From Rubripirellula tenax (GTDB lineage: Bacteria > Planctomycetota > Planctomycetia > Pirellulales > Pirellulaceae): a stretch of DNA of 64,000 nucleotides. Shown one piece after another: positions 1-64,000 of this stretch. The stretch covers positions 223,553 to 287,552 of the forward strand of contig NZ_SJPW01000008.1 in the NCBI RefSeq assembly GCF_007860125.1, read 5' to 3'. Each line of letters begins with the position of its first letter. Position 1 is the first letter of the stretch. The notes below the pieces were generated by a model. It was given only the letters and a program-made list of their open reading frames with translations. It was not told the origin of the DNA and did not search any database. The translations under genes were made by a program, and so were the position numbers.

Positions 1-1250
1 CCATTGCCCTACCATCGCTTGCTTCCAACACGCGGGCCAGCGCGGTCGATGCGAAACGCCAGTTGCCGTCGCCGCCCAAGCGGATGGTGTGCGTCGGGAA
101 CGAGTTTGGAATGTACCCGGGCGCGTTCTGGCCCGCGATCGATAAAACGCACAGCGACGCGTCGGCGAAGTTGTCACCGCTGCTGACCCCACTTGAAAAA
201 CACCGTCGCAACTTCACGCTGTTCTCACATCTCGATCACGGCCTGAAGGGCGGTCACTTCGCTGTCCACACGTTTCTAACGGGCGTCAAGGCTGTCGATG
301 CAGGCGGAATGCCCGACGGTGGAATCAGTCTGGATCAACGAGCGGCGGAGCACGTCGGATCGCAAACTCGATTTCCGTCATTGACCGTCGGCAGCGAATC
401 CGGATTGCATGGCGGTTGTCGGATGAGCTGGACTCGGACAGGGACACGCGTACCGCCGATCCAAGGACCACGCGAACTGTTTCGCATGCTGTTCGTCGAC
501 ACCAACAAAGACGCCAAAACGAAAGCCTTTGATCGAATCGATCTGCAGGGTTCGATTCTTGATGCTGTGTTGGGCGATGCCAATTCACTCTCGCGTCGCC
601 TGAACCCGCGCGACAAAGATAAATTGGACGAATACTTGTCATCCGTCCGTGAAGTCGAATTGCGACTCGAACTCGACCGACGGTGGCAGAAGGTTGCTAA
701 ACCGAAAGCCACCATCGACGAACCGTCGGATCAGGGTCTGACGCATGACCTTCCCAAGATCTACGACCTGATCGCATTGGCGCTGCAAACCGATTCGACA
801 CGCGTTGCGACGATCGAAGTCGGCGGCAGTTTCGCGGCGTCCGATTTAGGAATTAAGAAGGGTTACCACGGTCTTTCGCACCATGGACAAGTTCAACAGA
901 ACATCGATCTGTTAGTTCAAATCGAACGCTATCAGGTGGAACAGTTCGCACGCTTCCTTGATCGACTGTCGTCGATTCGCGAACCAGAATCGGATGGAAC
1001 GCTGTTGGATCATACGATGGCCCTCTTTGGCAGCGGCATGGGGAACGCGAACTCGCATACCAACAACGACCTTCCCGTCGTGTTGGCCGGCGGTGGGTTT
1101 AAGCATCAAACGTTGCTTGAGATGCCGTCGGAAAAGAATCGTCGACGGCCGCTGTCGAATCTGTTTTTAACGATGCTGCAACAGTTCGGCGTCGAAACCG
1201 AATCGTTTGCGACCAGCACGGGAACGCTGACCGGATTTGAAACCGTATGA
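1..1250 (+). CDS. DUF1552 domain protein, 5'-truncated by the window edge
   Basis: The frame is open from base 3 with no stop, so the true start lies upstream of the window and only the C-terminal part is present. The visible protein matches the DUF1552 family seen in planctomycetes and other environmental bacteria: an early 'GNEFGMYPGAFWP' segment, 'HLDHGLKGGH', 'SLDQRAAEHVG' and a late 'ALFGSGMGNANSH' stretch, which resemble the alkaline-phosphatase/DUF1501 metal-site layout. No biochemical role is established for the family. The stop overlaps the start of the next gene by ATGA, so the two are translationally coupled; DUF1552 and DUF1592 genes are habitually paired in this phylum. Family assignment is confident, function is unknown. 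Confidence 0.85.
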   Translation, partial: IALPSLASNTRASAVDAKRQLPSPPKRMVCVGNEFGMYPGAFWPAIDKTHSDASAKLSPLLTPLEKHRRNFTLFSHLDHGLKGGHFAVHTFLTGVKAVDAGGMPDGGISLDQRAAEHVGSQTRFPSLTVGSESGLHGGCRMSWTRTGTRVPPIQGPRELFRMLFVDTNKDAKTKAFDRIDLQGSILDAVLGDANSLSRRLNPRDKDKLDEYLSSVREVELRLELDRRWQKVAKPKATIDEPSDQGLTHDLPKIYDLIALALQTDSTRVATIEVGGSFAASDLGIKKGYHGLSHHGQVQQNIDLLVQIERYQVEQFARFLDRLSSIREPESDGTLLDHTMALFGSGMGNANSHTNNDLPVVLAGGGFKHQTLLEMPSEKNRRRPLSNLFLTMLQQFGVETESFATSTGTLTGFETV

Positions 1251-3724
1251 AGATGCGAATTGCAACTCTTGGCGCGACCTTCGTGATCGCAATGTCTTCC
1301 CCCGTCGCTGCCGACCCGCCCCCGCCCGAATCGAAGTTTGCGTCGGCGATCCAACCGTTCGTTGAAAACTACTGCATCGAATGTCACGGCGACGACGATC
1401 CGAAAGGCGATCGATCGTTTGAATCGCTCGCTGCAGTGATTTCGGACGACGAAGTCTTGGTTGACTATCAAGACATGCTGGACCAATTAAATTTGTCCGA
1501 AATGCCGCCGCCCGAAGCCGACCAGCCGAACGACCAGCAGCGTCGCATTGCGATTGATGCTCTGACCGATGTGATCCAGCAATATCACGCGTCGCGAGTG
1601 GAGACATCCAATCGTTCCGTGATTCGGCGTTTGAACGCACGAGAGTACCGCAACACCATTCGAGATCTTCTCGACCTCGACATCACCATTTTTGATCCAA
1701 CGACCCGGTTCCCCAGAGACCAGCGGGTCGAACATCTCGACAACATCGGCGAAAACTTGGTGACGTCGTCTCACCTGTTAACGGCCTATTTGAACGCTGC
1801 CGAGCAAGTGATTGAGCGAGCGTTCTATCCCCTTGAAAAACCACCCGCTCGAACTTGGTCTTTCCGAGACAGTTTCCGACAACAGCCCGAAATCGACAAC
1901 GTCCATCGAACGTCCAATCGATTCAAGCATATGACGCTTTACGATGTCGTCGGTGCCGACAAACCGGAAGGTGCCTATGGTCCAATTCTGGCGTTCGCGG
2001 AAGGTGTTCCCCACGACGGCGTATACGAAATACGTCTACGTGCCGAAGCGGTCAATCGCAACCACCCCTACGACCATGCGTTTATCGGCACCGATCGCGA
2101 TCAACCCTTTCGACTGGGAATTGTCCCGGGCGACGCCACGGTCGGCGATCTTCATCTGCCCCAGCCCATCGAACCGCTGCTTGCAGAACTCGAACTGGCC
2201 GACGAACCGAAGTGGTACACCGTTCGAGTTCCGCTTGACCGCGGATACACACCCCGCTTTACGTTTCGAAACGGCTTGATGGATTCGCGAAACTTGTGGG
2301 GCAAGCTTGTCAAGAAGTATCCGAACATGTTCCCAAAAGGCATCAACGGGATCGTCGAACTCCGCCGAAACGCGATCGTTCACGGAAAATTGCCCCAGAT
2401 TCGGATTCACGAGATCGAAATCACCGGCCCGATACTCGCGCAATGGCCGACACAGAGCCAACGTGTGCTCTTCGGCGACGATTTCCAGCGCCTTGCGGCG
2501 GGTGAAACGATCGACGAAGGCACTGTCCGCGATCACTTCCGCCGGTTTGCGTCGCTTGCCTATCGCCGGCAAGCATCCGACGCTGAAGTCGACCGCATCA
2601 TGCAAATGGTCGAAGTTCGCCAGCGTGCCGGACGTAGCCAAGTCAACGCGATCGCCGACGGGTTCAAGACGATACTCTGTTCACCCCATTTCTTGTTTTT
2701 GGACGAGACTTCAAGCGATGATGGCGAACCACTTTCACAGCATGCACTTGCATCCCGCATCTCGTACTTCCTTTGGGCGTCGATGCCGGACGAAAAACTG
2801 CGTCGGCTGGCCGATGAAGGCAAGCTCAGCGGTGACGATGCCATTCGCAACCAAGTCCGACGATTACTCGGCGATCCCAAGTCAGATGCCTTCGTTCGTG
2901 GATTTCTGGACAGCTGGTTGGCGCTGAACGAACTGGGTTCCGCGCCACCGGACCGTGACACTTTTCGCGATTTTTATCGCCACGATCTGGGTGCAGCGAT
3001 GCGTCAGGAGACCCAGATGTTCTTTCGACATCAATTGGCCGAGAACCTTCCCGTCGAGAATTTCATTGATTCCGATTTTACGTTCGTGAATCCTGCGCTC
3101 GCCGCGCTGTACGGCATGCAGTCACCCGCCGAACAATCGTTTGCATTGACGGCGATCAGCGACAAACGGCGGGGCGGATTGCTGGGACAAGCCAGCGTGT
3201 TGACAGTCAGCGCCAACGGAATCGACACATCACCGGTTGTTCGGGGTGTTTGGATGCTAGAGAACTTTTTGGGGACGCCTCCATCGCCTCCGCCACCCGA
3301 CGTTGAACCGCTGGACCCGGACACCCGCGGCGCCAAAACGATCCGCGATCAATTGTCCAAGCATCGAGACGTGGCGACGTGCTACGATTGCCACCGAAAA
3401 ATCGATCCGCTCGGTTTCGCGCTGGAAAACTATGACCCGATCGGAAAATGGCGAAACGCGTACGCGCGGAACGCAAAGATCGATCCATCGGGTGAATTGC
3501 CCGATGGAAAACCGTTCCAAGACATCCGCGACCTGAAGCGAATTTTACTGACTCGGAAGTCGCAGTTCACCCGCTCGATGGCGACCAAGATGTTGGCCTA
3601 CGCGAATGGTCGGTTGACGGTACCCGGTGATCGACCGGACATTGAAAAAATCGCGAGCTCCGCAAAAGGAACCCGCGATTTGGTAGAAGCAGTCGTTTTG
3701 AGTCAACCGTTTCGAACGAAATGA
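1247..3724 (+). CDS. DUF1592/DUF1588/DUF1585-type secreted cytochrome-like protein (PSD1 family)
   Basis: An 825-residue exported protein with a signal peptide (residues 1-22, ending near SSPVAADP). A c-type heme motif CIECH lies at residues 43-47, followed by the DUF1587 'RSVIRRLNAREYRNTIRDLL' block near residue 125, the DUF1595/DUF1592 region ('RISYFLWASMPD' near residue 505) and a C-terminal DUF1588/DUF1585 region that contains a second CxxCH, CYDCH, near residue 712 within 'CHRKIDPLGFALENYDPIG'. This domain order is characteristic of planctomycete PSD proteins. It probably transfers electrons or acts on polymers in the periplasm with the DUF1552 partner encoded immediately upstream (4-base overlap), but the substrate is not known. 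Confidence 0.88.
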   Translation: MKMRIATLGATFVIAMSSPVAADPPPPESKFASAIQPFVENYCIECHGDDDPKGDRSFESLAAVISDDEVLVDYQDMLDQLNLSEMPPPEADQPNDQQRRIAIDALTDVIQQYHASRVETSNRSVIRRLNAREYRNTIRDLLDLDITIFDPTTRFPRDQRVEHLDNIGENLVTSSHLLTAYLNAAEQVIERAFYPLEKPPARTWSFRDSFRQQPEIDNVHRTSNRFKHMTLYDVVGADKPEGAYGPILAFAEGVPHDGVYEIRLRAEAVNRNHPYDHAFIGTDRDQPFRLGIVPGDATVGDLHLPQPIEPLLAELELADEPKWYTVRVPLDRGYTPRFTFRNGLMDSRNLWGKLVKKYPNMFPKGINGIVELRRNAIVHGKLPQIRIHEIEITGPILAQWPTQSQRVLFGDDFQRLAAGETIDEGTVRDHFRRFASLAYRRQASDAEVDRIMQMVEVRQRAGRSQVNAIADGFKTILCSPHFLFLDETSSDDGEPLSQHALASRISYFLWASMPDEKLRRLADEGKLSGDDAIRNQVRRLLGDPKSDAFVRGFLDSWLALNELGSAPPDRDTFRDFYRHDLGAAMRQETQMFFRHQLAENLPVENFIDSDFTFVNPALAALYGMQSPAEQSFALTAISDKRRGGLLGQASVLTVSANGIDTSPVVRGVWMLENFLGTPPSPPPPDVEPLDPDTRGAKTIRDQLSKHRDVATCYDCHRKIDPLGFALENYDPIGKWRNAYARNAKIDPSGELPDGKPFQDIRDLKRILLTRKSQFTRSMATKMLAYANGRLTVPGDRPDIEKIASSAKGTRDLVEAVVLSQPFRTK

Positions 3725-3746
3725 AATCGGACGACGTGACGTCGAC

Positions 3747-5510
3747 TTACGCGGCTGTTTTCAGAAACGAACTCAAGCGATCCGAACGCGATGGGCTTTG
3801 CAGCTTTGCAACGGCCTTGGCTTCGATTTGTCGAACTCGCTCGCGAGTCACTTTAAAAATCCGACCGCACTCTTCCAGCGTGTAGCTGTATCCGTCGACC
3901 AAGCCGTATCGCAAACGAATGATTTCGCGTTCGCGGAAAGTCAACGTCTTCAACAATTCGTCGATTTTGCCTCGCAAGATACTGCTTGCGGCATTCTTAA
4001 CCGGGTTGTGGCTATCGCTGTCTTGAATGAATTCGCCGAAGCTGCTGTCTTCACCTTCGCCGACCGGACGATCCAGGCTGACCGGGTGACGACCAATGTC
4101 CATCACTCGACGAACTTCTTCGATCGGGACTTCGGTTTCTAATGCGATTTCTTCGTACGTTGGTTCGCGACGAAGATCTTGGGTCAGACGCTTTTGTGCC
4201 TGACGCAATTTGCTGAGCACATCGATCATGTGAACGGGGATACGAATCGTTCGTGCCTGATCGGCAATCGCTCGCGTGATCGCTTGACGGATCCACCAAG
4301 TCGCGTAGGTGCTGAACTTGAATCCGCGACGATATTCATACTTGTCGACGGCTCGCATCAATCCCGTATTGCCTTCTTGGATCAAGTCCAAGAACGACAG
4401 ACCGCGGTTGCGATACTTCTTGGCGATCGAAACGACCAACCGTAGGTTTCCGCTGCTTAGTTCTCGCTTGGTCGATTCGTACTCGTCAAAGTATTTGCGA
4501 GCCTTCACCATGCGGTTATGCAGGCTCTTGGGGCTCTCTTGAGTGACCAACATCAACTCGCGAAGCTCTTGCTTCAGGTCGGCAGCTTCGTCGCGGCTGA
4601 TAGCATCGCGACCGAGATCGGCCAGTTGCTGGCGAATGAAATTCATGCGTCGCGAGATGTCTTCCAATTGCTTCAACAACGGCGTCACGCGGCGGCTTCG
4701 CAAGCTCAACTCTTCCACCAACTGCAAACACTTGCGTCGGTTGGAGATAAATCGGCGGCGAATTTCAGCCTTCAATCGAGGCGATGTGCTGCGACGAACC
4801 ATCAAGTCAAAGTCTTCTTTGTTTTGACGGATCAAGTGATCCAGACTTCGCAAGTTGTGTGGCATCCGAGCCGTGATTTGCTCTTTGGTCAGACGTTCCG
4901 TCAACGAAACCTTGATCGTGCGATCGAACGGCAACTCACCCGCATGAACTCGCGTCAGTGTTGCGACGGTGGCACGCATGGCGTAGTCGGATTCCAAAAG
5001 AGCCCGGCGAAATCGGCGACGATTGATTTCAATCTTCTTCGCCAGCGAGATCTCTTCTTCGCGGCTAAGCAATGGAATCTCAGCCATTTGGCTCAGATAC
5101 ATGCGAATAGGATCGTCGCTGGCCTTGGGCAGATCACTGGGCGATACCAGGACGACGGCGTCGTCATCATCCGAATCATCATCGGCTTCGTCGGCAGGCG
5201 CGACGGCGTCGATTGCATCTTCACCGAGTGTGCCGGCGGCATCCATCGCCGCTGCCTTTGCGGCTGCCAACTTTTTCTCAAGGGCCGCTGCGGTTGCGGC
5301 TCGCGTGACTGTTTGAACGGGGCGGAGGGCCTTGGCTTTGACTTCTACTAGCTCAATGCCGTGGTGCTCGATTGCCAGCAACAAGCTCTCGAGCTTTTCG
5401 GGATTGACGTCTTCGTCGGGCAGATAAGCGTTCACCTCAGCGTAGGTCAGGAATCCTTCCTGAAGTCCTCGGGTGATCAGCGACGAAAGGTGTTGGTCCA
5501 TCAATTGCAT
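3747..5510 (-). CDS. rpoD: primary sigma factor RpoD (sigma-70)
   Basis: A 587-residue housekeeping sigma factor. Region 1.1 is present at the N terminus ('[20 protein letters not shown]'), followed by an acidic linker, region 1.2 ('[20 protein letters not shown]' near residue 133), the core region 2 with '[20 protein letters not shown]' that binds the -10 element, region 3 ('[12 protein letters not shown]') and region 4.2 ('[19 protein letters not shown]') that binds the -35 element. Full region 1.1 separates it from stress-type sigmas. It lies downstream of dnaG on the same strand, the common dnaG-rpoD order, with a 233-base gap containing a candidate terminator, so it probably also has its own promoter. 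Confidence 0.96.
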
Positions 5511-5630
5511 CTTGCAAACCTTTTAAAGTGCGCGTCGTCTTGAAGCGCTGGGTCGTGTGAAATTCCATTTCCTGATTCTCGGAACGATTGTGTCTTTCGA
5601 CTTGCTGGCGAAACTCCTGTTTCAAGTGTT

Positions 5631-5650
5631 AAAAACGTGCGGGCGTTTTT
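5631..5650. terminator. candidate hairpin between dnaG and rpoD
   Basis: AAAAACG and CGTTTTT are perfect inverted arms (5631-5637 and 5644-5650) around a 6-base GC-rich loop, so the stem is flanked by an A run on one side and a T run on the other and could act on either strand. It sits in the 233-base dnaG-rpoD gap. A second 6-bp hairpin (CGGGAC/GTCCCG, 5663-5683) is adjacent. It may end or attenuate dnaG transcripts before rpoD; the stem is short, so confidence is moderate. Confidence 0.4.
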
Positions 5651-5743
5651 TTCATTCGTTCACGGGACGAAGATTGTGTCCCGGATTCAAAATTCTGCCT
5701 AGCTGAGTTTGGTCATATTCAGAACTTTCTGAATTCTTTTTTT

Positions 5744-7744
5744 CTAGTCGGCTTTGATTCCTCGTCTTTGGCGGTCTTCTTCAAGTAGACGGTTCAGTAA
5801 AGCGATCTCCTCGTCTTCATCCATCGAAGCCGAGGCGAGCTGTTCAATTTGCCGTGTTTTCTCGTGCGTGAATGCGCGTTCGCGGAAGCGTGTCAAAATC
5901 ATCGCGTACCGTTCCTCCGGAGTCTCGGGAAGCTTTCCCAAGCGATCGCGCACACGTTCTTGGAGTGTTACGATCTGGTTCTTCAACTGTTCGTTTTCGA
6001 CTAACAACAACAATGCGTCCGCATCAAGTTCGCGACCGGCGAGTTCCAAATCTTGGTACGCCGTCATCAACATCACGGCGGTTGTGGACTCGAACCAATC
6101 GGGATCGATCACTTCGACCGCCATCGCGGCTAAGTCGGGAACTTCGATCAGCGTTTCAAAGAACTGTCGATCCAAACCCGTCAGCGGCGTCAAACGGGGT
6201 GACGGATCGGAACAGCCAGACGGACTGCGGGTCGGGCCAAACGAGTCACCATACGAAGCGGTATCACCGTGGGAATCTTCGCCTTCCCCAGCTTCCGCAA
6301 ATGCAGCATTCGGATCAAACGACTTGCCTTTAGAAACGTCGCGTTTGGACTGCGGTCTCGAATTCGCTTTGGCTTCGATGGCGACCTTCGATCGTTGTCG
6401 CGATTCGACTCGCAGCGCTTCAAGCCGTTGTTCTAGCCGTTCGGTTTTGAGCTCGAAACTGTGCGAAAGGCGGACCAGCAATTGGTCGACCCGAAGACTC
6501 GGCGGCGCCTTTGCGACAATCTTTAACATGGTATCGACGGCGGTCGTCACCGCGTGCGTATCACGCGTGAAGTCGACGCCTTCGGTCAAGCGTGACAGCT
6601 TGTGATCCAGCGCATCGGGTGCATCGGCAACCAAGCGATCAAACGATTCTCGCCCCTGGGATTGCAAGTAATCCGCCGGATCGTTCCCTTCGGGCAGCGT
6701 CAGCACTCGCAGGTCCACGTCCGCGCCGACGAATAGTTCCAGCACCTGATCCGCCCGCGTTTGGCCGGCCGCGTCACCATCAAGCACCAACACGACCCGC
6801 TGGGCAAATCGCTTCAATATCTTGACGTGCGCTTCACCCAATGCCGTCCCCAGCACCGCAACCACAGGCTCGACACCCGACTGCCTAGCGGCGACGACGT
6901 CGGTGTATCCTTCCATCACCAACACTTCGCCTTGCCGCCGTATTGATTCGCGAGCCAACTGCAATCCGTAAAGCTGATTCGACTTGCGGAACAACAAAGT
7001 CTCGCGACCGTTGATGTATTTCGGGCCGGCTTTGTCGCCGTGCTTTGCGGCAATGCCCGGAATCAATCGCCCGCCCATGCTGATGGGACGGTTTTGCAAG
7101 TCGTGGATCGGGAACATCAATCGACCACGAAACATATCGACTTCACCGTCGCCCGATTGCCGAGCCGAAGCGATCCCGGCGGCCTGTGCGACTTCGCCGC
7201 TGAACTTGTTCTTCTTCAGCAGATCCACTGCGTACGACCAGGAATCGGGCGCAAAGCCGACACGAAAACGATTCCGGTTTTCGTCATCGATGCCACGCTC
7301 GGCCAAATAGTCACGGGCGATCTTGGCGTCGTCCGTTTGGCCCGACTCCAGGATTTCGAAGTACTCGTCGCATACCAGCTTCATTGCCGCAAAAAGTGTT
7401 TCGCGATCGTCCGGCGCACCCGGCTGTGTCTTCTTTCCTCGCGTGTATTGCTCGATCGGGATGCCTGCCAACTCGGCCAACGTGCGAATCGCGGCCGGAA
7501 AATCGACTCCGTCGCGACGCATGACAAAGCTGAAAACGTCGCCGCCGATATCACAGGGCCAACACTTCCACGTTTGACGTTCCTGGTTGACCGTCATCGA
7601 CGGCCGACGGTCGTTGTGCCACGGACAACGGGTGACAAAGTTGCGCCCCTGAGGCTGCAACTCCAGCGTCGCACCGACAACATCGACAATGTCGATGGCG
7701 CTTCTAACCCGCTCTTTCAGATCGAGGTCCGTGGGAAGGGACAA
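5744..7744 (-). CDS. dnaG: DNA primase DnaG
   Basis: Synthesises RNA primers at the replication fork. The N-terminal zinc domain is visible as CPWH...CWPC, followed by the primase core with 'YINGRETLLFRKSNQLYGL', the TOPRIM motif 'VLVMEGYTDVVAARQSG' (metal-binding Glu) and 'VLVLDGDAAGQ'. The C-terminal region that contacts DnaB helicase is divergent. I chose the TTG at 7744 because GGAG lies 7 bases upstream and the protein then begins just before the conserved 'DLKERVRSAIDIVDVV' region; the frame stays open to another TTG at 7828, which would add 28 residues unlike the family. It precedes rpoD on the same strand. Confidence 0.95.
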   Translation of the reverse strand: MSLPTDLDLKERVRSAIDIVDVVGATLELQPQGRNFVTRCPWHNDRRPSMTVNQERQTWKCWPCDIGGDVFSFVMRRDGVDFPAAIRTLAELAGIPIEQYTRGKKTQPGAPDDRETLFAAMKLVCDEYFEILESGQTDDAKIARDYLAERGIDDENRNRFRVGFAPDSWSYAVDLLKKNKFSGEVAQAAGIASARQSGDGEVDMFRGRLMFPIHDLQNRPISMGGRLIPGIAAKHGDKAGPKYINGRETLLFRKSNQLYGLQLARESIRRQGEVLVMEGYTDVVAARQSGVEPVVAVLGTALGEAHVKILKRFAQRVVLVLDGDAAGQTRADQVLELFVGADVDLRVLTLPEGNDPADYLQSQGRESFDRLVADAPDALDHKLSRLTEGVDFTRDTHAVTTAVDTMLKIVAKAPPSLRVDQLLVRLSHSFELKTERLEQRLEALRVESRQRSKVAIEAKANSRPQSKRDVSKGKSFDPNAAFAEAGEGEDSHGDTASYGDSFGPTRSPSGCSDPSPRLTPLTGLDRQFFETLIEVPDLAAMAVEVIDPDWFESTTAVMLMTAYQDLELAGRELDADALLLLVENEQLKNQIVTLQERVRDRLGKLPETPEERYAMILTRFRERAFTHEKTRQIEQLASASMDEDEEIALLNRLLEEDRQRRGIKAD

Positions 7745-8356
7745 ACGAGAACTCCATGATGCGACCAAAGGAAAAACGAGACACCGATGACCGCGAATAG
7801 GCTCGAAAACAGCCTTTTCGTGAGGCAAAAAAGAAATGCTCGCGCATGACCTTCCCTGGGCGTCTCACTCAACCAAGTTGGCGAAACTTGTTCAATCGGT
7901 CCACCCGGCGATCAACGAGGCGCAAACCTCTTACCAGCGGGCAAATTTCGATTCCTGCATTCCATTGCAAAACAGCGGTGTCGACCTGATCTTCATTGGT
8001 TTCGACCCACGCCGCAAGCGACTAGGGATTCTGGAAGTGCCGCCAAACCGGGTCAAGACCAGATTTGAGAAATCTTTTTCCATAGCGCGTTTGGGCTAAA
8101 GTCGATTGGTTTCCACCACCCCAGAATTGCAATCGATTGTAAGAAGTTCGCTTTCGAATGCCGAAGTCACTGCTGCCGAAAACCCCAAATTCCACGCAAA
8201 TCCTTTCCGAGAAACAACTTGCGAGCGAATCCGAAATCGTGCGTCGGACATTGGCACACTCTGTGCATTAACCATTCATCATCAGCCAACCGGCTGGTGG
8301 AAAACAAACGACGCAAACAAAACTTCTCGAAGCAATCTCAAGCAAAGGACTCTGCC
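7745..8356. other. intergenic region between divergent dnaG and csrA
   Basis: About 0.6 kb with no convincing gene. Open stretches exist on the plus strand (for example 7836-8099), but they have no recognisable domain, no ribosome binding site and lie in the divergent promoter region for dnaG (minus) and csrA (plus). A plausible csrA ribosome binding site, AAAGGA, lies at 8344-8349. I could not call promoters with confidence. Confidence 0.5.
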
Positions 8357-8779
8357 ATGTTGGTTCTCACCCGTAAAGTTGACGAACAAATCCTGATCGG
8401 CGACGACATCAAAATCACCTTGATCCGCGTTCGAGGAAACAGCGTTCGCATCGGAATCGAAGCTCCCCGTGAAGTTCGAGTGGTTCGCGGGGAACTGCAA
8501 AAGATCGAAACCCAAAAACAAGAGATCGAAGTCGAACTGGACGGTGACGCGGAAATCGATGACCTGGCCCAATTGTTCGCACATCCCGAATCCCAACGGG
8601 TCGGTCGTCCGGCGATCGCGAACACGCCCGCCTCGAAAGCGACCGGTGCCGCAAATCGCATTGCCAAACTGGCGACTTCGGAATCAAAGGCTGAAGTGTT
8701 CGTCGGATCGGTCAACCGTTCGGGTGGCGACGCAAAGTTGAACCGCGCTCCGCTGGCAAACTTCGTTTCTGCCAGCTAG
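8357..8779 (+). CDS. csrA: carbon storage regulator CsrA with long C-terminal extension
   Basis: An mRNA-binding translational regulator. The first 47 residues are a canonical CsrA beta-barrel: '[18 protein letters not shown]', '[15 protein letters not shown]' and 'VRVVRGEL', including the Arg of the first strand and the 'VRR/VVRGEL' RNA-binding end. The start ATG is set by AAAGGA 7 bases upstream and by the invariant MLVLTRK terminus; the longer open frame upstream is not part of the protein. At 140 residues it is about twice the usual 60-70; the extension is first acidic ('[17 protein letters not shown]') and then Ala/Ser/Lys-rich and probably disordered. It is apparently monocistronic. Confidence 0.94.
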
Positions 8780-9361
8780 CGGCAACGATGACCGGGCCGG
8801 AGCGGCAAGCTCCAATCCCTGACGTGTCGCGGCTTTGCCTCGATGCAACGATGAACGCTTCTTAGCTACGCTGGCTCAATCGGTTGTGGTTCAAGATCGA
8901 TGGCGTCCAACGGCCATGAAATTGGGAAGGAGGGACTTCAAAGAATTGTGTCCACGCCCATGCCCCCAAGGAGGGTGAAATGAGGCGCGTCGACACCCAC
9001 GCTGTCTTTGCCGCCGAACCATCGGACCGATCGCCCCATTGCAGCCCGCTTCCGTCACAACACATGTGGCCGAACGAAGGCGACGAAACGCTGCTGCTGC
9101 CGAACGAATCCTTGCCTTCCCTACAATCGTTCGCTTCTTCCAGCAGCGTCGGCTTTATAAAAATCTACGCACGCTTCCCGTCGCTTTTCCCGCGAAAAGC
9201 GAGCAACGGTCTATTTGTATAGATCATCTGGCGTTTTTTACGGGCACGGATAGTGGCTTTGTTAGTTAAGCCATGGACGCCCAGAGACTATGCGACGAAC
9301 GCATCATCGCGATTGAGACGTCTGCAAGTCTCCGTTCGTTGGCAAACGCGAGAAGTCTTCC
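8780..9361. other. intergenic region with a strong hairpin
   Basis: A 582-base stretch with no supported gene; the short open frames in both directions lack domains and ribosome binding sites. It contains a perfect 9-bp inverted repeat, TCGCTTTTC at 9181-9189 and GAAAAGCGA at 9194-9202, with a 4-base loop. No T run follows, so it is not a standard intrinsic terminator; it could be an RNA structure in the leader of the downstream response-regulator gene. Confidence 0.45.
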
Positions 9362-9775
9362 ATGCAACCAAACCTCGACAGCCAAGCTAAACCGATTCGA
9401 CGAGTCATGCTCGTTGATGATGACGGCATGGATAACTTTCTGCACTCGCGGTCGCTGAAAAATTCCGGTCTGGTCGACGACATCATCGTTTTCGAAGAAC
9501 CAGAAGCTGCGCTCCAATACTTGCGCCAATCGGCGAGCGACATTGATCTGATTTGCCTGGACATCAACATGCCACGGATGAACGGGTTCGAGTTCATCAC
9601 GGCTTTCGAAACGCTCTGGGATTCCAACCGCGAGAAACCCTTGATTCTGATTCTATCGACGTCCGTCGGTGAAATGTCGGCCGAGTATGTCGAGCGCATT
9701 CCTCGATTGATCGGCGCCGAACCGAAACCGCTGAACCGAGAACTGATTCAACGTCTCAGTCGCGAACATTTTTGA
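9362..9775 (+). CDS. single-domain response regulator (Rcp1/CheY-like)
   Basis: A 137-residue receiver domain with no output domain. The acidic pocket 'LVDDDGMD' (residues 17-24), the phosphoacceptor Asp67 in 'ICLDINMPRMNG', the Ser/Thr switch in 'LILSTSV' (about residue 100) and the conserved Lys122 in 'AEPKPL' are all present, so it should be phosphorylatable. It starts a co-directional cluster with a receiver-GGDEF protein (37-base gap) and a CHASE/PAS histidine kinase. Rcp1-like regulators typically serve kinases of the phytochrome/PAS 'HDLQEPLR' class, which is the class of the kinase here, so it is probably that kinase's phosphate acceptor. Confidence 0.9.
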   Translation: MQPNLDSQAKPIRRVMLVDDDGMDNFLHSRSLKNSGLVDDIIVFEEPEAALQYLRQSASDIDLICLDINMPRMNGFEFITAFETLWDSNREKPLILILSTSVGEMSAEYVERIPRLIGAEPKPLNRELIQRLSREHF

Positions 9776-9812
9776 TCTGAAGAAGCTGACAAAAACATCC
9801 GGGGCGCCCCAC

Positions 9813-10700
9813 ATGAACCCATACATCCAAATCCTGCTGGTTGAAGACGAAGAATCCGACGCCTTCCTGGTCTCAAGGACCTTGAAGCAGTCTGTTTACT
9901 ACAAATTTGATGTCGTGGTTGCGGGTACCCTTTCCGCTGCGATGAAGCAGTTAGAAGCAACGGATTTCAATGTCTGCTTGCTGGATCTCGGCATGCCAGA
10001 CGGTTGTGGGATCGAGTCGCTGAGGGTGATTCGAAGCATCGACGCTCGAATTCCGATCGTCGTGTTGACCGGCAATGACGACGAAGCGTTAGGTTTAACA
10101 GCGATCGAAACCGGCGCCCAAGACTTCATCGCTAAAAACTCGCTCGACAGCCGTTCGCTCTCACGCGCATTGGTGTTTGCAATCGCACGCCAAAATACGG
10201 TGCTTGGATTGGCCGCCGACGCTCACACGGACATGCTGACGGGACTTCCGAATCGTCGGATGCTCAGCAGCGATTTTGAACGGATGCTTGCGAAATGCGA
10301 TCACCTATCTGTCGCGATCCTGGACATCGACAACTTCAAGTCCATCAACAGCGAATTCGGGCACTTGGTCGGCGACCGGATGCTGCAACACGTCGCCAGT
10401 GTCGTTCGCCAGTACGCTGGTGATGACGTCCAAGCAACTCGTTTCGGTGGCGAAGAGTTTGCACTTTTGATTCCCGAATCAAATGTTGATTCGACGTTCG
10501 CATACGCAGAAGCGCTGTTAAGAAACATCGAGGACGCGCCGCTGGTCATTGATGGCAATCGCATCTCCGTGACTGCCAGTATCGGAATCACGCAAGTCCA
10601 GCTTGCCGATGGTCTCGAGGAATCACTCCACCGCGCCGATCTAGCGTTGTACAGCGCGAAACAGTCAGGCCGAAACCGCGTTTGCGCTAGTAAGACATGA
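9813..10700 (+). CDS. receiver-GGDEF diguanylate cyclase
   Basis: A 295-residue two-domain protein. The receiver domain (residues 5-120) has the acidic pair 'VEDEES', phosphoacceptor Asp58 in 'LLDLGMPDG', and Lys108 in 'DFIAKNS'. The GGDEF domain (about 135-290) begins 'AHTDMLTGLPNRRML' and has an intact active site 'RFGGEEFALL' at about 211-215, so it should make c-di-GMP from GTP when phosphorylated. The inhibitory I-site RxxD expected just before the active site is absent (GDDV in its place). It overlaps the downstream histidine kinase gene by ATGA, implying co-translation and that the kinase controls it. Confidence 0.92.
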   Translation: MNPYIQILLVEDEESDAFLVSRTLKQSVYYKFDVVVAGTLSAAMKQLEATDFNVCLLDLGMPDGCGIESLRVIRSIDARIPIVVLTGNDDEALGLTAIETGAQDFIAKNSLDSRSLSRALVFAIARQNTVLGLAADAHTDMLTGLPNRRMLSSDFERMLAKCDHLSVAILDIDNFKSINSEFGHLVGDRMLQHVASVVRQYAGDDVQATRFGGEEFALLIPESNVDSTFAYAEALLRNIEDAPLVIDGNRISVTASIGITQVQLADGLEESLHRADLALYSAKQSGRNRVCASKT

Positions 10701-13324
10701 TCAAATACATCGAACAGTCAACCGCCTCGGCGCGGCAAAGGCTCGAGAAAGCCGGAACATTTCAGTGGTTTCACTGGCTTGTCATTGCTCTTTCACTTGG
10801 ACTGACTTTCGTTGCTTGGTACTACGCCACCGTCCAACAGGCGGCGAAGACCCAGCTTCAATTCGATCGAGAATCCGATCAGGCTGTATCGTTGGTCGTC
10901 GATCGTTTGACAAAGTGTGAGCAGGCGTTGTGGGCCGGGGCCGCGTTTGTGACATCATGCGACAGCGAAGTGAATCACAATAAGTGGGACGACTACGCGA
11001 CCAAACTTGAACTGGATCAACGGTTTCCCGAAGTCAACGGGATGGGATTGATCACGAGATTCGAAAAACAGAAACTTGAGTCGTTCGTAAATTCCCAGCG
11101 CCAAGATCGCGCCGGCTTTCATATCTTCCCACCGCACGATCAAGACGAATGCTGGCCAATCGTTGCGATCACACCGGTCGACAAGAATTCGAAAGCGATC
11201 GGTTTGGACATCGCCCATGAAGTGAATCGAATCACTGCGGCCCGAAAGGCACGCGACACGGGGACCGCGCAAGTCACCGGCCCGATCGTCTTGGTTCAAG
11301 ATTCGGCCCAAACGCCCGGCTTTCTGTTTTTCGTGCCCTACTACGGCAAGCCATCCGCGTCGGACAAAACCACGCCCGCGAAAGACTTTCAAGGCATCGT
11401 CTATGCGCCGTTTGTCGTACGTGAACTAATGGCAGGAGTGCTGGATAAAGATCGACGACGTGTCGGCATTCGCATCAGCGACGCTTCAGAGACGCTTTTC
11501 GACGAACATGTGACTTCTGAACCAGACTTTGATCCTGATCCGCTGTTACGCAAGACCACTTCGGTCGAACTCTACGGCCGCACTTGGACGTTTGATATTT
11601 GGACGACTCAATCGTTTCGACAATCGATCGACCGTTCGCGATCGACGTCCATCTTGGTCGCCGGAATCTTGATCGATGTCATGTTGATCGGACTGTTCTA
11701 TTTGGTTTCTGTTCGAGCACGTCAAGCGCTCGGCCTTGCCGACACCATGACGGATGAGCTGGCAAGATTTAGCCTGGCCGCAAGCGTCAACCAGATCGGC
11801 ATCTTTGACTTTGACGTCGCATCACGTCGATTCAAATGGAACGATGCAATGTTCCGACTATTTCAACAGTCTCCCAAGTCGTTTGCCCCCGATTTCGATT
11901 CGATGCTCGACTGCGTCCACCCAGAGGACCGATCGGCCCTCAAAGACTCGCTGCAGCACTCGATCCGGAACGGTGAGATATTCGACGCCCAGTATCGCAT
12001 CACGACACCCGGCGGCGAGATCCGCCACTTGCTGGCGCGGGCCGTCGTCATTTCCGATCGCGAAGGCAGGGCGACTCGATTGCTTGGTGCGAATACCGAC
12101 ATCACCTCGAAACAGGCGGCTGCCCAAAAGCTAAGCCAGACCTTGCAGATGCAAGCGGCGATCCAAGACGCGGCCGGCGTCTCGATGGTTTCCACCGACT
12201 TCGACGGTACCATCTTGTCGATGAACAAGACGGCGGAAAAGATGCTGGGATATACGCAAGACGAATTGGTGCTGAAAGCCACGCCGGTCGTCCTTCACGA
12301 CGCGGCCGAGCTTCAGAAACGTGCGGACGAGCTGGCCCATGAGTTGTCTCGCCCCGTCACTGCTGGATTCCAAGCCATCATTGCGATGTGCGTCGACGGA
12401 AAAACGGCACAGAGGGAATGGACCTATGTTCGCAAAGACGGAACTAGGTTTCCGGCGCTCGTTACCTTGACGGCTTTGCATGACGACAACGGAAACGTTA
12501 GCGGGTATCTTGCGGTCGCCGCCGACATATCGGCACAAAAAGAGTCCCATCTTGCGCTGCAAAAATCCAACGAGCAGCTTGAGCGCAGCAACAGCGAACT
12601 CGCGCAATTCGCGTACGTTGCGTCCCACGATTTGCAGGAACCGCTTCGCAAGGTGATTTCCTTTTGCGAGCTTCTGGAAGAAGACTGCATCGACCAAATT
12701 GATGAAGATGGTCGTCGATACATGGGATATATCTCTGACGGTGCGCGGCGGATGCGACAGCTCATCCAAGCCCTACTTTCGTATTCGCGAATCCAGGAAG
12801 AATATTCTCGCGCGGAATGTGTCGACATGAACGACATCGTTCGGATCGCAGTCGACGACTTGTCTGCGCCGATCGATGAATCCGATGCCGTTGTCACTGT
12901 TGGTCGACTGCCGGTGGTCATGGGAGATCCGACTCAAATGGTACAGCTGATGCAAAACTTGATTGGCAACGCGATCAAGTACCGCGATCAAGCGGCTCCA
13001 ACGGTTCATATCGACGCGCAGAGAAGCGGTGAGGATTGGCTGTTCCATGTCGATGACAATGGAATCGGCATCGAACCCGAATTCCGTGAACAGGTGTTCG
13101 GAATCTTTAAACGACTACACAGCCGAACGGCCTATCAAGGGACCGGTATCGGACTGTCGATATGCCAGAGAATCGTCGAGCGTTCCAACGGAAAGATTTG
13201 GATTGAAGATTCACCCACCGGCGGAACACGATTTCGGTTCACCATTCCGGTTTCGAATTTGACCGTCGATCACGAAGCTGACGAGCGAACGCCAAACCAG
13301 GAAGCTGTTTCAATCGGCGGATGA
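10697..13324 (+). CDS. membrane CHASE-PAS-PAS sensor histidine kinase
   Basis: An 875-residue inner-membrane kinase. A transmembrane helix (about residues 25-44, 'WLVIALSLGLTFVAWYY') precedes a periplasmic CHASE sensor domain (about 85-280, 'FPEVNGMGLITRF', 'PIVLVQDS...GFLFFVPYY'), a second helix near 318-340, two PAS domains (about 355-480 and 490-620), a HisKA domain with the phosphoacceptor in 'VASHDLQEPLRKVISF' (near residue 641) and a HATPase domain with N box 'QNLIGNAIKYRD', G1 'DDNGIGIEPEF' and G2 'GTGIGLSICQRIVE'. CHASE domains sense small extracellular ligands. It lies third in the cluster after two receiver genes, overlapping the GGDEF gene by 4 bases. Confidence 0.93.
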   Translation: MIKYIEQSTASARQRLEKAGTFQWFHWLVIALSLGLTFVAWYYATVQQAAKTQLQFDRESDQAVSLVVDRLTKCEQALWAGAAFVTSCDSEVNHNKWDDYATKLELDQRFPEVNGMGLITRFEKQKLESFVNSQRQDRAGFHIFPPHDQDECWPIVAITPVDKNSKAIGLDIAHEVNRITAARKARDTGTAQVTGPIVLVQDSAQTPGFLFFVPYYGKPSASDKTTPAKDFQGIVYAPFVVRELMAGVLDKDRRRVGIRISDASETLFDEHVTSEPDFDPDPLLRKTTSVELYGRTWTFDIWTTQSFRQSIDRSRSTSILVAGILIDVMLIGLFYLVSVRARQALGLADTMTDELARFSLAASVNQIGIFDFDVASRRFKWNDAMFRLFQQSPKSFAPDFDSMLDCVHPEDRSALKDSLQHSIRNGEIFDAQYRITTPGGEIRHLLARAVVISDREGRATRLLGANTDITSKQAAAQKLSQTLQMQAAIQDAAGVSMVSTDFDGTILSMNKTAEKMLGYTQDELVLKATPVVLHDAAELQKRADELAHELSRPVTAGFQAIIAMCVDGKTAQREWTYVRKDGTRFPALVTLTALHDDNGNVSGYLAVAADISAQKESHLALQKSNEQLERSNSELAQFAYVASHDLQEPLRKVISFCELLEEDCIDQIDEDGRRYMGYISDGARRMRQLIQALLSYSRIQEEYSRAECVDMNDIVRIAVDDLSAPIDESDAVVTVGRLPVVMGDPTQMVQLMQNLIGNAIKYRDQAAPTVHIDAQRSGEDWLFHVDDNGIGIEPEFREQVFGIFKRLHSRTAYQGTGIGLSICQRIVERSNGKIWIEDSPTGGTRFRFTIPVSNLTVDHEADERTPNQEAVSIGG

Positions 13325-13327
13325 CGC

Positions 13328-13909
13328 CTATTCGAAATCAAGAGACTCTAGAGATTGCTCGAGGGACGGCGGTGACACCGGCACCGCGTCGCCATCGCTG
13401 CCAGTGTTGTCTTCTTCGGTCAAGTGGCGCACTTGAACCCGGCCTGCGGAAACTCGCGTGACTTTGACGGCGTCGCCCGCTTCAATGGGCATGCCGATAC
13501 TCAAAGCGTCGATCTTTTCTCCGTCGACCAGAATCAAGCCGCTCGGCAACAGCGGCGTCAGCGCAACGCCGCAATGTCCGACCAAGCCATCCAATCGCGT
13601 CCCGTTGATCGTTGTTCGCGGTGGGCCGGCGGCGGCCACTTGCCCTAGCCGTCGATTCAGCATTCTTCGACCGATCGGTGTATGGGGCCAAGCACGCAAC
13701 AAACCGGATATCAGCAGCGGCGTCGAAACGACAATCACGACCAGAAAGACCACCCCGGCGGCGAGGCTGTGCGAGAATGCGATGACCAGGGTCGAGATCA
13801 GCGCCGCGGCGGCGGCAAACCCCATCAAGCCGCCCGTCGGCAACAAGAACTCGCCAATCAAGAGCACATAGAAAAGCACCAATAGCATCACGGCATAAAA
13901 CAGTGTCAT
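13328..13909 (-). CDS. short NfeD-like membrane protein
   Basis: A 193-residue protein with two to three hydrophobic segments (residues 3-18, 28-45, 48-70) followed by a soluble OB-fold typical of NfeD ('GLVGHCGVALTPLLPSG' to 'AGDAVKVTRVSAGRVQVRHL'). The family works beside membrane proteases and flotillins, but this short form has no protease domain of its own. Its ATG overlaps the stop of the longer NfeD gene upstream by ATGA, so the two are coupled and presumably act in one complex. It ends only 3 bases from the convergent histidine kinase gene. Confidence 0.85.
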   Translation of the reverse strand: MTLFYAVMLLVLFYVLLIGEFLLPTGGLMGFAAAAALISTLVIAFSHSLAAGVVFLVVIVVSTPLLISGLLRAWPHTPIGRRMLNRRLGQVAAAGPPRTTINGTRLDGLVGHCGVALTPLLPSGLILVDGEKIDALSIGMPIEAGDAVKVTRVSAGRVQVRHLTEEDNTGSDGDAVPVSPPSLEQSLESLDFE

Positions 13910-16095
13910 GGGTCCCCACCCAATTCAACGATCACTTTCGTCGCTTGTACGGAAATGACGCGCACGCTGTCGCCGGTCGAGCAAGAAGTTCCGTCGCTGA
14001 TCACCTGTACGATTTCATCACCAAACTTCGCCTTTCCTGACGGCCTTAGCGGCGTCGTGGCGGTACCGACGCGTCCCATCAGGTGTCCATAGTCCCCAAG
14101 TTTCTCGGATTCATTCAGCGCTTCGGTGTCGGAAGCCTCCATCACCAAGCTGCGAAACAGCGGCACGTGCGGAAGCATGATTCGCATCAAGATGAATCCG
14201 CCGACCATTCCGGCGGCCCCACCGAGCGCCAGCCAGACTCCTTTGGCGAACAAATTCAACTGGTAAACGTTCTGTGGAATGACAAACGTCTGGGTCATCA
14301 ACACAACGCCAAGAACCGTCAGCGCCAGTCCACCGATTCCGAAAACGCCAAATCCGGGCACGACGAACAGTTCAATGGCAATACAGATCAGCCCGACCGA
14401 CAAGGCCACCAACTCCAACCACTCGGCCGTTCCCGCCAAGAACTTCATCCAGAAAAACAATGCAAAACAGACGAGCGCGATGAAGGCAGGCACGGTGGCC
14501 CCCGGCGCATTCGCTTCCGCCGACAGCGCCGCAAACCCAATGAACAACAACAGGAACGAAAGTGTTGCGTTTCGTCCAAGCCGCTCCACCAAGCGGACCA
14601 AGCCACGATCGGACACTGGCATCGGTGTCTCGGCCAAACCCAAACGACGCGAGACGTCTTCCAGGGATTCACTTTCACCATCGGCCAACCCGAGCGAGAC
14701 GGCTTCGGCGGACGTCAGTCCGTCGTCCAACAGAATGCGTTCGCCGCGTTGCCAAGTTGCCCGCTCGATTTCTTGGTCGTCCGCCGATGCAGCACCCGCA
14801 ATGATGTCTTCATCTGTCGCATAGCGGACACGCCCGGTTTTTTTGTGGGTGTAACGATAGGTCTCTAATTCGGGAACCAATAACCCGCGGATCAGCGCCG
14901 CGGGCCGTTTCGTCGACGATGCGATCTGTTCGATCAGTTCGTCGTATCGATCCAGGTCTTCACGAACGATCGTCGCCGCGCCGGGGCCGCCCAAGCGGGC
15001 ATCCGGCTTGATCCACAACGGCTTGCAAGACAGCGCGATCAAGGACGCGTCACCGCGTGCTTCACCACGAATGAAACCCGCGACGGTTCGCAGCGGCGGT
15101 TGCGGGTTCGAAAACGACGCGGCTAGCGTGGTGCTGTCGTCGAAGTTGCCGCCGTTCGAATCGATGCTTATCAACCAAGTGTTCACATCGGAACTTTTCC
15201 CCAGCGTTGAATCAAGGTTGCTTTGCCAACGACGCGCCCGTCCGCCTGCGACCGATCCCGTGATCTCCAGCAAGACGCCACTGGCGTCACCGACCAGACT
15301 TGTGGAACCCACCGCATTCAATTCCGCCAAGTCCAACCACTCAGCGGCATCTTCGATCGAATCGACCTGGCCGGCCGCGATCCGAGCACGCCGCAATTGC
15401 CTTGCATCCAAGCGAAGTGGTTGACCAGCCGCGCTGTAGACATCTTCGCCCACCAACGAACCATCCGATCGAAGTTGTTCTAACTCGTCGCCCGCGGCAA
15501 AACTCTGCTGTCCGCCGACGCTCGAAACGAGCGCTAATTCGGTCTCGGGGTCGACAAGCGCCGCCACGACGGCCGGTGGGAACAGCCCTCGGCGGCGAGC
15601 AATCTTGTCATACACCAGCGCGATCGTTTCCATGTCGCCGGATTCGTTCCTCGCGGCGTTCGCAATCACAGCATCGGGACCCACCAACATCAAATCCGAC
15701 GCCAAGATCGGCAGTGTCAAATGGCCACTGACTTCACCGTTAACCAACGCGACGACACGAACTTGCCGCAACTCGTCGCTACTCAACGCCCGCGACAACC
15801 GCAATGCGTCCTCGAACATTGTTTCGCCGGTGTTCTCAGCGGCAGAAAAATGGAGCACGACGGTGACGCGAGTGTTCGGCGCCGCCGCCTCGCTGATCCT
15901 TCTCAACTGATCGACCAATCCCTCGGCGTCCCGACCCGTCATCGGATCGGGAATGTCAATGATCTGACCGGTCTTGACCCCATCGCTCGCCAGATCGTCC
16001 GCCGCCCTAACATTTACGATCGCAAACGCAACCGCAATCAATGCGAAAGCGATACGAGTCAAGCAAAACGACTTCGATAAGTTCCAAGGGACCAT
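13906..16095 (-). CDS. long NfeD-family protein (ClpP-class serine protease plus NfeD)
   Basis: From the chosen ATG (16095, AGAGG 6 bases upstream) this is about 729 residues; an open frame continues to a TTG at 16137. A signal anchor ('FCLTRIAFALIAVAFAIVNV') is followed by a ClpP/crotonase-like protease region, a duplicated central section with 'SIDSNGGNFDDSTTLA', a membrane domain with four to five helices ('FLLLFIGFAALSAEA...', 'LSVGLICIAIELFVVPGFG') and a C-terminal OB-fold ('GTATTPLRPSGKAKFGD'). Long NfeD proteins cleave membrane-associated substrates. A catalytic Ser-Lys pair is not obvious in the usual context, so protease activity is uncertain. Paired with the short NfeD gene downstream. 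Confidence 0.87.
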   Translation of the reverse strand: MVPWNLSKSFCLTRIAFALIAVAFAIVNVRAADDLASDGVKTGQIIDIPDPMTGRDAEGLVDQLRRISEAAAPNTRVTVVLHFSAAENTGETMFEDALRLSRALSSDELRQVRVVALVNGEVSGHLTLPILASDLMLVGPDAVIANAARNESGDMETIALVYDKIARRRGLFPPAVVAALVDPETELALVSSVGGQQSFAAGDELEQLRSDGSLVGEDVYSAAGQPLRLDARQLRRARIAAGQVDSIEDAAEWLDLAELNAVGSTSLVGDASGVLLEITGSVAGGRARRWQSNLDSTLGKSSDVNTWLISIDSNGGNFDDSTTLAASFSNPQPPLRTVAGFIRGEARGDASLIALSCKPLWIKPDARLGGPGAATIVREDLDRYDELIEQIASSTKRPAALIRGLLVPELETYRYTHKKTGRVRYATDEDIIAGAASADDQEIERATWQRGERILLDDGLTSAEAVSLGLADGESESLEDVSRRLGLAETPMPVSDRGLVRLVERLGRNATLSFLLLFIGFAALSAEANAPGATVPAFIALVCFALFFWMKFLAGTAEWLELVALSVGLICIAIELFVVPGFGVFGIGGLALTVLGVVLMTQTFVIPQNVYQLNLFAKGVWLALGGAAGMVGGFILMRIMLPHVPLFRSLVMEASDTEALNESEKLGDYGHLMGRVGTATTPLRPSGKAKFGDEIVQVISDGTSCSTGDSVRVISVQATKVIVELGGDP

Positions 16096-16436
16096 GGTCA
16101 TCCTCTTCGCCGCCGGTAACATTCGAATCCTATTCAATGCGCAACGCGATCAATGCGTCACATGCGTTTGGGAATACTGTCCGTCAAGGTTGGTCGACGA
16201 ACACACAAATAAAATGGCACCCTTGGAGTTAACGTTCGCCCTCCGATGGCCACGCGATTAGTCGGATTGTACGCCCTGAACGATATTCATGCCTATCATC
16301 GATCGATTATAGGGCGATGGGGACCGCCATGAAGCCGGGCCATCCGGGTTGGCGATCATCGGAAAAACGGCGACAATGAGTTGGCATGATTGCAGAGATC
16401 GAGACCGAATAACCTCCGGCGGCGGCGAAACCAACG
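16096..16436. other. divergent promoter region
   Basis: A 341-base gap between the divergent long NfeD gene (minus) and the M28 enzyme gene (plus). No supported gene; it must hold both promoters, which I cannot place with confidence. Confidence 0.4.
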
Positions 16437-17540
16437 ATGATGAAGCTTAGCGATGCAGACGTGGAAGCCAGCCGAAAGTCGACGCGAACGTGGTCACACC
16501 AATCGACGCTGTCATCGGCGGCACCGGCGTCACCCACGCCCGCACCCTCGCACTTCGGCCGTCGCTTGGTCGCCGCCGTCGTGTTGGCCTCGCTTTTTGT
16601 TGGCGGATGGTTTTGGTTTGCTCGAAACGGCGACGGCCCTATCGATTCGTCGCCGTCGGCTGTGTCCATCCCGGCACAATACGATGCCGATCGCGCGATG
16701 GGTTATTTGCAACGGTTGTGTGACTTCGGGCCTCGCCCGTCGGGATCGTCCGCCATGGTCTCACAGCAGAAATATCTGAAAGCGTTTTTCGCCGATCGAG
16801 GTGCCTTGGTCACGATGCAGTCCTTCGACATCCGCCATCCCGAAGATGGGTCCGATGTCACAATGTCGAATATCATCGCGTCGTGGGGCTCGGATCGTCC
16901 GAAGCGTTATCTGTTGTGCGCCCACTACGACACGCGACCCTATCCCGACCAGGATCGTCGTAACCGGCGAGGCGTTTTCGTGGGTGCCAATGATGGTGCC
17001 AGCGGTACGGCAGCGCTGATGGAACTGTCACACCAGTTCGGTGATGGCGGACTTCCCAGCGACGTGGGAGTCGACGTGGCCCTGTTCGATGGCGAGGAAT
17101 TTGTTTGGCAGCAGGGTCGCGACGACTATTTTCTTGGTTCAAACTTTTTCGCCGAAAAGTACAAAGCGAGTCCGCCGTCGGTGCCTTACCAGGCGGGCAT
17201 TCTGTTGGACATGGTCGGCGATCGCGAGCTCAAGTTGTTTTACGAAGGCAACAGTATGAAGTTTGCTCGCGACGTCGCGAAAAATATCTGGGCCGTCGCG
17301 TCCGATTTGCGAGTCGATGCGTTTGTGCCGCGGATCCGCCACGAAATTCAAGACGACCATCTGCCGCTGAACCAGATCGCGCGTATTCCGACCGTTGACT
17401 TGATCGACTTTGATTACCCGCGTCCCGGGTTAGGAAACCCATCGTATTGGCACACCGAACAGGACGTGCCCGCCAATTGCAGCGGCGAATCGATGGCGGC
17501 CGTTGTATGGGTCGTTCACACGTTTCTAAATCGACAGTAA
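16437..17540 (+). CDS. M28 family metallopeptidase, glutaminyl-peptide cyclotransferase-like
   Basis: A 367-residue protein with a membrane anchor (about residues 43-60, 'LVAAVVLASLFVGGWFWFA') and an extracytoplasmic M28 domain. Zinc-site motifs are visible: 'LLCAHYDTRP' (His and Asp), 'GANDGASGTAALMEL' (bridging Asp), 'FDGEEF' (Glu pair), 'LLDMVGD' (Asp) and a final 'YWHTEQDVP' His. The sequence 'CDFGPRPSGS' near the start and the single-zinc layout resemble glutaminyl cyclases, which convert N-terminal Gln to pyroglutamate, rather than aminopeptidases, but the two cannot be separated securely by eye. The gene is divergent from the NfeD operon and followed by a small membrane protein gene. 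Confidence 0.85.
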   Translation: MMKLSDADVEASRKSTRTWSHQSTLSSAAPASPTPAPSHFGRRLVAAVVLASLFVGGWFWFARNGDGPIDSSPSAVSIPAQYDADRAMGYLQRLCDFGPRPSGSSAMVSQQKYLKAFFADRGALVTMQSFDIRHPEDGSDVTMSNIIASWGSDRPKRYLLCAHYDTRPYPDQDRRNRRGVFVGANDGASGTAALMELSHQFGDGGLPSDVGVDVALFDGEEFVWQQGRDDYFLGSNFFAEKYKASPPSVPYQAGILLDMVGDRELKLFYEGNSMKFARDVAKNIWAVASDLRVDAFVPRIRHEIQDDHLPLNQIARIPTVDLIDFDYPRPGLGNPSYWHTEQDVPANCSGESMAAVVWVVHTFLNRQ

Positions 17541-17601
17541 TCGCTTCGCTCAACGCGATTGCATTCGTTATCGCGTTCCCTGGTCGGAAAGAGGATCGAA
17601 C

Positions 17602-17973
17602 ATGTTCGCCGGATCGCTGATCCTAGCCGCCACACTCATTTCGGTCGCAGCCTGGTTGCAGTGGAACGAAGTTTCCGGATGGGGTGATCGCGGGCAATCC
17701 CAAACGGAATTGGACGAGCGTTACCATCGCCAACGCAGCCGATCGCGAACACGCACGAACATCATCATCGCGTTGTGCGGCGTGTGCATCTTGGTCGCCG
17801 CCTTCATAGGTCCGGGGCCCGTGTGGATCGCCGCGTGGCTTTCGGTAACGGTTGGGCTAGCAACCGTCGTCGGCTTGGCGGGCCTGGACGTATTGCGAAC
17901 CCATCGATACCAACTCGCGAAACTGCAAGAGATCGGCGACCGCCGTCAAGTTGACAAGCAGAAATCCGCCTAG
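17602..17973 (+). CDS. small membrane protein of unknown function
   Basis: A 123-residue protein with three hydrophobic segments (residues 3-17, 53-73 and 75-98) and charged linkers ('RYHRQRSRSRTRTN' before the second helix). A good ribosome binding site, GGAAAGAGG, lies just upstream of the ATG. No family recognised. It follows the M28 gene by 61 bases on the same strand and may be co-transcribed. Confidence 0.65.
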   Translation: MFAGSLILAATLISVAAWLQWNEVSGWGDRGQSQTELDERYHRQRSRSRTRTNIIIALCGVCILVAAFIGPGPVWIAAWLSVTVGLATVVGLAGLDVLRTHRYQLAKLQEIGDRRQVDKQKSA

Positions 17974-18384
17974 TCATCCGAACGCTGTGCACAGATGGAT
18001 CCGCATCTTCAAGATCTCAGCAGCACCAAATTTAGGAGGAACAGCGTAGATCCGAATCCGAGAGGTTTAGGCTGTTCCTGTACCGAAGCAACGCGGAAGC
18101 AAGAATGATTCCAGCGTCCGCTCGTCTCGTCAGCAGCGTCCCGCTGGACTGGCGTTTTTAGCTCGTCGACCGTTCTAAAAAAACCTCCAAGAGGTTTGTT
18201 TTGGCTATGCCTCGAATGATCTGGCTATGTCCAAAGGTTCTGATCGCCCCATAATAGGGCAGTCGACGAACGCTTATCTCCCCGTCTCACCGCCGGTCCA
18301 AAACTGCGGCGATTGATGAGGGGAAACTCGCTTCGCGTGATTTCCGCTTGGTTTTCCTTCCTAATTTCTGTCGAGGTACCTGAG
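17974..18384. other. intergenic region upstream of DUF1559 gene, with two inverted repeats
   Basis: A 411-base stretch without a supported gene. It holds AGGAACAGC (18037-18045) paired with GCTGTTCCT (18071-18079), and AAACCTC-CAA-GAGGTTT (18181-18197) flanked by A and T runs. The second could end transcription from the small membrane protein gene; the rest presumably carries the promoter of the DUF1559 gene. Confidence 0.4.
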
Positions 18385-19584
18385 ATGTCTACGAATCGTA
18401 GCCGCACAAGCGGCTTTACCCTGGTTGAGCTGCTGGTGGTTATCGCCATCATTGGCGTTCTGGTTGGCCTGCTTTTGCCAGCCGTTCAGGCGGCACGTGA
18501 AGCTGCACGCCGGATGAGTTGCAGTAACAACTTCAAGCAAATTGGACTTGGACTGCACAACTATCACAGTGCCTACAAGCAATTGCCGCTTCACGGTGCC
18601 GGCACGATGAGCCCCACGATCGACTACGCGTGGCGATCATCGGACATCTGCAACGTCGAACGCCTCAGTTTCCTTGTTGGCATCACGCCTTTCATCGAGC
18701 AACAATCTCTGTGGGAGCAAATCTCGAACCCGCGTGACAACAACGGCGGTACGCCGGCGATTTGGCCAGCGATGGGCCCGACCCCCCAGCAAATTTCTTA
18801 CTCCCCATGGGCAACCGACATTCCAACATTGCGCTGCCCGAGCGATCCGGGCAGAGGGCTTCCCGCACTCGGCCGAACAAACTACGCCGCTTGTATGGGT
18901 GACTCGGCCGAACGCACCACGACCGGTGCTTGGCGAGACAACGGTACCGTTGGCAGTCTTCCGAACGAAGTTTTGGCGGAAGAATCGCGAGCGGCTCACC
19001 GTGGCGTTTTCGTAATGCACAAGCAAATGAAATTTCGCGACATCCTGGACGGGCTCTCCAACACGATTTGTGCTGGTGAAATCGCAACGGACTTGGGCGA
19101 CAAGGACAAGCGCACGATCAATTTGAATATCGGCTGGAACTTCCTGCGTAACCGCGCTCCGACCTATTGCCGTGACATGCCACAAGATTATGTCGATCCT
19201 TTGCGTCCTCAGTTCTGGCGAGCCACGGCACCTGTCGTTGGTGCAACCGATGGTCGTGGTTACCGCTGGGCAGACGGATTTTCGAACTTCAGCGCGATGT
19301 TCACGATGCTTCCGCCCAACCAAGAACTTTGCACCCAGCAAAACGCGGGAAACCCAGGTGTCTATCCTCCATCGAGCCGTCACCAAGGTGGCGTGCACAT
19401 CCTGATGTCGGACGGTGCGGTTAAGTTCATCACCGACTCGATCGAAGCAGGTACGGCCGCAAGCGGCGGAACCGCCAGCTACCCGATCTTCCGTTGGCGC
19501 CGCCCTGGAGATGCGAGCCCATACGGATTGTGGGGCGCTCTTGGCACCCGCGCGAACAAGGAAGTTATCCAAGAAGAACTGTAG
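18385..19584 (+). CDS. DUF1559 family protein with type IV pilin-like N terminus
   Basis: A 399-residue protein. The N terminus is a prepilin-type signal: a short basic leader, then '[20 protein letters not shown]' cleaved after Gly and forming the hydrophobic helix. The DUF1559 body follows ('[20 protein letters not shown]'), ending with the family's C-terminal '[20 protein letters not shown]' (H-x9-DG) motif. Start chosen at the ATG with GAGG 8 bases upstream; the frame is open further upstream but that extension is not pilin-like. DUF1559 proteins are greatly expanded in planctomycetes and are thought to be surface or pseudopilus components. A strong terminator follows directly, so it is probably a single-gene, highly expressed unit. 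Confidence 0.93.
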   Translation: MSTNRSRTSGFTLVELLVVIAIIGVLVGLLLPAVQAAREAARRMSCSNNFKQIGLGLHNYHSAYKQLPLHGAGTMSPTIDYAWRSSDICNVERLSFLVGITPFIEQQSLWEQISNPRDNNGGTPAIWPAMGPTPQQISYSPWATDIPTLRCPSDPGRGLPALGRTNYAACMGDSAERTTTGAWRDNGTVGSLPNEVLAEESRAAHRGVFVMHKQMKFRDILDGLSNTICAGEIATDLGDKDKRTINLNIGWNFLRNRAPTYCRDMPQDYVDPLRPQFWRATAPVVGATDGRGYRWADGFSNFSAMFTMLPPNQELCTQQNAGNPGVYPPSSRHQGGVHILMSDGAVKFITDSIEAGTAASGGTASYPIFRWRRPGDASPYGLWGALGTRANKEVIQEEL

Positions 19585-19615
19585 TCACTACGGTTTGGAT
19601 AACGACTGACTAAAC

Positions 19616-19658
19616 AAAGAGCCTCGCGACGTTTTCGTTGCGAGGCTCTTTCGTTTTT
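19616..19658 (+). terminator. intrinsic terminator of DUF1559 gene
   Basis: A 16-bp stem (AAAGAGCCTCGCGACG, 19616-19631, with its complement at 19636-19651, one G-T wobble), TTTT loop and a T run at 19654-19658. It lies 32 bases after the DUF1559 stop. This is the clearest intrinsic terminator in the window. Confidence 0.85.
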
Positions 19659-19741
19659 AGCTGGCACGGCGGTCGCAAAAGCAACCGCCAAATCTAATTT
19701 GCAAACTTCGCCGGACGTAAACGCCGAATGCGAACCCTTCT

Positions 19742-19990
19742 CTATTCAGCGGACGGCGTAGCTTCGCCTTCGGCCATGCTTTTCAAACCTTTGGGGTCGG
19801 CCTTCAAGGCAGCTTTCTCCGCTTCGACACCCTGCATCATCGAGGCTTCCGATTCGGCAACCATTCGATTGTATTCATCAATCTTTGACTGCTCGAGACC
19901 TTCGGTAACGACTTCGTTGGTGCCACTGCCACCACAACCCGCTGCAAGAAAACATGCGGACGCAAGAAGGAAACTAGTAACGATTTTCAT
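19742..19990 (-). CDS. small secreted lipoprotein
   Basis: An 82-residue protein. Start taken at the ATG giving 'MKIVTSFLLASACFLAAGCGGS', a clean lipoprotein signal with lipobox LAAGC; the open frame upstream of it lacks a signal. The mature part is short, charged and Ala/Glu-rich ('EYNRMVAESEASMMQGVEAE'), probably helical. Function unknown. Small lipoproteins of this kind commonly neighbour DUF1559 genes in planctomycetes; here it is convergent with one. Confidence 0.75.
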   Translation of the reverse strand: MKIVTSFLLASACFLAAGCGGSGTNEVVTEGLEQSKIDEYNRMVAESEASMMQGVEAEKAALKADPKGLKSMAEGEATPSAE

Positions 19991-20450
19991 TTCTAAACTC
20001 GAAACGAGGAACTTAGGGAGGACGGATTGACCCGATCGCAGTCCGTACATGGCTAACAAAACGCGACACTGTCAAATTCGCTCAGGCCGGCCGAGATGAT
20101 CGTGCCTTCCGTCACTCACGAAGTTGGATTTTCAGCAATTGCTGGGAGCGTTCTATTGCAAATTCATTATGAAGATGCCATGGTCATGAACCATAGCCGG
20201 ATGCAACATCTCATAGCTATTACCAACCTCAGTTACCACGCCGATAGCCTCCGGCCTCAATGGCACGAGGCTAGGGAACGGTGAGCGGTTTTGACGCTAG
20301 CCACCGAAACTTCGACTGAATGCCGCATGGAAATGCCCGTGGGTAGCGTTATTCCGCTCAGTTCACGAATCCTTAGCGTCGTGACATTTGCCTTCGGCTC
20401 AATGTTTCGCGGCCACTTAACCTTGACCGAAGCCTGTTGCGGAGTTTTCT
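19991..20450. other. intergenic region between small lipoprotein and AraC regulator
   Basis: A 460-base gap. It should hold the promoters of the divergent lipoprotein and AraC genes. A short inverted repeat ATGGT-CATGA-ACCAT (20180-20194) is the only operator-like sign. A 70-codon minus-strand frame (20257-20469) overlaps the AraC start and is not supported as a gene. Confidence 0.4.
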
Positions 20451-21305
20451 TTGTCAATTGAACCAGCATTCATATCGCGGCAGACGGTTGATGCACGGCG
20501 ATTCTATTTGGACCTCGATCCACCACTCGATGCTCCGCTGCGAGTGGTGTGTGGGGGTGTCGAAAGGATGCGAGAAGACTATGTCGTCGAACGAAGCGAC
20601 TTTCCCTATTTCGGGATTGAGCTGGTTACCGAAGGCAGTGGCAGCTTGTGGCTGGACGATCGCCATTTTTCGCTCGGACAGGGCGTTACGTTTGCCTATG
20701 GTCCCGGCATCCCGCATCGCATCGAAAACGTTTCTTCCCCAGCGATGCGGAAGTATTACTTGGACGTTGTGGGCACGGAAGCGAAACAGTTGCTGGAATC
20801 CGCCGGGCTGCTTAGCGGTCGGCCCGTGCTGATAGGCCGACAAATTGAATTGACGGACCTGTGGGATGCGATCGCGGGCGAGGCACGCGAACACAGCGCC
20901 ATCTCGGTCGACGTCTGCCAAATGTTGGCCAGAATTTTGGTTTTGAAGATTCGTCAGCGTCGAATCACGGATGGCAAGACGATGCCCGCGGCATACAACA
21001 CCTACGAAACGATTCGACGATATATCGAAAACAATTACCTGTCCGTCTCGTCCATCGAAGAAGTCTCGAAAGGCTGTGACGTCAGTTCCATCTACGTGTC
21101 ACGACTCTTCAAGCGGTATTCCGAAACCGGTGCGTATCAATTCCTGCTGCGGTTGCGGATGAACCATGCCGCCGAAATGCTGATCGAAAACCGATTGAAG
21201 GTCCAAGAAGTCGCCGACGTCATGGGCTTCTCAGACGCCTTCCAATTTTCTCGCGCGTTCAAACGGGTCTATGGCGTCGCACCCAGTCGGTTGAAGAAGA
21301 TGTAG
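20451..21305 (+). CDS. AraC family transcriptional regulator
   Basis: A 284-residue regulator. The N-terminal cupin-like domain (about residues 40-105: 'FGIELVTEGSGSLWLDDRHF', 'YGPGIPHRI') probably binds a small ligand such as a sugar. The C-terminal AraC/XylS DNA-binding domain (about 185-284) has both helix-turn-helix units, 'SIEEVSKGCDVSSIYVSRLF' and 'KVQEVADVMGFSDAFQFSRA', ending 'FKRVYGVAPSRLKKM'. The start is a TTG with GGAG 6 bases upstream; no ATG lies nearby in frame. No sugar operon is adjacent on this strand, so the target is not evident; the neighbouring lipoprotein and DUF1559 genes or the glycosidase-sulfatase region further on are candidates. Confidence 0.9.
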   Translation: MSIEPAFISRQTVDARRFYLDLDPPLDAPLRVVCGGVERMREDYVVERSDFPYFGIELVTEGSGSLWLDDRHFSLGQGVTFAYGPGIPHRIENVSSPAMRKYYLDVVGTEAKQLLESAGLLSGRPVLIGRQIELTDLWDAIAGEAREHSAISVDVCQMLARILVLKIRQRRITDGKTMPAAYNTYETIRRYIENNYLSVSSIEEVSKGCDVSSIYVSRLFKRYSETGAYQFLLRLRMNHAAEMLIENRLKVQEVADVMGFSDAFQFSRAFKRVYGVAPSRLKKM

Positions 21306-21376
21306 GCGACCGTGGTGGGCGAAGCGCATGTCGCCGCCAACCTTGCTAGGCAACGACATTGCGCTCCACTGTAGCC

Positions 21377-21568
21377 CTAATCAGTTCCGCCTGCAGCGGC
21401 TTCTCGCTGAGCCGCCGCCTCCGCGGCAGCTTCTTTGGCTCGAATCTCGGGCGAGTCATACAGCGCCTTCGCTTCATCCTTGTCGACGACAACTTTCGCC
21501 GAAGGCTCTTCGCAACCAACGGCGCTGATCATGAATAGAGAACACGCGATCAATACGTACTTGGTCAT
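21377..21568 (-). CDS. small secreted lipoprotein downstream of DUF1559 gene
   Basis: A 63-residue protein starting at the ATG of 'MTKYVLIACSLFMISAVGCEEP', with a lipobox SAVGC. The mature part ends in an Ala/Glu-rich segment ('AKEAAAEAAAQREAAAGG'). Function unknown. It is co-directional with and 124 bases downstream of the DUF1559 gene at 21693-22910, with a terminator-like hairpin between them. Confidence 0.7.
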   Translation of the reverse strand: MTKYVLIACSLFMISAVGCEEPSAKVVVDKDEAKALYDSPEIRAKEAAAEAAAQREAAAGGTD

Positions 21569-21629
21569 TAGAAAGTTACTTTCGTTTGGTGACTGCCATG
21601 TGGCAGACAAGTTCAGTGGACATTAGCAA

Positions 21630-21667
21630 CGAAAGGGCCTCGCCATCCAAATGATGAAACGAGACCC
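21630..21667 (-). terminator. candidate terminator after minus-strand DUF1559 gene
   Basis: On the minus strand GGGTCTCG and CGAGGCCC (21660-21667 and 21635-21642 on plus coordinates) form an 8-bp stem with one mismatch and a 17-base loop, followed by TTTCGTT. The context matches the clear terminator of the other DUF1559 gene, but the stem is weaker. Confidence 0.5.
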
Positions 21668-21692
21668 ATAAATACTGTTACGCGAGGAGGAA

Positions 21693-22910
21693 CTAGAGTT
21701 CTTCTTGAATAACTTCTTTGTTAGCGCGTGTGCCCAACGCGCCCCAAAGACCGTAAGGACTTGCTGCACCAGGAACGGTGTCGGGCGGCGTGTTTGCTTG
21801 AAGAACGGGCTTCGCCGTTTGATCACCCGACTCGATCGAGTCCGTAATGAACTTGACGGCTCCATCGCTCATCAAAACATGAACACCACCTTGATGACGG
21901 CTGCTGGCCGTGGCGATTCCTTCACGTTCACGTTCGCGACCCCAGCTCGGATTCCCGCCCCAACAAACTTCGCGATTGGGCGGCAGCATGGTTTGGAAGC
22001 CCGAATGATAGAGATAGCCCGAAGCCCAACGAAAACCGCGGCCAGCCGTTGCTCCGCTCTGACTGGTCGCCGTGTTTCCGATCACGCTCGCATCCCAAAA
22101 CTGAGGACGCAAAGGATCCACCGAAGCCTGGCAAGACAAAATGCTGTTGCGAACGGTGTTGGGGTTTGCAGTCAGCAGAGCATTCGTACGAATGTCATTA
22201 TCACCAAGATCGGTCACGATTTCACCGGCACAAATCGTGTTGGCAAGTCCGTCCAATATGTCACGAAACTTCATGAACTTTGTCGGTACGAAAACACCTC
22301 GCATCGCAGCGCGAGTCTGTTGTTCCCATCCACTGACCGGCGATTGCAGATTGTCGCCAAAGGCCCCCGTATTGGACCGCCGAAGTGCATCGCCAAAACA
22401 CGCGGCATAGTTGGTGCGTCCCAGCGCGGGCAAGCCAACCCCGGGATCGCTAGGACAGCGATACATCGGAAGCTCGGTGATCCAGGGATCGTAATTCGGG
22501 TTTTGCGTGGTCGGTCCCATCGCGGGAAAGACGTTACCCGCACCATCATCGTAAGGATTGCTGATGACCTCCCAAATCGCTTGTTGCTCGACAAACGGCG
22601 TGAGTGCGACCAGCATACTGAGCCCAAGACGATTGTTCGTCAGACTCGAACCGGCGTGCCAGGCAACATTGCCACTGGATTCCCCACCCGTTCCGCCTTT
22701 TTGCATCGGCAAGTTTTTATATGCCGAATGGTAGTTGTGAATACCAAGACCGATTTGCTTAAAATTGTTGCTGCAGCTCATTCGCCGCGCTGCTTCGCGA
22801 GCCGCTTGGACGGCCGGCAAGAGCAGCCCGACCAAGACGCCAATGATTGCGATCACAACAAGCAGCTCGACGAGCGTGAATCCGTGACGTTGGTTCTGCC
22901 GTAAGGACAT
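21693..22910 (-). CDS. DUF1559 family protein with type IV pilin-like N terminus
   Basis: A paralogue of the DUF1559 gene at 18385 in opposite orientation. From the chosen ATG at 22910 (GGAAG 5 bases upstream) it is 405 residues; an upstream in-frame ATG at 22946 would add 12. The prepilin-like segment '[20 protein letters not shown]', the '[20 protein letters not shown]' block, the '[20 protein letters not shown]' motif and the final '[19 protein letters not shown]' are nearly identical to the paralogue, while the middle differs. This pattern suggests duplication followed by divergence of the exposed central part. Confidence 0.93.
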
Positions 22911-23056
22911 AGAATCTTCCAAAAACAAGTTAGAAATAGTTCGCATCAGCCGTTCAGTAGGGGAGGCCGATTGCCGTTAGTGTGAATCCACGCGAGATCC
23001 CCAAAAGTGAACCCGAAAATTCGCAATTTTCTTTTTTTCTTCCGCCTAACCGCCGT

Positions 23057-23137
23057 TTGAAAAAGGGTCTGACCTTGGAGACGTTGCTGAAACATTGTGA
23101 AGTCGAAACGCCGGAGAGGGTCAGACCCCTTTTTCAA
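23057..23137. repeat. palindromic dispersed hairpin element, copy 1
   Basis: Arms TTGAAAAAGGGTCTGACC (23057-23074) and its complement (23119-23137, one extra base) enclose a 44-base loop that contains 'GAGACGTTGCTGA' and 'ACATTGTGAA'. The same arm core and loop words occur at 46613-46710. The element lies in the 386-base gap between the divergent DUF1559 gene and the ECF sigma gene; apart from it I see nothing in that gap beyond promoter space. It resembles REP/MITE-type repeats mobilised by Y1 transposases, but no such gene is present here. Confidence 0.75.
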
Positions 23138-23296
23138 GGGGCTGCGAAGGGCGGCAATCCGATAAAAACCCGAATACGGATCGTTTTTCGGTTCAAATCT
23201 TTGCCTCTGGCCACGATTCATTGCGAGCGAAGGCAACTCGCTTGCCCGCTTACTGTTTTCGTTCACGTCAAAAAACCGATTGGTCAGAGCAATCCC

Positions 23297-23824
23297 ATGG
23301 ACAACCAGAACTTGGAACAGTTCGTGCGTCAGTACTCACGCACGCAGTTGCAGATACTCGGCTTCATCCAAATGTTTGTCCCGTCACCAACCGAGGCCGA
23401 AGAAATTCTGCAGGAAACCAGCGTTGTGCTTTGGACAAAATGGTCGCAGTACGATTCCGATCGAGATTTTGCGAGCTGGGCGTGCGGGATCGCCCGCTAC
23501 GAAGTTTTTAAACATTTGCGGAAGCGAAAGCACAATGTTTACCTGAGCGAACCGCTGCTGCAGCAAATTTGCGACGTCGCTTTGTGCGACACGCGATCGC
23601 TCGCCGAAGATCAAGCCAAGCAAGAAGCATTGGCTCGCTGCTTTCAAAAACACTCGCCCGCAGATCAGCATCTGCTCAACGAACGATATCGCGATACGAA
23701 ATCGGTGGATGAAATCGCAAATCAGCGTTCGGTTACGCCGCGTTCCATTTACAAACGACTCGCTTTGCTTCGCGAGATGCTAAAGAGATGCATCGAAAGC
23801 ACGATTCATGAGGCCGCGCTATGA
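23297..23824 (+). CDS. ECF-type RNA polymerase sigma factor (planctomycete family)
   Basis: A 175-residue sigma factor with region 2 ('LQILGFIQMFVPSPTEAEEI', 'DFASWACGIARYEVFKHLRK') and region 4 ('HLLNERYRDTKSVDEIANQR...RSIYKRLALLREML'). Regions 1 and 3 are absent, as in ECF sigmas. It belongs to the Rhodopirellula/Verrucomicrobium-type ECF family. I chose the ATG of 'MDNQNLEQFVRQY'; the frame is open further upstream through the hairpin repeat but that sequence is non-coding in character. It overlaps the FecR-LamG gene by ATGA and heads a three-gene set ending in a secreted glycosidase-sulfatase. Confidence 0.93.
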   Translation: MDNQNLEQFVRQYSRTQLQILGFIQMFVPSPTEAEEILQETSVVLWTKWSQYDSDRDFASWACGIARYEVFKHLRKRKHNVYLSEPLLQQICDVALCDTRSLAEDQAKQEALARCFQKHSPADQHLLNERYRDTKSVDEIANQRSVTPRSIYKRLALLREMLKRCIESTIHEAAL

Positions 23825-25452
23825 ATGATGAACAAGCAAGCCGATTGAGCGAGTTGCTAGACAAATGGTGCGATGGCTCGTTGAACGCCCAAGACGGAAA
23901 AGAGCTCGAATCTATCTTAACGAATCACCCTGAGGCTCAGACTCACTATCTGGAACATATGGAACTTCACGCTCGATTGTCGCGCATGTTGAAGTCTTCA
24001 ACGAATCAGCCAAGCGTGATCGAACAGCGGCAGCAGGTCAGTGCAACTCCAATGCGTTTGCCAGACCGCGTCCGCAGAAACTGGTTTTGGGGTGCGATGA
24101 TCGCTGCATCGGTCATCGGTTCCATCTTCGTCTTCAAATTGGCTAAGGACGAACCGTTTGCTGCACGCGTGATCAAAAAGATCGACTGCGATATTGAGTC
24201 TTCAAGATGGCAGAGCGAAGGAACGGATCAGTTGGATGCCGGTCGCACGATCACACTCAACAACGGCGTGCTGGCATTGGAGTTTGGTTGTGGCGCGACC
24301 GTTGTGGTCGAAGGTCCCGCAGAATTCGAAGTCGTATCTGCATGGAAATGCATGCTCCACACCGGAAAGCTCACTGCGTATGCTCCAGAGCGGGCGCGAA
24401 ATTTCACGGTTGAAACGCCGTCCAGCGAAACGGTCGATCTAGGAACATCGTTTGGCGTTCAAGTCGACGATGACGGCGCATCTGAAATTCACGTTTTCGA
24501 AGGTGAAGTACAGGTCTATGACAAAAGCCTTGTCGGCAACGAACCGAAAGAACGCGTCAAGCTGTTTACCAATCAAGCGTCGCGGGTCGGTAACAACGCC
24601 GATCCCATGGCCGAATTTGCTGCCAACGCAAAGAGCTTTGTTCAGCTTCCCCATTCAGATACCAACGCGACCTTGCCCGCATCCGCCTTGCCGTTCGGCC
24701 CTAACGATGGGCTGGTCCTTTGGTTGGATGCGGATAGACAAGTACAAATGGATGAATCAGACCGCGTGGTGTCCTGGGGCGATCAGCTTGCCGGTGGAAA
24801 CACACGACCCGAAAACGCATGGCAAGTGGATGTCGATAAACGGCCATACTTGAGTAGCGAATCCATCGACGGTAAACCGGCGATCCGGTTCCTCGGGAAC
24901 GAGCATATGGTCACCGAACCTCTGAGCACCGGTAAAGATGTTTCCGTTTTCCTTGTTGGCAAACTTTCGCCTCGCCAATCGGACTCGGACGTTCCTTCGA
25001 CGCTGATGAACTTCGGGTCGTCCCGAAACATCAGTGTCGTTCGTTTTCGTGAGGACTACTTGGCCAGTCGCGTTTTAGCCCCTTGGCGAGACGGACGTCA
25101 TGAAACCAGTGGATGGCTGGCACTCGAAAGAAATATGACGGACGTTCCTTTGGTGATCGCAATGTTCTATTCCCACACACACAATCATTCGCAGTTGTTC
25201 ATCAATGGCGAGGACATGGGCACGACGAAAGCCTGGATCGACGTTTCGATTGACAATCCGCGATTCATCGGCTGCGAGTTCGATGGGCGGCATCACCTTG
25301 TTGGCGATATCGCCGAAATCATGATATTCGACTCGATGCTCGATACCGAAACGCTGAAAAACACTTCGCATTGGCTGAGCGAAAAGTACTCGATTGCCCA
25401 CGGTCTAGGTGTCACCAAAGAGCCGATGCTGGGAAGCGAACGAAAGCCATAA
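23821..25452 (+). CDS. membrane FecR-domain protein with LamG-like domain, probable sigma regulator
   Basis: A 543-residue protein. The cytoplasmic N terminus ('SRLSELLDKWCDGSLNAQDG') resembles the sigma-binding part of FecR-type anti-sigma factors, followed by a transmembrane helix (about 83-103, 'NWFWGAMIAASVIGSIFVF'), a FecR domain (about 140-245, 'FTVETPSSETVDLGTSFGVQ', 'IHVFEGEVQVYD') and a C-terminal concanavalin/LamG-like domain (about 298-525, 'GLVLWLDADRQVQ', 'IDGKPAIRFLG', 'LVGDIAEIMIFDSML') that probably binds carbohydrate outside the cell. It is co-translated with the ECF sigma upstream and could report polysaccharide to it. Confidence 0.88.
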   Translation: MNDEQASRLSELLDKWCDGSLNAQDGKELESILTNHPEAQTHYLEHMELHARLSRMLKSSTNQPSVIEQRQQVSATPMRLPDRVRRNWFWGAMIAASVIGSIFVFKLAKDEPFAARVIKKIDCDIESSRWQSEGTDQLDAGRTITLNNGVLALEFGCGATVVVEGPAEFEVVSAWKCMLHTGKLTAYAPERARNFTVETPSSETVDLGTSFGVQVDDDGASEIHVFEGEVQVYDKSLVGNEPKERVKLFTNQASRVGNNADPMAEFAANAKSFVQLPHSDTNATLPASALPFGPNDGLVLWLDADRQVQMDESDRVVSWGDQLAGGNTRPENAWQVDVDKRPYLSSESIDGKPAIRFLGNEHMVTEPLSTGKDVSVFLVGKLSPRQSDSDVPSTLMNFGSSRNISVVRFREDYLASRVLAPWRDGRHETSGWLALERNMTDVPLVIAMFYSHTHNHSQLFINGEDMGTTKAWIDVSIDNPRFIGCEFDGRHHLVGDIAEIMIFDSMLDTETLKNTSHWLSEKYSIAHGLGVTKEPMLGSERKP

Positions 25453-25506
25453 CAGCTTCCCACATCCTGGCTTGGTAGATCCGACATTCTCCCCACGACA
25501 TCACCT

Positions 25507-28047
25507 ATGAACTACAACAAAAACATTTTCCGTTGGCTGCTTCCGGTGCTGATCGTCGCGTCGTTGCAAGACATCGGATCGACGAAAGACAAATCTGAAT
25601 TCTCGAATCGATACAACGTCTTCAAGACTTTCCGAATCAAAGGTGCGGGAGGAACAGACCATATGGAATTGGCCGCTCGATATGGCGCCAATACGATTCG
25701 CACGTGGAGCGTCAGCGAGGACACCAAGACTTGGCTCGAAGATGCGTCGCGACTGAATCAAAAGATGATTTTGGGTATCTGGATGCCTCATCAAGGAACC
25801 AACAATTCGCGCGGTGTGACTTACGAGCAGGATTACCGAGAATCCAGACCAAAGATCCTGAATCGTCTGAACTCAACACTCGATCAATACGACGATCACC
25901 CGTCGGTGCTGATGTGGGGACTCGGCAATGAGGTCCACCTGGATGAGCACTATCTGAAAACCGTCAACGAAATGGCGAAGGTCATTCACGGGCGTAACCC
26001 GAACCGATTAACGTGCGTCGTCATCATCAACGCCCCAAAGAGTTCAATCGATCTGATCCAAAAGCACGCTCCCGAAGTCGACATGATCGGCGTCAATTCC
26101 TACGGCAGGGGAGCAATGCAAAATGCCATCAAGAACTTGGAAGAGCACTGGAAGAAGCCGTATTTCTTTTCTGAGTATTCTTGCACGGGACCATGGAGCG
26201 CAGCCAAGGGCGTCGGCGATCTTTCTTTAGAAACGGTTCCGACGAAGAAGGTTCAGGAACTCCGCGACGCCAATGGTGCGCTGCATCTTGGTAAGAACAA
26301 TTGCGGGGGCGTCGTCTTCGTTTGGGGTGAACATGTCAACGGTATGGATACCTGGTTCAGCATGCTTTTGCCCCAGGCCCCGACACAACATTTGCGGCTT
26401 GGCGAAACTCCACTTGTCACGGCGATGGCGGATGAGATGCACCGTGCCTGGACAGGGCTGGACGTTGAAAATCATGCGCCGCTGATCAGCGCAATGACGA
26501 TCAACCAATCAGCCCGCGGGGCCACGGTTGCACCCAACCAAAACTTAGACGTCGCCGTGGACGCATCGGACGACGACGGTGAAGATTTGACCCATCGCTA
26601 TTGGATCTTCCCCGTTGACGGAAACAAAAAACAGTCCGCGGTAACAGGTCCGATCGATGGTGACGCGCTAACGACGGTCAAAGCACCGACGGAACCCGGT
26701 AATTATCGTTTGCTGTGCCAAGTCGATGACGGCAACGGAAAGACCGCGGTGCATCATGTCCCGGTGATCGTCGAAGCGGAGACGGTCCGGCCGAACATCT
26801 TGCTGATTTTTTCGGACGATGCGGGATATGGTGACTTCGGGTTTCAAGGCAGCAAACAGTTCAAGACGCCGCAGATTGATCGCCTTGCATCATCGGGCGT
26901 CATTTGCACGAACGGTTACGTGAGCGCTTCCGTGTGCAGCCCATCGCGAGCGGGGCTTTTAACGGGACGTTACCAACAGCGTTTCGGTTTCTTCATGAAC
27001 CTGCCAACTGAACTCGCCGAGCGAGCCGATGATCCGCAAGGCTTGCCGGTCAACGAACTGACGTTTGCCGATGCTTTGAAAGAATGCGGCTATCGCACAG
27101 GTGCCATCGGAAAATGGCACCAAGGGGAAGACGCTCGATTCCATCCGAATCGACGCGGTTTCGACTACTTCTATGGATTCCTCGGTGGTCACCGCAGCTA
27201 TTTCCCGATTCCGCCCGATGGCTCGCAACCCAGCCAAACTTTGATGCGAAACCAGGAATCGTTGCCGGAGGGTAATAGCGACTCTTACACCACGGATCTC
27301 TTCACCGATGACGCGATTCGATTCATCAACTTGAAGGATGCGTCGAATCAACCGTTCTTTTTGTACCTGTCGTACAACGCGGTTCACGGTCCGATGGATT
27401 CGCTAGATGAAGACCGCGCACCATACGACGATCTCAAAAACGAGAAACGCCGTAATCTTGGCGGAATGACCGCTGCGCTAGATCGCGGCGTTGGAAGGAT
27501 TTTGGACGAACTAGACGATGCGAAAATCCGCGACAACACGCTGGTCGTGTTTGTCAACGACAACGGCGGCGGCGAATACATCGCCGCGAATAATTGGCCA
27601 CTACGGGGCTACAAAGGACATGAATGGGAAGGCGGAAACCGAGTGCCATTCGTTTTCAGTTGGCCGGGCCATCTTAAGGCAGGGACGAGTTATGATCAGA
27701 CGGTGATCTCGCTGGATTTGTTTCCGACGTTCCTGTCTTTGGCCGGAGGTGATGCCGGTACGCTGGCGAAACCGCTGGATGGTGTGAGCCTGATGCCGTT
27801 CCTGCGTGGGCAGTCAGACGGTAAGCCTCACGAGGCCCTGTTTTGGCAACGTCGAAACGCCGCGGTGCGCGCGGGAGACTGGAAAATGATTCACTTGGTG
27901 ACTCGCGACGGGGCGATTGAGCTTTACAACTTGAAAGACGATATCGGCGAGAAGAACAACGTCGCAGCACAGCACCCCGATGTGGTCAGCGACCTTCGGT
28001 CGATGCTCGAAGAATGGCAATCGGGACATTCCGACCCGATGTGGTAG
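25507..28047 (+). CDS. secreted glycoside hydrolase-sulfatase fusion
   Basis: An 846-residue exported protein with a signal-like N terminus (about residues 8-20). Residues 30-320 form a TIM-barrel glycosidase of the GH2/clan A type: 'SVLMWGLGNEVH' carries the probable acid/base Glu142 and 'FFSEYSC' the probable nucleophile Glu223. A short Ig/cadherin-like domain (about 330-425, 'VDASDDDGEDLTHRYWIFP') links to a type I sulfatase (about 429-846) starting 'RPNILLIFSDDAGYGD', with the formylglycine signature CSPSRAGLLTGR at Cys477, 'GKWHQG' and 'NDNGGGEY'. It should remove both a sugar and a sulfate from a sulfated glycan. It follows the FecR-LamG gene by 54 bases and is probably under the ECF sigma. 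A single open frame with no internal start signal supports a true fusion. Confidence 0.88.
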   Translation: MNYNKNIFRWLLPVLIVASLQDIGSTKDKSEFSNRYNVFKTFRIKGAGGTDHMELAARYGANTIRTWSVSEDTKTWLEDASRLNQKMILGIWMPHQGTNNSRGVTYEQDYRESRPKILNRLNSTLDQYDDHPSVLMWGLGNEVHLDEHYLKTVNEMAKVIHGRNPNRLTCVVIINAPKSSIDLIQKHAPEVDMIGVNSYGRGAMQNAIKNLEEHWKKPYFFSEYSCTGPWSAAKGVGDLSLETVPTKKVQELRDANGALHLGKNNCGGVVFVWGEHVNGMDTWFSMLLPQAPTQHLRLGETPLVTAMADEMHRAWTGLDVENHAPLISAMTINQSARGATVAPNQNLDVAVDASDDDGEDLTHRYWIFPVDGNKKQSAVTGPIDGDALTTVKAPTEPGNYRLLCQVDDGNGKTAVHHVPVIVEAETVRPNILLIFSDDAGYGDFGFQGSKQFKTPQIDRLASSGVICTNGYVSASVCSPSRAGLLTGRYQQRFGFFMNLPTELAERADDPQGLPVNELTFADALKECGYRTGAIGKWHQGEDARFHPNRRGFDYFYGFLGGHRSYFPIPPDGSQPSQTLMRNQESLPEGNSDSYTTDLFTDDAIRFINLKDASNQPFFLYLSYNAVHGPMDSLDEDRAPYDDLKNEKRRNLGGMTAALDRGVGRILDELDDAKIRDNTLVVFVNDNGGGEYIAANNWPLRGYKGHEWEGGNRVPFVFSWPGHLKAGTSYDQTVISLDLFPTFLSLAGGDAGTLAKPLDGVSLMPFLRGQSDGKPHEALFWQRRNAAVRAGDWKMIHLVTRDGAIELYNLKDDIGEKNNVAAQHPDVVSDLRSMLEEWQSGHSDPMW

Positions 28048-28167
28048 GGTTCAATTCGCGATTCCGAGAACCAAAACGGGCGTTTCGCGACCAGGATGAT
28101 CAAGCCCAAAAAAGAAGCATCACATCGATCTTCGCTCACGCGTCGCGAGAGCCTGAGAACCGCAGCA

Positions 28168-29235
28168 TCAAAAATCGGAATCCCCGTCTTTGATTGACGA
28201 AACGATCGGATCCAACCAAGGAGACACATCGCCGTCGATTTCCAAGTCGATGGTGATCGCAACCAAAGGCTTGCCACCGATGCGATCGGTTCTCAACTTG
28301 ACCAAATCCTTGTGAGTACAAACGACTCGATCGATGGAATCGCCAAGGTCGCGGACCCACTGGCGAATCTCGGCAACGACCTCGGAAGAATAGGTGTCGT
28401 GATCGGGGAAGTGCTTCGATGCAATCACCGTTGCTTGGCACGACAACACTGTCTGCTCAAAAGCGTCCGGATTTCCGATCGCTGCAACCAAGGCAACACT
28501 CTGGCCCTCCAGCGATCGAATCGGTGATGTGAGATCTGGGAATTCCCGCAATCCGCTCGGTACGTGACGCGACCGAAGGACCGCTAAATTCGGCTTCACA
28601 CTTTTGATAAGGTTTTCGATTTCGGCTAACTTGGCTGCGTCCGCCGCATCGCATCGCGTCAGGATCACCAAGTCGGCCCTCGTCAGTCCGGTGATCGGCT
28701 CGCGAAGTAGACCACGGGGCAACAGATGCCCGTAACCAAACGGACACGTCGCATCGATCACGACGATGTCCAGATCGCGATGTAGACGGCGATGCTGAAA
28801 TCCGTCGTCCATCAGGATGACTTCGGCTTCGAGTTCTTCGACGACGATCCGCGCGGCTTCGACACGATCGGGGTTCTGAACGTGGGGAACGTCCGGGAGC
28901 CGATCATGCAGTTCAAGTGCTTCGTCGTTGACGTCGTTATCCCCACGGCCGTATCCGCGACTGATGATCATCACCCGTCGCCCGCGTGATCGAAACCACT
29001 TTGCCAAATAGCAAACGATGGGCGTCTTGCCGGTTCCGCCGGTCGTCAGGTTGCCGACGCTGATCACAGGCACCCCGGCCGCGTGCGTTTCCAGCTTGCC
29101 CGAATCGTACTGTCGATTGCGACGCTTGACCGCGATTGCGTAGGGAAATGATCCGACGCGCAGCACGCCGCGAGCCAGCATTGCCGCTGGCCCGCGTCGC
29201 TGGCCGCTCATGATCGATCGGAAATCCCACTTCAT
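28168..29235 (-). CDS. lpxK: tetraacyldisaccharide 4'-kinase
   Basis: Phosphorylates the 4' position of the lipid A disaccharide at the inner membrane in lipopolysaccharide synthesis. A 355-residue protein with the Walker A loop 'VISVGNLTTGGTGKTPIV' near residue 60, preceded by the amphipathic 'RNRQYDSGKLETHAAGVP' region, then 'ISRGYGRG', 'EVILMDDGFQHRRLHRDL' (Walker B-like and HRxxD-type catalytic region) and 'PRGLLREPI'. I chose the ATG at 29235 ('MKWDFRSIMSGQRRG'), which fits the family start; an upstream TTG at 29268 is also in frame. It is convergent with the glycosidase-sulfatase gene. Confidence 0.94.
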   Translation of the reverse strand: MKWDFRSIMSGQRRGPAAMLARGVLRVGSFPYAIAVKRRNRQYDSGKLETHAAGVPVISVGNLTTGGTGKTPIVCYLAKWFRSRGRRVMIISRGYGRGDNDVNDEALELHDRLPDVPHVQNPDRVEAARIVVEELEAEVILMDDGFQHRRLHRDLDIVVIDATCPFGYGHLLPRGLLREPITGLTRADLVILTRCDAADAAKLAEIENLIKSVKPNLAVLRSRHVPSGLREFPDLTSPIRSLEGQSVALVAAIGNPDAFEQTVLSCQATVIASKHFPDHDTYSSEVVAEIRQWVRDLGDSIDRVVCTHKDLVKLRTDRIGGKPLVAITIDLEIDGDVSPWLDPIVSSIKDGDSDF

Positions 29236-29290
29236 CCCGATACGATAACGTGCGATGGTCCGCCCCAACAGCGATCACCGATCGTCGTGA

Positions 29291-31624
<2,334 letters not shown>

Positions 31625-31683
31625 TGCGACGATGAAAGGCTCGCAACCTGGCTGCGGGCCGATTCAGAAAACGGGATCACTTG

Positions 31684-33756
31684 TTACTGAGCGCCGCCCC
31701 GTTTGGGGCGATATCCGGTGCTCTTTCGTTCGCGACGTTCCTTGACGCTTCCCTTCTTCTTGTCGGGCGCGCCGTCGGCTTTCGGGATCGTGTGGACGTA
31801 GTCTCCGCGGAATCGTTTGTTAGCGTCTTCGCGGCGCCGATGCTGAGCCTCTTTGGGCGGCTTCGACGGGATCAAGCATTCACACCCGTCGCCCACCAAG
31901 TCCATGCGGCCGACCGAACGCAGTGCCTCGCGGACTTCGAAGTAATTCTCGGGCTTGAAGAACTGCATCAGTGCCCGTTGCATCTTGCGTTCTTTCATTG
32001 CCTTGGCGATGTACACCGGTTTTTTCGTGAACGGGTCCATTTCGGTGTAATACATCGTCGTCGCGACGTCCAACGGCGCCGGAATGAAGTCTTGAACCGC
32101 GTCCGGCTTGTAACCGTTTCGTTTCAAAAACAGCGCCAACTCGATCATCGCGGACACGTCGCTGCCGGGGTGCGAAGCGATGAAGTAGGGCACAATGAAC
32201 TGCTTCTTGCCGACCCGTTCGGATTCTTGATTGAACACTTCGGTGAAGTGCTCGAAGTCGTCGTTTTTGGGTTTGCGCATCTTGTTCAGCGTCCCAGCAT
32301 CGACATGCTCAGGCGCAACCTTCAGTTTTCCGCCGACATGGTGGGCGGTCAATTCTTTCAGGTATTCGGGCGACGTCCGAGCCAAGTCCATGCGAATGCC
32401 GCTGGCGACGAGGACCTTTTTCACGCCGGGGATCGCACGAGCTTCTCGCATCAATTCGATGACCGGCGTGTGGTCGACGCCAAGGAGTTTGCAGATTTTG
32501 GGGTGAACGCACGACTGACGCCGGCAAACGGCTTCGACTTCCGGCTTGGTACATTGCATATGATACATGTTGGCGGTCGGTCCGCCGATGTCGCTGACCA
32601 CACCAGTGAACGACTTGTCTTCGGTCATCTTCGTGATCTCGGTCAGCACCGACTGTTTGCTTCGCGATTGGATGATACGACCTTGGTGGGCCGTGATGCT
32701 GCAGAACGTGCAACCACCGAAACAGCCTCGCATGATCGTGACCGAGTTCTTGATCATCTCGTAGGCGGGAATCTTCTCGGTGTAACTGGGGTGCGGTTGA
32801 CGCGTGTAGGGCAATCCGTAAATCGCGTCCATCGCCGCTTCGCTGATTGGCATCTGGGGCACGTTACAAACGACCGTTTGGGTGCCGTGCCGCTGGAATA
32901 TCTTGCGAGCGTTGTGGGGATTGGTTTCATTGTGAATGATCCGCGTCGCTTCGGCAAAGTCCAACTTGTTGCCAAGCACGGCTTCGTACGACGGGATCTC
33001 CATCGCGTCGTCGGGGATCGATTCGGAAGCGCCTAGCAAATATGCGGCGCCTCGCATGTCGCGTAGGTCCTTCACTGATTCGCCCGCTTCAAGACGTCGC
33101 GCGATTTCGACGATCGCGTTTTCTCCCATCCCAAAGCCGACCAAGTCCGCCTTGCTGTCCATCAGAATGCTGCGTTTCACCTTGTCCGACCAATAGTCAT
33201 AATGAGCCAACCGACGCAGCGATGCTTCGACGCCGCCGGCGATCACGGGGACACCCTTGTAGGCCTCGCGGGCACGTTGACAGTAGGACAGCGTTGCCCG
33301 GTCGGGCCGCAAACCGATGCGGCCGCCTGGCGAATACGCGTCGTCGTTGCGAACTTTCTTGTTGGCCGTGTAGTGATTGATCATCGAGTCCATGTTGCCG
33401 GCGCTGATGCCGAAAAACAGCCGTGGACGACCAAACTCTTTCCAAGCGTCACAGTTTCGCCAATCCGGTTGGCTGATGATGCCGACTCGGTAACCGGCGG
33501 CTTCCAAGACACGTCCCAAGATCGCCATCGCGAAACTGGGATGGTCGATGTAGGCATCACCGGTAACAAACACGATGTCTAGTTCGTTCCAACCGCGTTT
33601 CCTTGCTTCCTTCATCGTCATCGGCAGCGGATCGGCCGCCAAAGGGCCGGTGGGTGTGCGCCCGCCCGCCGTCAAGTTCGACAAATAGTCTCGCGACATA
33701 GCGGGGGCCAAGGCGGCAGCGGCGTCGATGGGATCGTTGATGACGGGAAGTTGCAT
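31684..33756 (-). CDS. YgiQ family radical SAM protein
   Basis: A 690-residue UPF0313/YgiQ-type radical SAM protein. The N-terminal cobalamin-binding-like domain is followed by 'GVPVIAGGVEASLRRLAHYD' and by the iron-sulfur motif CFGGCTFCS (C-x3-C-x2-C) near residue 349, with 'VVSDIGGPTANMYHMQC' and a cluster 'CRRQSCVHPKIC' downstream. The C-terminal tail is basic (KKKGSVKERRERK). The reaction is not established. The start ATG is followed by 'MQLPVINDPID'. It is convergent with the icd gene and divergent from the decarboxylase gene. Confidence 0.92.
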   Translation of the reverse strand: MQLPVINDPIDAAAALAPAMSRDYLSNLTAGGRTPTGPLAADPLPMTMKEARKRGWNELDIVFVTGDAYIDHPSFAMAILGRVLEAAGYRVGIISQPDWRNCDAWKEFGRPRLFFGISAGNMDSMINHYTANKKVRNDDAYSPGGRIGLRPDRATLSYCQRAREAYKGVPVIAGGVEASLRRLAHYDYWSDKVKRSILMDSKADLVGFGMGENAIVEIARRLEAGESVKDLRDMRGAAYLLGASESIPDDAMEIPSYEAVLGNKLDFAEATRIIHNETNPHNARKIFQRHGTQTVVCNVPQMPISEAAMDAIYGLPYTRQPHPSYTEKIPAYEMIKNSVTIMRGCFGGCTFCSITAHQGRIIQSRSKQSVLTEITKMTEDKSFTGVVSDIGGPTANMYHMQCTKPEVEAVCRRQSCVHPKICKLLGVDHTPVIELMREARAIPGVKKVLVASGIRMDLARTSPEYLKELTAHHVGGKLKVAPEHVDAGTLNKMRKPKNDDFEHFTEVFNQESERVGKKQFIVPYFIASHPGSDVSAMIELALFLKRNGYKPDAVQDFIPAPLDVATTMYYTEMDPFTKKPVYIAKAMKERKMQRALMQFFKPENYFEVREALRSVGRMDLVGDGCECLIPSKPPKEAQHRRREDANKRFRGDYVHTIPKADGAPDKKKGSVKERRERKSTGYRPKRGGAQ

Positions 33757-33966
33757 GAAATCGGACGTCGGGAGTGTTTTTGGGTCGGCAGGTGCAGCGA
33801 GAACAACTTTAGCGCCTCATTGTAGGGCTATTAAAAGCGTTTGATAGCGTGAAAACGACGGTTTTCAGTGCCGGCAAACCGGTGGCCAAGATTTGATCTC
33901 ATCTTTGAAGGTCGGGGCCAAGAACGTAAACTTCCGCTGCTGCCCTAAATCAACCAAAGGATTCGC

Positions 33967-36291
33967 ATGAAATTTCGCTTCCCGATTCTGATCATTGACG
34001 AAGACTACCGCTCGGAAAATACGTCGGGGCTGGGCATTCGTGCGCTCGCCGAAGCAATGGAGGGAGAGGGGGCTGAAGTGATCGGGGCGACCAGTTACGG
34101 GGACCTATCGCAATTCGCTCAACAGCAATCTCGCGCGTCGGCTTTCATTTTGTCGATCGACGACGAAGAAGTGATGTCGTCGGATGAAGAGGAAGGCCCC
34201 GCGATTGGAAAGCTGCGTGAGTTCATTCAAGAAATTCGCTTTAAGAACAACGACATCCCGATTTTTCTGTACGGCGAAACCAGAACGTCGGCGCACATTC
34301 CCAACGACATTTTGCGGGAATTGCACGGCTTCATTCACATGTTCGAAGACACGCCGGAATTCGTCGCCCGGCACATTTTGCGTGAAGCTCGATCGTACAC
34401 CGATGGTCTGGCACCACCGTTCTTTCGAGCACTGTTGGATTACGCTCGCGACGGGTCGTATTCGTGGCACTGTCCGGGGCACTCGGGCGGCGTAGCGTTT
34501 TTGAAGAGCCCCGTCGGCCAGATGTTTCACCAATTCTTTGGCGAGAACATGTTGCGTGCTGACGTATGTAACGCCGTCGAAGAGCTCGGCCAGTTGCTAG
34601 ACCACACCGGTCCGGTGGCAGCATCGGAGCGGAATGCGGCCCGCATTTTCAACGCTGACCATTGTTTCTTCGTCACCAACGGAACATCCACATCGAACAA
34701 GATGGTTTGGCACTCGACCGTCGCGTCGGGCGACATCGTGGTCGTTGACCGCAACTGCCACAAATCGATTTTGCACTCGATCATCATGACGGGTGCCGTG
34801 CCGGTATTCTTGACGCCGAAACGGAACCACTTCGGGTTGATCGGGCCGATCCCGCTTGAAGAATTCCTTCCCGAGAACATCCAGAAGAAGATCGACGCCA
34901 ACCCGTTCGCCCGCGCGGTTCAAGAAGCCAATCCGGGACGGAAACCGCGAATCCTGACCATCACGCAAAGCACTTACGACGGCATCGTCTACAACGTCGA
35001 AATGCTGGAGGAGTTGCTGGACGGAAAAATTGGCACGCTGCATTTTGACGAGGCATGGTTACCGCACGCGACATTCCATGATTTTTACCGCAACATGCAC
35101 GCGATCGGCCGCGACCGACCGCGATGCGAAGAATCGATGGTCTTTGCGACGCACTCGACCCACAAGCTGCTGGCGGGGATCTCGCAGGCTTCGCAAATTC
35201 TGGTCAAAGAACCAAAAAATCAGAAACTGGATCGCCATATCTTTAACGAGGCGTATCTGATGCATACGTCCACGTCGCCCCAGTACGCGATCATCGCGTC
35301 GTGCGATGTCGCCGCAGCGATGATGGAGCCACCGGGTGGCACTGCGCTGGTCGAGGAATCCATCTTGGAAGCCCTGAACTTTCGCCGGGCCATGCGAAAA
35401 GTCGATGCCGAGTGGGGCGACGATTGGTGGTTCCAAGTGTGGGGGCCCGACGAGATTCCCGAGCACGGCATCGGCGAGCAGAGCGATTGGATCTTAAAGG
35501 CCGACGACGAATGGCACGGCTTCGGGCACCTAGCCGACGGATTCAACATGCTGGACCCGATCAAGGGTACGGTCATCACACCGGGCTTGAATCTGCACGG
35601 CCAGTTCGCCGAGACCGGCATTCCTGCTTCGATTGTTACACGGTACTTGGCCGAGCACGGCGTCATCGTCGAAAAGGCGGGTCTGTACTCGTTCTTTATC
35701 ATGTTCACGATCGGCATCACCAAAGGCCGCTGGAACACGCTCGTCAGCGCCCTTCAACAGTTTAAAGACGATTACGACAAGAATCTTCCGATGTGGAAAA
35801 TCTTGCCGGAATTCGCGGCTAAGTTTCCCAAGTATGAATCGGTGGGCCTGAGAGACCTTTCGCACGCGATTCACGATACGTACAAGCAAAGTGATATCGC
35901 ACGGGTGACCACGGAAATGTACTTGTCCGAGATCACACCCGCGATGTTGCCATACGTCGCGTACGACAAGATGACGCACCGTGAAATCGATCGTGTCGAG
36001 ATCGACGACCTGCTCGGTCGCGTCACGGCGGTCCTGCTGACGCCCTACCCGCCGGGCATCCCGTTGCTGATCCCTGGCGAGTGTTTCAATCAAACGATCA
36101 TCGAATACTTGCAGTTCGCAAGAAAGTTCAACGAACGCTTCCCAGGATTTGAAACTGATATCCATGGGTTGGTCACAGAAACAGTCAATGGAGTTCGCAA
36201 ATACCATGTCGACTGTATTCGCACCAAACCGGACCAAGAACTCGAGCAAAACACGGCATCGGCGGTCAAGAACTTGGTTGCGACGAACTAG
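33967..36291 (+). CDS. Orn/Lys/Arg decarboxylase, PLP-dependent
   Basis: A 774-residue fold-type I decarboxylase. It has an N-terminal receiver-like wing domain ('FPILIIDEDYRSENTSGLGI', residues 4-130), the PLP domain with 'YSWHCPGHSGGVAFLKSPVG', 'NADHCFFVTNGTSTSNKMVW', 'LHFDEAWLPHATFH' and the cofactor-binding Lys400 in 'FATHSTHKLLAGISQ', and a C-terminal domain ('YPPGIPLLIPGE'). This matches the inducible-type arginine/lysine/ornithine decarboxylases; substrate specificity cannot be told by eye, arginine being the usual annotation for this subgroup. It would supply polyamine precursors. AAAGGA lies at 33956-33961, 5 bases before the ATG. Confidence 0.92.
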   Translation: MKFRFPILIIDEDYRSENTSGLGIRALAEAMEGEGAEVIGATSYGDLSQFAQQQSRASAFILSIDDEEVMSSDEEEGPAIGKLREFIQEIRFKNNDIPIFLYGETRTSAHIPNDILRELHGFIHMFEDTPEFVARHILREARSYTDGLAPPFFRALLDYARDGSYSWHCPGHSGGVAFLKSPVGQMFHQFFGENMLRADVCNAVEELGQLLDHTGPVAASERNAARIFNADHCFFVTNGTSTSNKMVWHSTVASGDIVVVDRNCHKSILHSIIMTGAVPVFLTPKRNHFGLIGPIPLEEFLPENIQKKIDANPFARAVQEANPGRKPRILTITQSTYDGIVYNVEMLEELLDGKIGTLHFDEAWLPHATFHDFYRNMHAIGRDRPRCEESMVFATHSTHKLLAGISQASQILVKEPKNQKLDRHIFNEAYLMHTSTSPQYAIIASCDVAAAMMEPPGGTALVEESILEALNFRRAMRKVDAEWGDDWWFQVWGPDEIPEHGIGEQSDWILKADDEWHGFGHLADGFNMLDPIKGTVITPGLNLHGQFAETGIPASIVTRYLAEHGVIVEKAGLYSFFIMFTIGITKGRWNTLVSALQQFKDDYDKNLPMWKILPEFAAKFPKYESVGLRDLSHAIHDTYKQSDIARVTTEMYLSEITPAMLPYVAYDKMTHREIDRVEIDDLLGRVTAVLLTPYPPGIPLLIPGECFNQTIIEYLQFARKFNERFPGFETDIHGLVTETVNGVRKYHVDCIRTKPDQELEQNTASAVKNLVATN

Positions 36292-36304
36292 TACAGCGTC
36301 GCAC

Positions 36305-37453
36305 CTAAGACGTGGGATAGGCTTCCAGTTCGGCCGCGGCCAAGTGCGCGACCCAAGACTTCAACCGCGGCCATTCGCTGCTATCTAGGCTGTTGCTGAT
36401 CAGATCTTCGCGATGGATGGTGACTCCCGATCCGTCACCAAATTCGGCCGTGATCGTTTCATCCTGAAGTCGCACACGTTTGGCTTCGTTCCAAAAAACT
36501 TGCCAGTGGCTCCCCGGCAAAAAACCACACACCCCATCCTCGGTGATCCAACCACGCATCAGCATTCGATAGGGCTGCGGCGCCGCACGTGCGTATTCGC
36601 TCTGCCCGATCACACCGACGGCGATTGGGAACAGTGCGATCAAGACGATCGCGAAAATATCGACTGACCAGAAAAACAACAGCACGCAAACGGCGTAACC
36701 AAAAACTTGGAGCCCGTTGTAGTACATGATCCGCCGCCGTTCCTCGTGCGTCAGCGGAGGCTTCGTCGGAACAACGCTTTGAAACCCGACGGCTCCCTTC
36801 GGCATCGTCGCCCAATCGACGATTGCTCGGCAAGTCGAAGGTTCGACAGCCTGCGATCGGATGCGTTTGACCCAAGCAGAAACAGCTTCACGCGAATACC
36901 CGTCGATGCAGTTGTGGGGAATCGCGATCGTACATGCTTCTTCACGCGTCCAAGCTAACCGGATCCCACGCTCTCTAACCGCAACTTTCCCGAAGGCTGC
37001 CCACGAAATTTGATAGTCGGGAACTTCGGCGTGGCCGTCGCACGTCAAACCGTATGCGTCGAGATATCCGTGGATCGGCCCAACGAGCCCCGGCGATTTC
37101 TTGACCAAACGCTTGGCCCGAGATCGACTGCTCAGTAGCCAATTGACTGCGGCCAGCGCACTCGACATTGCAAGAAACATGCCCAACACGGCTAAAATTA
37201 CCTGTGGATCATCGCGGCCCATCCACACGCCGGCCACGACCAAAACGGCAAAGAAGCCGATCGCCAACACGCAAACCCCTTGGAACACTCGCATGATCCA
37301 CGGCACTTCGATCAGCGCAACGAGGTCTTCGAAAGTCACGTCACCGTGCAACGCGATTCGATCCAACGCGTTCGTTTCAACGCGTGAAATGTCCGCGGTC
37401 GGCGGGCGATAGGGATTGTGACTCGGTTGCATGACGGGCTCCTGATCCGCCAT
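36305..37453 (-). CDS. membrane protein with two YcxB-like domains
   Basis: A 382-residue protein from the ATG at 37453 (GGAGGG upstream); an earlier in-frame start would overlap the divergent PrsW gene. It has two paired membrane hairpins (about residues 56-80 and 85-104, then about 254-285) and after each a soluble segment resembling YcxB-like domains ('YLDAYGLTCDGH...ISWAAFGKVAVRE' and 'RGWITEDGVCGF...VFWNEAKRVRLQ'). It is an internally duplicated protein of unknown function. Divergent from the PrsW-family gene. Confidence 0.72.
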   Translation of the reverse strand: MADQEPVMQPSHNPYRPPTADISRVETNALDRIALHGDVTFEDLVALIEVPWIMRVFQGVCVLAIGFFAVLVVAGVWMGRDDPQVILAVLGMFLAMSSALAAVNWLLSSRSRAKRLVKKSPGLVGPIHGYLDAYGLTCDGHAEVPDYQISWAAFGKVAVRERGIRLAWTREEACTIAIPHNCIDGYSREAVSAWVKRIRSQAVEPSTCRAIVDWATMPKGAVGFQSVVPTKPPLTHEERRRIMYYNGLQVFGYAVCVLLFFWSVDIFAIVLIALFPIAVGVIGQSEYARAAPQPYRMLMRGWITEDGVCGFLPGSHWQVFWNEAKRVRLQDETITAEFGDGSGVTIHREDLISNSLDSSEWPRLKSWVAHLAAAELEAYPTS

Positions 37454-37489
37454 GATAATCGAACTCCCTCCACCAAACGTCGGACCATC

Positions 37490-39049
37490 ATGACTTGGCA
37501 GCACTGGCTACGCGTAAAGACTCAAGACCCGACCTTTCTTTGGACCATGACGTTGTCCATTTTGGTGACAGGTGTGGCAGCGGGTTGGCTGGCTCAATTC
37601 GCACCGAAATCGAAAAACGTCGACTCGAAGTCAATTCACGATGCAATCGCGATGGGATGGGAATCTCCCGACGACCTAACATCGTGGCTACAAGCGATGG
37701 ACGACGACGTTCCGTTTGACTTTCGGTTGGTCGCCATTTCGCATCTTGAACTCGACGACGATCAGTCCGCCGCGTGGAGCGCCGTTGACCTAACGTCCGG
37801 TTCAACCCAACGGGGTATCGCAAGCCAATTGTTACTCAGCATCGCTCTTGGAAAACCAACACCTCAACTCGATCAGATGGCCAATACCGCCCCGGCCACC
37901 CGTCACGCCAATCAAGCGATCGGGGCCCTTCATTTGAGTCAACGATCGTTCGGAACAGCGGGCAAGTATTTTGAACGCGAAGGTTTGTTTGAAGATGCCG
38001 AAATCGCACGGCAATTTGCATTGGACGTCTATGGGGCGGCCAATGATTCGGCTGCGATTGAGCGACTCGCGAAACTGCCGCCGTATGCGCCGCTGATCTC
38101 GCCGAGCGAGCGACTGTTAATCGCGGAATCGAATCGTGACTGGACGGAGATCTTTCGCGTGATCGTGCCCCTTACCGCAGAACGATTCAAGCAGGGCTTC
38201 GCGACATTGCTTGCGATCATCGCGGGCATCGGATGGTTCGTTTTAGCGGCGAGAATGGGTCGGGCGGGAACACGCGAGGGAGCGAGGCTTTGGTTGTGCG
38301 GACTGGCGATCGTGATGGGTGGACTCAGCATCCCCGTCACCAGCTTGGTCAACATTTGGCAAGAACTCGATTGGGGAATCACCGAAAGCAATGACTTGAT
38401 CGAAGGCATCAAGTTCTACGTTTTGGGCGTCGGCTTTCGCGAAGAGTTCGCAAAACTGTTGATGCTGTTGCCGTTGATGCCAATCATCGTGCGACGGCGA
38501 AGTCCGATCGAAGCCTTGATCGTTTCCGCTTGCGTCGGTCTGGGTTTCGCGATCGTCGAAAACATGGGCTACTTTGCCCGCAGCAGCAGTACCGATTCGA
38601 TGGGACGCTTTTTAACCGCCAACTTTGCACACATGTCGATGACGGGTTTGATCGGGCTGTCGTTCGCAAGGTTCTTCTGGAAAAAGCAAGACATCAGTCA
38701 CGCTTTATTGACGTTTCTTTTGGTGATGCTGGCCCACGGTTTTTATGACGCAACGATCGCCGTCCCGGGGCTTCAGGACTTGAGCATCGCAGGCACGATC
38801 ATTTTCATCCTTCTTGCCTACGCGTTTTTCCACGAAGTCCGATCCGAATACCAACAGACGCCGGAAACGATCAGCCTAACAGCGTCGTTTCTATTCATCG
38901 TTTCGATGCTGACCGCGATCACCTTTGTTTACGTCAGTTGGCGGATGGGATTCGCCGCAAGCGTAACCCTGCTAGCCGTCGACGTGCTCGGGCTTGGCGT
39001 GATGGTCTACATGTACTTGCGTGAAATGCCCAATTCGCTGATTCATTGA
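37490..39049 (+). CDS. PrsW family intramembrane metalloprotease
   Basis: A 519-residue protein. An N-terminal membrane segment and a soluble alpha-helical, TPR-like region (about 70-215, 'AIGALHLSQRSFGTAGKYFE') precede eight or so membrane helices. The PrsW active-site pattern is visible: 'VGFREEFAKLLMLLP' (Glu-Glu), 'GLGFAIVENMGYF' (Glu), 'FAHMSMTGLIGLSF' (His) and 'LAHGFYDATI' (His and Asp). PrsW proteases cut anti-sigma factors within the membrane; the target here is unknown. Start taken at 'MTWQHWL'; the divergent YcxB-like gene starts 36 bases away, so the two share a promoter region. Confidence 0.88.
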   Translation: MTWQHWLRVKTQDPTFLWTMTLSILVTGVAAGWLAQFAPKSKNVDSKSIHDAIAMGWESPDDLTSWLQAMDDDVPFDFRLVAISHLELDDDQSAAWSAVDLTSGSTQRGIASQLLLSIALGKPTPQLDQMANTAPATRHANQAIGALHLSQRSFGTAGKYFEREGLFEDAEIARQFALDVYGAANDSAAIERLAKLPPYAPLISPSERLLIAESNRDWTEIFRVIVPLTAERFKQGFATLLAIIAGIGWFVLAARMGRAGTREGARLWLCGLAIVMGGLSIPVTSLVNIWQELDWGITESNDLIEGIKFYVLGVGFREEFAKLLMLLPLMPIIVRRRSPIEALIVSACVGLGFAIVENMGYFARSSSTDSMGRFLTANFAHMSMTGLIGLSFARFFWKKQDISHALLTFLLVMLAHGFYDATIAVPGLQDLSIAGTIIFILLAYAFFHEVRSEYQQTPETISLTASFLFIVSMLTAITFVYVSWRMGFAASVTLLAVDVLGLGVMVYMYLREMPNSLIH

Positions 39050-39058
39050 ACCGACTGT

Positions 39059-42000
39059 CTATTTGTCTCCGTAAACAACGGCTTGCATCAAGTGAAATGT
39101 GCCTTTGCCTGACAGACCGACGCGGATGAACTTACCAATCGTCCCTTCGGGCAGGTCGATCATGACTTCACCATCCATTGAATCGGCCGACCAAACCTTG
39201 CGGTAGTCCTTGTCGTCGTCACTAACCCAAACCGTGATTCCGTCTTCGCGACCATAAAATTGCGATGACAGGCGATTACGCAACCAAAGGTGCCGGATCG
39301 GCTGAGACTTCGCCAATGCGATCGTGATGAACGGTCGCTCGGTATCGTGGTCGGAATGGAACGCGAAATCAAAGTCAGTTCGTTCGAACGGCGACAGAAA
39401 CAGATGCAACTCGTTGTTGTGAGATGTTCGGGAAAAACCATCACCCAGTCGCAAACCCGCGTCTCGCGAAATCTCGACCGCGGATTGGTGCTCGCGAAGT
39501 GGCAGCGGTTTTCGATACGACGTGCTGACCCAACCATCCTTCTCGACGCCGCGGACGTCCCTTTGGCGTTTCAAGTACTCGACCAAGTCCAAAAACTCGA
39601 TCGGTGCTATTGTCTTTGCCAGTCCCTCGGGCATCGAACTCGCCTTCATTTCTTTGCGAATCTCGATGTCGCCCTTCAACAAGGTTTCCTCCTTGCCGTT
39701 TGCGATTCCCAACGTGATCGATTCGTCATCCTCGCGAAGGATAAAGCCGTTGTGGGTCGTGCCGTCGTAGGTCAACAGTAACACGGTTTCGTAACCCTTC
39801 GATATTTCTTCGTTAGGCATCAGAATCGATGTCACCAACTTTTTCGCATCCATTCGCGACGCGACGTCGCTCAGGTCCGGCCCAAACTTTTTGCCTAAGT
39901 CTCCGACCATGTGACAGGCCGAACAGACTTGCTTGAAGACGCCCTCGCCCCGCCCGGCGTTGCCGCCACGAATGTCAACCAACTTCGCAATCGCCTTCTT
40001 CCGTGCTCGGGGATTGGCATCGACATTCTCGGCGATATCCAATGGCGCAGCGGCCGCGCCGCCGGGGCCGCTGGCTGTGAGGTAGCGTTTGAAGTGCAAC
40101 TTGGCCTGATCCGACGACGATGCCAAGAATTCAGCGTCCTTGTTATGTTTCTCCCACCACGGTTTCGTCGCATGCAGCGTGTGTTCCAACGTGTACTCGA
40201 TCCAGTAGTCCATCGGCTGGTTCGTGACGGACAAGGCTAACTCGGTCGCATCGTCTGATTCCAAAAAGCTGATCGCACGAACGGCTTCAAGTCGCACTCG
40301 CGGATGCGGATCCTTGACAGCGGCTGCGAAAATCTCCTTCGCGTTGGCGAAACGTTCCAATTCGTTGGACACCGTTGATACGGCCGCCGCGCGGGCATGG
40401 TATTCATCCGACGCCAAGATACGATCAACAAGCTTCGCACTGACGTCACGAAAGCTCTCTTGAATCCACATCGCTTCGCACAGCTTCATCGCATCGCTTT
40501 CGCCGTCGATCCAGCGATCGACCGCGGCAAAGACTTCGGCTTTGGGACGCAGACGAATTTCTCGACGCACTCGGTACCGCGTACGAAGCTCGGGAACAAG
40601 CAACTCGTCGAGCAATTGGTCCACCGAAAGTGTTTCCAAGTTGATCGGCGTCAACAAAGGCTTGTTCGTGTTGACCATGCGGTAAACGCGACCGTGGGTA
40701 TGATCACGGTTCGGGTCTCGCTGCGAATATTGCATGTGACCGATCAGCGCGTTGCACCAATCGCCGAACCAAATGGCGCCGTCCGGACCAATCTTGGGAT
40801 CCACGGGACGGAATGTCATGTCCGTTGAAGACAAAAGATCGTCGATTCGCTCGCCAACCATGCCCGCCGAGTCTTCGTCGTCGGTCAGAGTGAATCGTGG
40901 CATGCCGTGCATGTTGATCACGCACGCATAGATGAATTGGCCCTGCATCGATTCGGGTAGATGTCGTGAGTATAAGAACTCGTTCCCGACGGCTGGTCGC
41001 ATGCCTTCGTTATCGAACACGGGTTCGAGGGTCTTTCGCGTTTCGACTTCTTTGCCCGACAAGGGCGATATCCAGTGCTGCTTGGCGTTCGTGCCGTCTC
41101 CGACCATGCCGTTGTTCCAGGGGTCGAACACCAAACACCAAGGGTTGCCGTAGCCCGGCGTCACAAAGTGCCGGAACTTTTGCGTCAATGGGTCGTAGAC
41201 GTAGTCGCCGCCCCGGTTGCGATTTCGAAACGCGCCCCACGGCGTTTCCAAAGTCGTCGAAAGCGAGATGCCTTCAAGCATGTGCAATTGCCCGCCGTGC
41301 GAATACTCCCACGCGCCAACCGTGTGGTGAGTATCGTCCGTCGCAATTCCGTCGATCACTTGAACCACTTCATCGGCTTGGTCGTCACCGTCGGTGTCTT
41401 TCAAGAAAAGGATTCGGGGTTCATCGACCACCAGCACGCCGCCATCAAAGAACTCGAAACCGGTTGGGCAAATCAGCTTGTCGTAGAATGTCGTTGATTT
41501 GTCCGCTTTTCCGTCGCCGTCGGTGTCTTCCAGAATCAGCAACCGATCATCGGGGCGTTTGGCGCCGGGCTGCCACTGGGGATAGTTGGGCATGCACGAA
41601 ACCCACAATCGGCCCCGCGAATCGAACGCGATTTGGTTCGGATTCGCCAGTTCAGGAAACTCACGTTCCGATGCGAATAGCTCGACGCGGAAACCGTCGG
41701 GCATGCTCATCATCTCGATGGACTCTTCGGGCGTCGGATAAACCAACACCTCTGGCTCGCGCATTTGACGAAAGTTTTCGTCTCGAGTTCCGAACATGGT
41801 TTCGGGGGTGAAGACTTCGCCGGTCTGCGAATCGTCGGGCTGTTCCGCAACCGGTCGGTCCGCCGCCAGATCCCAAATGTATTGGTCGCGGACGGAGTTC
41901 ATCGACCGGATTTTGCGGTACTCGGTCGGAAAAGTTTCCGTGTCCCAGGTGCGTCGGCCACCGTAGACGTACCAACCGTTGAGCATCCGATAGTCTTGTT

Positions 42001-42784
42001 GGTGCAGCCAGGATTTGTCGTTAACCGTTTGGCGCACGGCGTCATAGCGAGGGTTCGCGGTCGGATCAGCCGATCCGTCGCCGAACAAAGATCGATCCAT
42101 GATCTCGGCGAGCAACCTATCGCCCGCTTCATTCAGGTGAACGCCGTTGATCGTGTACTGAGCACCTGGCTGGGCGGAAAAGGCCTTTGCAGTGGGCGTC
42201 CAGACATCGACGAATCGATGGCCATCTTTCTGGGCCATTTCACGGATTGCATCGGAATAGATTCGAAGACTCGCATTGCGATCGCTGGCATCGGGGTGCA
42301 GCGGATTGTCGGTCGACTCGAACGCCGCAGGGCTCACCAGAACAAAACGGACCGGATGATCCGTGTCCGCGTACTCGGATGACAGTTCACCGATCCAGTT
42401 GCGATAGTTGGCGACGAATTGATCGACCGAAGCCTGATCGTTTCCATCAAAAGACTCGTTCGTGCCATAAAAGCACATCAGCAGCGTCGGCGAAAAAACC
42501 TTCAACGGATCGTCGATCGTCGTGTAACTTCCCGGCCGTTGCCGCTCGTCCACTTCGTCGGCGGGCCAACCAAAATTCCGAAAACGGATATTTGCGTCGG
42601 GATGCCCCAAGTGCAGACGCGTCTCGAAGTGACCAAACAGATTCATCCGCTCGGCCAGCGAATTGCCCACCGCGGCTATTTTTTCCCCCGCTTGGATTGT
42701 CAGCGCGTCCGTTTGATCTGCATGCGAAACGGAAACAGTCATGCATCCGAAAAAGAGCGAGCAGAAAAGTTGCTTCAACTTCAT
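39059..42784 (-). CDS. GDSL esterase-PVC dehydrogenase-HEAT-cytochrome c fusion
   Basis: A 1241-residue exported protein with signal peptide (residues 1-22). An SGNH/GDSL esterase-like domain comes first ('AAVGNSLAERM' for block I, 'CFYGTNESF' for block III, 'GVHLNEAGDRLL' for the catalytic Asp/His block), then a PVC-type membrane-bound dehydrogenase beta-propeller ('GFRVELFASEREFPELANPN', 'VSCMPNYPQW', 'LEDTDGDGKADKSTTFYD'), HEAT-like helical repeats (about 800-930), a cytochrome c motif CSACH at 954-958 with distal 'GPDLSDVASRM', and a C-terminal beta domain. Typical of planctomycete periplasmic polymer metabolism; the substrate is unknown. Confidence 0.88.
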   Translation of the reverse strand: MKLKQLFCSLFFGCMTVSVSHADQTDALTIQAGEKIAAVGNSLAERMNLFGHFETRLHLGHPDANIRFRNFGWPADEVDERQRPGSYTTIDDPLKVFSPTLLMCFYGTNESFDGNDQASVDQFVANYRNWIGELSSEYADTDHPVRFVLVSPAAFESTDNPLHPDASDRNASLRIYSDAIREMAQKDGHRFVDVWTPTAKAFSAQPGAQYTINGVHLNEAGDRLLAEIMDRSLFGDGSADPTANPRYDAVRQTVNDKSWLHQQDYRMLNGWYVYGGRRTWDTETFPTEYRKIRSMNSVRDQYIWDLAADRPVAEQPDDSQTGEVFTPETMFGTRDENFRQMREPEVLVYPTPEESIEMMSMPDGFRVELFASEREFPELANPNQIAFDSRGRLWVSCMPNYPQWQPGAKRPDDRLLILEDTDGDGKADKSTTFYDKLICPTGFEFFDGGVLVVDEPRILFLKDTDGDDQADEVVQVIDGIATDDTHHTVGAWEYSHGGQLHMLEGISLSTTLETPWGAFRNRNRGGDYVYDPLTQKFRHFVTPGYGNPWCLVFDPWNNGMVGDGTNAKQHWISPLSGKEVETRKTLEPVFDNEGMRPAVGNEFLYSRHLPESMQGQFIYACVINMHGMPRFTLTDDEDSAGMVGERIDDLLSSTDMTFRPVDPKIGPDGAIWFGDWCNALIGHMQYSQRDPNRDHTHGRVYRMVNTNKPLLTPINLETLSVDQLLDELLVPELRTRYRVRREIRLRPKAEVFAAVDRWIDGESDAMKLCEAMWIQESFRDVSAKLVDRILASDEYHARAAAVSTVSNELERFANAKEIFAAAVKDPHPRVRLEAVRAISFLESDDATELALSVTNQPMDYWIEYTLEHTLHATKPWWEKHNKDAEFLASSSDQAKLHFKRYLTASGPGGAAAAPLDIAENVDANPRARKKAIAKLVDIRGGNAGRGEGVFKQVCSACHMVGDLGKKFGPDLSDVASRMDAKKLVTSILMPNEEISKGYETVLLLTYDGTTHNGFILREDDESITLGIANGKEETLLKGDIEIRKEMKASSMPEGLAKTIAPIEFLDLVEYLKRQRDVRGVEKDGWVSTSYRKPLPLREHQSAVEISRDAGLRLGDGFSRTSHNNELHLFLSPFERTDFDFAFHSDHDTERPFITIALAKSQPIRHLWLRNRLSSQFYGREDGITVWVSDDDKDYRKVWSADSMDGEVMIDLPEGTIGKFIRVGLSGKGTFHLMQAVVYGDK

Positions 42785-42924
42785 GTCTTAGGGACCCAGA
42801 AAAATGGGAGAAGGCGGGAGGGCAGGCGAGACCGATGAACGGCAAAGCCATTGTAATCAGTATTCTTATATTCGAGTGCAAAGAATCAACCTGCGAAATT
42901 GCGTCGCGAGGCTAACGGTTTGCG

Positions 42925-44067
42925 TCAAGTCTCGTTCCGTCCCCGCCATGCCACTTGCCGGCCGCAAAGATGGTTGACCAACGCGATCCATTGCAAAAAC
43001 ACAAAAATCGTTACCGCGACGGAGTGAAAAAGAACACCGGCGATCGGTTGACGCAGACGCTTTGCGGCGATCGCCCGCGGAAGATGCCCGGCGATGACTC
43101 CCGCAATCGAAACGAAGACAGCAATCGACTTGCCACCCGCAATCGCGGCCGCAAGCGTCACGATCGGCAGCACGCTGCCGCCGACCAGCAGCACCGAAAA
43201 CGGGACAATCAGACGCGGGTTCGCGATGCCTTCGACTGCGTTCTTCAGGACGCCGCGAACGACCTGCGATGCGTCGGTATACATCCGGCATTCGGCCAGT
43301 GCGGTGCCGTCAATCACATCGGTGCTGAGGCCGACGTTGCGATAAGCACGCGGCAACTTCAATCCGTCGTGACGGGAACTCTTGATCGCTTCGTGCGTGC
43401 CCGCCGTCGTGTAAGCACTCTTGCGGGTCATGAACAATTGTCCGCAACCGGATGCGTACGACGGATGCGTGCTCGATCGCATTCGCACCAATGGCAAGAA
43501 CCCAAGGAGGATGTAGTGCATCAGGGGGATGATCCACTTTTCCAACCACGTTCCCGTCTCTTGGTGCGGAAACGCGCTCAACAAATCAACGCCCGTTTTA
43601 TCCTGGCGACGCGTTAGTGCCCAAAGCGTGCCCGGCGACAAACGAACGTCGGCATCCAGGAACACCATTCGGTCGTGAGTTGCGGCAGCGGCCAATTGGA
43701 AGCATGCATGCTGCTTGCCGTTCCATGCCTTGGGTAGAGCCTCGCTTTCGATCAACCGAACTCGGGAATCCGATGCGGCCATTTTACGAACGACAGTGGC
43801 TGTTTCATCGGTCGAATGATCGTCCAGTACCACGATCTCGACTTCGACGCCGTGGCTGGCAAGCGCCGCCGACACACTTTTGGCGATCGCCGATTCTTCG
43901 TCGCGCGCGGGAATCAGCACCGAAACGCGGCGATCCCGATCGGACTCCATCGGCGCGTGTGCAGCGAAATCGGTTTCGTCGACACAAAAAAGCGGCAGAT
44001 TCGTCATGAACATCGCTAGCGGAATCATGGCTAGAACGAGTCCGAGGATGGAGAGCACCAAGATCAT
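42925..44067 (-). CDS. family 2 glycosyltransferase, membrane-bound
   Basis: A 380-residue inner-membrane glycosyltransferase. The N-terminal anchor is 'MILVLSILGLVLAMIPLAMF', followed by the GT-A domain with 'VSVLIPARDEESAIAKSV', 'EIVVLDDHSTDET' and the metal-binding DxD in 'MVFLDADVRLSP', then 'RHDGLKLPRA' and four hydrophobic segments at the C terminus. It starts by ATGA overlap with the acyltransferase gene upstream, which also fixes the start; a longer TTG start (44115) would lie inside that gene. The layout resembles HpnB- and CrtQ-type transferases that glycosylate lipids or carotenoids; the acyltransferase partner favours such a lipid-like acceptor. Confidence 0.9.
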   Translation of the reverse strand: MILVLSILGLVLAMIPLAMFMTNLPLFCVDETDFAAHAPMESDRDRRVSVLIPARDEESAIAKSVSAALASHGVEVEIVVLDDHSTDETATVVRKMAASDSRVRLIESEALPKAWNGKQHACFQLAAAATHDRMVFLDADVRLSPGTLWALTRRQDKTGVDLLSAFPHQETGTWLEKWIIPLMHYILLGFLPLVRMRSSTHPSYASGCGQLFMTRKSAYTTAGTHEAIKSSRHDGLKLPRAYRNVGLSTDVIDGTALAECRMYTDASQVVRGVLKNAVEGIANPRLIVPFSVLLVGGSVLPIVTLAAAIAGGKSIAVFVSIAGVIAGHLPRAIAAKRLRQPIAGVLFHSVAVTIFVFLQWIALVNHLCGRQVAWRGRNET

Positions 44068-44879
44068 TCGAACTGGTTTCCGTGTTGGGCGCGAAAGCGT
44101 TTTCCGGTTGCCCAAGATTTGATTCGCCGAAAAAAGTCATATGTTCCTCCGGCACCGCGGCGACCGGACAACACGTTGTCAAACGGTTCGCTGGATCGAA
44201 TGATGGACGACTGTGACAGTCGGCTTTGGTTTTCTCGCAAAGCCGCGGTCAACAATTCGTTCCAAGCCGCTTTGTCGATGCCGACGTGATCGCCAATTCG
44301 GATCGGTTCGCCGAGCCGGGCCATGCAAACGGGCAATCGCTCGTCCCAGAAAACGTACTCGAGTGCCAACGGCAAAGCCCAACCGCCCGAACGCTTCGAG
44401 CACAGGTGCGCCAGCCCCGGCATCAGCGGCGCCGTGTCATCGCGAGCATCACAGAACCGGCCTTCGGGTGTCATCCAAATGGCGGTGTTGGGCGTATCGA
44501 GAATTCGCTTACTCGTTTTCAAAAACGCAGCCGCGCCGCTGGCGTGATTCAACTCGACACCATAGAAACCCAGCTTCCCAAACACTTTGTATTGAGCCAA
44601 GGCCGACGCATCGATCGGCGCGAAAAACTGGCGTTCGGGGAACAGCGTCCGGTTCAAGTAATGCGCGACCAACGGGTCCCACCAAGACGGATGGTTGCCA
44701 AACACGACAAGCGGTTCGCCGTTACAAACGCTTGCACCGGATCTTGAATCTCGATCAACCGCGACGGCGTGGAAATGCCGACCGAGATAGGGTTTCAGGA
44801 AGCGGTGAAATCCGTCTTGGAACCAACCCGGAACAACGGGCACACCGTCGCTTGAATCATTCACGCGGGTTGATGCCAT
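44064..44879 (-). CDS. PlsC-like acyltransferase
   Basis: A 271-residue 1-acylglycerol-3-phosphate acyltransferase-like protein. The HX4D catalytic motif is 'GNHPSWWDPL' and the acceptor-site motif is 'WMTPEGRFCDARD'. It is co-translated with the downstream glycosyltransferase (4-base overlap), so it probably acylates the same acceptor or the sugar that the transferase adds. This pairing occurs in the synthesis of acylated glycosyl carotenoids and related glycolipids; no carotenoid desaturase lies in the window, so the product is not certain. Confidence 0.88.
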   Translation of the reverse strand: MASTRVNDSSDGVPVVPGWFQDGFHRFLKPYLGRHFHAVAVDRDSRSGASVCNGEPLVVFGNHPSWWDPLVAHYLNRTLFPERQFFAPIDASALAQYKVFGKLGFYGVELNHASGAAAFLKTSKRILDTPNTAIWMTPEGRFCDARDDTAPLMPGLAHLCSKRSGGWALPLALEYVFWDERLPVCMARLGEPIRIGDHVGIDKAAWNELLTAALRENQSRLSQSSIIRSSEPFDNVLSGRRGAGGTYDFFRRIKSWATGKRFRAQHGNQFE

Positions 44880-44973
44880 CGGTTCTATTGCTTTGCCGTC
44901 GCGGGACGACCCAGGATTTCCGCCATGCGAAAAAACGGGCGATTCTTACTACTTGAAAACGATCGATTGGGGT

Positions 44974-45729
44974 CTACCACAAGCATACCGCACCACAACG
45001 GCGGTGGATTTGATTGCACACCTGAGGGTCGATTCGCAAGCACTTCGCGAACTCGCGTAGGTAGTTCGCTTCCAATTGAGTATCGACGTCGATCGCCATC
45101 AACGAAACCTGGTAAACCTCGTATTCCATGCCGCGCGGCAGATCATGGATGAAGGCATGGACATCGTGACGTCGCCCGAACTCTCGCCTCAGGAACGCCA
45201 CCTCATCCGGGTCGAGCGGTTGAAGTTGGTCGACGATACGATCCTGTTCGAGTTTGTCGATTCGTCCGTCGGATTGTGCGGCCATTACCATCGCTTCGAT
45301 CAAGATTTCGGCGCGGCGGTGATACCCCAGGCCGCTGTGGTGATCATGGTGGTGGTCGCCGTGCCGCGGTTGTGGAGCATGGCGAACGGTCGGCGGTTGA
45401 TACTCGGGACGTTGCACCCACTGGCTCGCCTGCGGTGCGAGCCGGCCGCCACCTCGGTGGTGGCGATGAACGCCGTCGCGGACGATGTCTTGAAAGGGTT
45501 GTTGAAATCGAGGATCGAACCGCGGATCGACCTGGCGCGGATCAGCTAGCCTGGGATCAGCTAGCCTGGGATCAACAGCGTCGTCATGGCGTTGACGTTG
45601 CTGGCGGGGATGATCACCGGCATTGGAGTCTGCGATTCCGTTGAGGATTTGTCCCAGGACGGCGCCATTGCCGCCGGTGCGCGCTGCTCGCTGGCTGAGC
45701 AAACCGCCGAGTATCTTGACTGCGTCCAT
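44974..45729 (-). CDS. DUF533/TerB-like protein with a disordered His/Pro-rich insert
   Basis: A 251-residue protein from the ATG at 45729 (GGAG 6 bases upstream). The N terminus 'MDAVKILGGLLSQRAARTGG' and the C-terminal helical TerB-like region ('ILIEAMVMAAQSDGRIDKLE', 'LDPDEVAFLRREFG', 'TQLEANYLREFAKCL') fit the DUF533 (YebE) family. Between them lies about 100 residues rich in Asp-Pro-Arg repeats, His and Arg, including HHHDHH, which may bind metal. Part of the insert is encoded by a 15-bp tandem repeat. Role unknown; the family is associated with the inner membrane. Confidence 0.8.
   Translation of the reverse strand: MDAVKILGGLLSQRAARTGGNGAVLGQILNGIADSNAGDHPRQQRQRHDDAVDPRLADPRLADPRQVDPRFDPRFQQPFQDIVRDGVHRHHRGGGRLAPQASQWVQRPEYQPPTVRHAPQPRHGDHHHDHHSGLGYHRRAEILIEAMVMAAQSDGRIDKLEQDRIVDQLQPLDPDEVAFLRREFGRRHDVHAFIHDLPRGMEYEVYQVSLMAIDVDTQLEANYLREFAKCLRIDPQVCNQIHRRCGAVCLW
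45540..45569. repeat. 15-bp tandem repeat inside the DUF533 gene
   Basis: GATCAGCTAGCCTGG occurs twice in tandem (45540-45554, 45555-45569) with a degenerate copy before it. On the minus strand it encodes LADPR-LADPR followed by QVDPR. Its length is a multiple of three, so copy changes would add or remove five residues without breaking the frame. Confidence 0.85.
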
Positions 45730-45922
45730 CGATCGCTCCGATTCACCGTAGTGTTCAAGAAGAGTGTGGCCACTGTATCGGCCTGGCGCGTGTCGCCATT
45801 GAGTCATTTGTCTATTTCGGAGTATAGCGAATGGCCAAGGTCGGCGCTTTACCGCTGGTCGATTCGCCGACGAGGCGTCAAACTCCCGTTGGCTTGCTGC
45901 GTTCTTTGCAAGTTTCTGTTCA

Positions 45923-46612
45923 TTGAAAATAAAGGCCGAACCGCTGGACGATCTGAAAACTGATTCCTTGATCGACCCTTCATTCCTATTTCGATTTGAA
46001 TTGTCGATTCAACACGATCCATGCGAATGGTCGACAAAAGGCTTGTCTTTGCCGGCCGCTTGCCGCTTGCCGTCGCTGGGTGCGCTGGGCGATCGGCCGG
46101 TGTTTTCGGACGTTCGAATGGCGTGGTGCAAATCCGGAATCGGATTGCACATCAGCGTGAATGGCAAGCGACAGTTGCCCTGGTGCCGCGATTCGCGTCT
46201 AGAAGACAGCGATGGGTTTCATGTTTGGATCGATACGCGGTGCAGTCCATTGATCCACCGCGCCACACAGTTTTGTCATCGATTCTTGTTCATGCCTGCC
46301 GGTGGCGGCCCGAAACGCGAACATGCCACTGCGGCGATCATTCCAATCAACCGGGCACGCATGCATCCAAAATCGTTTCCGCCAAAAACATTGAAGATTG
46401 TCGGACTTCCTCGCCACGACGGGTACGAGATGTCGGGTTTTATTCCGTCCGACGCTTTGACCGGGTTTGATCCGGCGGACCAACCCCGAATCAGTCTGTA
46501 TTACGCCGTCATCGACCGTGAACTCGGCTGGCAAACGCTTTCGCTCGGCCCCGAATACCCTGTCATGGAAGACCCCAGTCTGTGGGGCGAAGCCATCCTG
46601 TCCGGCGGATAG
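45923..46612 (+). CDS. conserved hypothetical protein, carbohydrate-binding family 9-like
   Basis: A 229-residue protein without a signal peptide. The stretch 'DGFHVWIDTRCSPLIHRATQ' with preceding 'VRMAWCKSGIGLHISVNGKRQ' resembles the CBM9/DOMON-like beta sandwich found in planctomycete proteins of unknown function. The start is a TTG with weak support; an internal start is possible. A hairpin repeat begins directly after its stop codon. I do not recognise a more specific function. Confidence 0.65.
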   Translation: MKIKAEPLDDLKTDSLIDPSFLFRFELSIQHDPCEWSTKGLSLPAACRLPSLGALGDRPVFSDVRMAWCKSGIGLHISVNGKRQLPWCRDSRLEDSDGFHVWIDTRCSPLIHRATQFCHRFLFMPAGGGPKREHATAAIIPINRARMHPKSFPPKTLKIVGLPRHDGYEMSGFIPSDALTGFDPADQPRISLYYAVIDRELGWQTLSLGPEYPVMEDPSLWGEAILSGG

Positions 46613-46710
46613 CAGCCTGTTGAAAAAGGTGTCTGACCCTTTGGAGACGTTGCTGACACATTGTGAATTCGAAACGTCGAAGAAGGTCAGACACCTTTTT
46701 CAACAGGCTG
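46613..46710. repeat. palindromic dispersed hairpin element, copy 2
   Basis: A perfect 26-bp inverted repeat (46613-46638 with 46685-46710, core AAAAAGGTGTCTGACC) encloses a loop with 'GAGACGTTGCTGACACATTG' and 'GAATTCGAAACG', closely matching the loop of the copy at 23057. It begins immediately after the stop codon of the CBM9-like gene and could end its transcript. The rest of the 383-base gap to korA (46711-46995) holds nothing else I can support except presumed korA promoter sequence. Confidence 0.8.
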
Positions 46711-46995
46711 ATAGGCCGCTCATTCTTGGCCTTCAGCGTCCCCATTCGTTGTCCCTCTGCCGTCTCGGCTGCGGCGGGTTGCGAGCGCAAGATTGTTAGC
46801 AATTTCGGTCAGAAGGCCGACGCTTTGGACGAACCATCGTATTTTTGGTCAAAAACAGAGCAACTGTGGCCGGAAAACGGCGTTTGCCCGTTACCAAAAC
46901 GCCCGCGATTTATAGAATTTCGGTAAGTTCTGAACCCGGAACGATCGATACAACCCCTAAAGTCCCTCCTACTTACGCCAGAACCTGTTGCCAGC

Positions 46996-48891
46996 ATGAC
47001 GGTTTCCCCCACCACGACCAAAAAAGTCCAGTCCGTTTCTGGAATAACTGTCCGGCTCGCCGGCGACTCGGGCGACGGGATGCAGTTGCTTGGAACGCAG
47101 TTGACCAACACCAGCGCGTTGGCGGGAAATGACGTCGCCACGTTCCCGGACTTCCCCGCGGAAATCCGAGCCCCGCGAGGTACTCGCGCCGGAGTATCGG
47201 GATTCCAAGTTCAATTCGCTAGCGAAGAGATCTTCACGCCCGGTGATGTCTTGGATGCACTGGTGGTGATGAACCCTGCAGCGATGGTCACCAATTTGGG
47301 CGATCTTCGCAAAGGCGGCATCCTGATCGCCAACGAAGACGGATTCAACGACAAAGAATTCAAGCTCGCCAAAGTCGAATCGAACCCGCTTGAAGCCAGC
47401 GTGATCGAAGAAACTTACCGCGTCGTCAAAGTACCGATGACCACATTGACTCGCGATGCCGTCGCCAGCTTTGACCTTGGCGTCAAACTTGCCGATCGCT
47501 GCAAAAACTTCTTCGCGATGGGTTTGGTGTATTGGCTGTTCGGCCGATCGCTGGAGCCGACACTGAGATTCATCGAGGACAAGTTCGGTAAGAAGCCTGA
47601 TGTCGCGGCGGCCAACGTCGCGGCCCTTCGCGCCGGCTGGGCTTTCGGTGAAACGACCGAAGCGTTCGGCGAAAGCTACCAGGTCGAAGCGGCCGAGCTG
47701 AAACCGGGCACGTATCGCAACATCATGGGCAACCAAGCGATCGCGATGGGATTGGTCGCCGCTTCCAAAGTCAGTAACAAGGAAATGTTCTACGGAACGT
47801 ACCCCATCACGCCGGCAAGCGATATTTTGCACGAGCTGACGAAGTTCAAGAACTTTGGCGTTCGCACGTTCCAAGCCGAAGATGAAATCGCGGCGATCTG
47901 CGCCACGATTGGCGCCGCGTTCGGGGGAAGCATGGGCGTGACCGCCAGCAGCGGCCCCGGCATCGCGTTGAAGGGCGAAGCGATGGGGTTGGGAATGATG
48001 TTAGAGTTGCCGATGATCATCATCGACGTCCAACGTGGCGGTCCGAGTACGGGGCTGCCGACGAAGACCGAACAGAGCGACCTGTTACAGGTGATGTTCG
48101 GGCGCAATGGCGAATCCCCGTTGCCAGTATTGGCGCCGCGTTCACCCGGCGACTGTTTTGACATTGCGATCGAAGCTTGGCGAATCGCGACGGAGTGCAT
48201 GTGCCCGGTCATCATTTTGTCCGACGGATACATCGCTAACGGAAGCGAGCCATGGCGTGTGCCAAAAATGTCGGAGCTGCCGAAGATCGAAATTTCGCAC
48301 CCCGAGGGCACCGACGACGAAACTGCGTTTAAGCCTTACGCTCGCGACGAAAATCTGGCACGGCCGTGGGCGGTTCCCGGGACTCCGGGATTGATGCACC
48401 GCGTCGGTGGTCTTGAAAAAGAAGACGTGACAGGCAACGTCAGCTATGACCCCGCCAATCACCAACACATGACGAACACGCGAGCCGCGAAGGTCGCCAA
48501 CATCGCCAAGCGGATTCCCGCCCAAGATGTATTTGGCGAAACGTCAGGCGACGTGTTGGTCATTTCGTGGGGCGGGACTTACGGATCGTGTCACACTGCG
48601 GTTGATCGCATCCGAAAAGCCGGCCATAAGGTCAGCCATGCCCACGTTCGCTACATGAATCCGATGCCGGCCAACATGGGCGAACTGATGAAGTCGTTCA
48701 CGAAGGTCGTCGTTCCCGAGCTGAACACCGGACAACTGCGGATGCTGTTGCGAGCCGAACACTTGGTCGACTGCATTGGCATCAATAAAGTCCAAGGCAA
48801 GCCCTTCACAGTCACCGAGTTGGTCGAACAGATCTCAGCGATTGCGGTCGACGCGGAAGCATCCGATCCTGGCAAGCGCCACGCTTCCTAA
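46996..48891 (+). CDS. korA: 2-oxoacid:ferredoxin oxidoreductase, fused gamma-alpha subunit
   Basis: A 631-residue subunit of the enzyme that reversibly converts 2-oxoglutarate (or another 2-oxoacid) with CoA to acyl-CoA, CO2 and reduced ferredoxin. The N-terminal gamma domain (about 15-210) starts 'TVRLAGDSGDGMQLLGTQL' and has 'DFPAEIRAPRGTRAGVSGF'; the alpha domain follows with 'GNQAIAMGLVAAS', 'YGTYPITPASDILHEL', 'AEDEIAAICATIGAAFGG' and 'QRGGPSTGLPTKTEQSDL'. The gamma-alpha fusion with a separate beta subunit is the KorAB layout. korB follows by 52 bases. Confidence 0.92.
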   Translation: MTVSPTTTKKVQSVSGITVRLAGDSGDGMQLLGTQLTNTSALAGNDVATFPDFPAEIRAPRGTRAGVSGFQVQFASEEIFTPGDVLDALVVMNPAAMVTNLGDLRKGGILIANEDGFNDKEFKLAKVESNPLEASVIEETYRVVKVPMTTLTRDAVASFDLGVKLADRCKNFFAMGLVYWLFGRSLEPTLRFIEDKFGKKPDVAAANVAALRAGWAFGETTEAFGESYQVEAAELKPGTYRNIMGNQAIAMGLVAASKVSNKEMFYGTYPITPASDILHELTKFKNFGVRTFQAEDEIAAICATIGAAFGGSMGVTASSGPGIALKGEAMGLGMMLELPMIIIDVQRGGPSTGLPTKTEQSDLLQVMFGRNGESPLPVLAPRSPGDCFDIAIEAWRIATECMCPVIILSDGYIANGSEPWRVPKMSELPKIEISHPEGTDDETAFKPYARDENLARPWAVPGTPGLMHRVGGLEKEDVTGNVSYDPANHQHMTNTRAAKVANIAKRIPAQDVFGETSGDVLVISWGGTYGSCHTAVDRIRKAGHKVSHAHVRYMNPMPANMGELMKSFTKVVVPELNTGQLRMLLRAEHLVDCIGINKVQGKPFTVTELVEQISAIAVDAEASDPGKRHAS

Positions 48892-48943
48892 ACTGACCTA
48901 ACGACGTCCCACCTTACTTCTAGCACCCAACACCGATCTTTCC

Positions 48944-49951
48944 ATGTCTCTTCCTGTTTTAAAAGCTTCCGACTTCGCCTCCAACCAAGACGTCCGTTGG
49001 TGCCCCGGCTGTGGCGACTATTCGATTCTGGCACAAATGAAAAAGGTGCTGCCGGAATTGGGAGTGCCACGTGAAAAGATCGTCTTCATCAGCGGCATCG
49101 GGTGCAGCAGCCGATTCCCGTACTACATGAACACGTACGGCATGCACTCGATTCACGGCCGCGCGCCGGGATTCGCAACTGGCCTGAAGTCGACGCGTCC
49201 CGACTTGATGGTTTGGGTCATCACTGGGGACGGCGATGCGTTGTCCATTGGCGGTAATCACTTCATCCACATGTTGCGCCGGAACATCGACGTCAATGTG
49301 GTGCTGTTTAACAACCGCATCTATGGCTTGACCAAGGGGCAATACAGCCCGACCAGCAAAGAAGGCCAGATCACCAAGAGCACGCCGATGGGATCGATCG
49401 ACCATCCATTGATGCCGTTGTCGTTGGCACTGGCGGCGGAAGCGACGTTTGTGGCGCGATCCATCGACGCCCACGTCAAACATTTGGGCGAAACGCTCGC
49501 CCGTGCGGCCGCTCACAAGGGAACGTCCTTGGTCGAGGTTTACCAAAACTGCAACGTCTTCAACGACGGCGCGATGGCATATGCCCAAGAGAAGAAACAG
49601 CGCGCCGACAACGTCATCGAACTTGAACACGGCAAGCCGCTTATCTTCTCGGGCGGAACCAAGGGGATTCGCTTGGTCGGCAATCACTTGGAAATCGTCA
49701 ACACGGCCGATGTCCCCACGGACGACTTGCTGATCCACGATGAAAAGTCGCCCAACCCGTCGATCCACATGATGCTGGCCCGCATGAGCTACCCCGAAAT
49801 GCCGGAACCGATCGGAGTCTTCCGAGCCGTCGAGGGCGTCGCAACTTATGACGACCAAATCAATCAGCAGGTCGAATTGGCAAGAAGCAAAAAGGGCGAA
49901 GGCGACCTTGAGAAACTGTTCGCCGCCGGGGACACCTGGACCGTGAAGTAA
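48944..49951 (+). CDS. korB: 2-oxoacid:ferredoxin oxidoreductase, beta subunit
   Basis: A 335-residue partner of the upstream KorA. The N-terminal 'VRWCPGCGDYSILAQM' holds cysteines that bind the iron-sulfur cluster, and the thiamine diphosphate motif is seen in 'WVITGDGDALSIGGNHFIH...VVLFNNRIYGLTKGQYSPTS'. The final segment is the short C-terminal helix of the family. It acts in the cytoplasm as a heterotetramer with KorA; the ferredoxin is not encoded here. Co-directional with korA and probably the same operon. Confidence 0.93.
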   Translation: MSLPVLKASDFASNQDVRWCPGCGDYSILAQMKKVLPELGVPREKIVFISGIGCSSRFPYYMNTYGMHSIHGRAPGFATGLKSTRPDLMVWVITGDGDALSIGGNHFIHMLRRNIDVNVVLFNNRIYGLTKGQYSPTSKEGQITKSTPMGSIDHPLMPLSLALAAEATFVARSIDAHVKHLGETLARAAAHKGTSLVEVYQNCNVFNDGAMAYAQEKKQRADNVIELEHGKPLIFSGGTKGIRLVGNHLEIVNTADVPTDDLLIHDEKSPNPSIHMMLARMSYPEMPEPIGVFRAVEGVATYDDQINQQVELARSKKGEGDLEKLFAAGDTWTVK

Positions 49952-50083
49952 TTTGGCAGCAACCTTGATCGTTTCACTTTCCACCCATTACACCGCGTCC
50001 GTAGCTCCATAGCATCGTGGACCAGTGTTTTTGGGTTGGCGAGAGACGAGTGAATCTGAAAACTGAAATCGGGAGATTTTTTG

Positions 50084-51025
50084 ATGGCAAGAAGCAAAAG
50101 CTACTCGGACATTACCAAGGCTGTCGGCGACACCCCGATGATCCAGATCAACCGCCTAGTTCCCGCCGGCGGAGCGACGGTTTTCGCAAAGTGCGAATTC
50201 TATAACCCGCTCAACAGCGTCAAGGACCGCATCGGCGCGGCCATGATCGCCGCTGGTGAACGAGACGGATTGATCAACAAAGAAACTCACATTGTTGAAC
50301 CGACCAGCGGCAACACCGGCATCGCGTTGGCATTCGTTTGCGCCGCCAAGGGTTACAAGCTGACGCTGACGATGCCTGAGTCGATGTCAGTAGAACGACG
50401 CGCACTGCTGCGAGCGATGGGCGCGAACTTGGTTCTGACCCCGGCCGGCGACGGCATGAAAGGTGCCATCAATCGTGCGATGGAATTGGTCGAAAGCACG
50501 CCCAACGCCTACATGCCCCAGCAATTCGAAAACCCTGCCAACCCCGCGATTCACGAAGCGACCACCGGTCCCGAAATCTGGGAAGACAGCGGTCACAACA
50601 TCGACGCGATCGTCGCGGGAGTGGGCACCGGTGGCACCATCACCGGTGTGGCGAAGTTTTTGAAAAAGCAAAATCCGAACTTCAAGGCCTTTGCCGTTGA
50701 GCCGACGCATTCGCCCGTGATTAGCGGCGGCGCCCCCGGCAAACACCGTATCCAAGGCATCGGCGCGGGCTTCGTCCCAAAGAACTTGGACGTTTCGATC
50801 GTTGACGACGTCGTTCAAGTCGATGACGAAGATGCGTTCGAGTGGGGCCGCAAGCTGGCCAAGATGGAAGGCATCGTTGGTGGCATCAGCAGCGGAGCCA
50901 ACATGTGGGCAGCCGCACAAGTCGCCGCACGTCCCGATATGAAGGGCAAGCGCATCGTCACGATCATGTGCAGCCTCGGCGAACGCTACCTCAGCACGCC
51001 ACTGTTCGGCGATCTCGGCCTGTAG
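50084..51025 (+). CDS. cysK: cysteine synthase A (O-acetylserine sulfhydrylase)
   Basis: Forms L-cysteine from O-acetylserine and sulfide with PLP. A 313-residue protein starting at the ATG of 'MARSKSYSDITKAVGDTPMI' (GGGAG upstream; a TTG 3 bases earlier is less likely). PLP-binding Lys47 is in 'NPLNSVKDRIG', the substrate loop is 'EPTSGNTGIALAF', the phosphate-binding loop is 'GVGTGGTITGVAKFL', and the final 'GGISSGANMWAA' Ser binds the pyridine nitrogen. The partner serine acetyltransferase is encoded 8.5 kb downstream on the other strand, on the far side of the inorganic-carbon operon. Confidence 0.95.
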   Translation: MARSKSYSDITKAVGDTPMIQINRLVPAGGATVFAKCEFYNPLNSVKDRIGAAMIAAGERDGLINKETHIVEPTSGNTGIALAFVCAAKGYKLTLTMPESMSVERRALLRAMGANLVLTPAGDGMKGAINRAMELVESTPNAYMPQQFENPANPAIHEATTGPEIWEDSGHNIDAIVAGVGTGGTITGVAKFLKKQNPNFKAFAVEPTHSPVISGGAPGKHRIQGIGAGFVPKNLDVSIVDDVVQVDDEDAFEWGRKLAKMEGIVGGISSGANMWAAAQVAARPDMKGKRIVTIMCSLGERYLSTPLFGDLGL

Positions 51026-51376
51026 CAACGGATCAGTTGTGATTTTTTGAGAATGTCTCATCTGAATGTCGCCTGTTGCTCGGCAAAAGGCTTGGCAGAT
51101 GACGCTACTTTCGCAGAGCGAAAGACGAAATCATAAAGTCAAAACCAAGGCGCGACTCGCATCCATGAGGCCAACATCCCATGGCCTTCTTGCACTGTTG
51201 CGGTGCATGGCGGAAACACGCCACACCACCGCGTTTTCTATTGGGATTTGTTAGATAAAATACGAGTCGGACGTGGGATGCCAACTTTCGCGGCAACTCG
51301 CATACAGTACGCTACGGACAAAACGGGGCCAAGAGAAAGGGCCGCGTCCCTTCCGCTACTTTAAAACCGACTCAAC
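51026..51376. other. intergenic region upstream of the dab operon
   Basis: A 351-base gap with no gene. It has a perfect short hairpin CTTTCGC-AGA-GCGAAAG (51108-51124) and weaker ones (TGAGA-ATG-TCTCA, 51047-51059). It must carry the dab operon promoter and any CO2-responsive operator, neither of which I can identify. Confidence 0.45.
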
Positions 51377-51847
51377 ATGCGCGACACGTCATCCAGTGTT
51401 GTTTCATCCGATCCATCTTTTTCGACGACTTCGTCGACCGGATTGAAGTCGCAAGTCTCTGCTGAAACCGTTGACCGAATCAAGCATGCCATCGAGCACG
51501 CGACGCACTATCTGCCGTCGCAGGGCCCGATCTCGATCTTCGTTCACCACAACACGCTGCACTCGTTCGAGGATCTGCCGTTCGAGGAAGCGGTGCTCGC
51601 CGGTGGTGCGATGTACGACTGCCAGCCGTATCTTTCCGAGGGCCGCTACCGCGAAGCACTCCGACGTGGCCGGATCACCCTGGACGAACTTCGCGACGTG
51701 TTGCTGGATGATCTGGGGGACGAAGCCGACGATTTGGTCGCCAGCTTCGGAACGCTGTACACATTGCGTTTGTCGATGCTACAGATGCCGCCTCACGAAG
51801 CCCCGACGCCGAGTTGCAATGGTTGTTGGCGGAATCGGATCTGCTGA
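51377..51847 (+). CDS. dabA: DabA (DUF2309) N-terminal fragment, frameshifted
   Basis: The first 141 codons encode the conserved DabA N terminus: 'ATHYLPSQGPISIFVHHNTL' with 'HSFEDLPFEEAVLAGGAMYD', and 'LYTLRLSMLQM'. After 'PPHEAP' near 51802 the frame runs into unrelated sequence and stops. The protein continues in the next reading frame (51814-54552), where '[17 protein letters not shown]' fits the family. One extra C at the CCCC run 51801-51804 would join the two as HEAPDAELQ. So this is the 5' part of a single dabA broken by a one-base loss, a sequencing error, or a site of frameshifting. Confidence 0.85.
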   Translation: MRDTSSSVVSSDPSFSTTSSTGLKSQVSAETVDRIKHAIEHATHYLPSQGPISIFVHHNTLHSFEDLPFEEAVLAGGAMYDCQPYLSEGRYREALRRGRITLDELRDVLLDDLGDEADDLVASFGTLYTLRLSMLQMPPHEAPTPSCNGCWRNRIC

Positions 51848-54552
51848 AGAAGTTTAACGAATCGGTGCCCACGCAGGTCGCCGATCGGATGGTCGGCGGA
51901 ACGCATCAATGGGTTTACCGCCATCGAGACAATAAGCAAAACGAATCCGACGGCAACACCGACGGATCGGTCAAGCAACTGGACGCTCCTGACGCCGCAC
52001 TGCTCGCGTCAATGCTGAAGCAATTTCGAGATCACAACATCGATTCCTGGTCAAAGTCGAAGTGGACCGCGTTTGTTTTGGAACTGCTTTGGAATGTCTG
52101 TCATCGCGGCGTCGAACAAGCCGGGCTCGCCGCGCCGACGCTGCCTCGCCCGCTGCGTCATCGCGACAGTTTGCTGCGAGCGACCGGCGTCGATTCAGAT
52201 CAGCTGGTCCACGAAGTGATGATTCGGTTTTGCGGAGTCTTTTTGGACCAAGGCTTTGCCGGATTGTCGCTGCCACTTCGCGAATCCGGGTTTGCGGCGT
52301 CGTTCGCGAACTTGTATTTGCAACCGATGTCGATCATGCCGTCATGGATGAAGCCGATGCGGGCAGAACTGGCGTCGATCGCCATGGGCGGCTTCGACGT
52401 GCATCGTTCGATCGCTCAATCGCTTCAATCGCTGGGCGTCGACGACACCGAGCAGAAGGATTATATCCACCAAACGATGCTGGCCCTGCGAGGTTGGGCG
52501 GGAATGATATGGCAGATGGAAACCGCCGCACCGTTCTTTCCCATGCCCGCGCCGGCCGGATCATTAGCCGAGTTCATCGCGATCCACTTGATGCTGGAAC
52601 GGCACGCGATTGCCGATGCGGGAAAACGCTTATACGGAACGACCGATCTGCACCAGATTCATTCGCATACATCAGCCAAAGCCGCCACCGTGCCCGTCGC
52701 GTCGGTCGAGCAGCGAACCTACACCGTTTTTCAACTCGCTCAAACCGGCGGCTGGATGCCCGACCAATTGCTCGCCATGTCCCAGCCGCAATGGCAGCGA
52801 CTGATCGGCGCGATCGAGTCGTTCACGGAACACGATCGACGCCGCATCTTTCATTTGGCTTTCGAGAAACACTATCGAACCGACACGCTGAACGCCATCG
52901 TCAATCATGGCAAGCGAGTTGCGATGCGGCCGAAACAGGAAGTCAAGACGCCGCCCGCTTACCAAGCCATCTTTTGCATCGACGATCGCGAAGAGTCCAT
53001 TCGTCGTCATTTGGAAGAAGCCGATCCCGCATGCGAGACGTCCTCGGCGGCCGGATTTTTTGCCGTCGCGATGTACTACCAAGGCGCTGATCACGCACAC
53101 TATCGTCCACTGTGTCCGAACGTGATCACGCCGTCACACTACGTTCGCGAAGAGCCGTTGTTTTCGTCGGTCGAAGACAACGAGAAACGCGCCCAGCGGC
53201 GTCGACGCATCGGCGCCGTCACCCACCAAGTGCACGCCAGTTCGCGGACCATGTTGGGCGGTTGGATCACGGGCATCTTTGGCGCCGTCGCGACCTTCCC
53301 GATGGTGGCTCGCATCATGGCGCCCAGATTGACGTCGCAGGTACGCGAGTTGGTCGGTTCGCTTACGCGCCCCCCGGCCACCGAACTCCATATCGAGCGG
53401 ATCACCGAAGAACCGGGCCAGGACTTTGACGCGCTCGGGTACAGCTTGCCCGAAATGGCGACGATTGTCGTTCGAATTTTGCAAGACATTGGGATGGTCG
53501 AGAGCTTGCCGCCGATCACGGTCTTCTTTGGACACGGTTCGAGCAGTTTGAACAACCCGCACGAATCGGCTTACAACTGTGGCGCGTGCAGCGGAGGTCG
53601 TGGCGGTCCCAACGCGCGAGCTTTCGCCATGATGGCAAACGATTCGCGTGTTCGCGCACTCGTCGCAGAGCAAGGTATCGTGTTACCCGATGACGTGCGA
53701 TTCGTCGGCGCGTACCACAATACGTGCAGTGATGATGTCGAATACTACGACTTGGATCTCTTGCCACGCAGCCACCGCAACCTGTTTCGCCGCATCGAAG
53801 CGTCGGTCAACGAAGCCCGAGCGCGAAACGCACATGAACGATCCCGCCGTTTCGAGTCCGCACCGTTGGACATGACACCGAGTCTCGCACTCGAGCACGT
53901 CGAGCAGCGCAGCGAAGATCTGTCGCAAGCCCGACCCGAATACAACCATGCCACAACGGCCATGGTCTTGGTCGGTCGTCGAGAATGGAGTCGCGGCTTG
54001 TTTTTGGACCGTCGCTCATTCTTGACGTCCTATGATCCGACGATCGATGATGAAAACGCGACCATCCTGGCTCGCATTTTGGCTGCGGCGATTCCTGTTT
54101 GCGCCGGGATCGGGTTGGAGTACTATTTTTCGACCGTCGACAACGAAGGCTACGGTTGCGGATCAAAATTGCCACACAACATTGCATCGATGTTGGGTGT
54201 GATGACGGGTGCGTCCAGCGATTTGCGCCCCGGACTTTCACAGCAGATGGTCGAGATACACGAGCCGATGCGAATCCTGTTTGTCATTGAAACGACGCCC
54301 GCACGGATGCTGGCCATCATGGCAGGCAACGAAACCATCCATCGTCTTGTCAGCGGACGGTGGGTCCAGTTGGCCGTTTATGACGCAGAGACTTCAACGA
54401 TTCAGCAGTACGTCGATGGTCAGTTCCGAGCGTATGTTCCAACGACGGACGAACTTCCAATATCGCCGTCATCGATCGATTGGTATCGAGGGCAACGCGA
54501 TCACTTGGGATTCGCAACACTGAACGCCGGCCATCCACGAGGTGAGCAATGA
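51814..54552 (+). CDS. dabA: DabA (DUF2309) inorganic carbon transporter subunit, main part
   Basis: The remaining 912 residues of DabA, the cytoplasmic zinc protein of the DAB complex, which resembles a beta-carbonic anhydrase and hydrates CO2 to bicarbonate one way, driven by its membrane partner. Zinc-ligand motifs are present: '[17 protein letters not shown]' (Cys and Asp) and '[16 protein letters not shown]...CGACSGG' (His and Cys). With the preceding fragment the total, about 1058 residues, matches the family. The reading frame upstream is broken at 51801-51804; the initiator at 51814 may not be real. It overlaps the next gene by ATGA. Confidence 0.9.
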
Positions 54553-55943
54553 ACGCGACGGAACTGGTTTTTCAGGCGTTGGGCACTGCCGTCGTCGTCA
54601 GCCCGCTGATTTTGGTCGCTATCCTTGGCTTGTCGGCGCTAGTGGGTCGGGCTCTAAGTGAGACCACGATCTCGCGATTGACCCAGGCTTCGGTGCTGTT
54701 TTCGCTGATGCCGGCGATCGGCATTTTGGCGATGATGTTGATTTTGGGAACTCGATATGTTCCCATCGAATGGGGTGACTGGGTGTCGATCCCCGAACAG
54801 GACTTTCACTTTCACGTGAAGTTTGTTTTCGATCGATTGAGCGTTCCGTTTGTGATTCTGTCGTGCGTGCTGTGCGGTGTCGTGGGCGCGTTCACGCGGC
54901 GGTACCTGCACCGTGAAGACGGCTACTCACGCTTCTTTTTGTACTACGCCATGTTCTTCACTGGCATGGTGATGTCGTCGCTTGCCGGAACAATCGAAAC
55001 GCTGTTCGTCGGCTGGGAAATGGTCGGTTTGTCGTCGGCACTTTTGGTCGCCTATTTCGATCAACGTGAAAACCCGGTTCGTAGTGGACAACGCGTGTGG
55101 TCGATCTATCGCCTGTCCGATGCTGCGTTTTTGATTGCGGCAATTTCGATCCACCACATGACCGGCGAAGGTGATTTCGGCGGCTTGATGAGCAGCGGTA
55201 TATGGCCCGAAGGCACCGCGGCAGTCACGCCACAGCAGGCGTTGTTCGTTGGCGCGTTGTTGTTAGTCGCGGCAGCCGGCAAGTCCGCGTTGTTCCCGTT
55301 TTCGGGTTGGTTGCCGCGAGCAATGGAAGGACCGACACCGTCAAGTGCCATTTTCTACGGCGCCCTTTCGGTTCACTTGGGTGTGTACTTGTTGTTGCGA
55401 GTCAGCCCATTGCTTGACGTTTCGACGACGCTGCGAGTCATGGTGGTCACGTTGGGGGTCGTGTCGGCGGGATGCGGCGCGTTGATGTCGCGAGTCCAAC
55501 ACGACGTCAAGGTATCACTGGCCTACGCGTCGCTGACGCAAGTCGGAATCATCGTCGTTGAGATCGGACTGGGGCTGCACTATTTAGCGCTGGTCCACAT
55601 CATCGGCCACGCTTGCATGCGAACGATGCAACTGCTTCGTGCACCGACGTTGCTGCGAGACTACCAGAACATGGAAAACGCCATGGGCAGTCGCTTGCCG
55701 GCGGGTAAGTCTCGTCTTGCAAAGTGGATGCCCAACTCGATCGAGCAATGGTGTTATCGATTCGGCTTCGATCGAGGCTTTATGGATACGGCATTGGATC
55801 AGTGGATCGTACATCCGTTCGTGTTTCTATTCCAAAAGTTTGATTCATGGGAACGAGCGACGACGGATTGGATGTCGCACGAACCGTCACGCGAATCCGA
55901 CGCGACCAAACTGCATCCCGAATCAACGCGAAAGACTGCTTAG
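54549..55943 (+). CDS. dabB: NuoL-like proton-conducting membrane subunit (DabB-type)
   Basis: A 464-residue membrane protein with about 12 helices. It carries proton-pathway motifs of complex I antiporter subunits: '[19 protein letters not shown]' (Glu) and '[20 protein letters not shown]...[20 protein letters not shown]' (Lys and the helix-break region). It should anchor DabA and couple its action to the cation gradient. It is coupled to dabA by ATGA, and the second antiporter-like gene begins 1 base after its stop. The C-terminal 60 residues are a soluble tail ('[10 protein letters not shown]' at the end). Confidence 0.88.
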
Positions 55944-55944
55944 A

Positions 55945-57507
55945 ATGGGTGAACTTCATTTTCCCTGGATGGAAACGTCGATCCTTGTGCCGCTTGTTGG
56001 CGCGGTTTGGATCCGATTTTTTGCCAATCCCGACAATTCGTTCCGTCAAGCGATCGCGATCAGTGCCTTGACGCTTGCGTTAACAGTCGGCGAGTTGATT
56101 GACTTTGTCACGCTGGGCACGTTCGCGGCTCACGATCACTGGGCATTGATCGATTGGTTGTTTCATCAAGAAGTCTTTGTTGTTGACGAACTGAGTGCGT
56201 TTCTGTTGCCGTTGGGGGCGTTGATCCACTTGGTAACGGTGCTGTCGACATTAAGAACCAAGGCTCCCCGGTTTTCATTGACGTCGTGTTTGGTTTCCGA
56301 ATCCATCTTGTTGGCGACGTTCAGTTGTCGTGCATCGTGGACACTGGTCGCGTTGTTAACCGCCGCCACAGTGCCGGTCTATCTGGAATTGAGACGACGC
56401 CGACGCTGCACACGCATCTTCGTGTTCCATATGTCGGCATTCGTTGGATTGCTTGTCGTCGGCTGGGCGATGTTGCAGTACACGGGTTCGTCGTCTGAGT
56501 ACGTGTTGATCCCAGGCGCCCTGCTGACGGCCGCCGCACTGATCCGAAGCGGAATTGCACCCGTTCACCTTTGGATGACTGACCTTTTCGAGAAGTCAAC
56601 TTTTGGCACCGCAATCTTGTTCGTCACACCACTGACCGGCGCCTATGCGGTGATGCGATTCGTGCTACCGATCGCCCCGGCATGGGCGTTGCAAAGCATC
56701 GCGGTGCTGTCATTGACCACCGCAGTTTACGCGGGCGGCATGTCGCTGATTCAAAAAGAAGCGCGGCGGATGTTCTGTTTCCTGTTTCTAAGCCAAGCGT
56801 CGTTGGTTTTGGTAGGCTTAGAAATTGTCACGCCAATCGGCTTGACGGGAGCCCTTTGCGTTTGGTTATCCGTCGGGATGTCGCTGACCGGATTCGGAAT
56901 CACCCTTCGATGCATCGAAGCGAGAATTTCACGGATTTCGTTGGCCGATTTCCATGGACTCAATCGTCAGATGCCGACTCTTGCTGGCTTCTTCTTGCTG
57001 ACCGGACTAGCATCGATCGGGTTTCCATTCACCGTCGGCTTCGTCGGAATGGAGCTGTTGATTGACGGTGCGGTCGAGGTGTACCCGATTGTCGGAACTA
57101 TGGTTGTGATTGCAGCGGCATTGTGCGGAATTTCCGTCATGCTTGCCTACTTCCGCATCTTTACCGGACAAGCGAAAACGACGTTGATTCCGATGCATGC
57201 TCGGATGTCCGAACGAATTGCTGTTGTGATGCTTAGTGTGTTGATTATCGGTGGCGGCCTGGTTCCTCAACCCGGCGTAGCATCACGCTATCACGCGGCC
57301 AATGAACTATCGCAACAACGTCAATTGAACCCCATGACCACCGTCAACGGCGTGGTACACGAACACGTGACGGCCGCCGACGACGCAGGAGCCCCGGATC
57401 CAACTTTCTCCAACGAATCCGTCATTTTGAATCCCCCCGACCAATCACACCCGACCAATCACACCCGACCAATCACACTCGACCGATTGAAGACAACTCA
57501 ACCGTGA
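55945..57507 (+). CDS. second NuoM/NuoL-like membrane subunit of the dab operon
   Basis: A 520-residue membrane protein with about 14 helices and a soluble tail, in tandem with the NuoL-like gene. It retains the '[20 protein letters not shown]' loop and '[20 protein letters not shown]' of the family, though several charged positions of the antiporter core are less conserved than in its neighbour. Start chosen at the ATG of '[19 protein letters not shown]'; the longer frame begins inside the upstream gene. A second membrane subunit is unusual, since DAB systems generally have one DabB. The 3' end has a 14-bp triple repeat and overlaps the SulP start (GTGA). Confidence 0.85.
57437..57478. repeat. 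14-bp tandem repeat, three copies
   Basis: CCGACCAATCACAC occurs three times in a row (57437-57450, 57451-57464, 57465-57478) inside the 3' end of the second antiporter-like gene. Because 14 is not a multiple of three, a change of one copy would shift the frame just before the GTGA overlap with the SulP gene. Confidence 0.9.
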
Positions 57508-59513
57508 ATCAACCCATGACACATGATCGCGAGATTCCGAAGGGCAACGCGGAAGGTTTCATCAAATACTTTAAGCACGACTTCGTGTCGGGCCTTTCGG
57601 TATTTTTGATCGCTTTGCCTCTTTGTTTGGGAATCTCGATTGCAAGCGGTTATCCGCCGATCGCTGGGATCTTTACCGCGATCGTCGGTTCGATTGTTGC
57701 CACGCTGATCAGCAATTCGGAACTGACGATCAAGGGTCCTGCCGCCGGCTTGATCGTGATTGCGGTCGGTTGCATCGAAGCGTTTGGCGGCGACGGAATG
57801 GCCGGCGGCTGGACAGAGATCGACGTCACAGCCTATCGATCTGCCTTGGCGGTGGGTGTTGCCGCGGCGGCCCTGCAGGTCTGCTTCGGTTTTTTCCGCG
57901 CAGGCATTTTGGGAGAATTCTTTCCGAACTCGGCAGTCCATGGCATGTTGGCGGCGATCGGCGTGATCATCATCGCAAAACAGATACCGGTCGCGTTGGG
58001 TGTCGTCGGATCGGGTGGCCCGCTTGAAATGCTTCGACAGATTCCGGCGTACGTTGCCGAGGCGAATCCTGCGATCGCATCGATCGGTGTTGCCAGCATC
58101 TTGATCATGTTTCTTTGGCCGAACGTGGGGAAACGCTTTCCCATTGCAAAGGTATTGCCGTCGCCGCTGATCGTCCTTCTGGTCGCCGTTCCGATGGGCA
58201 TGCTCTTTGACCTGATGCACTCGCACTCGTACACGCTTCAAAACCACCAATACCAGTTGGGTGAGCAGTATCTGGTTGCGATGCCCGATCGAGTCTTCGG
58301 GATGTTCGACCAAATCACTACTCCTGATTTTTCGGCGCTTCGACAACCCAAAGCCTGGACATGGGTGTTCATGTTCTTTGTGATCGGCAGCCTCGAATCG
58401 CTGCTGTCAGCGAAAGCAGTCGACTTGATCGACCCATGGCGTCGCAAAACCAACATGGACCGCGATGTGATCGCCGTCGGTGTCGGCAACCTGTGCGCAT
58501 CGATGGTCGGCGGATTGCCGATGATTTCAGAAATCGTTCGCAGCAAGGCTAACATCGACAACGGGGCCAGAACACGGTTTGCCGATTTATGGCACGGAAT
58601 ATTTTTGTTGGTTTGCGTCGCGATGATCCCGATGGTATTGCACCGGATTCCGATGGCGGCGTTGGCAGCGATGCTGATCTACACGGGTTCTCGCTTGGCA
58701 CACCCAAACGAATTCATGAATGTGTGGCGAACCGGGCGCGAACAGTTGCTCGTGTTCGTCGTCACATTGGTCGCCGTTTTGGCCACGGACTTGTTGATCG
58801 GAATTGGGATCGGAATCGCGACCAAGGCGGTCATCCACTTGTCCAATGGAGTTCCTTTGCGATCGATGTTTAAACCCGACATTGAGATCGCCGACGACGA
58901 CGGCGAAACGGTTCGGATTGTGGCGTACAAGTCAGCCGTTTTCAGCAATTGGATTCCGATTCGACGACGCATCGAGAGCGTGGGTTTGCTGGAGCGACGA
59001 AACGTAGAATTTGATTTATCGGAAACCGAGTTTGTCGACCACAGCGTTATGGACAAACTCCACGAAGTCGAAGAAGACTTCACCCAAGCCGGATTGTCGT
59101 TTCGTGTCGTCGGACTAGACGAGCACCAACCCCTGGCAAGCCACCAACACGCCGCGCGGCGAAAGGGTCTGTGTTCGATCAAACGCATCACGATGATGAC
59201 CGCACCGGAAAACGAAGCGATGCTGACGGCCGAATGCATTCGACTGGGTGCGACGGGTTACACATCGGTGGATTGTCGCGGAGTCGGCAAGCAGGGAATT
59301 GACAACGAATCGATCGTCGCGATTTCCCAGGTACGCATCGAGGTGATGGCGACACAGGACGTTTGCACTTCAATCCTAGACTTCATTCGTCGCGAAGTTC
59401 AGCCGAACCACCGATTGACGTTCATGGTTGAATCGGTCCAGGTTTCGCGTTTGCACGCTTTCGTCACCCCCCCAAAAGATTCGCCCTCCCACAACCAACC
59501 GGTCGAAGCTTAA
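57504..59513 (+). CDS. SulP family transporter with STAS and PII-like C-terminal domain
   Basis: A 669-residue inner-membrane anion transporter. The membrane part (about 25-450, 10 or more helices) begins '[20 protein letters not shown]' with '[12 protein letters not shown]', typical of SulP bicarbonate/sulfate carriers. A STAS domain follows (about 469-555, '[20 protein letters not shown]'). The last ~105 residues (about 560-655) look like a PII/GlnB-type ferredoxin fold: '[20 protein letters not shown]', '[20 protein letters not shown]' and '[12 protein letters not shown]'. The GTG start overlaps the upstream stop, ending the four-gene dab operon, so bicarbonate is the likeliest substrate; sulfate is the alternative given nearby cysK and cysE. 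Confidence 0.88.
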
Positions 59514-59559
59514 CAGAATGTCCAAGCATGCGGCCTTGTAAAAGTGCGTTTGACGATCG

Positions 59560-60534
59560 TCAGATTTGGAAGTTCAGATCGTGTTCGAGCACTTCGTTGT
59601 CAGCCGACGCACCGCGAACTTTCAATTGCGGTTTTTCCAACACCACCGTCGTGCTTGGTGAAACGCTTTTGGTGATCCAGACGCTTGACCCGATCACTGA
59701 ATTGCGGCCAACCACCGTACGACCACCCAATATCGTTGCGTTCGCGTAAACGACCACGTGATCTTCAATGGTGGGATGCCGCTTTTGCCCACGGATCAGC
59801 GCGCCTTCGTTGTCCGTTGGAAAACTGAGCGCGCCCAAGGTGACGCCCTGATATAGTTTGACGTGCTCACCGATCTCGCATGTTTCGCCGATGACGACGC
59901 CGGTACCGTGATCGATGAAGAAGTAGTCACCAATGGTTGCACCGGGGTGAATGTCGATGCCCGTTTCCTTATGCGCCCATTCGGTCATCATGCGAGGAAT
60001 GAACGGCACATCCAGTTGCACCAATTCGTGTGCGATTCGGTAGATCGTGATTGCTTCGAAACCGGGATAGCAAAAGACGACTTCATCCGTTGTCTGGCAT
60101 GCCGGGTCGCCGTCATAGGCGGCTTGGACATCTGTCGCAAGCGTCTTGCGAAGCTTGGGAATTCGTTTGAGCAACTCGATCGCCATCGTTTGCCCCTTGG
60201 CTTCGAAGTCGATGTCGCTTTCGCAGTCGTTGTGCTTCGCCGTCACACGATCCTCGTGACGCAACGCCCGAGCGATCTCTGTGGTCAATTGGTCATGCAA
60301 CGTATCGACCAGCCCGCCGACGTGGTAGCGAATGTTACCCGTATGCAAACCGACTTTGCGGCGGTAACCGGGATACAGAATGTCTTTGATGTTCAGCAGG
60401 ATCTCGACGACCCCGGTGTAGGATGGCAGCGCGCAGTGACCGAGGTGGTTGATCGAGTCTTCCGCCGTGTAGGTGGACACGATCTCGTCGGTCAAGTTTG
60501 GAAGCTGTTCTTTTAAGCGAAAGTCAGATGCCAC
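59560..60534 (-). CDS. cysE: serine O-acetyltransferase
   Basis: Transfers acetyl from acetyl-CoA to L-serine, the first step of cysteine synthesis. A 324-residue protein: an alpha-helical N-terminal region ('[20 protein letters not shown]') and a left-handed beta-helix of hexapeptide repeats from '[19 protein letters not shown]' on, with the catalytic His region '[20 protein letters not shown]', '[19 protein letters not shown]' and the CoA site '[19 protein letters not shown]'. The long N-terminal part is that of the EpsC/SrpH-like group. It is on the opposite strand to cysK and convergent with the dab operon. Confidence 0.93.
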
Positions 60535-60589
60535 GGTGATCTCTCGATGCGGGTTGGTGAATGGCTTTGCGCTACCCTACGAACAACGA

Positions 60590-60612
60590 CCAGTTCGGGA
60601 TTTCCCGACTGG
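60590..60612. terminator. hairpin between lipoprotein gene and cysE
   Basis: CCAGTTCGGGA and TCCCGACTGG pair with one bulged base and a two- to four-base loop. It sits in the 208-base gap between two minus-strand genes. No good T run follows on the minus strand, so terminator function is uncertain. Confidence 0.35.
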
Positions 60613-60742
60613 CCGCTGTGTGTCTTTTACAATCTCTGGACTGAGTTCTCTCCGATTGGCTCGCGCCATTCCTTGCGTTTCAAGCAGAATTCCTCTCCTC
60701 GAATCGTCGGATCGACTTAGAACCCGATTCCTGACTTGACCC

Positions 60743-61276
60743 TTAGCGGCCGATCGTTGGCGGGTTGTCCACGAAGAAGTCTCGTGGGCCGCGAACGCTA
60801 TAGTAAGGATAGGCAACTTGAGCCGATGGCGGGCCCGGGGTAAATGGGCGGCTATTCAGCGCGTTGCCCGCTTGATGGCCCAAAAGGCCCGGTTGCAGGT
60901 GCGAACTATAATCCAAACCGCCTTGCTGCCATCCCAACGGTCCGGCTTGGCACCCGGTGCGACATCCGCCGTTACAGCATCCGACGCCGGCCATTCCGCC
61001 GAGGTGTCCGATCAATCCACTTTTGCCACAGTTGCACGAACCGCTGCCGTTACAGGCATCGGCCGCACGCTTACTCTTGAGCCGGCTTAGCATGCCGACC
61101 GGGCCGCTGTTACCACACTCGTTACAGCCGCCGCATTCGCCGCCGCCGCACGACTGGACGCTCGACCCACATGCGCCCGATTGACAGCCACCGCCGCCTC
61201 GCACGTTGTGGTGCAGGCAACCGGTCGATCCGACAAGCAAGGCCGCGATCGACCCCATCCATAGCCAACGATACAT
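60743..61276 (-). CDS. Cys/Gly-rich outer lipoprotein
   Basis: A 177-residue lipoprotein: signal 'MYRWLWMGSIAALLVGSTGC' with lipobox GSTGC. The mature N-terminal half is packed with Gly and Cys ('GGGGCQSGACGSSVQSCGGG', 'CGGCNECGNSG', 'CNGSGSCNCGKSG', 'CCNGGCRTGCQAG'), about 18 cysteines, which could form disulfides or bind metal. The C-terminal part is Pro/Tyr-rich ('PFTPGPPSAQVAYPYYSVRG'). No enzymatic domain is seen. Proteins of this style are frequent in Pirellulaceae and may contribute to the cell envelope. Confidence 0.82.
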   Translation of the reverse strand: MYRWLWMGSIAALLVGSTGCLHHNVRGGGGCQSGACGSSVQSCGGGECGGCNECGNSGPVGMLSRLKSKRAADACNGSGSCNCGKSGLIGHLGGMAGVGCCNGGCRTGCQAGPLGWQQGGLDYSSHLQPGLLGHQAGNALNSRPFTPGPPSAQVAYPYYSVRGPRDFFVDNPPTIGR

Positions 61277-61561
61277 TGCGGAATCCTTCCGATTTTACGC
61301 CCGCCCGAGGGCGGCAATTGATGTTTGGTTCATTGAAGCGGTACTTACACCTCGCTCCCGTTGGTAGTTTCGGCTTCCCATTCGGTCCCGTGCACACAAT
61401 CGGCTCTACCAGACCAGTCTGAATAAAAAGACGGCGTCATCGTCTCCGCAAATTGCCCAATCCCCCACATTTTGTTCTCGTCTTGCTCTCGGCGGCTCCG
61501 AATTGGTAGGTCCAAGCAACTTTATGAGCCTTGGGCGACAATCTTCTGGGAATCCGTTTCG

Positions 61562-61975
61562 ATGCCAAAAACCAACACAACACGCCATTCGCCAATACGT
61601 GTCGCTTTGATGCTGATCGCGGCCGCCACAGCCTTTGGTGTCTCGACAAACGCGGCTGCCCAAATCGTTTCGCCGTCACTGACCGTCACTCCGCGCGACC
61701 CGATCGCAACGCTTTCTGACCAACTGATCAATCGACTCCACGCGACCCAGCAAGACCAACGCGAGTACTTGGCGATCGTGCTGGGAAAAGTCAAATCCGG
61801 CGCCCTGGACGCTCGGCTCGTCGTTGCGATTCAGCGTTACGCCATCAAGCGGAACTCGTCATTCCCGTTCCCGTTCTTCGAGCGAGCGATGCAGTACGAG
61901 GCGGCCAAGCGAGGCGTCAAGCTGCCGACGTATCACGAAGTCGCATCGACATCGAGGCCCATGCCGGGTCGCTGA
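61562..61975 (+). CDS. small secreted protein of unknown function
   Basis: A 137-residue protein from the ATG of 'MPKTNTTRHSPIRVALMLIA'. A signal peptide ends near 'STNAAAQIVSPS'. The mature part has a helical, charged segment ('LHATQQDQREYLAIVLGKVK') and ends 'HEVASTSRPMPGR'. No family recognised. It lies 150 bases before the sulfatase gene on the same strand. Confidence 0.75.
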   Translation: MPKTNTTRHSPIRVALMLIAAATAFGVSTNAAAQIVSPSLTVTPRDPIATLSDQLINRLHATQQDQREYLAIVLGKVKSGALDARLVVAIQRYAIKRNSSFPFPFFERAMQYEAAKRGVKLPTYHEVASTSRPMPGR

Positions 61976-62125
61976 ACGCTGGAATCACCGAAGAATACCG
62001 CTGGCCGAATTCTCTTCGGGCGCGCATCCGGCGCGGACGTCGACTAAATTCATTGTCGATGGTCGGTGGGACGTTCAGGTCCGTAAAGTCGCCGCCATTC
62101 CCGCGATTTCAGGATCGAGCCCCGC

Positions 62126-63604
62126 ATGTCATTTCAACGCACGATGTTTCGCATCGTCCTTCTTATCATGGTCGGCGCCATCCACGGGCCAACCGACACA
62201 GCGATTGCGCAGCAGGACATCGGCGCCGAACGCCCGAATGTCGTGATGATTGTGATCGACGACCTGAATGATTGGGTCGGATGTTTGGGTGGGCACCCAC
62301 AAGTGCAAACGCCTCATATCGATTCGCTCGCCAAACGTGGCGTGACGTTCACAAACGCCCATTGCCAGGCCCCCATTTGCAACCCGTCGCGAATCAGCAT
62401 GTTGCTGGGCCAATTGCCGTCCACGACCGGGCACTACTTCCTAACGCCCGGCTTTCGCGATGTGGAAGTCACTCGAAATGCCGAAACTTTGTTCCAGTCC
62501 GTCCGTCGCCAGGGATATCGAACCGAAACGATGGGCAAGATTTTTCACGCCAGCGCCGACAAACCGTCGTTCGATCTTGCCCAACGTTCAAAAGGGATTC
62601 GCGGTCTGCCGAAAAAGCTGCACTATGATTTGCCCGGATCCCATCCCCTGTGGGATTGGGGACAAGTAGATTTTCCCGACGAAGATCAGCGTGACTATCA
62701 CACGGCATCATGGGCGGCCCAACGGTTTCCCGAACTGGCCAAGGCAGACCAACCGTTCGTGATGGCCGTTGGTTTTTATCTGCCGCATGTTCCCATCTAT
62801 GCATCCAAGAAATGGTTCGATCTTTATCCGATGGACGAACTGGTGATGCCAACCGTCCCCGAAGGTGATCTCGACGACGTCCCGCCGATTGCGATCGAGT
62901 TGAGCAAGAATATGACGGCCCCACGCAACGAATGGATGATCGAAAATGGCGAGGACAAAGAAGCGGTACGTGCTTACTTGGCATCGATATCGTTCGTCGA
63001 TCACTTGGTGGGAATGGTGCTGGATTCGGTCCAAAAGTCTGGTCACAGCGACGATACGCTCGTCGTGCTGTTAAGCGACCACGGTTTTCATTTGGCTGAA
63101 AAGAATAAGTGGGCCAAACGCAGTCTGTGGGAACGGACGACGCGAGTACCCCTGTTGGTTGCTGGACCTGGAATCGCAAACAACGCGCGTTGCGATGCCC
63201 CCGTCGGCCTGATCGATGTCTATCCGACGCTGTTGGATTTATGTGCCTTGCCGCAGCAAGAGAATCTGGACGGACATAGCCTGCGGCCATTGCTTGAAGA
63301 CGTGCAATCGCCATGGCAGCACCCAGCGATCTGTACATTCGGCCCTGGCAACCATTCGGTTCATTCCACCGACTACCATTTCATCCGTTACCGCGACGGA
63401 TCGGAAGAACTCTATGACCGGCGAAGCGATCGACTGGAGCAATACAATCTTGCAAACGATTCATCGATGTCCTCAGTCCTTGATGAACATCGAAAGTGGA
63501 TTCCCCAGAACGACGCGCCGATGGTTCCGGGCAGTCGAGGTTCCGACTCGCCACTTTACGGTGAATCCAACGGGCTTCAAAAAGCGATGAAGCGAGAGAA
63601 ATAG
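62126..63604 (+). CDS. secreted type I sulfatase, iduronate-2-sulfatase-like
   Basis: A 492-residue exported sulfatase. Signal peptide at residues 1-30; mature part starts 'RPNVVMIVIDDLNDWVGCLG', with the two metal-binding Asp residues. The formylglycine signature CNPSRISMLLGQ at Cys85, 'GKIFHAS', 'GFYLPHVPIYASKKWFDLYP' and 'LLSDHGFHLAEKNKWAKRSL' fit the iduronate-2-sulfatase-like subgroup common in planctomycetes. It should hydrolyse sulfate esters of a glycan in the periplasm or outside. The activating formylglycine-generating enzyme is not encoded in this window. A DUF1559 gene lies convergently downstream. Confidence 0.92.
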   Translation: MSFQRTMFRIVLLIMVGAIHGPTDTAIAQQDIGAERPNVVMIVIDDLNDWVGCLGGHPQVQTPHIDSLAKRGVTFTNAHCQAPICNPSRISMLLGQLPSTTGHYFLTPGFRDVEVTRNAETLFQSVRRQGYRTETMGKIFHASADKPSFDLAQRSKGIRGLPKKLHYDLPGSHPLWDWGQVDFPDEDQRDYHTASWAAQRFPELAKADQPFVMAVGFYLPHVPIYASKKWFDLYPMDELVMPTVPEGDLDDVPPIAIELSKNMTAPRNEWMIENGEDKEAVRAYLASISFVDHLVGMVLDSVQKSGHSDDTLVVLLSDHGFHLAEKNKWAKRSLWERTTRVPLLVAGPGIANNARCDAPVGLIDVYPTLLDLCALPQQENLDGHSLRPLLEDVQSPWQHPAICTFGPGNHSVHSTDYHFIRYRDGSEELYDRRSDRLEQYNLANDSSMSSVLDEHRKWIPQNDAPMVPGSRGSDSPLYGESNGLQKAMKREK

Positions 63605-63608
63605 AGGA

Positions 63609-64000
63609 TCACCAATCGCCTTCGATCACTTCATGCCCATTGCGAGTCCCCAGTGCGTGCCAAATCGTGCGGTCGATTGAATCAGTAATCGACGACACGC
63701 TGCCATCCAGCTTAGCGGTGTTGACGAGCCCGACGTGATGGCTGCGTGAAGTGATAGCCGCATAAGTCGGATTTCCCGCGGATCCGTCTTTGCCTTCTTG
63801 CCACGAATTGAAATCCGTTTGCGGATACGTTTGCCCGGCGATCGTGAAGGCAACATTTGCGTTAGGCGGAAGCGTGACCGTGAACCCGGTGTGGTGGACT
63901 CGACCGTCCGGCCATTCGGTGTGCCCGGTGTCTTTGAACTGGGCTCCGCTGGCGACGACCATCTCGGCTTCGGCGGTCGTTTCGGGCAGCGAAGTCGATG
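63609..64000 (-). CDS. DUF1559 family protein, C-terminal part, truncated by the window end
   Basis: The frame remains open to the right edge, so the N terminus lies outside the window. The visible end shows the family's C-terminal signature: 'ITSRSHHVGLVNTAKLDGSV' (H-x9-DG) and 'TIWHALGTRNGHEVI'. It differs in sequence from the two complete DUF1559 proteins at 18.4 and 21.7 kb, so it is not a recent copy of them. It converges on the sulfatase gene with a 4-base gap. Confidence 0.85.
   Translation of the reverse strand, partial: STSLPETTAEAEMVVASGAQFKDTGHTEWPDGRVHHTGFTVTLPPNANVAFTIAGQTYPQTDFNSWQEGKDGSAGNPTYAAITSRSHHVGLVNTAKLDGSVSSITDSIDRTIWHALGTRNGHEVIEGDW

Follow-up and report, generated by a model that had tools for sequence, protein, structure and literature searches.

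DabA is described as a zinc enzyme that converts CO2 to bicarbonate in one direction, with proton flow through its membrane partners as the driving force (PMC13144422). In the DAB2 system of Halothiobacillus neapolitanus, an essential glutamate, Glu444, on a DabA "finger" completes the outer half-channel of the proton path, and its replacement by Ala or Gln abolishes activity in vivo (PMC13144422). The DAB1 system of the same organism was expressed as dabAB1 together with one interstitial PF00361 gene and in this form rescues carbonic-anhydrase-free E. coli (PMC7714395); its 1046-aa DabA is encoded in one gene run with a PII/SbtB homologue (PMC4633670). Two antiporter-like genes accompanying one DabA are therefore already precedented. 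Carriers of the SulP family, which forms dimers (PMC6497670), include some that transport bicarbonate, and their substrates vary: in T. pelophila a carbonic-anhydrase mutant was rescued by one SulP but not by another (PMC12628692). Systems that supply dissolved inorganic carbon are also described in non-autotrophs, such as MpsAB of Staphylococcus (PMC6689103, PMC8567241).

Here we report the analysis of an operon of Rubripirellula tenax in which genes of these families are combined. It lies in a 64,000-nucleotide stretch of contig NZ_SJPW01000008.1, hereafter the window. We consider it somewhat better than an even bet (probability about 0.57) that the operon encodes a DAB variant whose proton path is re-divided between subunits and which is joined to a SulP carrier with a carbon-type PII-like domain.

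Results

Layout of the operon

The open reading frame (ORF) list and a Pfam profile search identify DabA, DabB1, DabB2 and SulP genes as one operon at positions 51377-59513 of the + strand. ORF coordinates bear out the position, gene order and tight spacing proposed in the sequence-only reading: DabA and DabB1 overlap by 4 bases, DabB1 and DabB2 lie one base apart, and DabB2 and SulP again overlap by 4 bases. The family assignments in that reading also held, with PF10070 (DUF2309) matching DabA at 684.4 bits (ORF2) and 58.8 bits (ORF1) against a cut-off of 25, PF00361 matching both consecutive NuoL/NuoM-like membrane proteins, and PF00916 matching SulP at 195.8 bits against a cut-off of 23.2. 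Since the same operon recurs in many genomes, the arrangement is far above chance. The neighbouring genes encode a PALP (CysK-like) protein at 50081-51025 and a serine acetyltransferase at 59560-60534; an Rfam search of positions 44000-64000 at gathering scores gave no match. The products of the operon probably convert CO2 to bicarbonate and transport bicarbonate through the membrane.

DabA: a broken frame, a conserved zinc site and no finger acid

The DabA assignment stands as to family and fails as to a single gene, as the protein is encoded in this assembly by two overlapping ORFs in different frames. The N-terminal piece (51377..51847, + strand, 156 aa) matches PF10070 positions 1-71 (E 4.9e-16) and is homologous to its relatives until about residue 138; the main piece (51814..54552, + strand, 912 aa), in another frame that is open from 51712, matches positions 87-747 (E 2.9e-205). 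Alignment to 11 relatives places the switch of frame near 51,800. DabA is continuous in all 11, a continuity partly preset by their selection as ORFs of more than 1000 aa. Among long DabA of the same genus, four besides that of the window (L036, L046, L050 and L055, one of them from this genome) are continuous; two other DAB loci of the same genome also have a continuous DabA. A same-strand, two-piece DabA occurs in three other loci of the set (L122, L208, L236). A programmed frameshift was set aside, as a single uninterrupted frame runs through the gene in the nearest relatives (L050, L055) and in the other aligned sequences. Compared with the nearest relative, pN is 0.21 for the N-terminal and 0.13 for the main piece, with pS about 0.69; both pieces thus look constrained, so that the break is either recent or an assembly error. 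With the DabA frame broken in this assembly, the copy may be silent in the strain that was sequenced.

The zinc motifs noticed in the sequence were recovered by alignment with DabA2 of H. neapolitanus (9rd0_A) and within the family, as a Cys/Asp/Arg/His/Cys set. The stretch Cys-Ile-Asp-Asp-Arg (52975..52989, + strand) corresponds to Cys351/Asp353/Arg355 of DabA2, and a His...Cys stretch (53533..53580, + strand) to His524 and Cys539 (numbering from PMC13144422). The membrane finger (53239..53328, + strand) carries Gly in the Glu444 column (53272-53274), and the DAB2-type finger acid is therefore absent. Of 142 DabA ORFs readable in this column, 107 have no acid there. A PDB sequence search with DabA returned only DAB2 (three entries, one sequence). 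In a model of the long DabA of Roseiconus the finger is helical, but its low confidence means that the model lends no support to any reading of the finger; a Foldseek search with this model yielded nothing at E 0.001, and the 50 matches listed do not include 9rd0.

Two antiporter-like subunits

DabB1 (54549..55943, + strand, 464 aa; PF00361 E 5.4e-39) is the NuoL-like partner adjoining DabA. Its alignment runs through TM11 and stops there, TM12-15 of the DAB2 type being absent, and no segment beyond residue 352 of 464 exceeds the hydropathy threshold. DabB2 (55945..57507, + strand, 520 aa; PF00361 E 3.4e-22) is NuoM-like and is a second PF00361 subunit in the operon, as in DAB1. The earlier statement that DAB consists of DabA with one DabB accordingly applies to DAB2 and not to DAB1, in which a second PF00361 gene is described (PMC7714395). 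The first half of DabB2 is degenerate, with the TM7 Lys of E. coli NuoM replaced by Arg and the TM8 Lys by Leu, and the second half is kept; it includes a conserved Glu in TM12 (57052..57054, + strand), nine residues after the Pro of a GFP motif and one residue past NuoM Glu407. DabB1, DabB2 and SulP are intact, with pN of 0.07-0.11 against pS of 0.67-0.72 relative to the nearest relative.

That DabB1 and DabB2 are pieces of complex I is unlikely, since in 80 loci both are found no more than 2.2 kb away from DabA. A PF00361 search of the genome itself found three further antiporter-like genes on contig 1, which served solely as reference rows. We also considered that the long DabB proteins of other loci are DabB1-DabB2 fusions. 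All nine long DabB proteins tested, drawn from 21 loci in which the finger acid is missing and one long DabB is the sole partner, match both the N-half profile of DabB1 and the C-half profile of DabB2; a full-length MrpD-like control matches both half-profiles too (44.7 and 44.1 bits), so these matches show no special kinship and the fusion proposal was withdrawn.

A SulP carrier with a PII-like domain

SulP (57504..59513, + strand, 669 aa) begins with GTG, an ATG at 57516 being a possible alternative, and carries a putative STAS-like and a PII-like C-terminal domain. The putative STAS region matches PF13466 weakly (E 0.036, below cut-off) and forms a separate alpha/beta unit before the PII part in the model. 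SulP passes no NCBIfam cut-off, reaching 115.8 bits with the BicA model NF050096 against 880. The PII-like domain (59181..59453, + strand; residues 560-650) matches PF00543 at E 3.2e-11 (43.9 bits, cut-off 25) and adopts a PII fold in the model (pLDDT 86.7).

Canonical GlnB/GlnK proteins have a long T-loop and a phosphate-binding B-loop, TGxxGDGK. That motif is absent from the window's domain and from the shown rows of a 41-row alignment. When the C terminus was compared with known PII folds in Foldseek, the 50 listed PDB matches were all TTHA0516, CPII or SbtB (2cz4, E 2.4e-8; CPII and SbtB, E about 2e-7 to 3e-5), with no GlnB/GlnK among them; identity to TTHA0516 is 30% over 102 columns. The Pfam and Foldseek matches reject chance similarity. 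The domain, first described as GlnB-like, is hence a PII fold that fits CPII/SbtB better than GlnB.

Distribution and host genome

A search for the same gene order showed that similar operons recur across Planctomycetota. In loci labelled Planctomycetota, Proteobacteria, Acidobacteria and Nitrospira, SulP is encoded next to DabA or not far from it. The SulP-PII fusion was found in 48 of 80 named loci; these are the 80 top-ranked of 583 confirmed matches, and the SulP query was itself mostly PII-fused, which biases the fusion share upward. This count uses the best-scoring SulP of each locus, and counting the longest SulP also gives 48, with L107 and L120 swapping place; L120 holds one fused and one unfused SulP. 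Nineteen of the 48 fused loci are without both DabA and DabB, eight of them with at least 6.5 kb of sequence on each side, and many DabA-DabB1-DabB2 loci have no SulP in reach (7/20 and 16/29). Plasmid searches returned relatives of DabA and DabB2 only below 60% identity. The RuBisCO large subunit (PF00016) had no match in the window's genome, which is scored 99.91% complete, and matches in 5 of 14 control genomes, in agreement with the suggestion of a heterotrophic host.

Finger acid and TM12 acid across loci

Of 151 aligned DabA ORFs, nine were excluded for a gap in the finger column, leaving 142; 12 of these were left out because no DabB partner was encoded on their strand at a distance of up to 2.2 kb (nine acidic, including proteobacterial loci whose partners lie further off, and three not), leaving 130 loci. 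An acid at the TM12 position is present in 99 of the 104 loci that lack the finger acid and have a DabB partner in reach (79/80 with DabB1 plus DabB2, 20/24 with a single partner), and in none of the 26 in which the finger carries Glu or Asp and a partner is in reach. The TM12 pattern was relaxed once, the motifs of L217, L230 and L236, missed by the strict pattern, having been seen by eye; the stricter count is 77/80 plus 17/24, or 94/104, and 0/26. Some further loci that lack the finger acid have a single long DabB as partner, with the acid in its C-terminal half. DabB1, DabB2 and short-type DabB were separated by profiles built from those same groups, and the locus sets overlap (137 longer DabA fall to 126 at 90% identity).

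Five of the 104 loci are misses: L212 and L229 have short partners (333 and 177 aa), L216 lies at a contig end, and L190 and L224, with neither finger nor TM12 acid, look real. Conversely, L206 and L222 combine a finger Glu with a long DabB that has a DabB2-like C-half, in which the Glu is shifted onward by one residue. L190, L224, L206 and L222 break strict complementarity of the two acids, which is accordingly rejected as a law. Two changes suffice to explain the finger state on the DabA tree, and four the TM12 state; of two independent pairs, one agrees and one does not differ, which leaves repeated evolution of an acid swap unsupported. The pattern is essentially one old split, and it could be lineage baggage.

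Discussion

The operon is best explained, in our view, as a DAB-family (DAC) inorganic-carbon unit of a multi-antiporter class combined with a SulP-PII anion carrier. With the finger acid gone and DabB1 ending after TM11, DabB2 would supply the second half of an antiporter together with the TM12 acid, and DabB1 and DabB2 would together form one antiporter-like channel beside DabA. SulP would import bicarbonate, and its fused CPII/SbtB-like domain may slow or open the carrier according to the level of adenylate or bicarbonate. Where RuBisCO is missing, the bicarbonate produced would serve biosynthetic carboxylases.

The closest competing explanation is an ordinary DAB1-type operon in which the proton path has not moved, the finger Glu is needless, and DabB2 is structural or a second pumping subunit, as in complex I. 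We hold this to be possible but less likely than not: DAB1 of H. neapolitanus already has a 1046-aa DabA, a NuoL, another membrane protein and a PII neighbour (PMC4633670), it functions with its second PF00361 gene (PMC7714395), and the finger/TM12 pattern amounts to one deep split. Yet DabB1 has no TM12-15 and DabB2 lacks the first-half key residues, which looks like a division of labour. That the locus is decaying, with DabA a pseudogene in this species and the rest following, seems unlikely; the two frames of DabA beside four continuous long DabA of the genus, and the two DAB loci with continuous DabA elsewhere in the genome, are what decay would predict, but DabB1, DabB2, SulP and the part of DabA after the break are constrained, and a sequencing error would give the same picture. 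Least probable is that SulP-PII carries sulfate or another anion unrelated to carbon uptake and that the operon serves cysteine synthesis. The flanking CysK-like and serine acetyltransferase genes fit this proposal, as do the variable substrates of SulP and the T. pelophila SulP that failed to rescue a carbonic-anhydrase mutant (PMC12628692); against it stand the proximity of SulP to DabA in loci of the four labels given above and a PII domain nearest in fold to carbon-type PII proteins.

Extending the re-divided proton path beyond this locus, we tentatively propose, at less than even odds, two DAB architectures: one in which the catalytic subunit inserts the key acid, and one in which the acid sits in the membrane partner, either a single long protein or, as here, two half-antiporter genes, the second kind being joined in Planctomycetota to a bicarbonate carrier with an attached carbon PII sensor. 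If this is true, a heterotroph gains a self-regulated CO2/bicarbonate unit. A natural form that lacks the essential finger acid and has an acid in a partner subunit would make it possible to test directly which residues carry the proton, and in the SulP-PII fusion the principle of SbtA-SbtB would be realised within one chain and with a carrier of another family. The presence of carbon-uptake machinery where no RuBisCO was detected is in line with the supply of dissolved inorganic carbon in non-autotrophs, as by MpsAB. Among the titles listed in searches of the open-licence PMC literature there was no SulP-PII fusion, no DAB class without the finger acid and no coupled finger/TM12 pattern.

Of the known systems, DAB1 (Hneap_0907-0909, three subunits), likened here by its published description, shares a long DabA, a NuoL-like DabB and another PF00361 membrane gene in the operon; it differs in that its PII protein is encoded by a separate gene and that no SulP is named for its operon in the accounts drawn on (PMC4633670, PMC7714395). 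DAB2 (PDB 9rd0) shares the PF10070 DabA, the same zinc and Asp-Arg residues and a NuoL-like membrane subunit, but has one DabB with 15 TM helices and Glu444 on the DabA finger, whereas in the operon described here the antiporter-like subunits are two in number and shorter or degenerate, and the finger is without an acid. With BicA-like and other SulP bicarbonate carriers, the SulP of the window has in common the PF00916 membrane part and a putative STAS-like unit; it scores far below the BicA model cut-off and bears the extra PII-like domain. The fold of that domain is shared with SbtB, CPII and TTHA0516. These proteins are free-standing, and PII proteins are trimers; unlike these, the PII-like domain of the window is fused to a carrier of a dimer-forming family.

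The operon and its genomic setting

The genome of R. tenax comprises 8.0 Mb in 42 contigs (completeness score 99.91%), the window being part of contig 8. Within it, the genes for DabA, DabB1, DabB2 and SulP lie on the forward strand at 51377-59513, overlapping by 4 bases or separated by a 1-base gap. DabA, which carries the zinc site, matches the Pfam family DabA (684 bits); DabB1 (464 aa) and DabB2 (520 aa) both match Proton_antipo_M; and the SulP protein (669 aa) matches Sulfate_transp, plus P-II at residues 560-650. The region upstream (46996-51025) holds a CysK-like gene as well as paired genes for a 2-oxoacid:ferredoxin oxidoreductase, with POR domains and a TPP-enzyme domain; a serine acetyltransferase gene is found downstream on the opposite strand (59560-60534). 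In two genomes of the same genus (L050, L055), the operon has gene neighbours of comparable length on its flanks.

The window DabA is split into pieces of 156 aa and 912 aa that lie in different frames; both pieces still appear constrained. The same region is unbroken in all 11 aligned relatives, chosen as ORFs longer than 1000 aa, and two-piece DabAs on one strand also occur at three other loci (L122, L208, L236). Two further DabA genes in the genome are both continuous; their loci are located on contig 16 (SulP without PII, DabA, DabB1, DabB2) and contig 7 (a short DabA and one DabB).

Distribution of DAB and SulP-PII

PF10070 was present in 23 of 60 genomes of relatives and in 61 of 392 genomes of the phylum, R. 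tenax included in both. The sequence-only reading had proposed a four-gene unit to be sought in other Planctomycetes, and the order indeed recurs in named hosts, among them: with a fused SulP, Roseiconus nitratireducens, Aporhodopirellula aestuarii, Rhodopirellula maiorica (DabB1 spread over two ORFs) and a record named Rhodopirellula baltica BR-MGV, and, with an unfused SulP, Adhaeretor mobilis and Botrimarina hoheduenensis. The best-scoring SulP carried the PII fusion in 48 of 80 named loci, a share biased upward since these were the best 80 of 583 confirmed matches to a mostly PII-fused query. The 48 comprise 23 loci with DabA and DabB, 5 with DabB only, 1 with DabA only and 19 with neither, of which 8 extend 6.5 kb or more to each side. 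DabA-DabB1-DabB2 loci were accompanied by SulP-PII, by SulP without PII, or by none in reach in 10, 3 and 7 cases among relatives (n=20) and in 11, 2 and 16 cases in the phylum sample (n=29), contig ends concealing some SulP genes in the last class.

The PII-like domain of SulP

The predicted model of the C-terminal 213 residues of SulP (pLDDT 86.7) bears out the PII-like fold previously suspected there: among the matches listed (50 PDB chains), the fold matches were solely TTHA0516, CPII and SbtB, and TTHA0516 is also the nearest solved chain by sequence (E 7e-8). Canonical PII proteins bind phosphate through a set motif; it was not found in the window or in the displayed rows of a 41-row alignment. 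Together with the fold matches, its absence assigns the predicted domain to the carbon-regulatory PII-like type in fold. In two Nitrospira records (L145, L148), SulP, a free-standing P-II protein (E 1.8e-22 in L145), a long DabA with finger Glu, a protein lacking any Pfam match (437 aa in L145) and one DabB cluster together, thus keeping separate the parts that Planctomycetota fuse.

Finger and TM12 residues

According to PMC13144422, Glu444 in the finger, a membrane segment of DabA, stands in for the NuoL TM12b charges in DAB2 of Halothiobacillus neapolitanus and is essential. Aligning the window DabA to this complex (PDB 9rd0) set the finger column, at which the window protein lacks an acid. 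In planctomycete long-type DabAs from loci with DabB1+DabB2, the residue there is Gly, Ala, Ser, Thr, Val or Leu (L043 is without the stretch). Glu is present in 9/9 aligned short-type planctomycete DabAs, in an acidobacterial row (L144) and in both Nitrospira rows, and Asp in six rows labelled Proteobacteria or Acidobacteria (L130, L132, L133, L136, L139, L142). At L204, L207 and L217, two distinct DAB pairs adjoin on opposite strands, one made up of a DabA of 836-852 aa and a DabB of 653 aa, the other of a DabA of 882-908 aa and a DabB of 665 aa; neither has a finger acid.

DabB1 retains Glu in TM5 and Lys in TM7, along with the Arg/Asp pair and the paired His, and its membrane segments end at TM11; DabB2 keeps the second half, its first half being degenerate. 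The conserved Glu of DabB2 (TM12 acid) is placed nine residues past the Pro of the GxP motif, NuoM Glu407 sitting one residue earlier. A separate DabA group is accompanied by one long DabB (625-808 aa among those tested), with a DabB1-like N-half and the acid at the same place in the C-half. All nine long DabBs tested matched both half-profiles (DabB1 N-half, DabB2 C-half), as did a full-length MrpD-like control, so that this result is expected of any complete antiporter. At L142 (~9,900-21,900), SulP and a DabA with finger Asp directly precede MrpF, MrpG, MbhD/MbhE, a NuoK-like protein and three full PF00361 proteins (Pfam), an arrangement that seems to link this DabA with an Mrp-type antiporter operon; by profile, L130, L132, L136, L137 and L139 share the SulP-DabA-gap-PF00361 layout.

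With DabB classes called by profiles built out of those same classes, the TM12 acid was present in 99 of the 104 loci whose finger is non-acidic and in none of the 26 whose finger is acidic (94/104 and 0/26 with a stricter first pattern). The exceptions include L190 and L224, with no acid at either site, and L206 and L222, which combine finger Glu with a long DabB whose Glu sits one residue further on. The short-type DabAs of L190 and L224 read Val-Gly-Pro where their tree kin carry Glu, alongside an ordinary single DabB. Repeated evolution of the swap is not supported by the DabA tree (FastTree, 126 rows), on which the finger state needs only 2 changes and the TM12 state 4; this weighs against the pattern, indicating essentially one old event with small exceptions.

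Proposed function and comparison with known systems

As judged from sequence, the simplest account is that the operon encodes a variant DAB whose antiporter-like channel would be formed jointly by DabB1 and DabB2, the DabB2 acid substituting for that of the DabA finger. The complex would hydrate CO2, SulP may move bicarbonate, and the PII domain could gate SulP. The RuBisCO large subunit was not found in the R. tenax genome (completeness score 99.91%), and two beta-carbonic-anhydrase matches were detected; the operon therefore probably supplies bicarbonate for biosynthetic carboxylases. One of these matches (contig 2, 1044847-1045332; L187) falls inside a 762-aa open frame, perhaps a carrier-enzyme fusion.

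In the open-licence papers searched, neither the SulP-PII fusion nor the finger/TM12 pattern was found. The nearest precedent is DAB1 of H. neapolitanus, for which published work describes a long DabA, NuoL and a PII/SbtB homologue (PMC4633670) and a second PF00361 gene (PMC7714395). The R. tenax operon shares with it the long DabA, the NuoL-like gene, the second PF00361 gene and PII; paired antiporter-like genes and a PII close by were thus already known.
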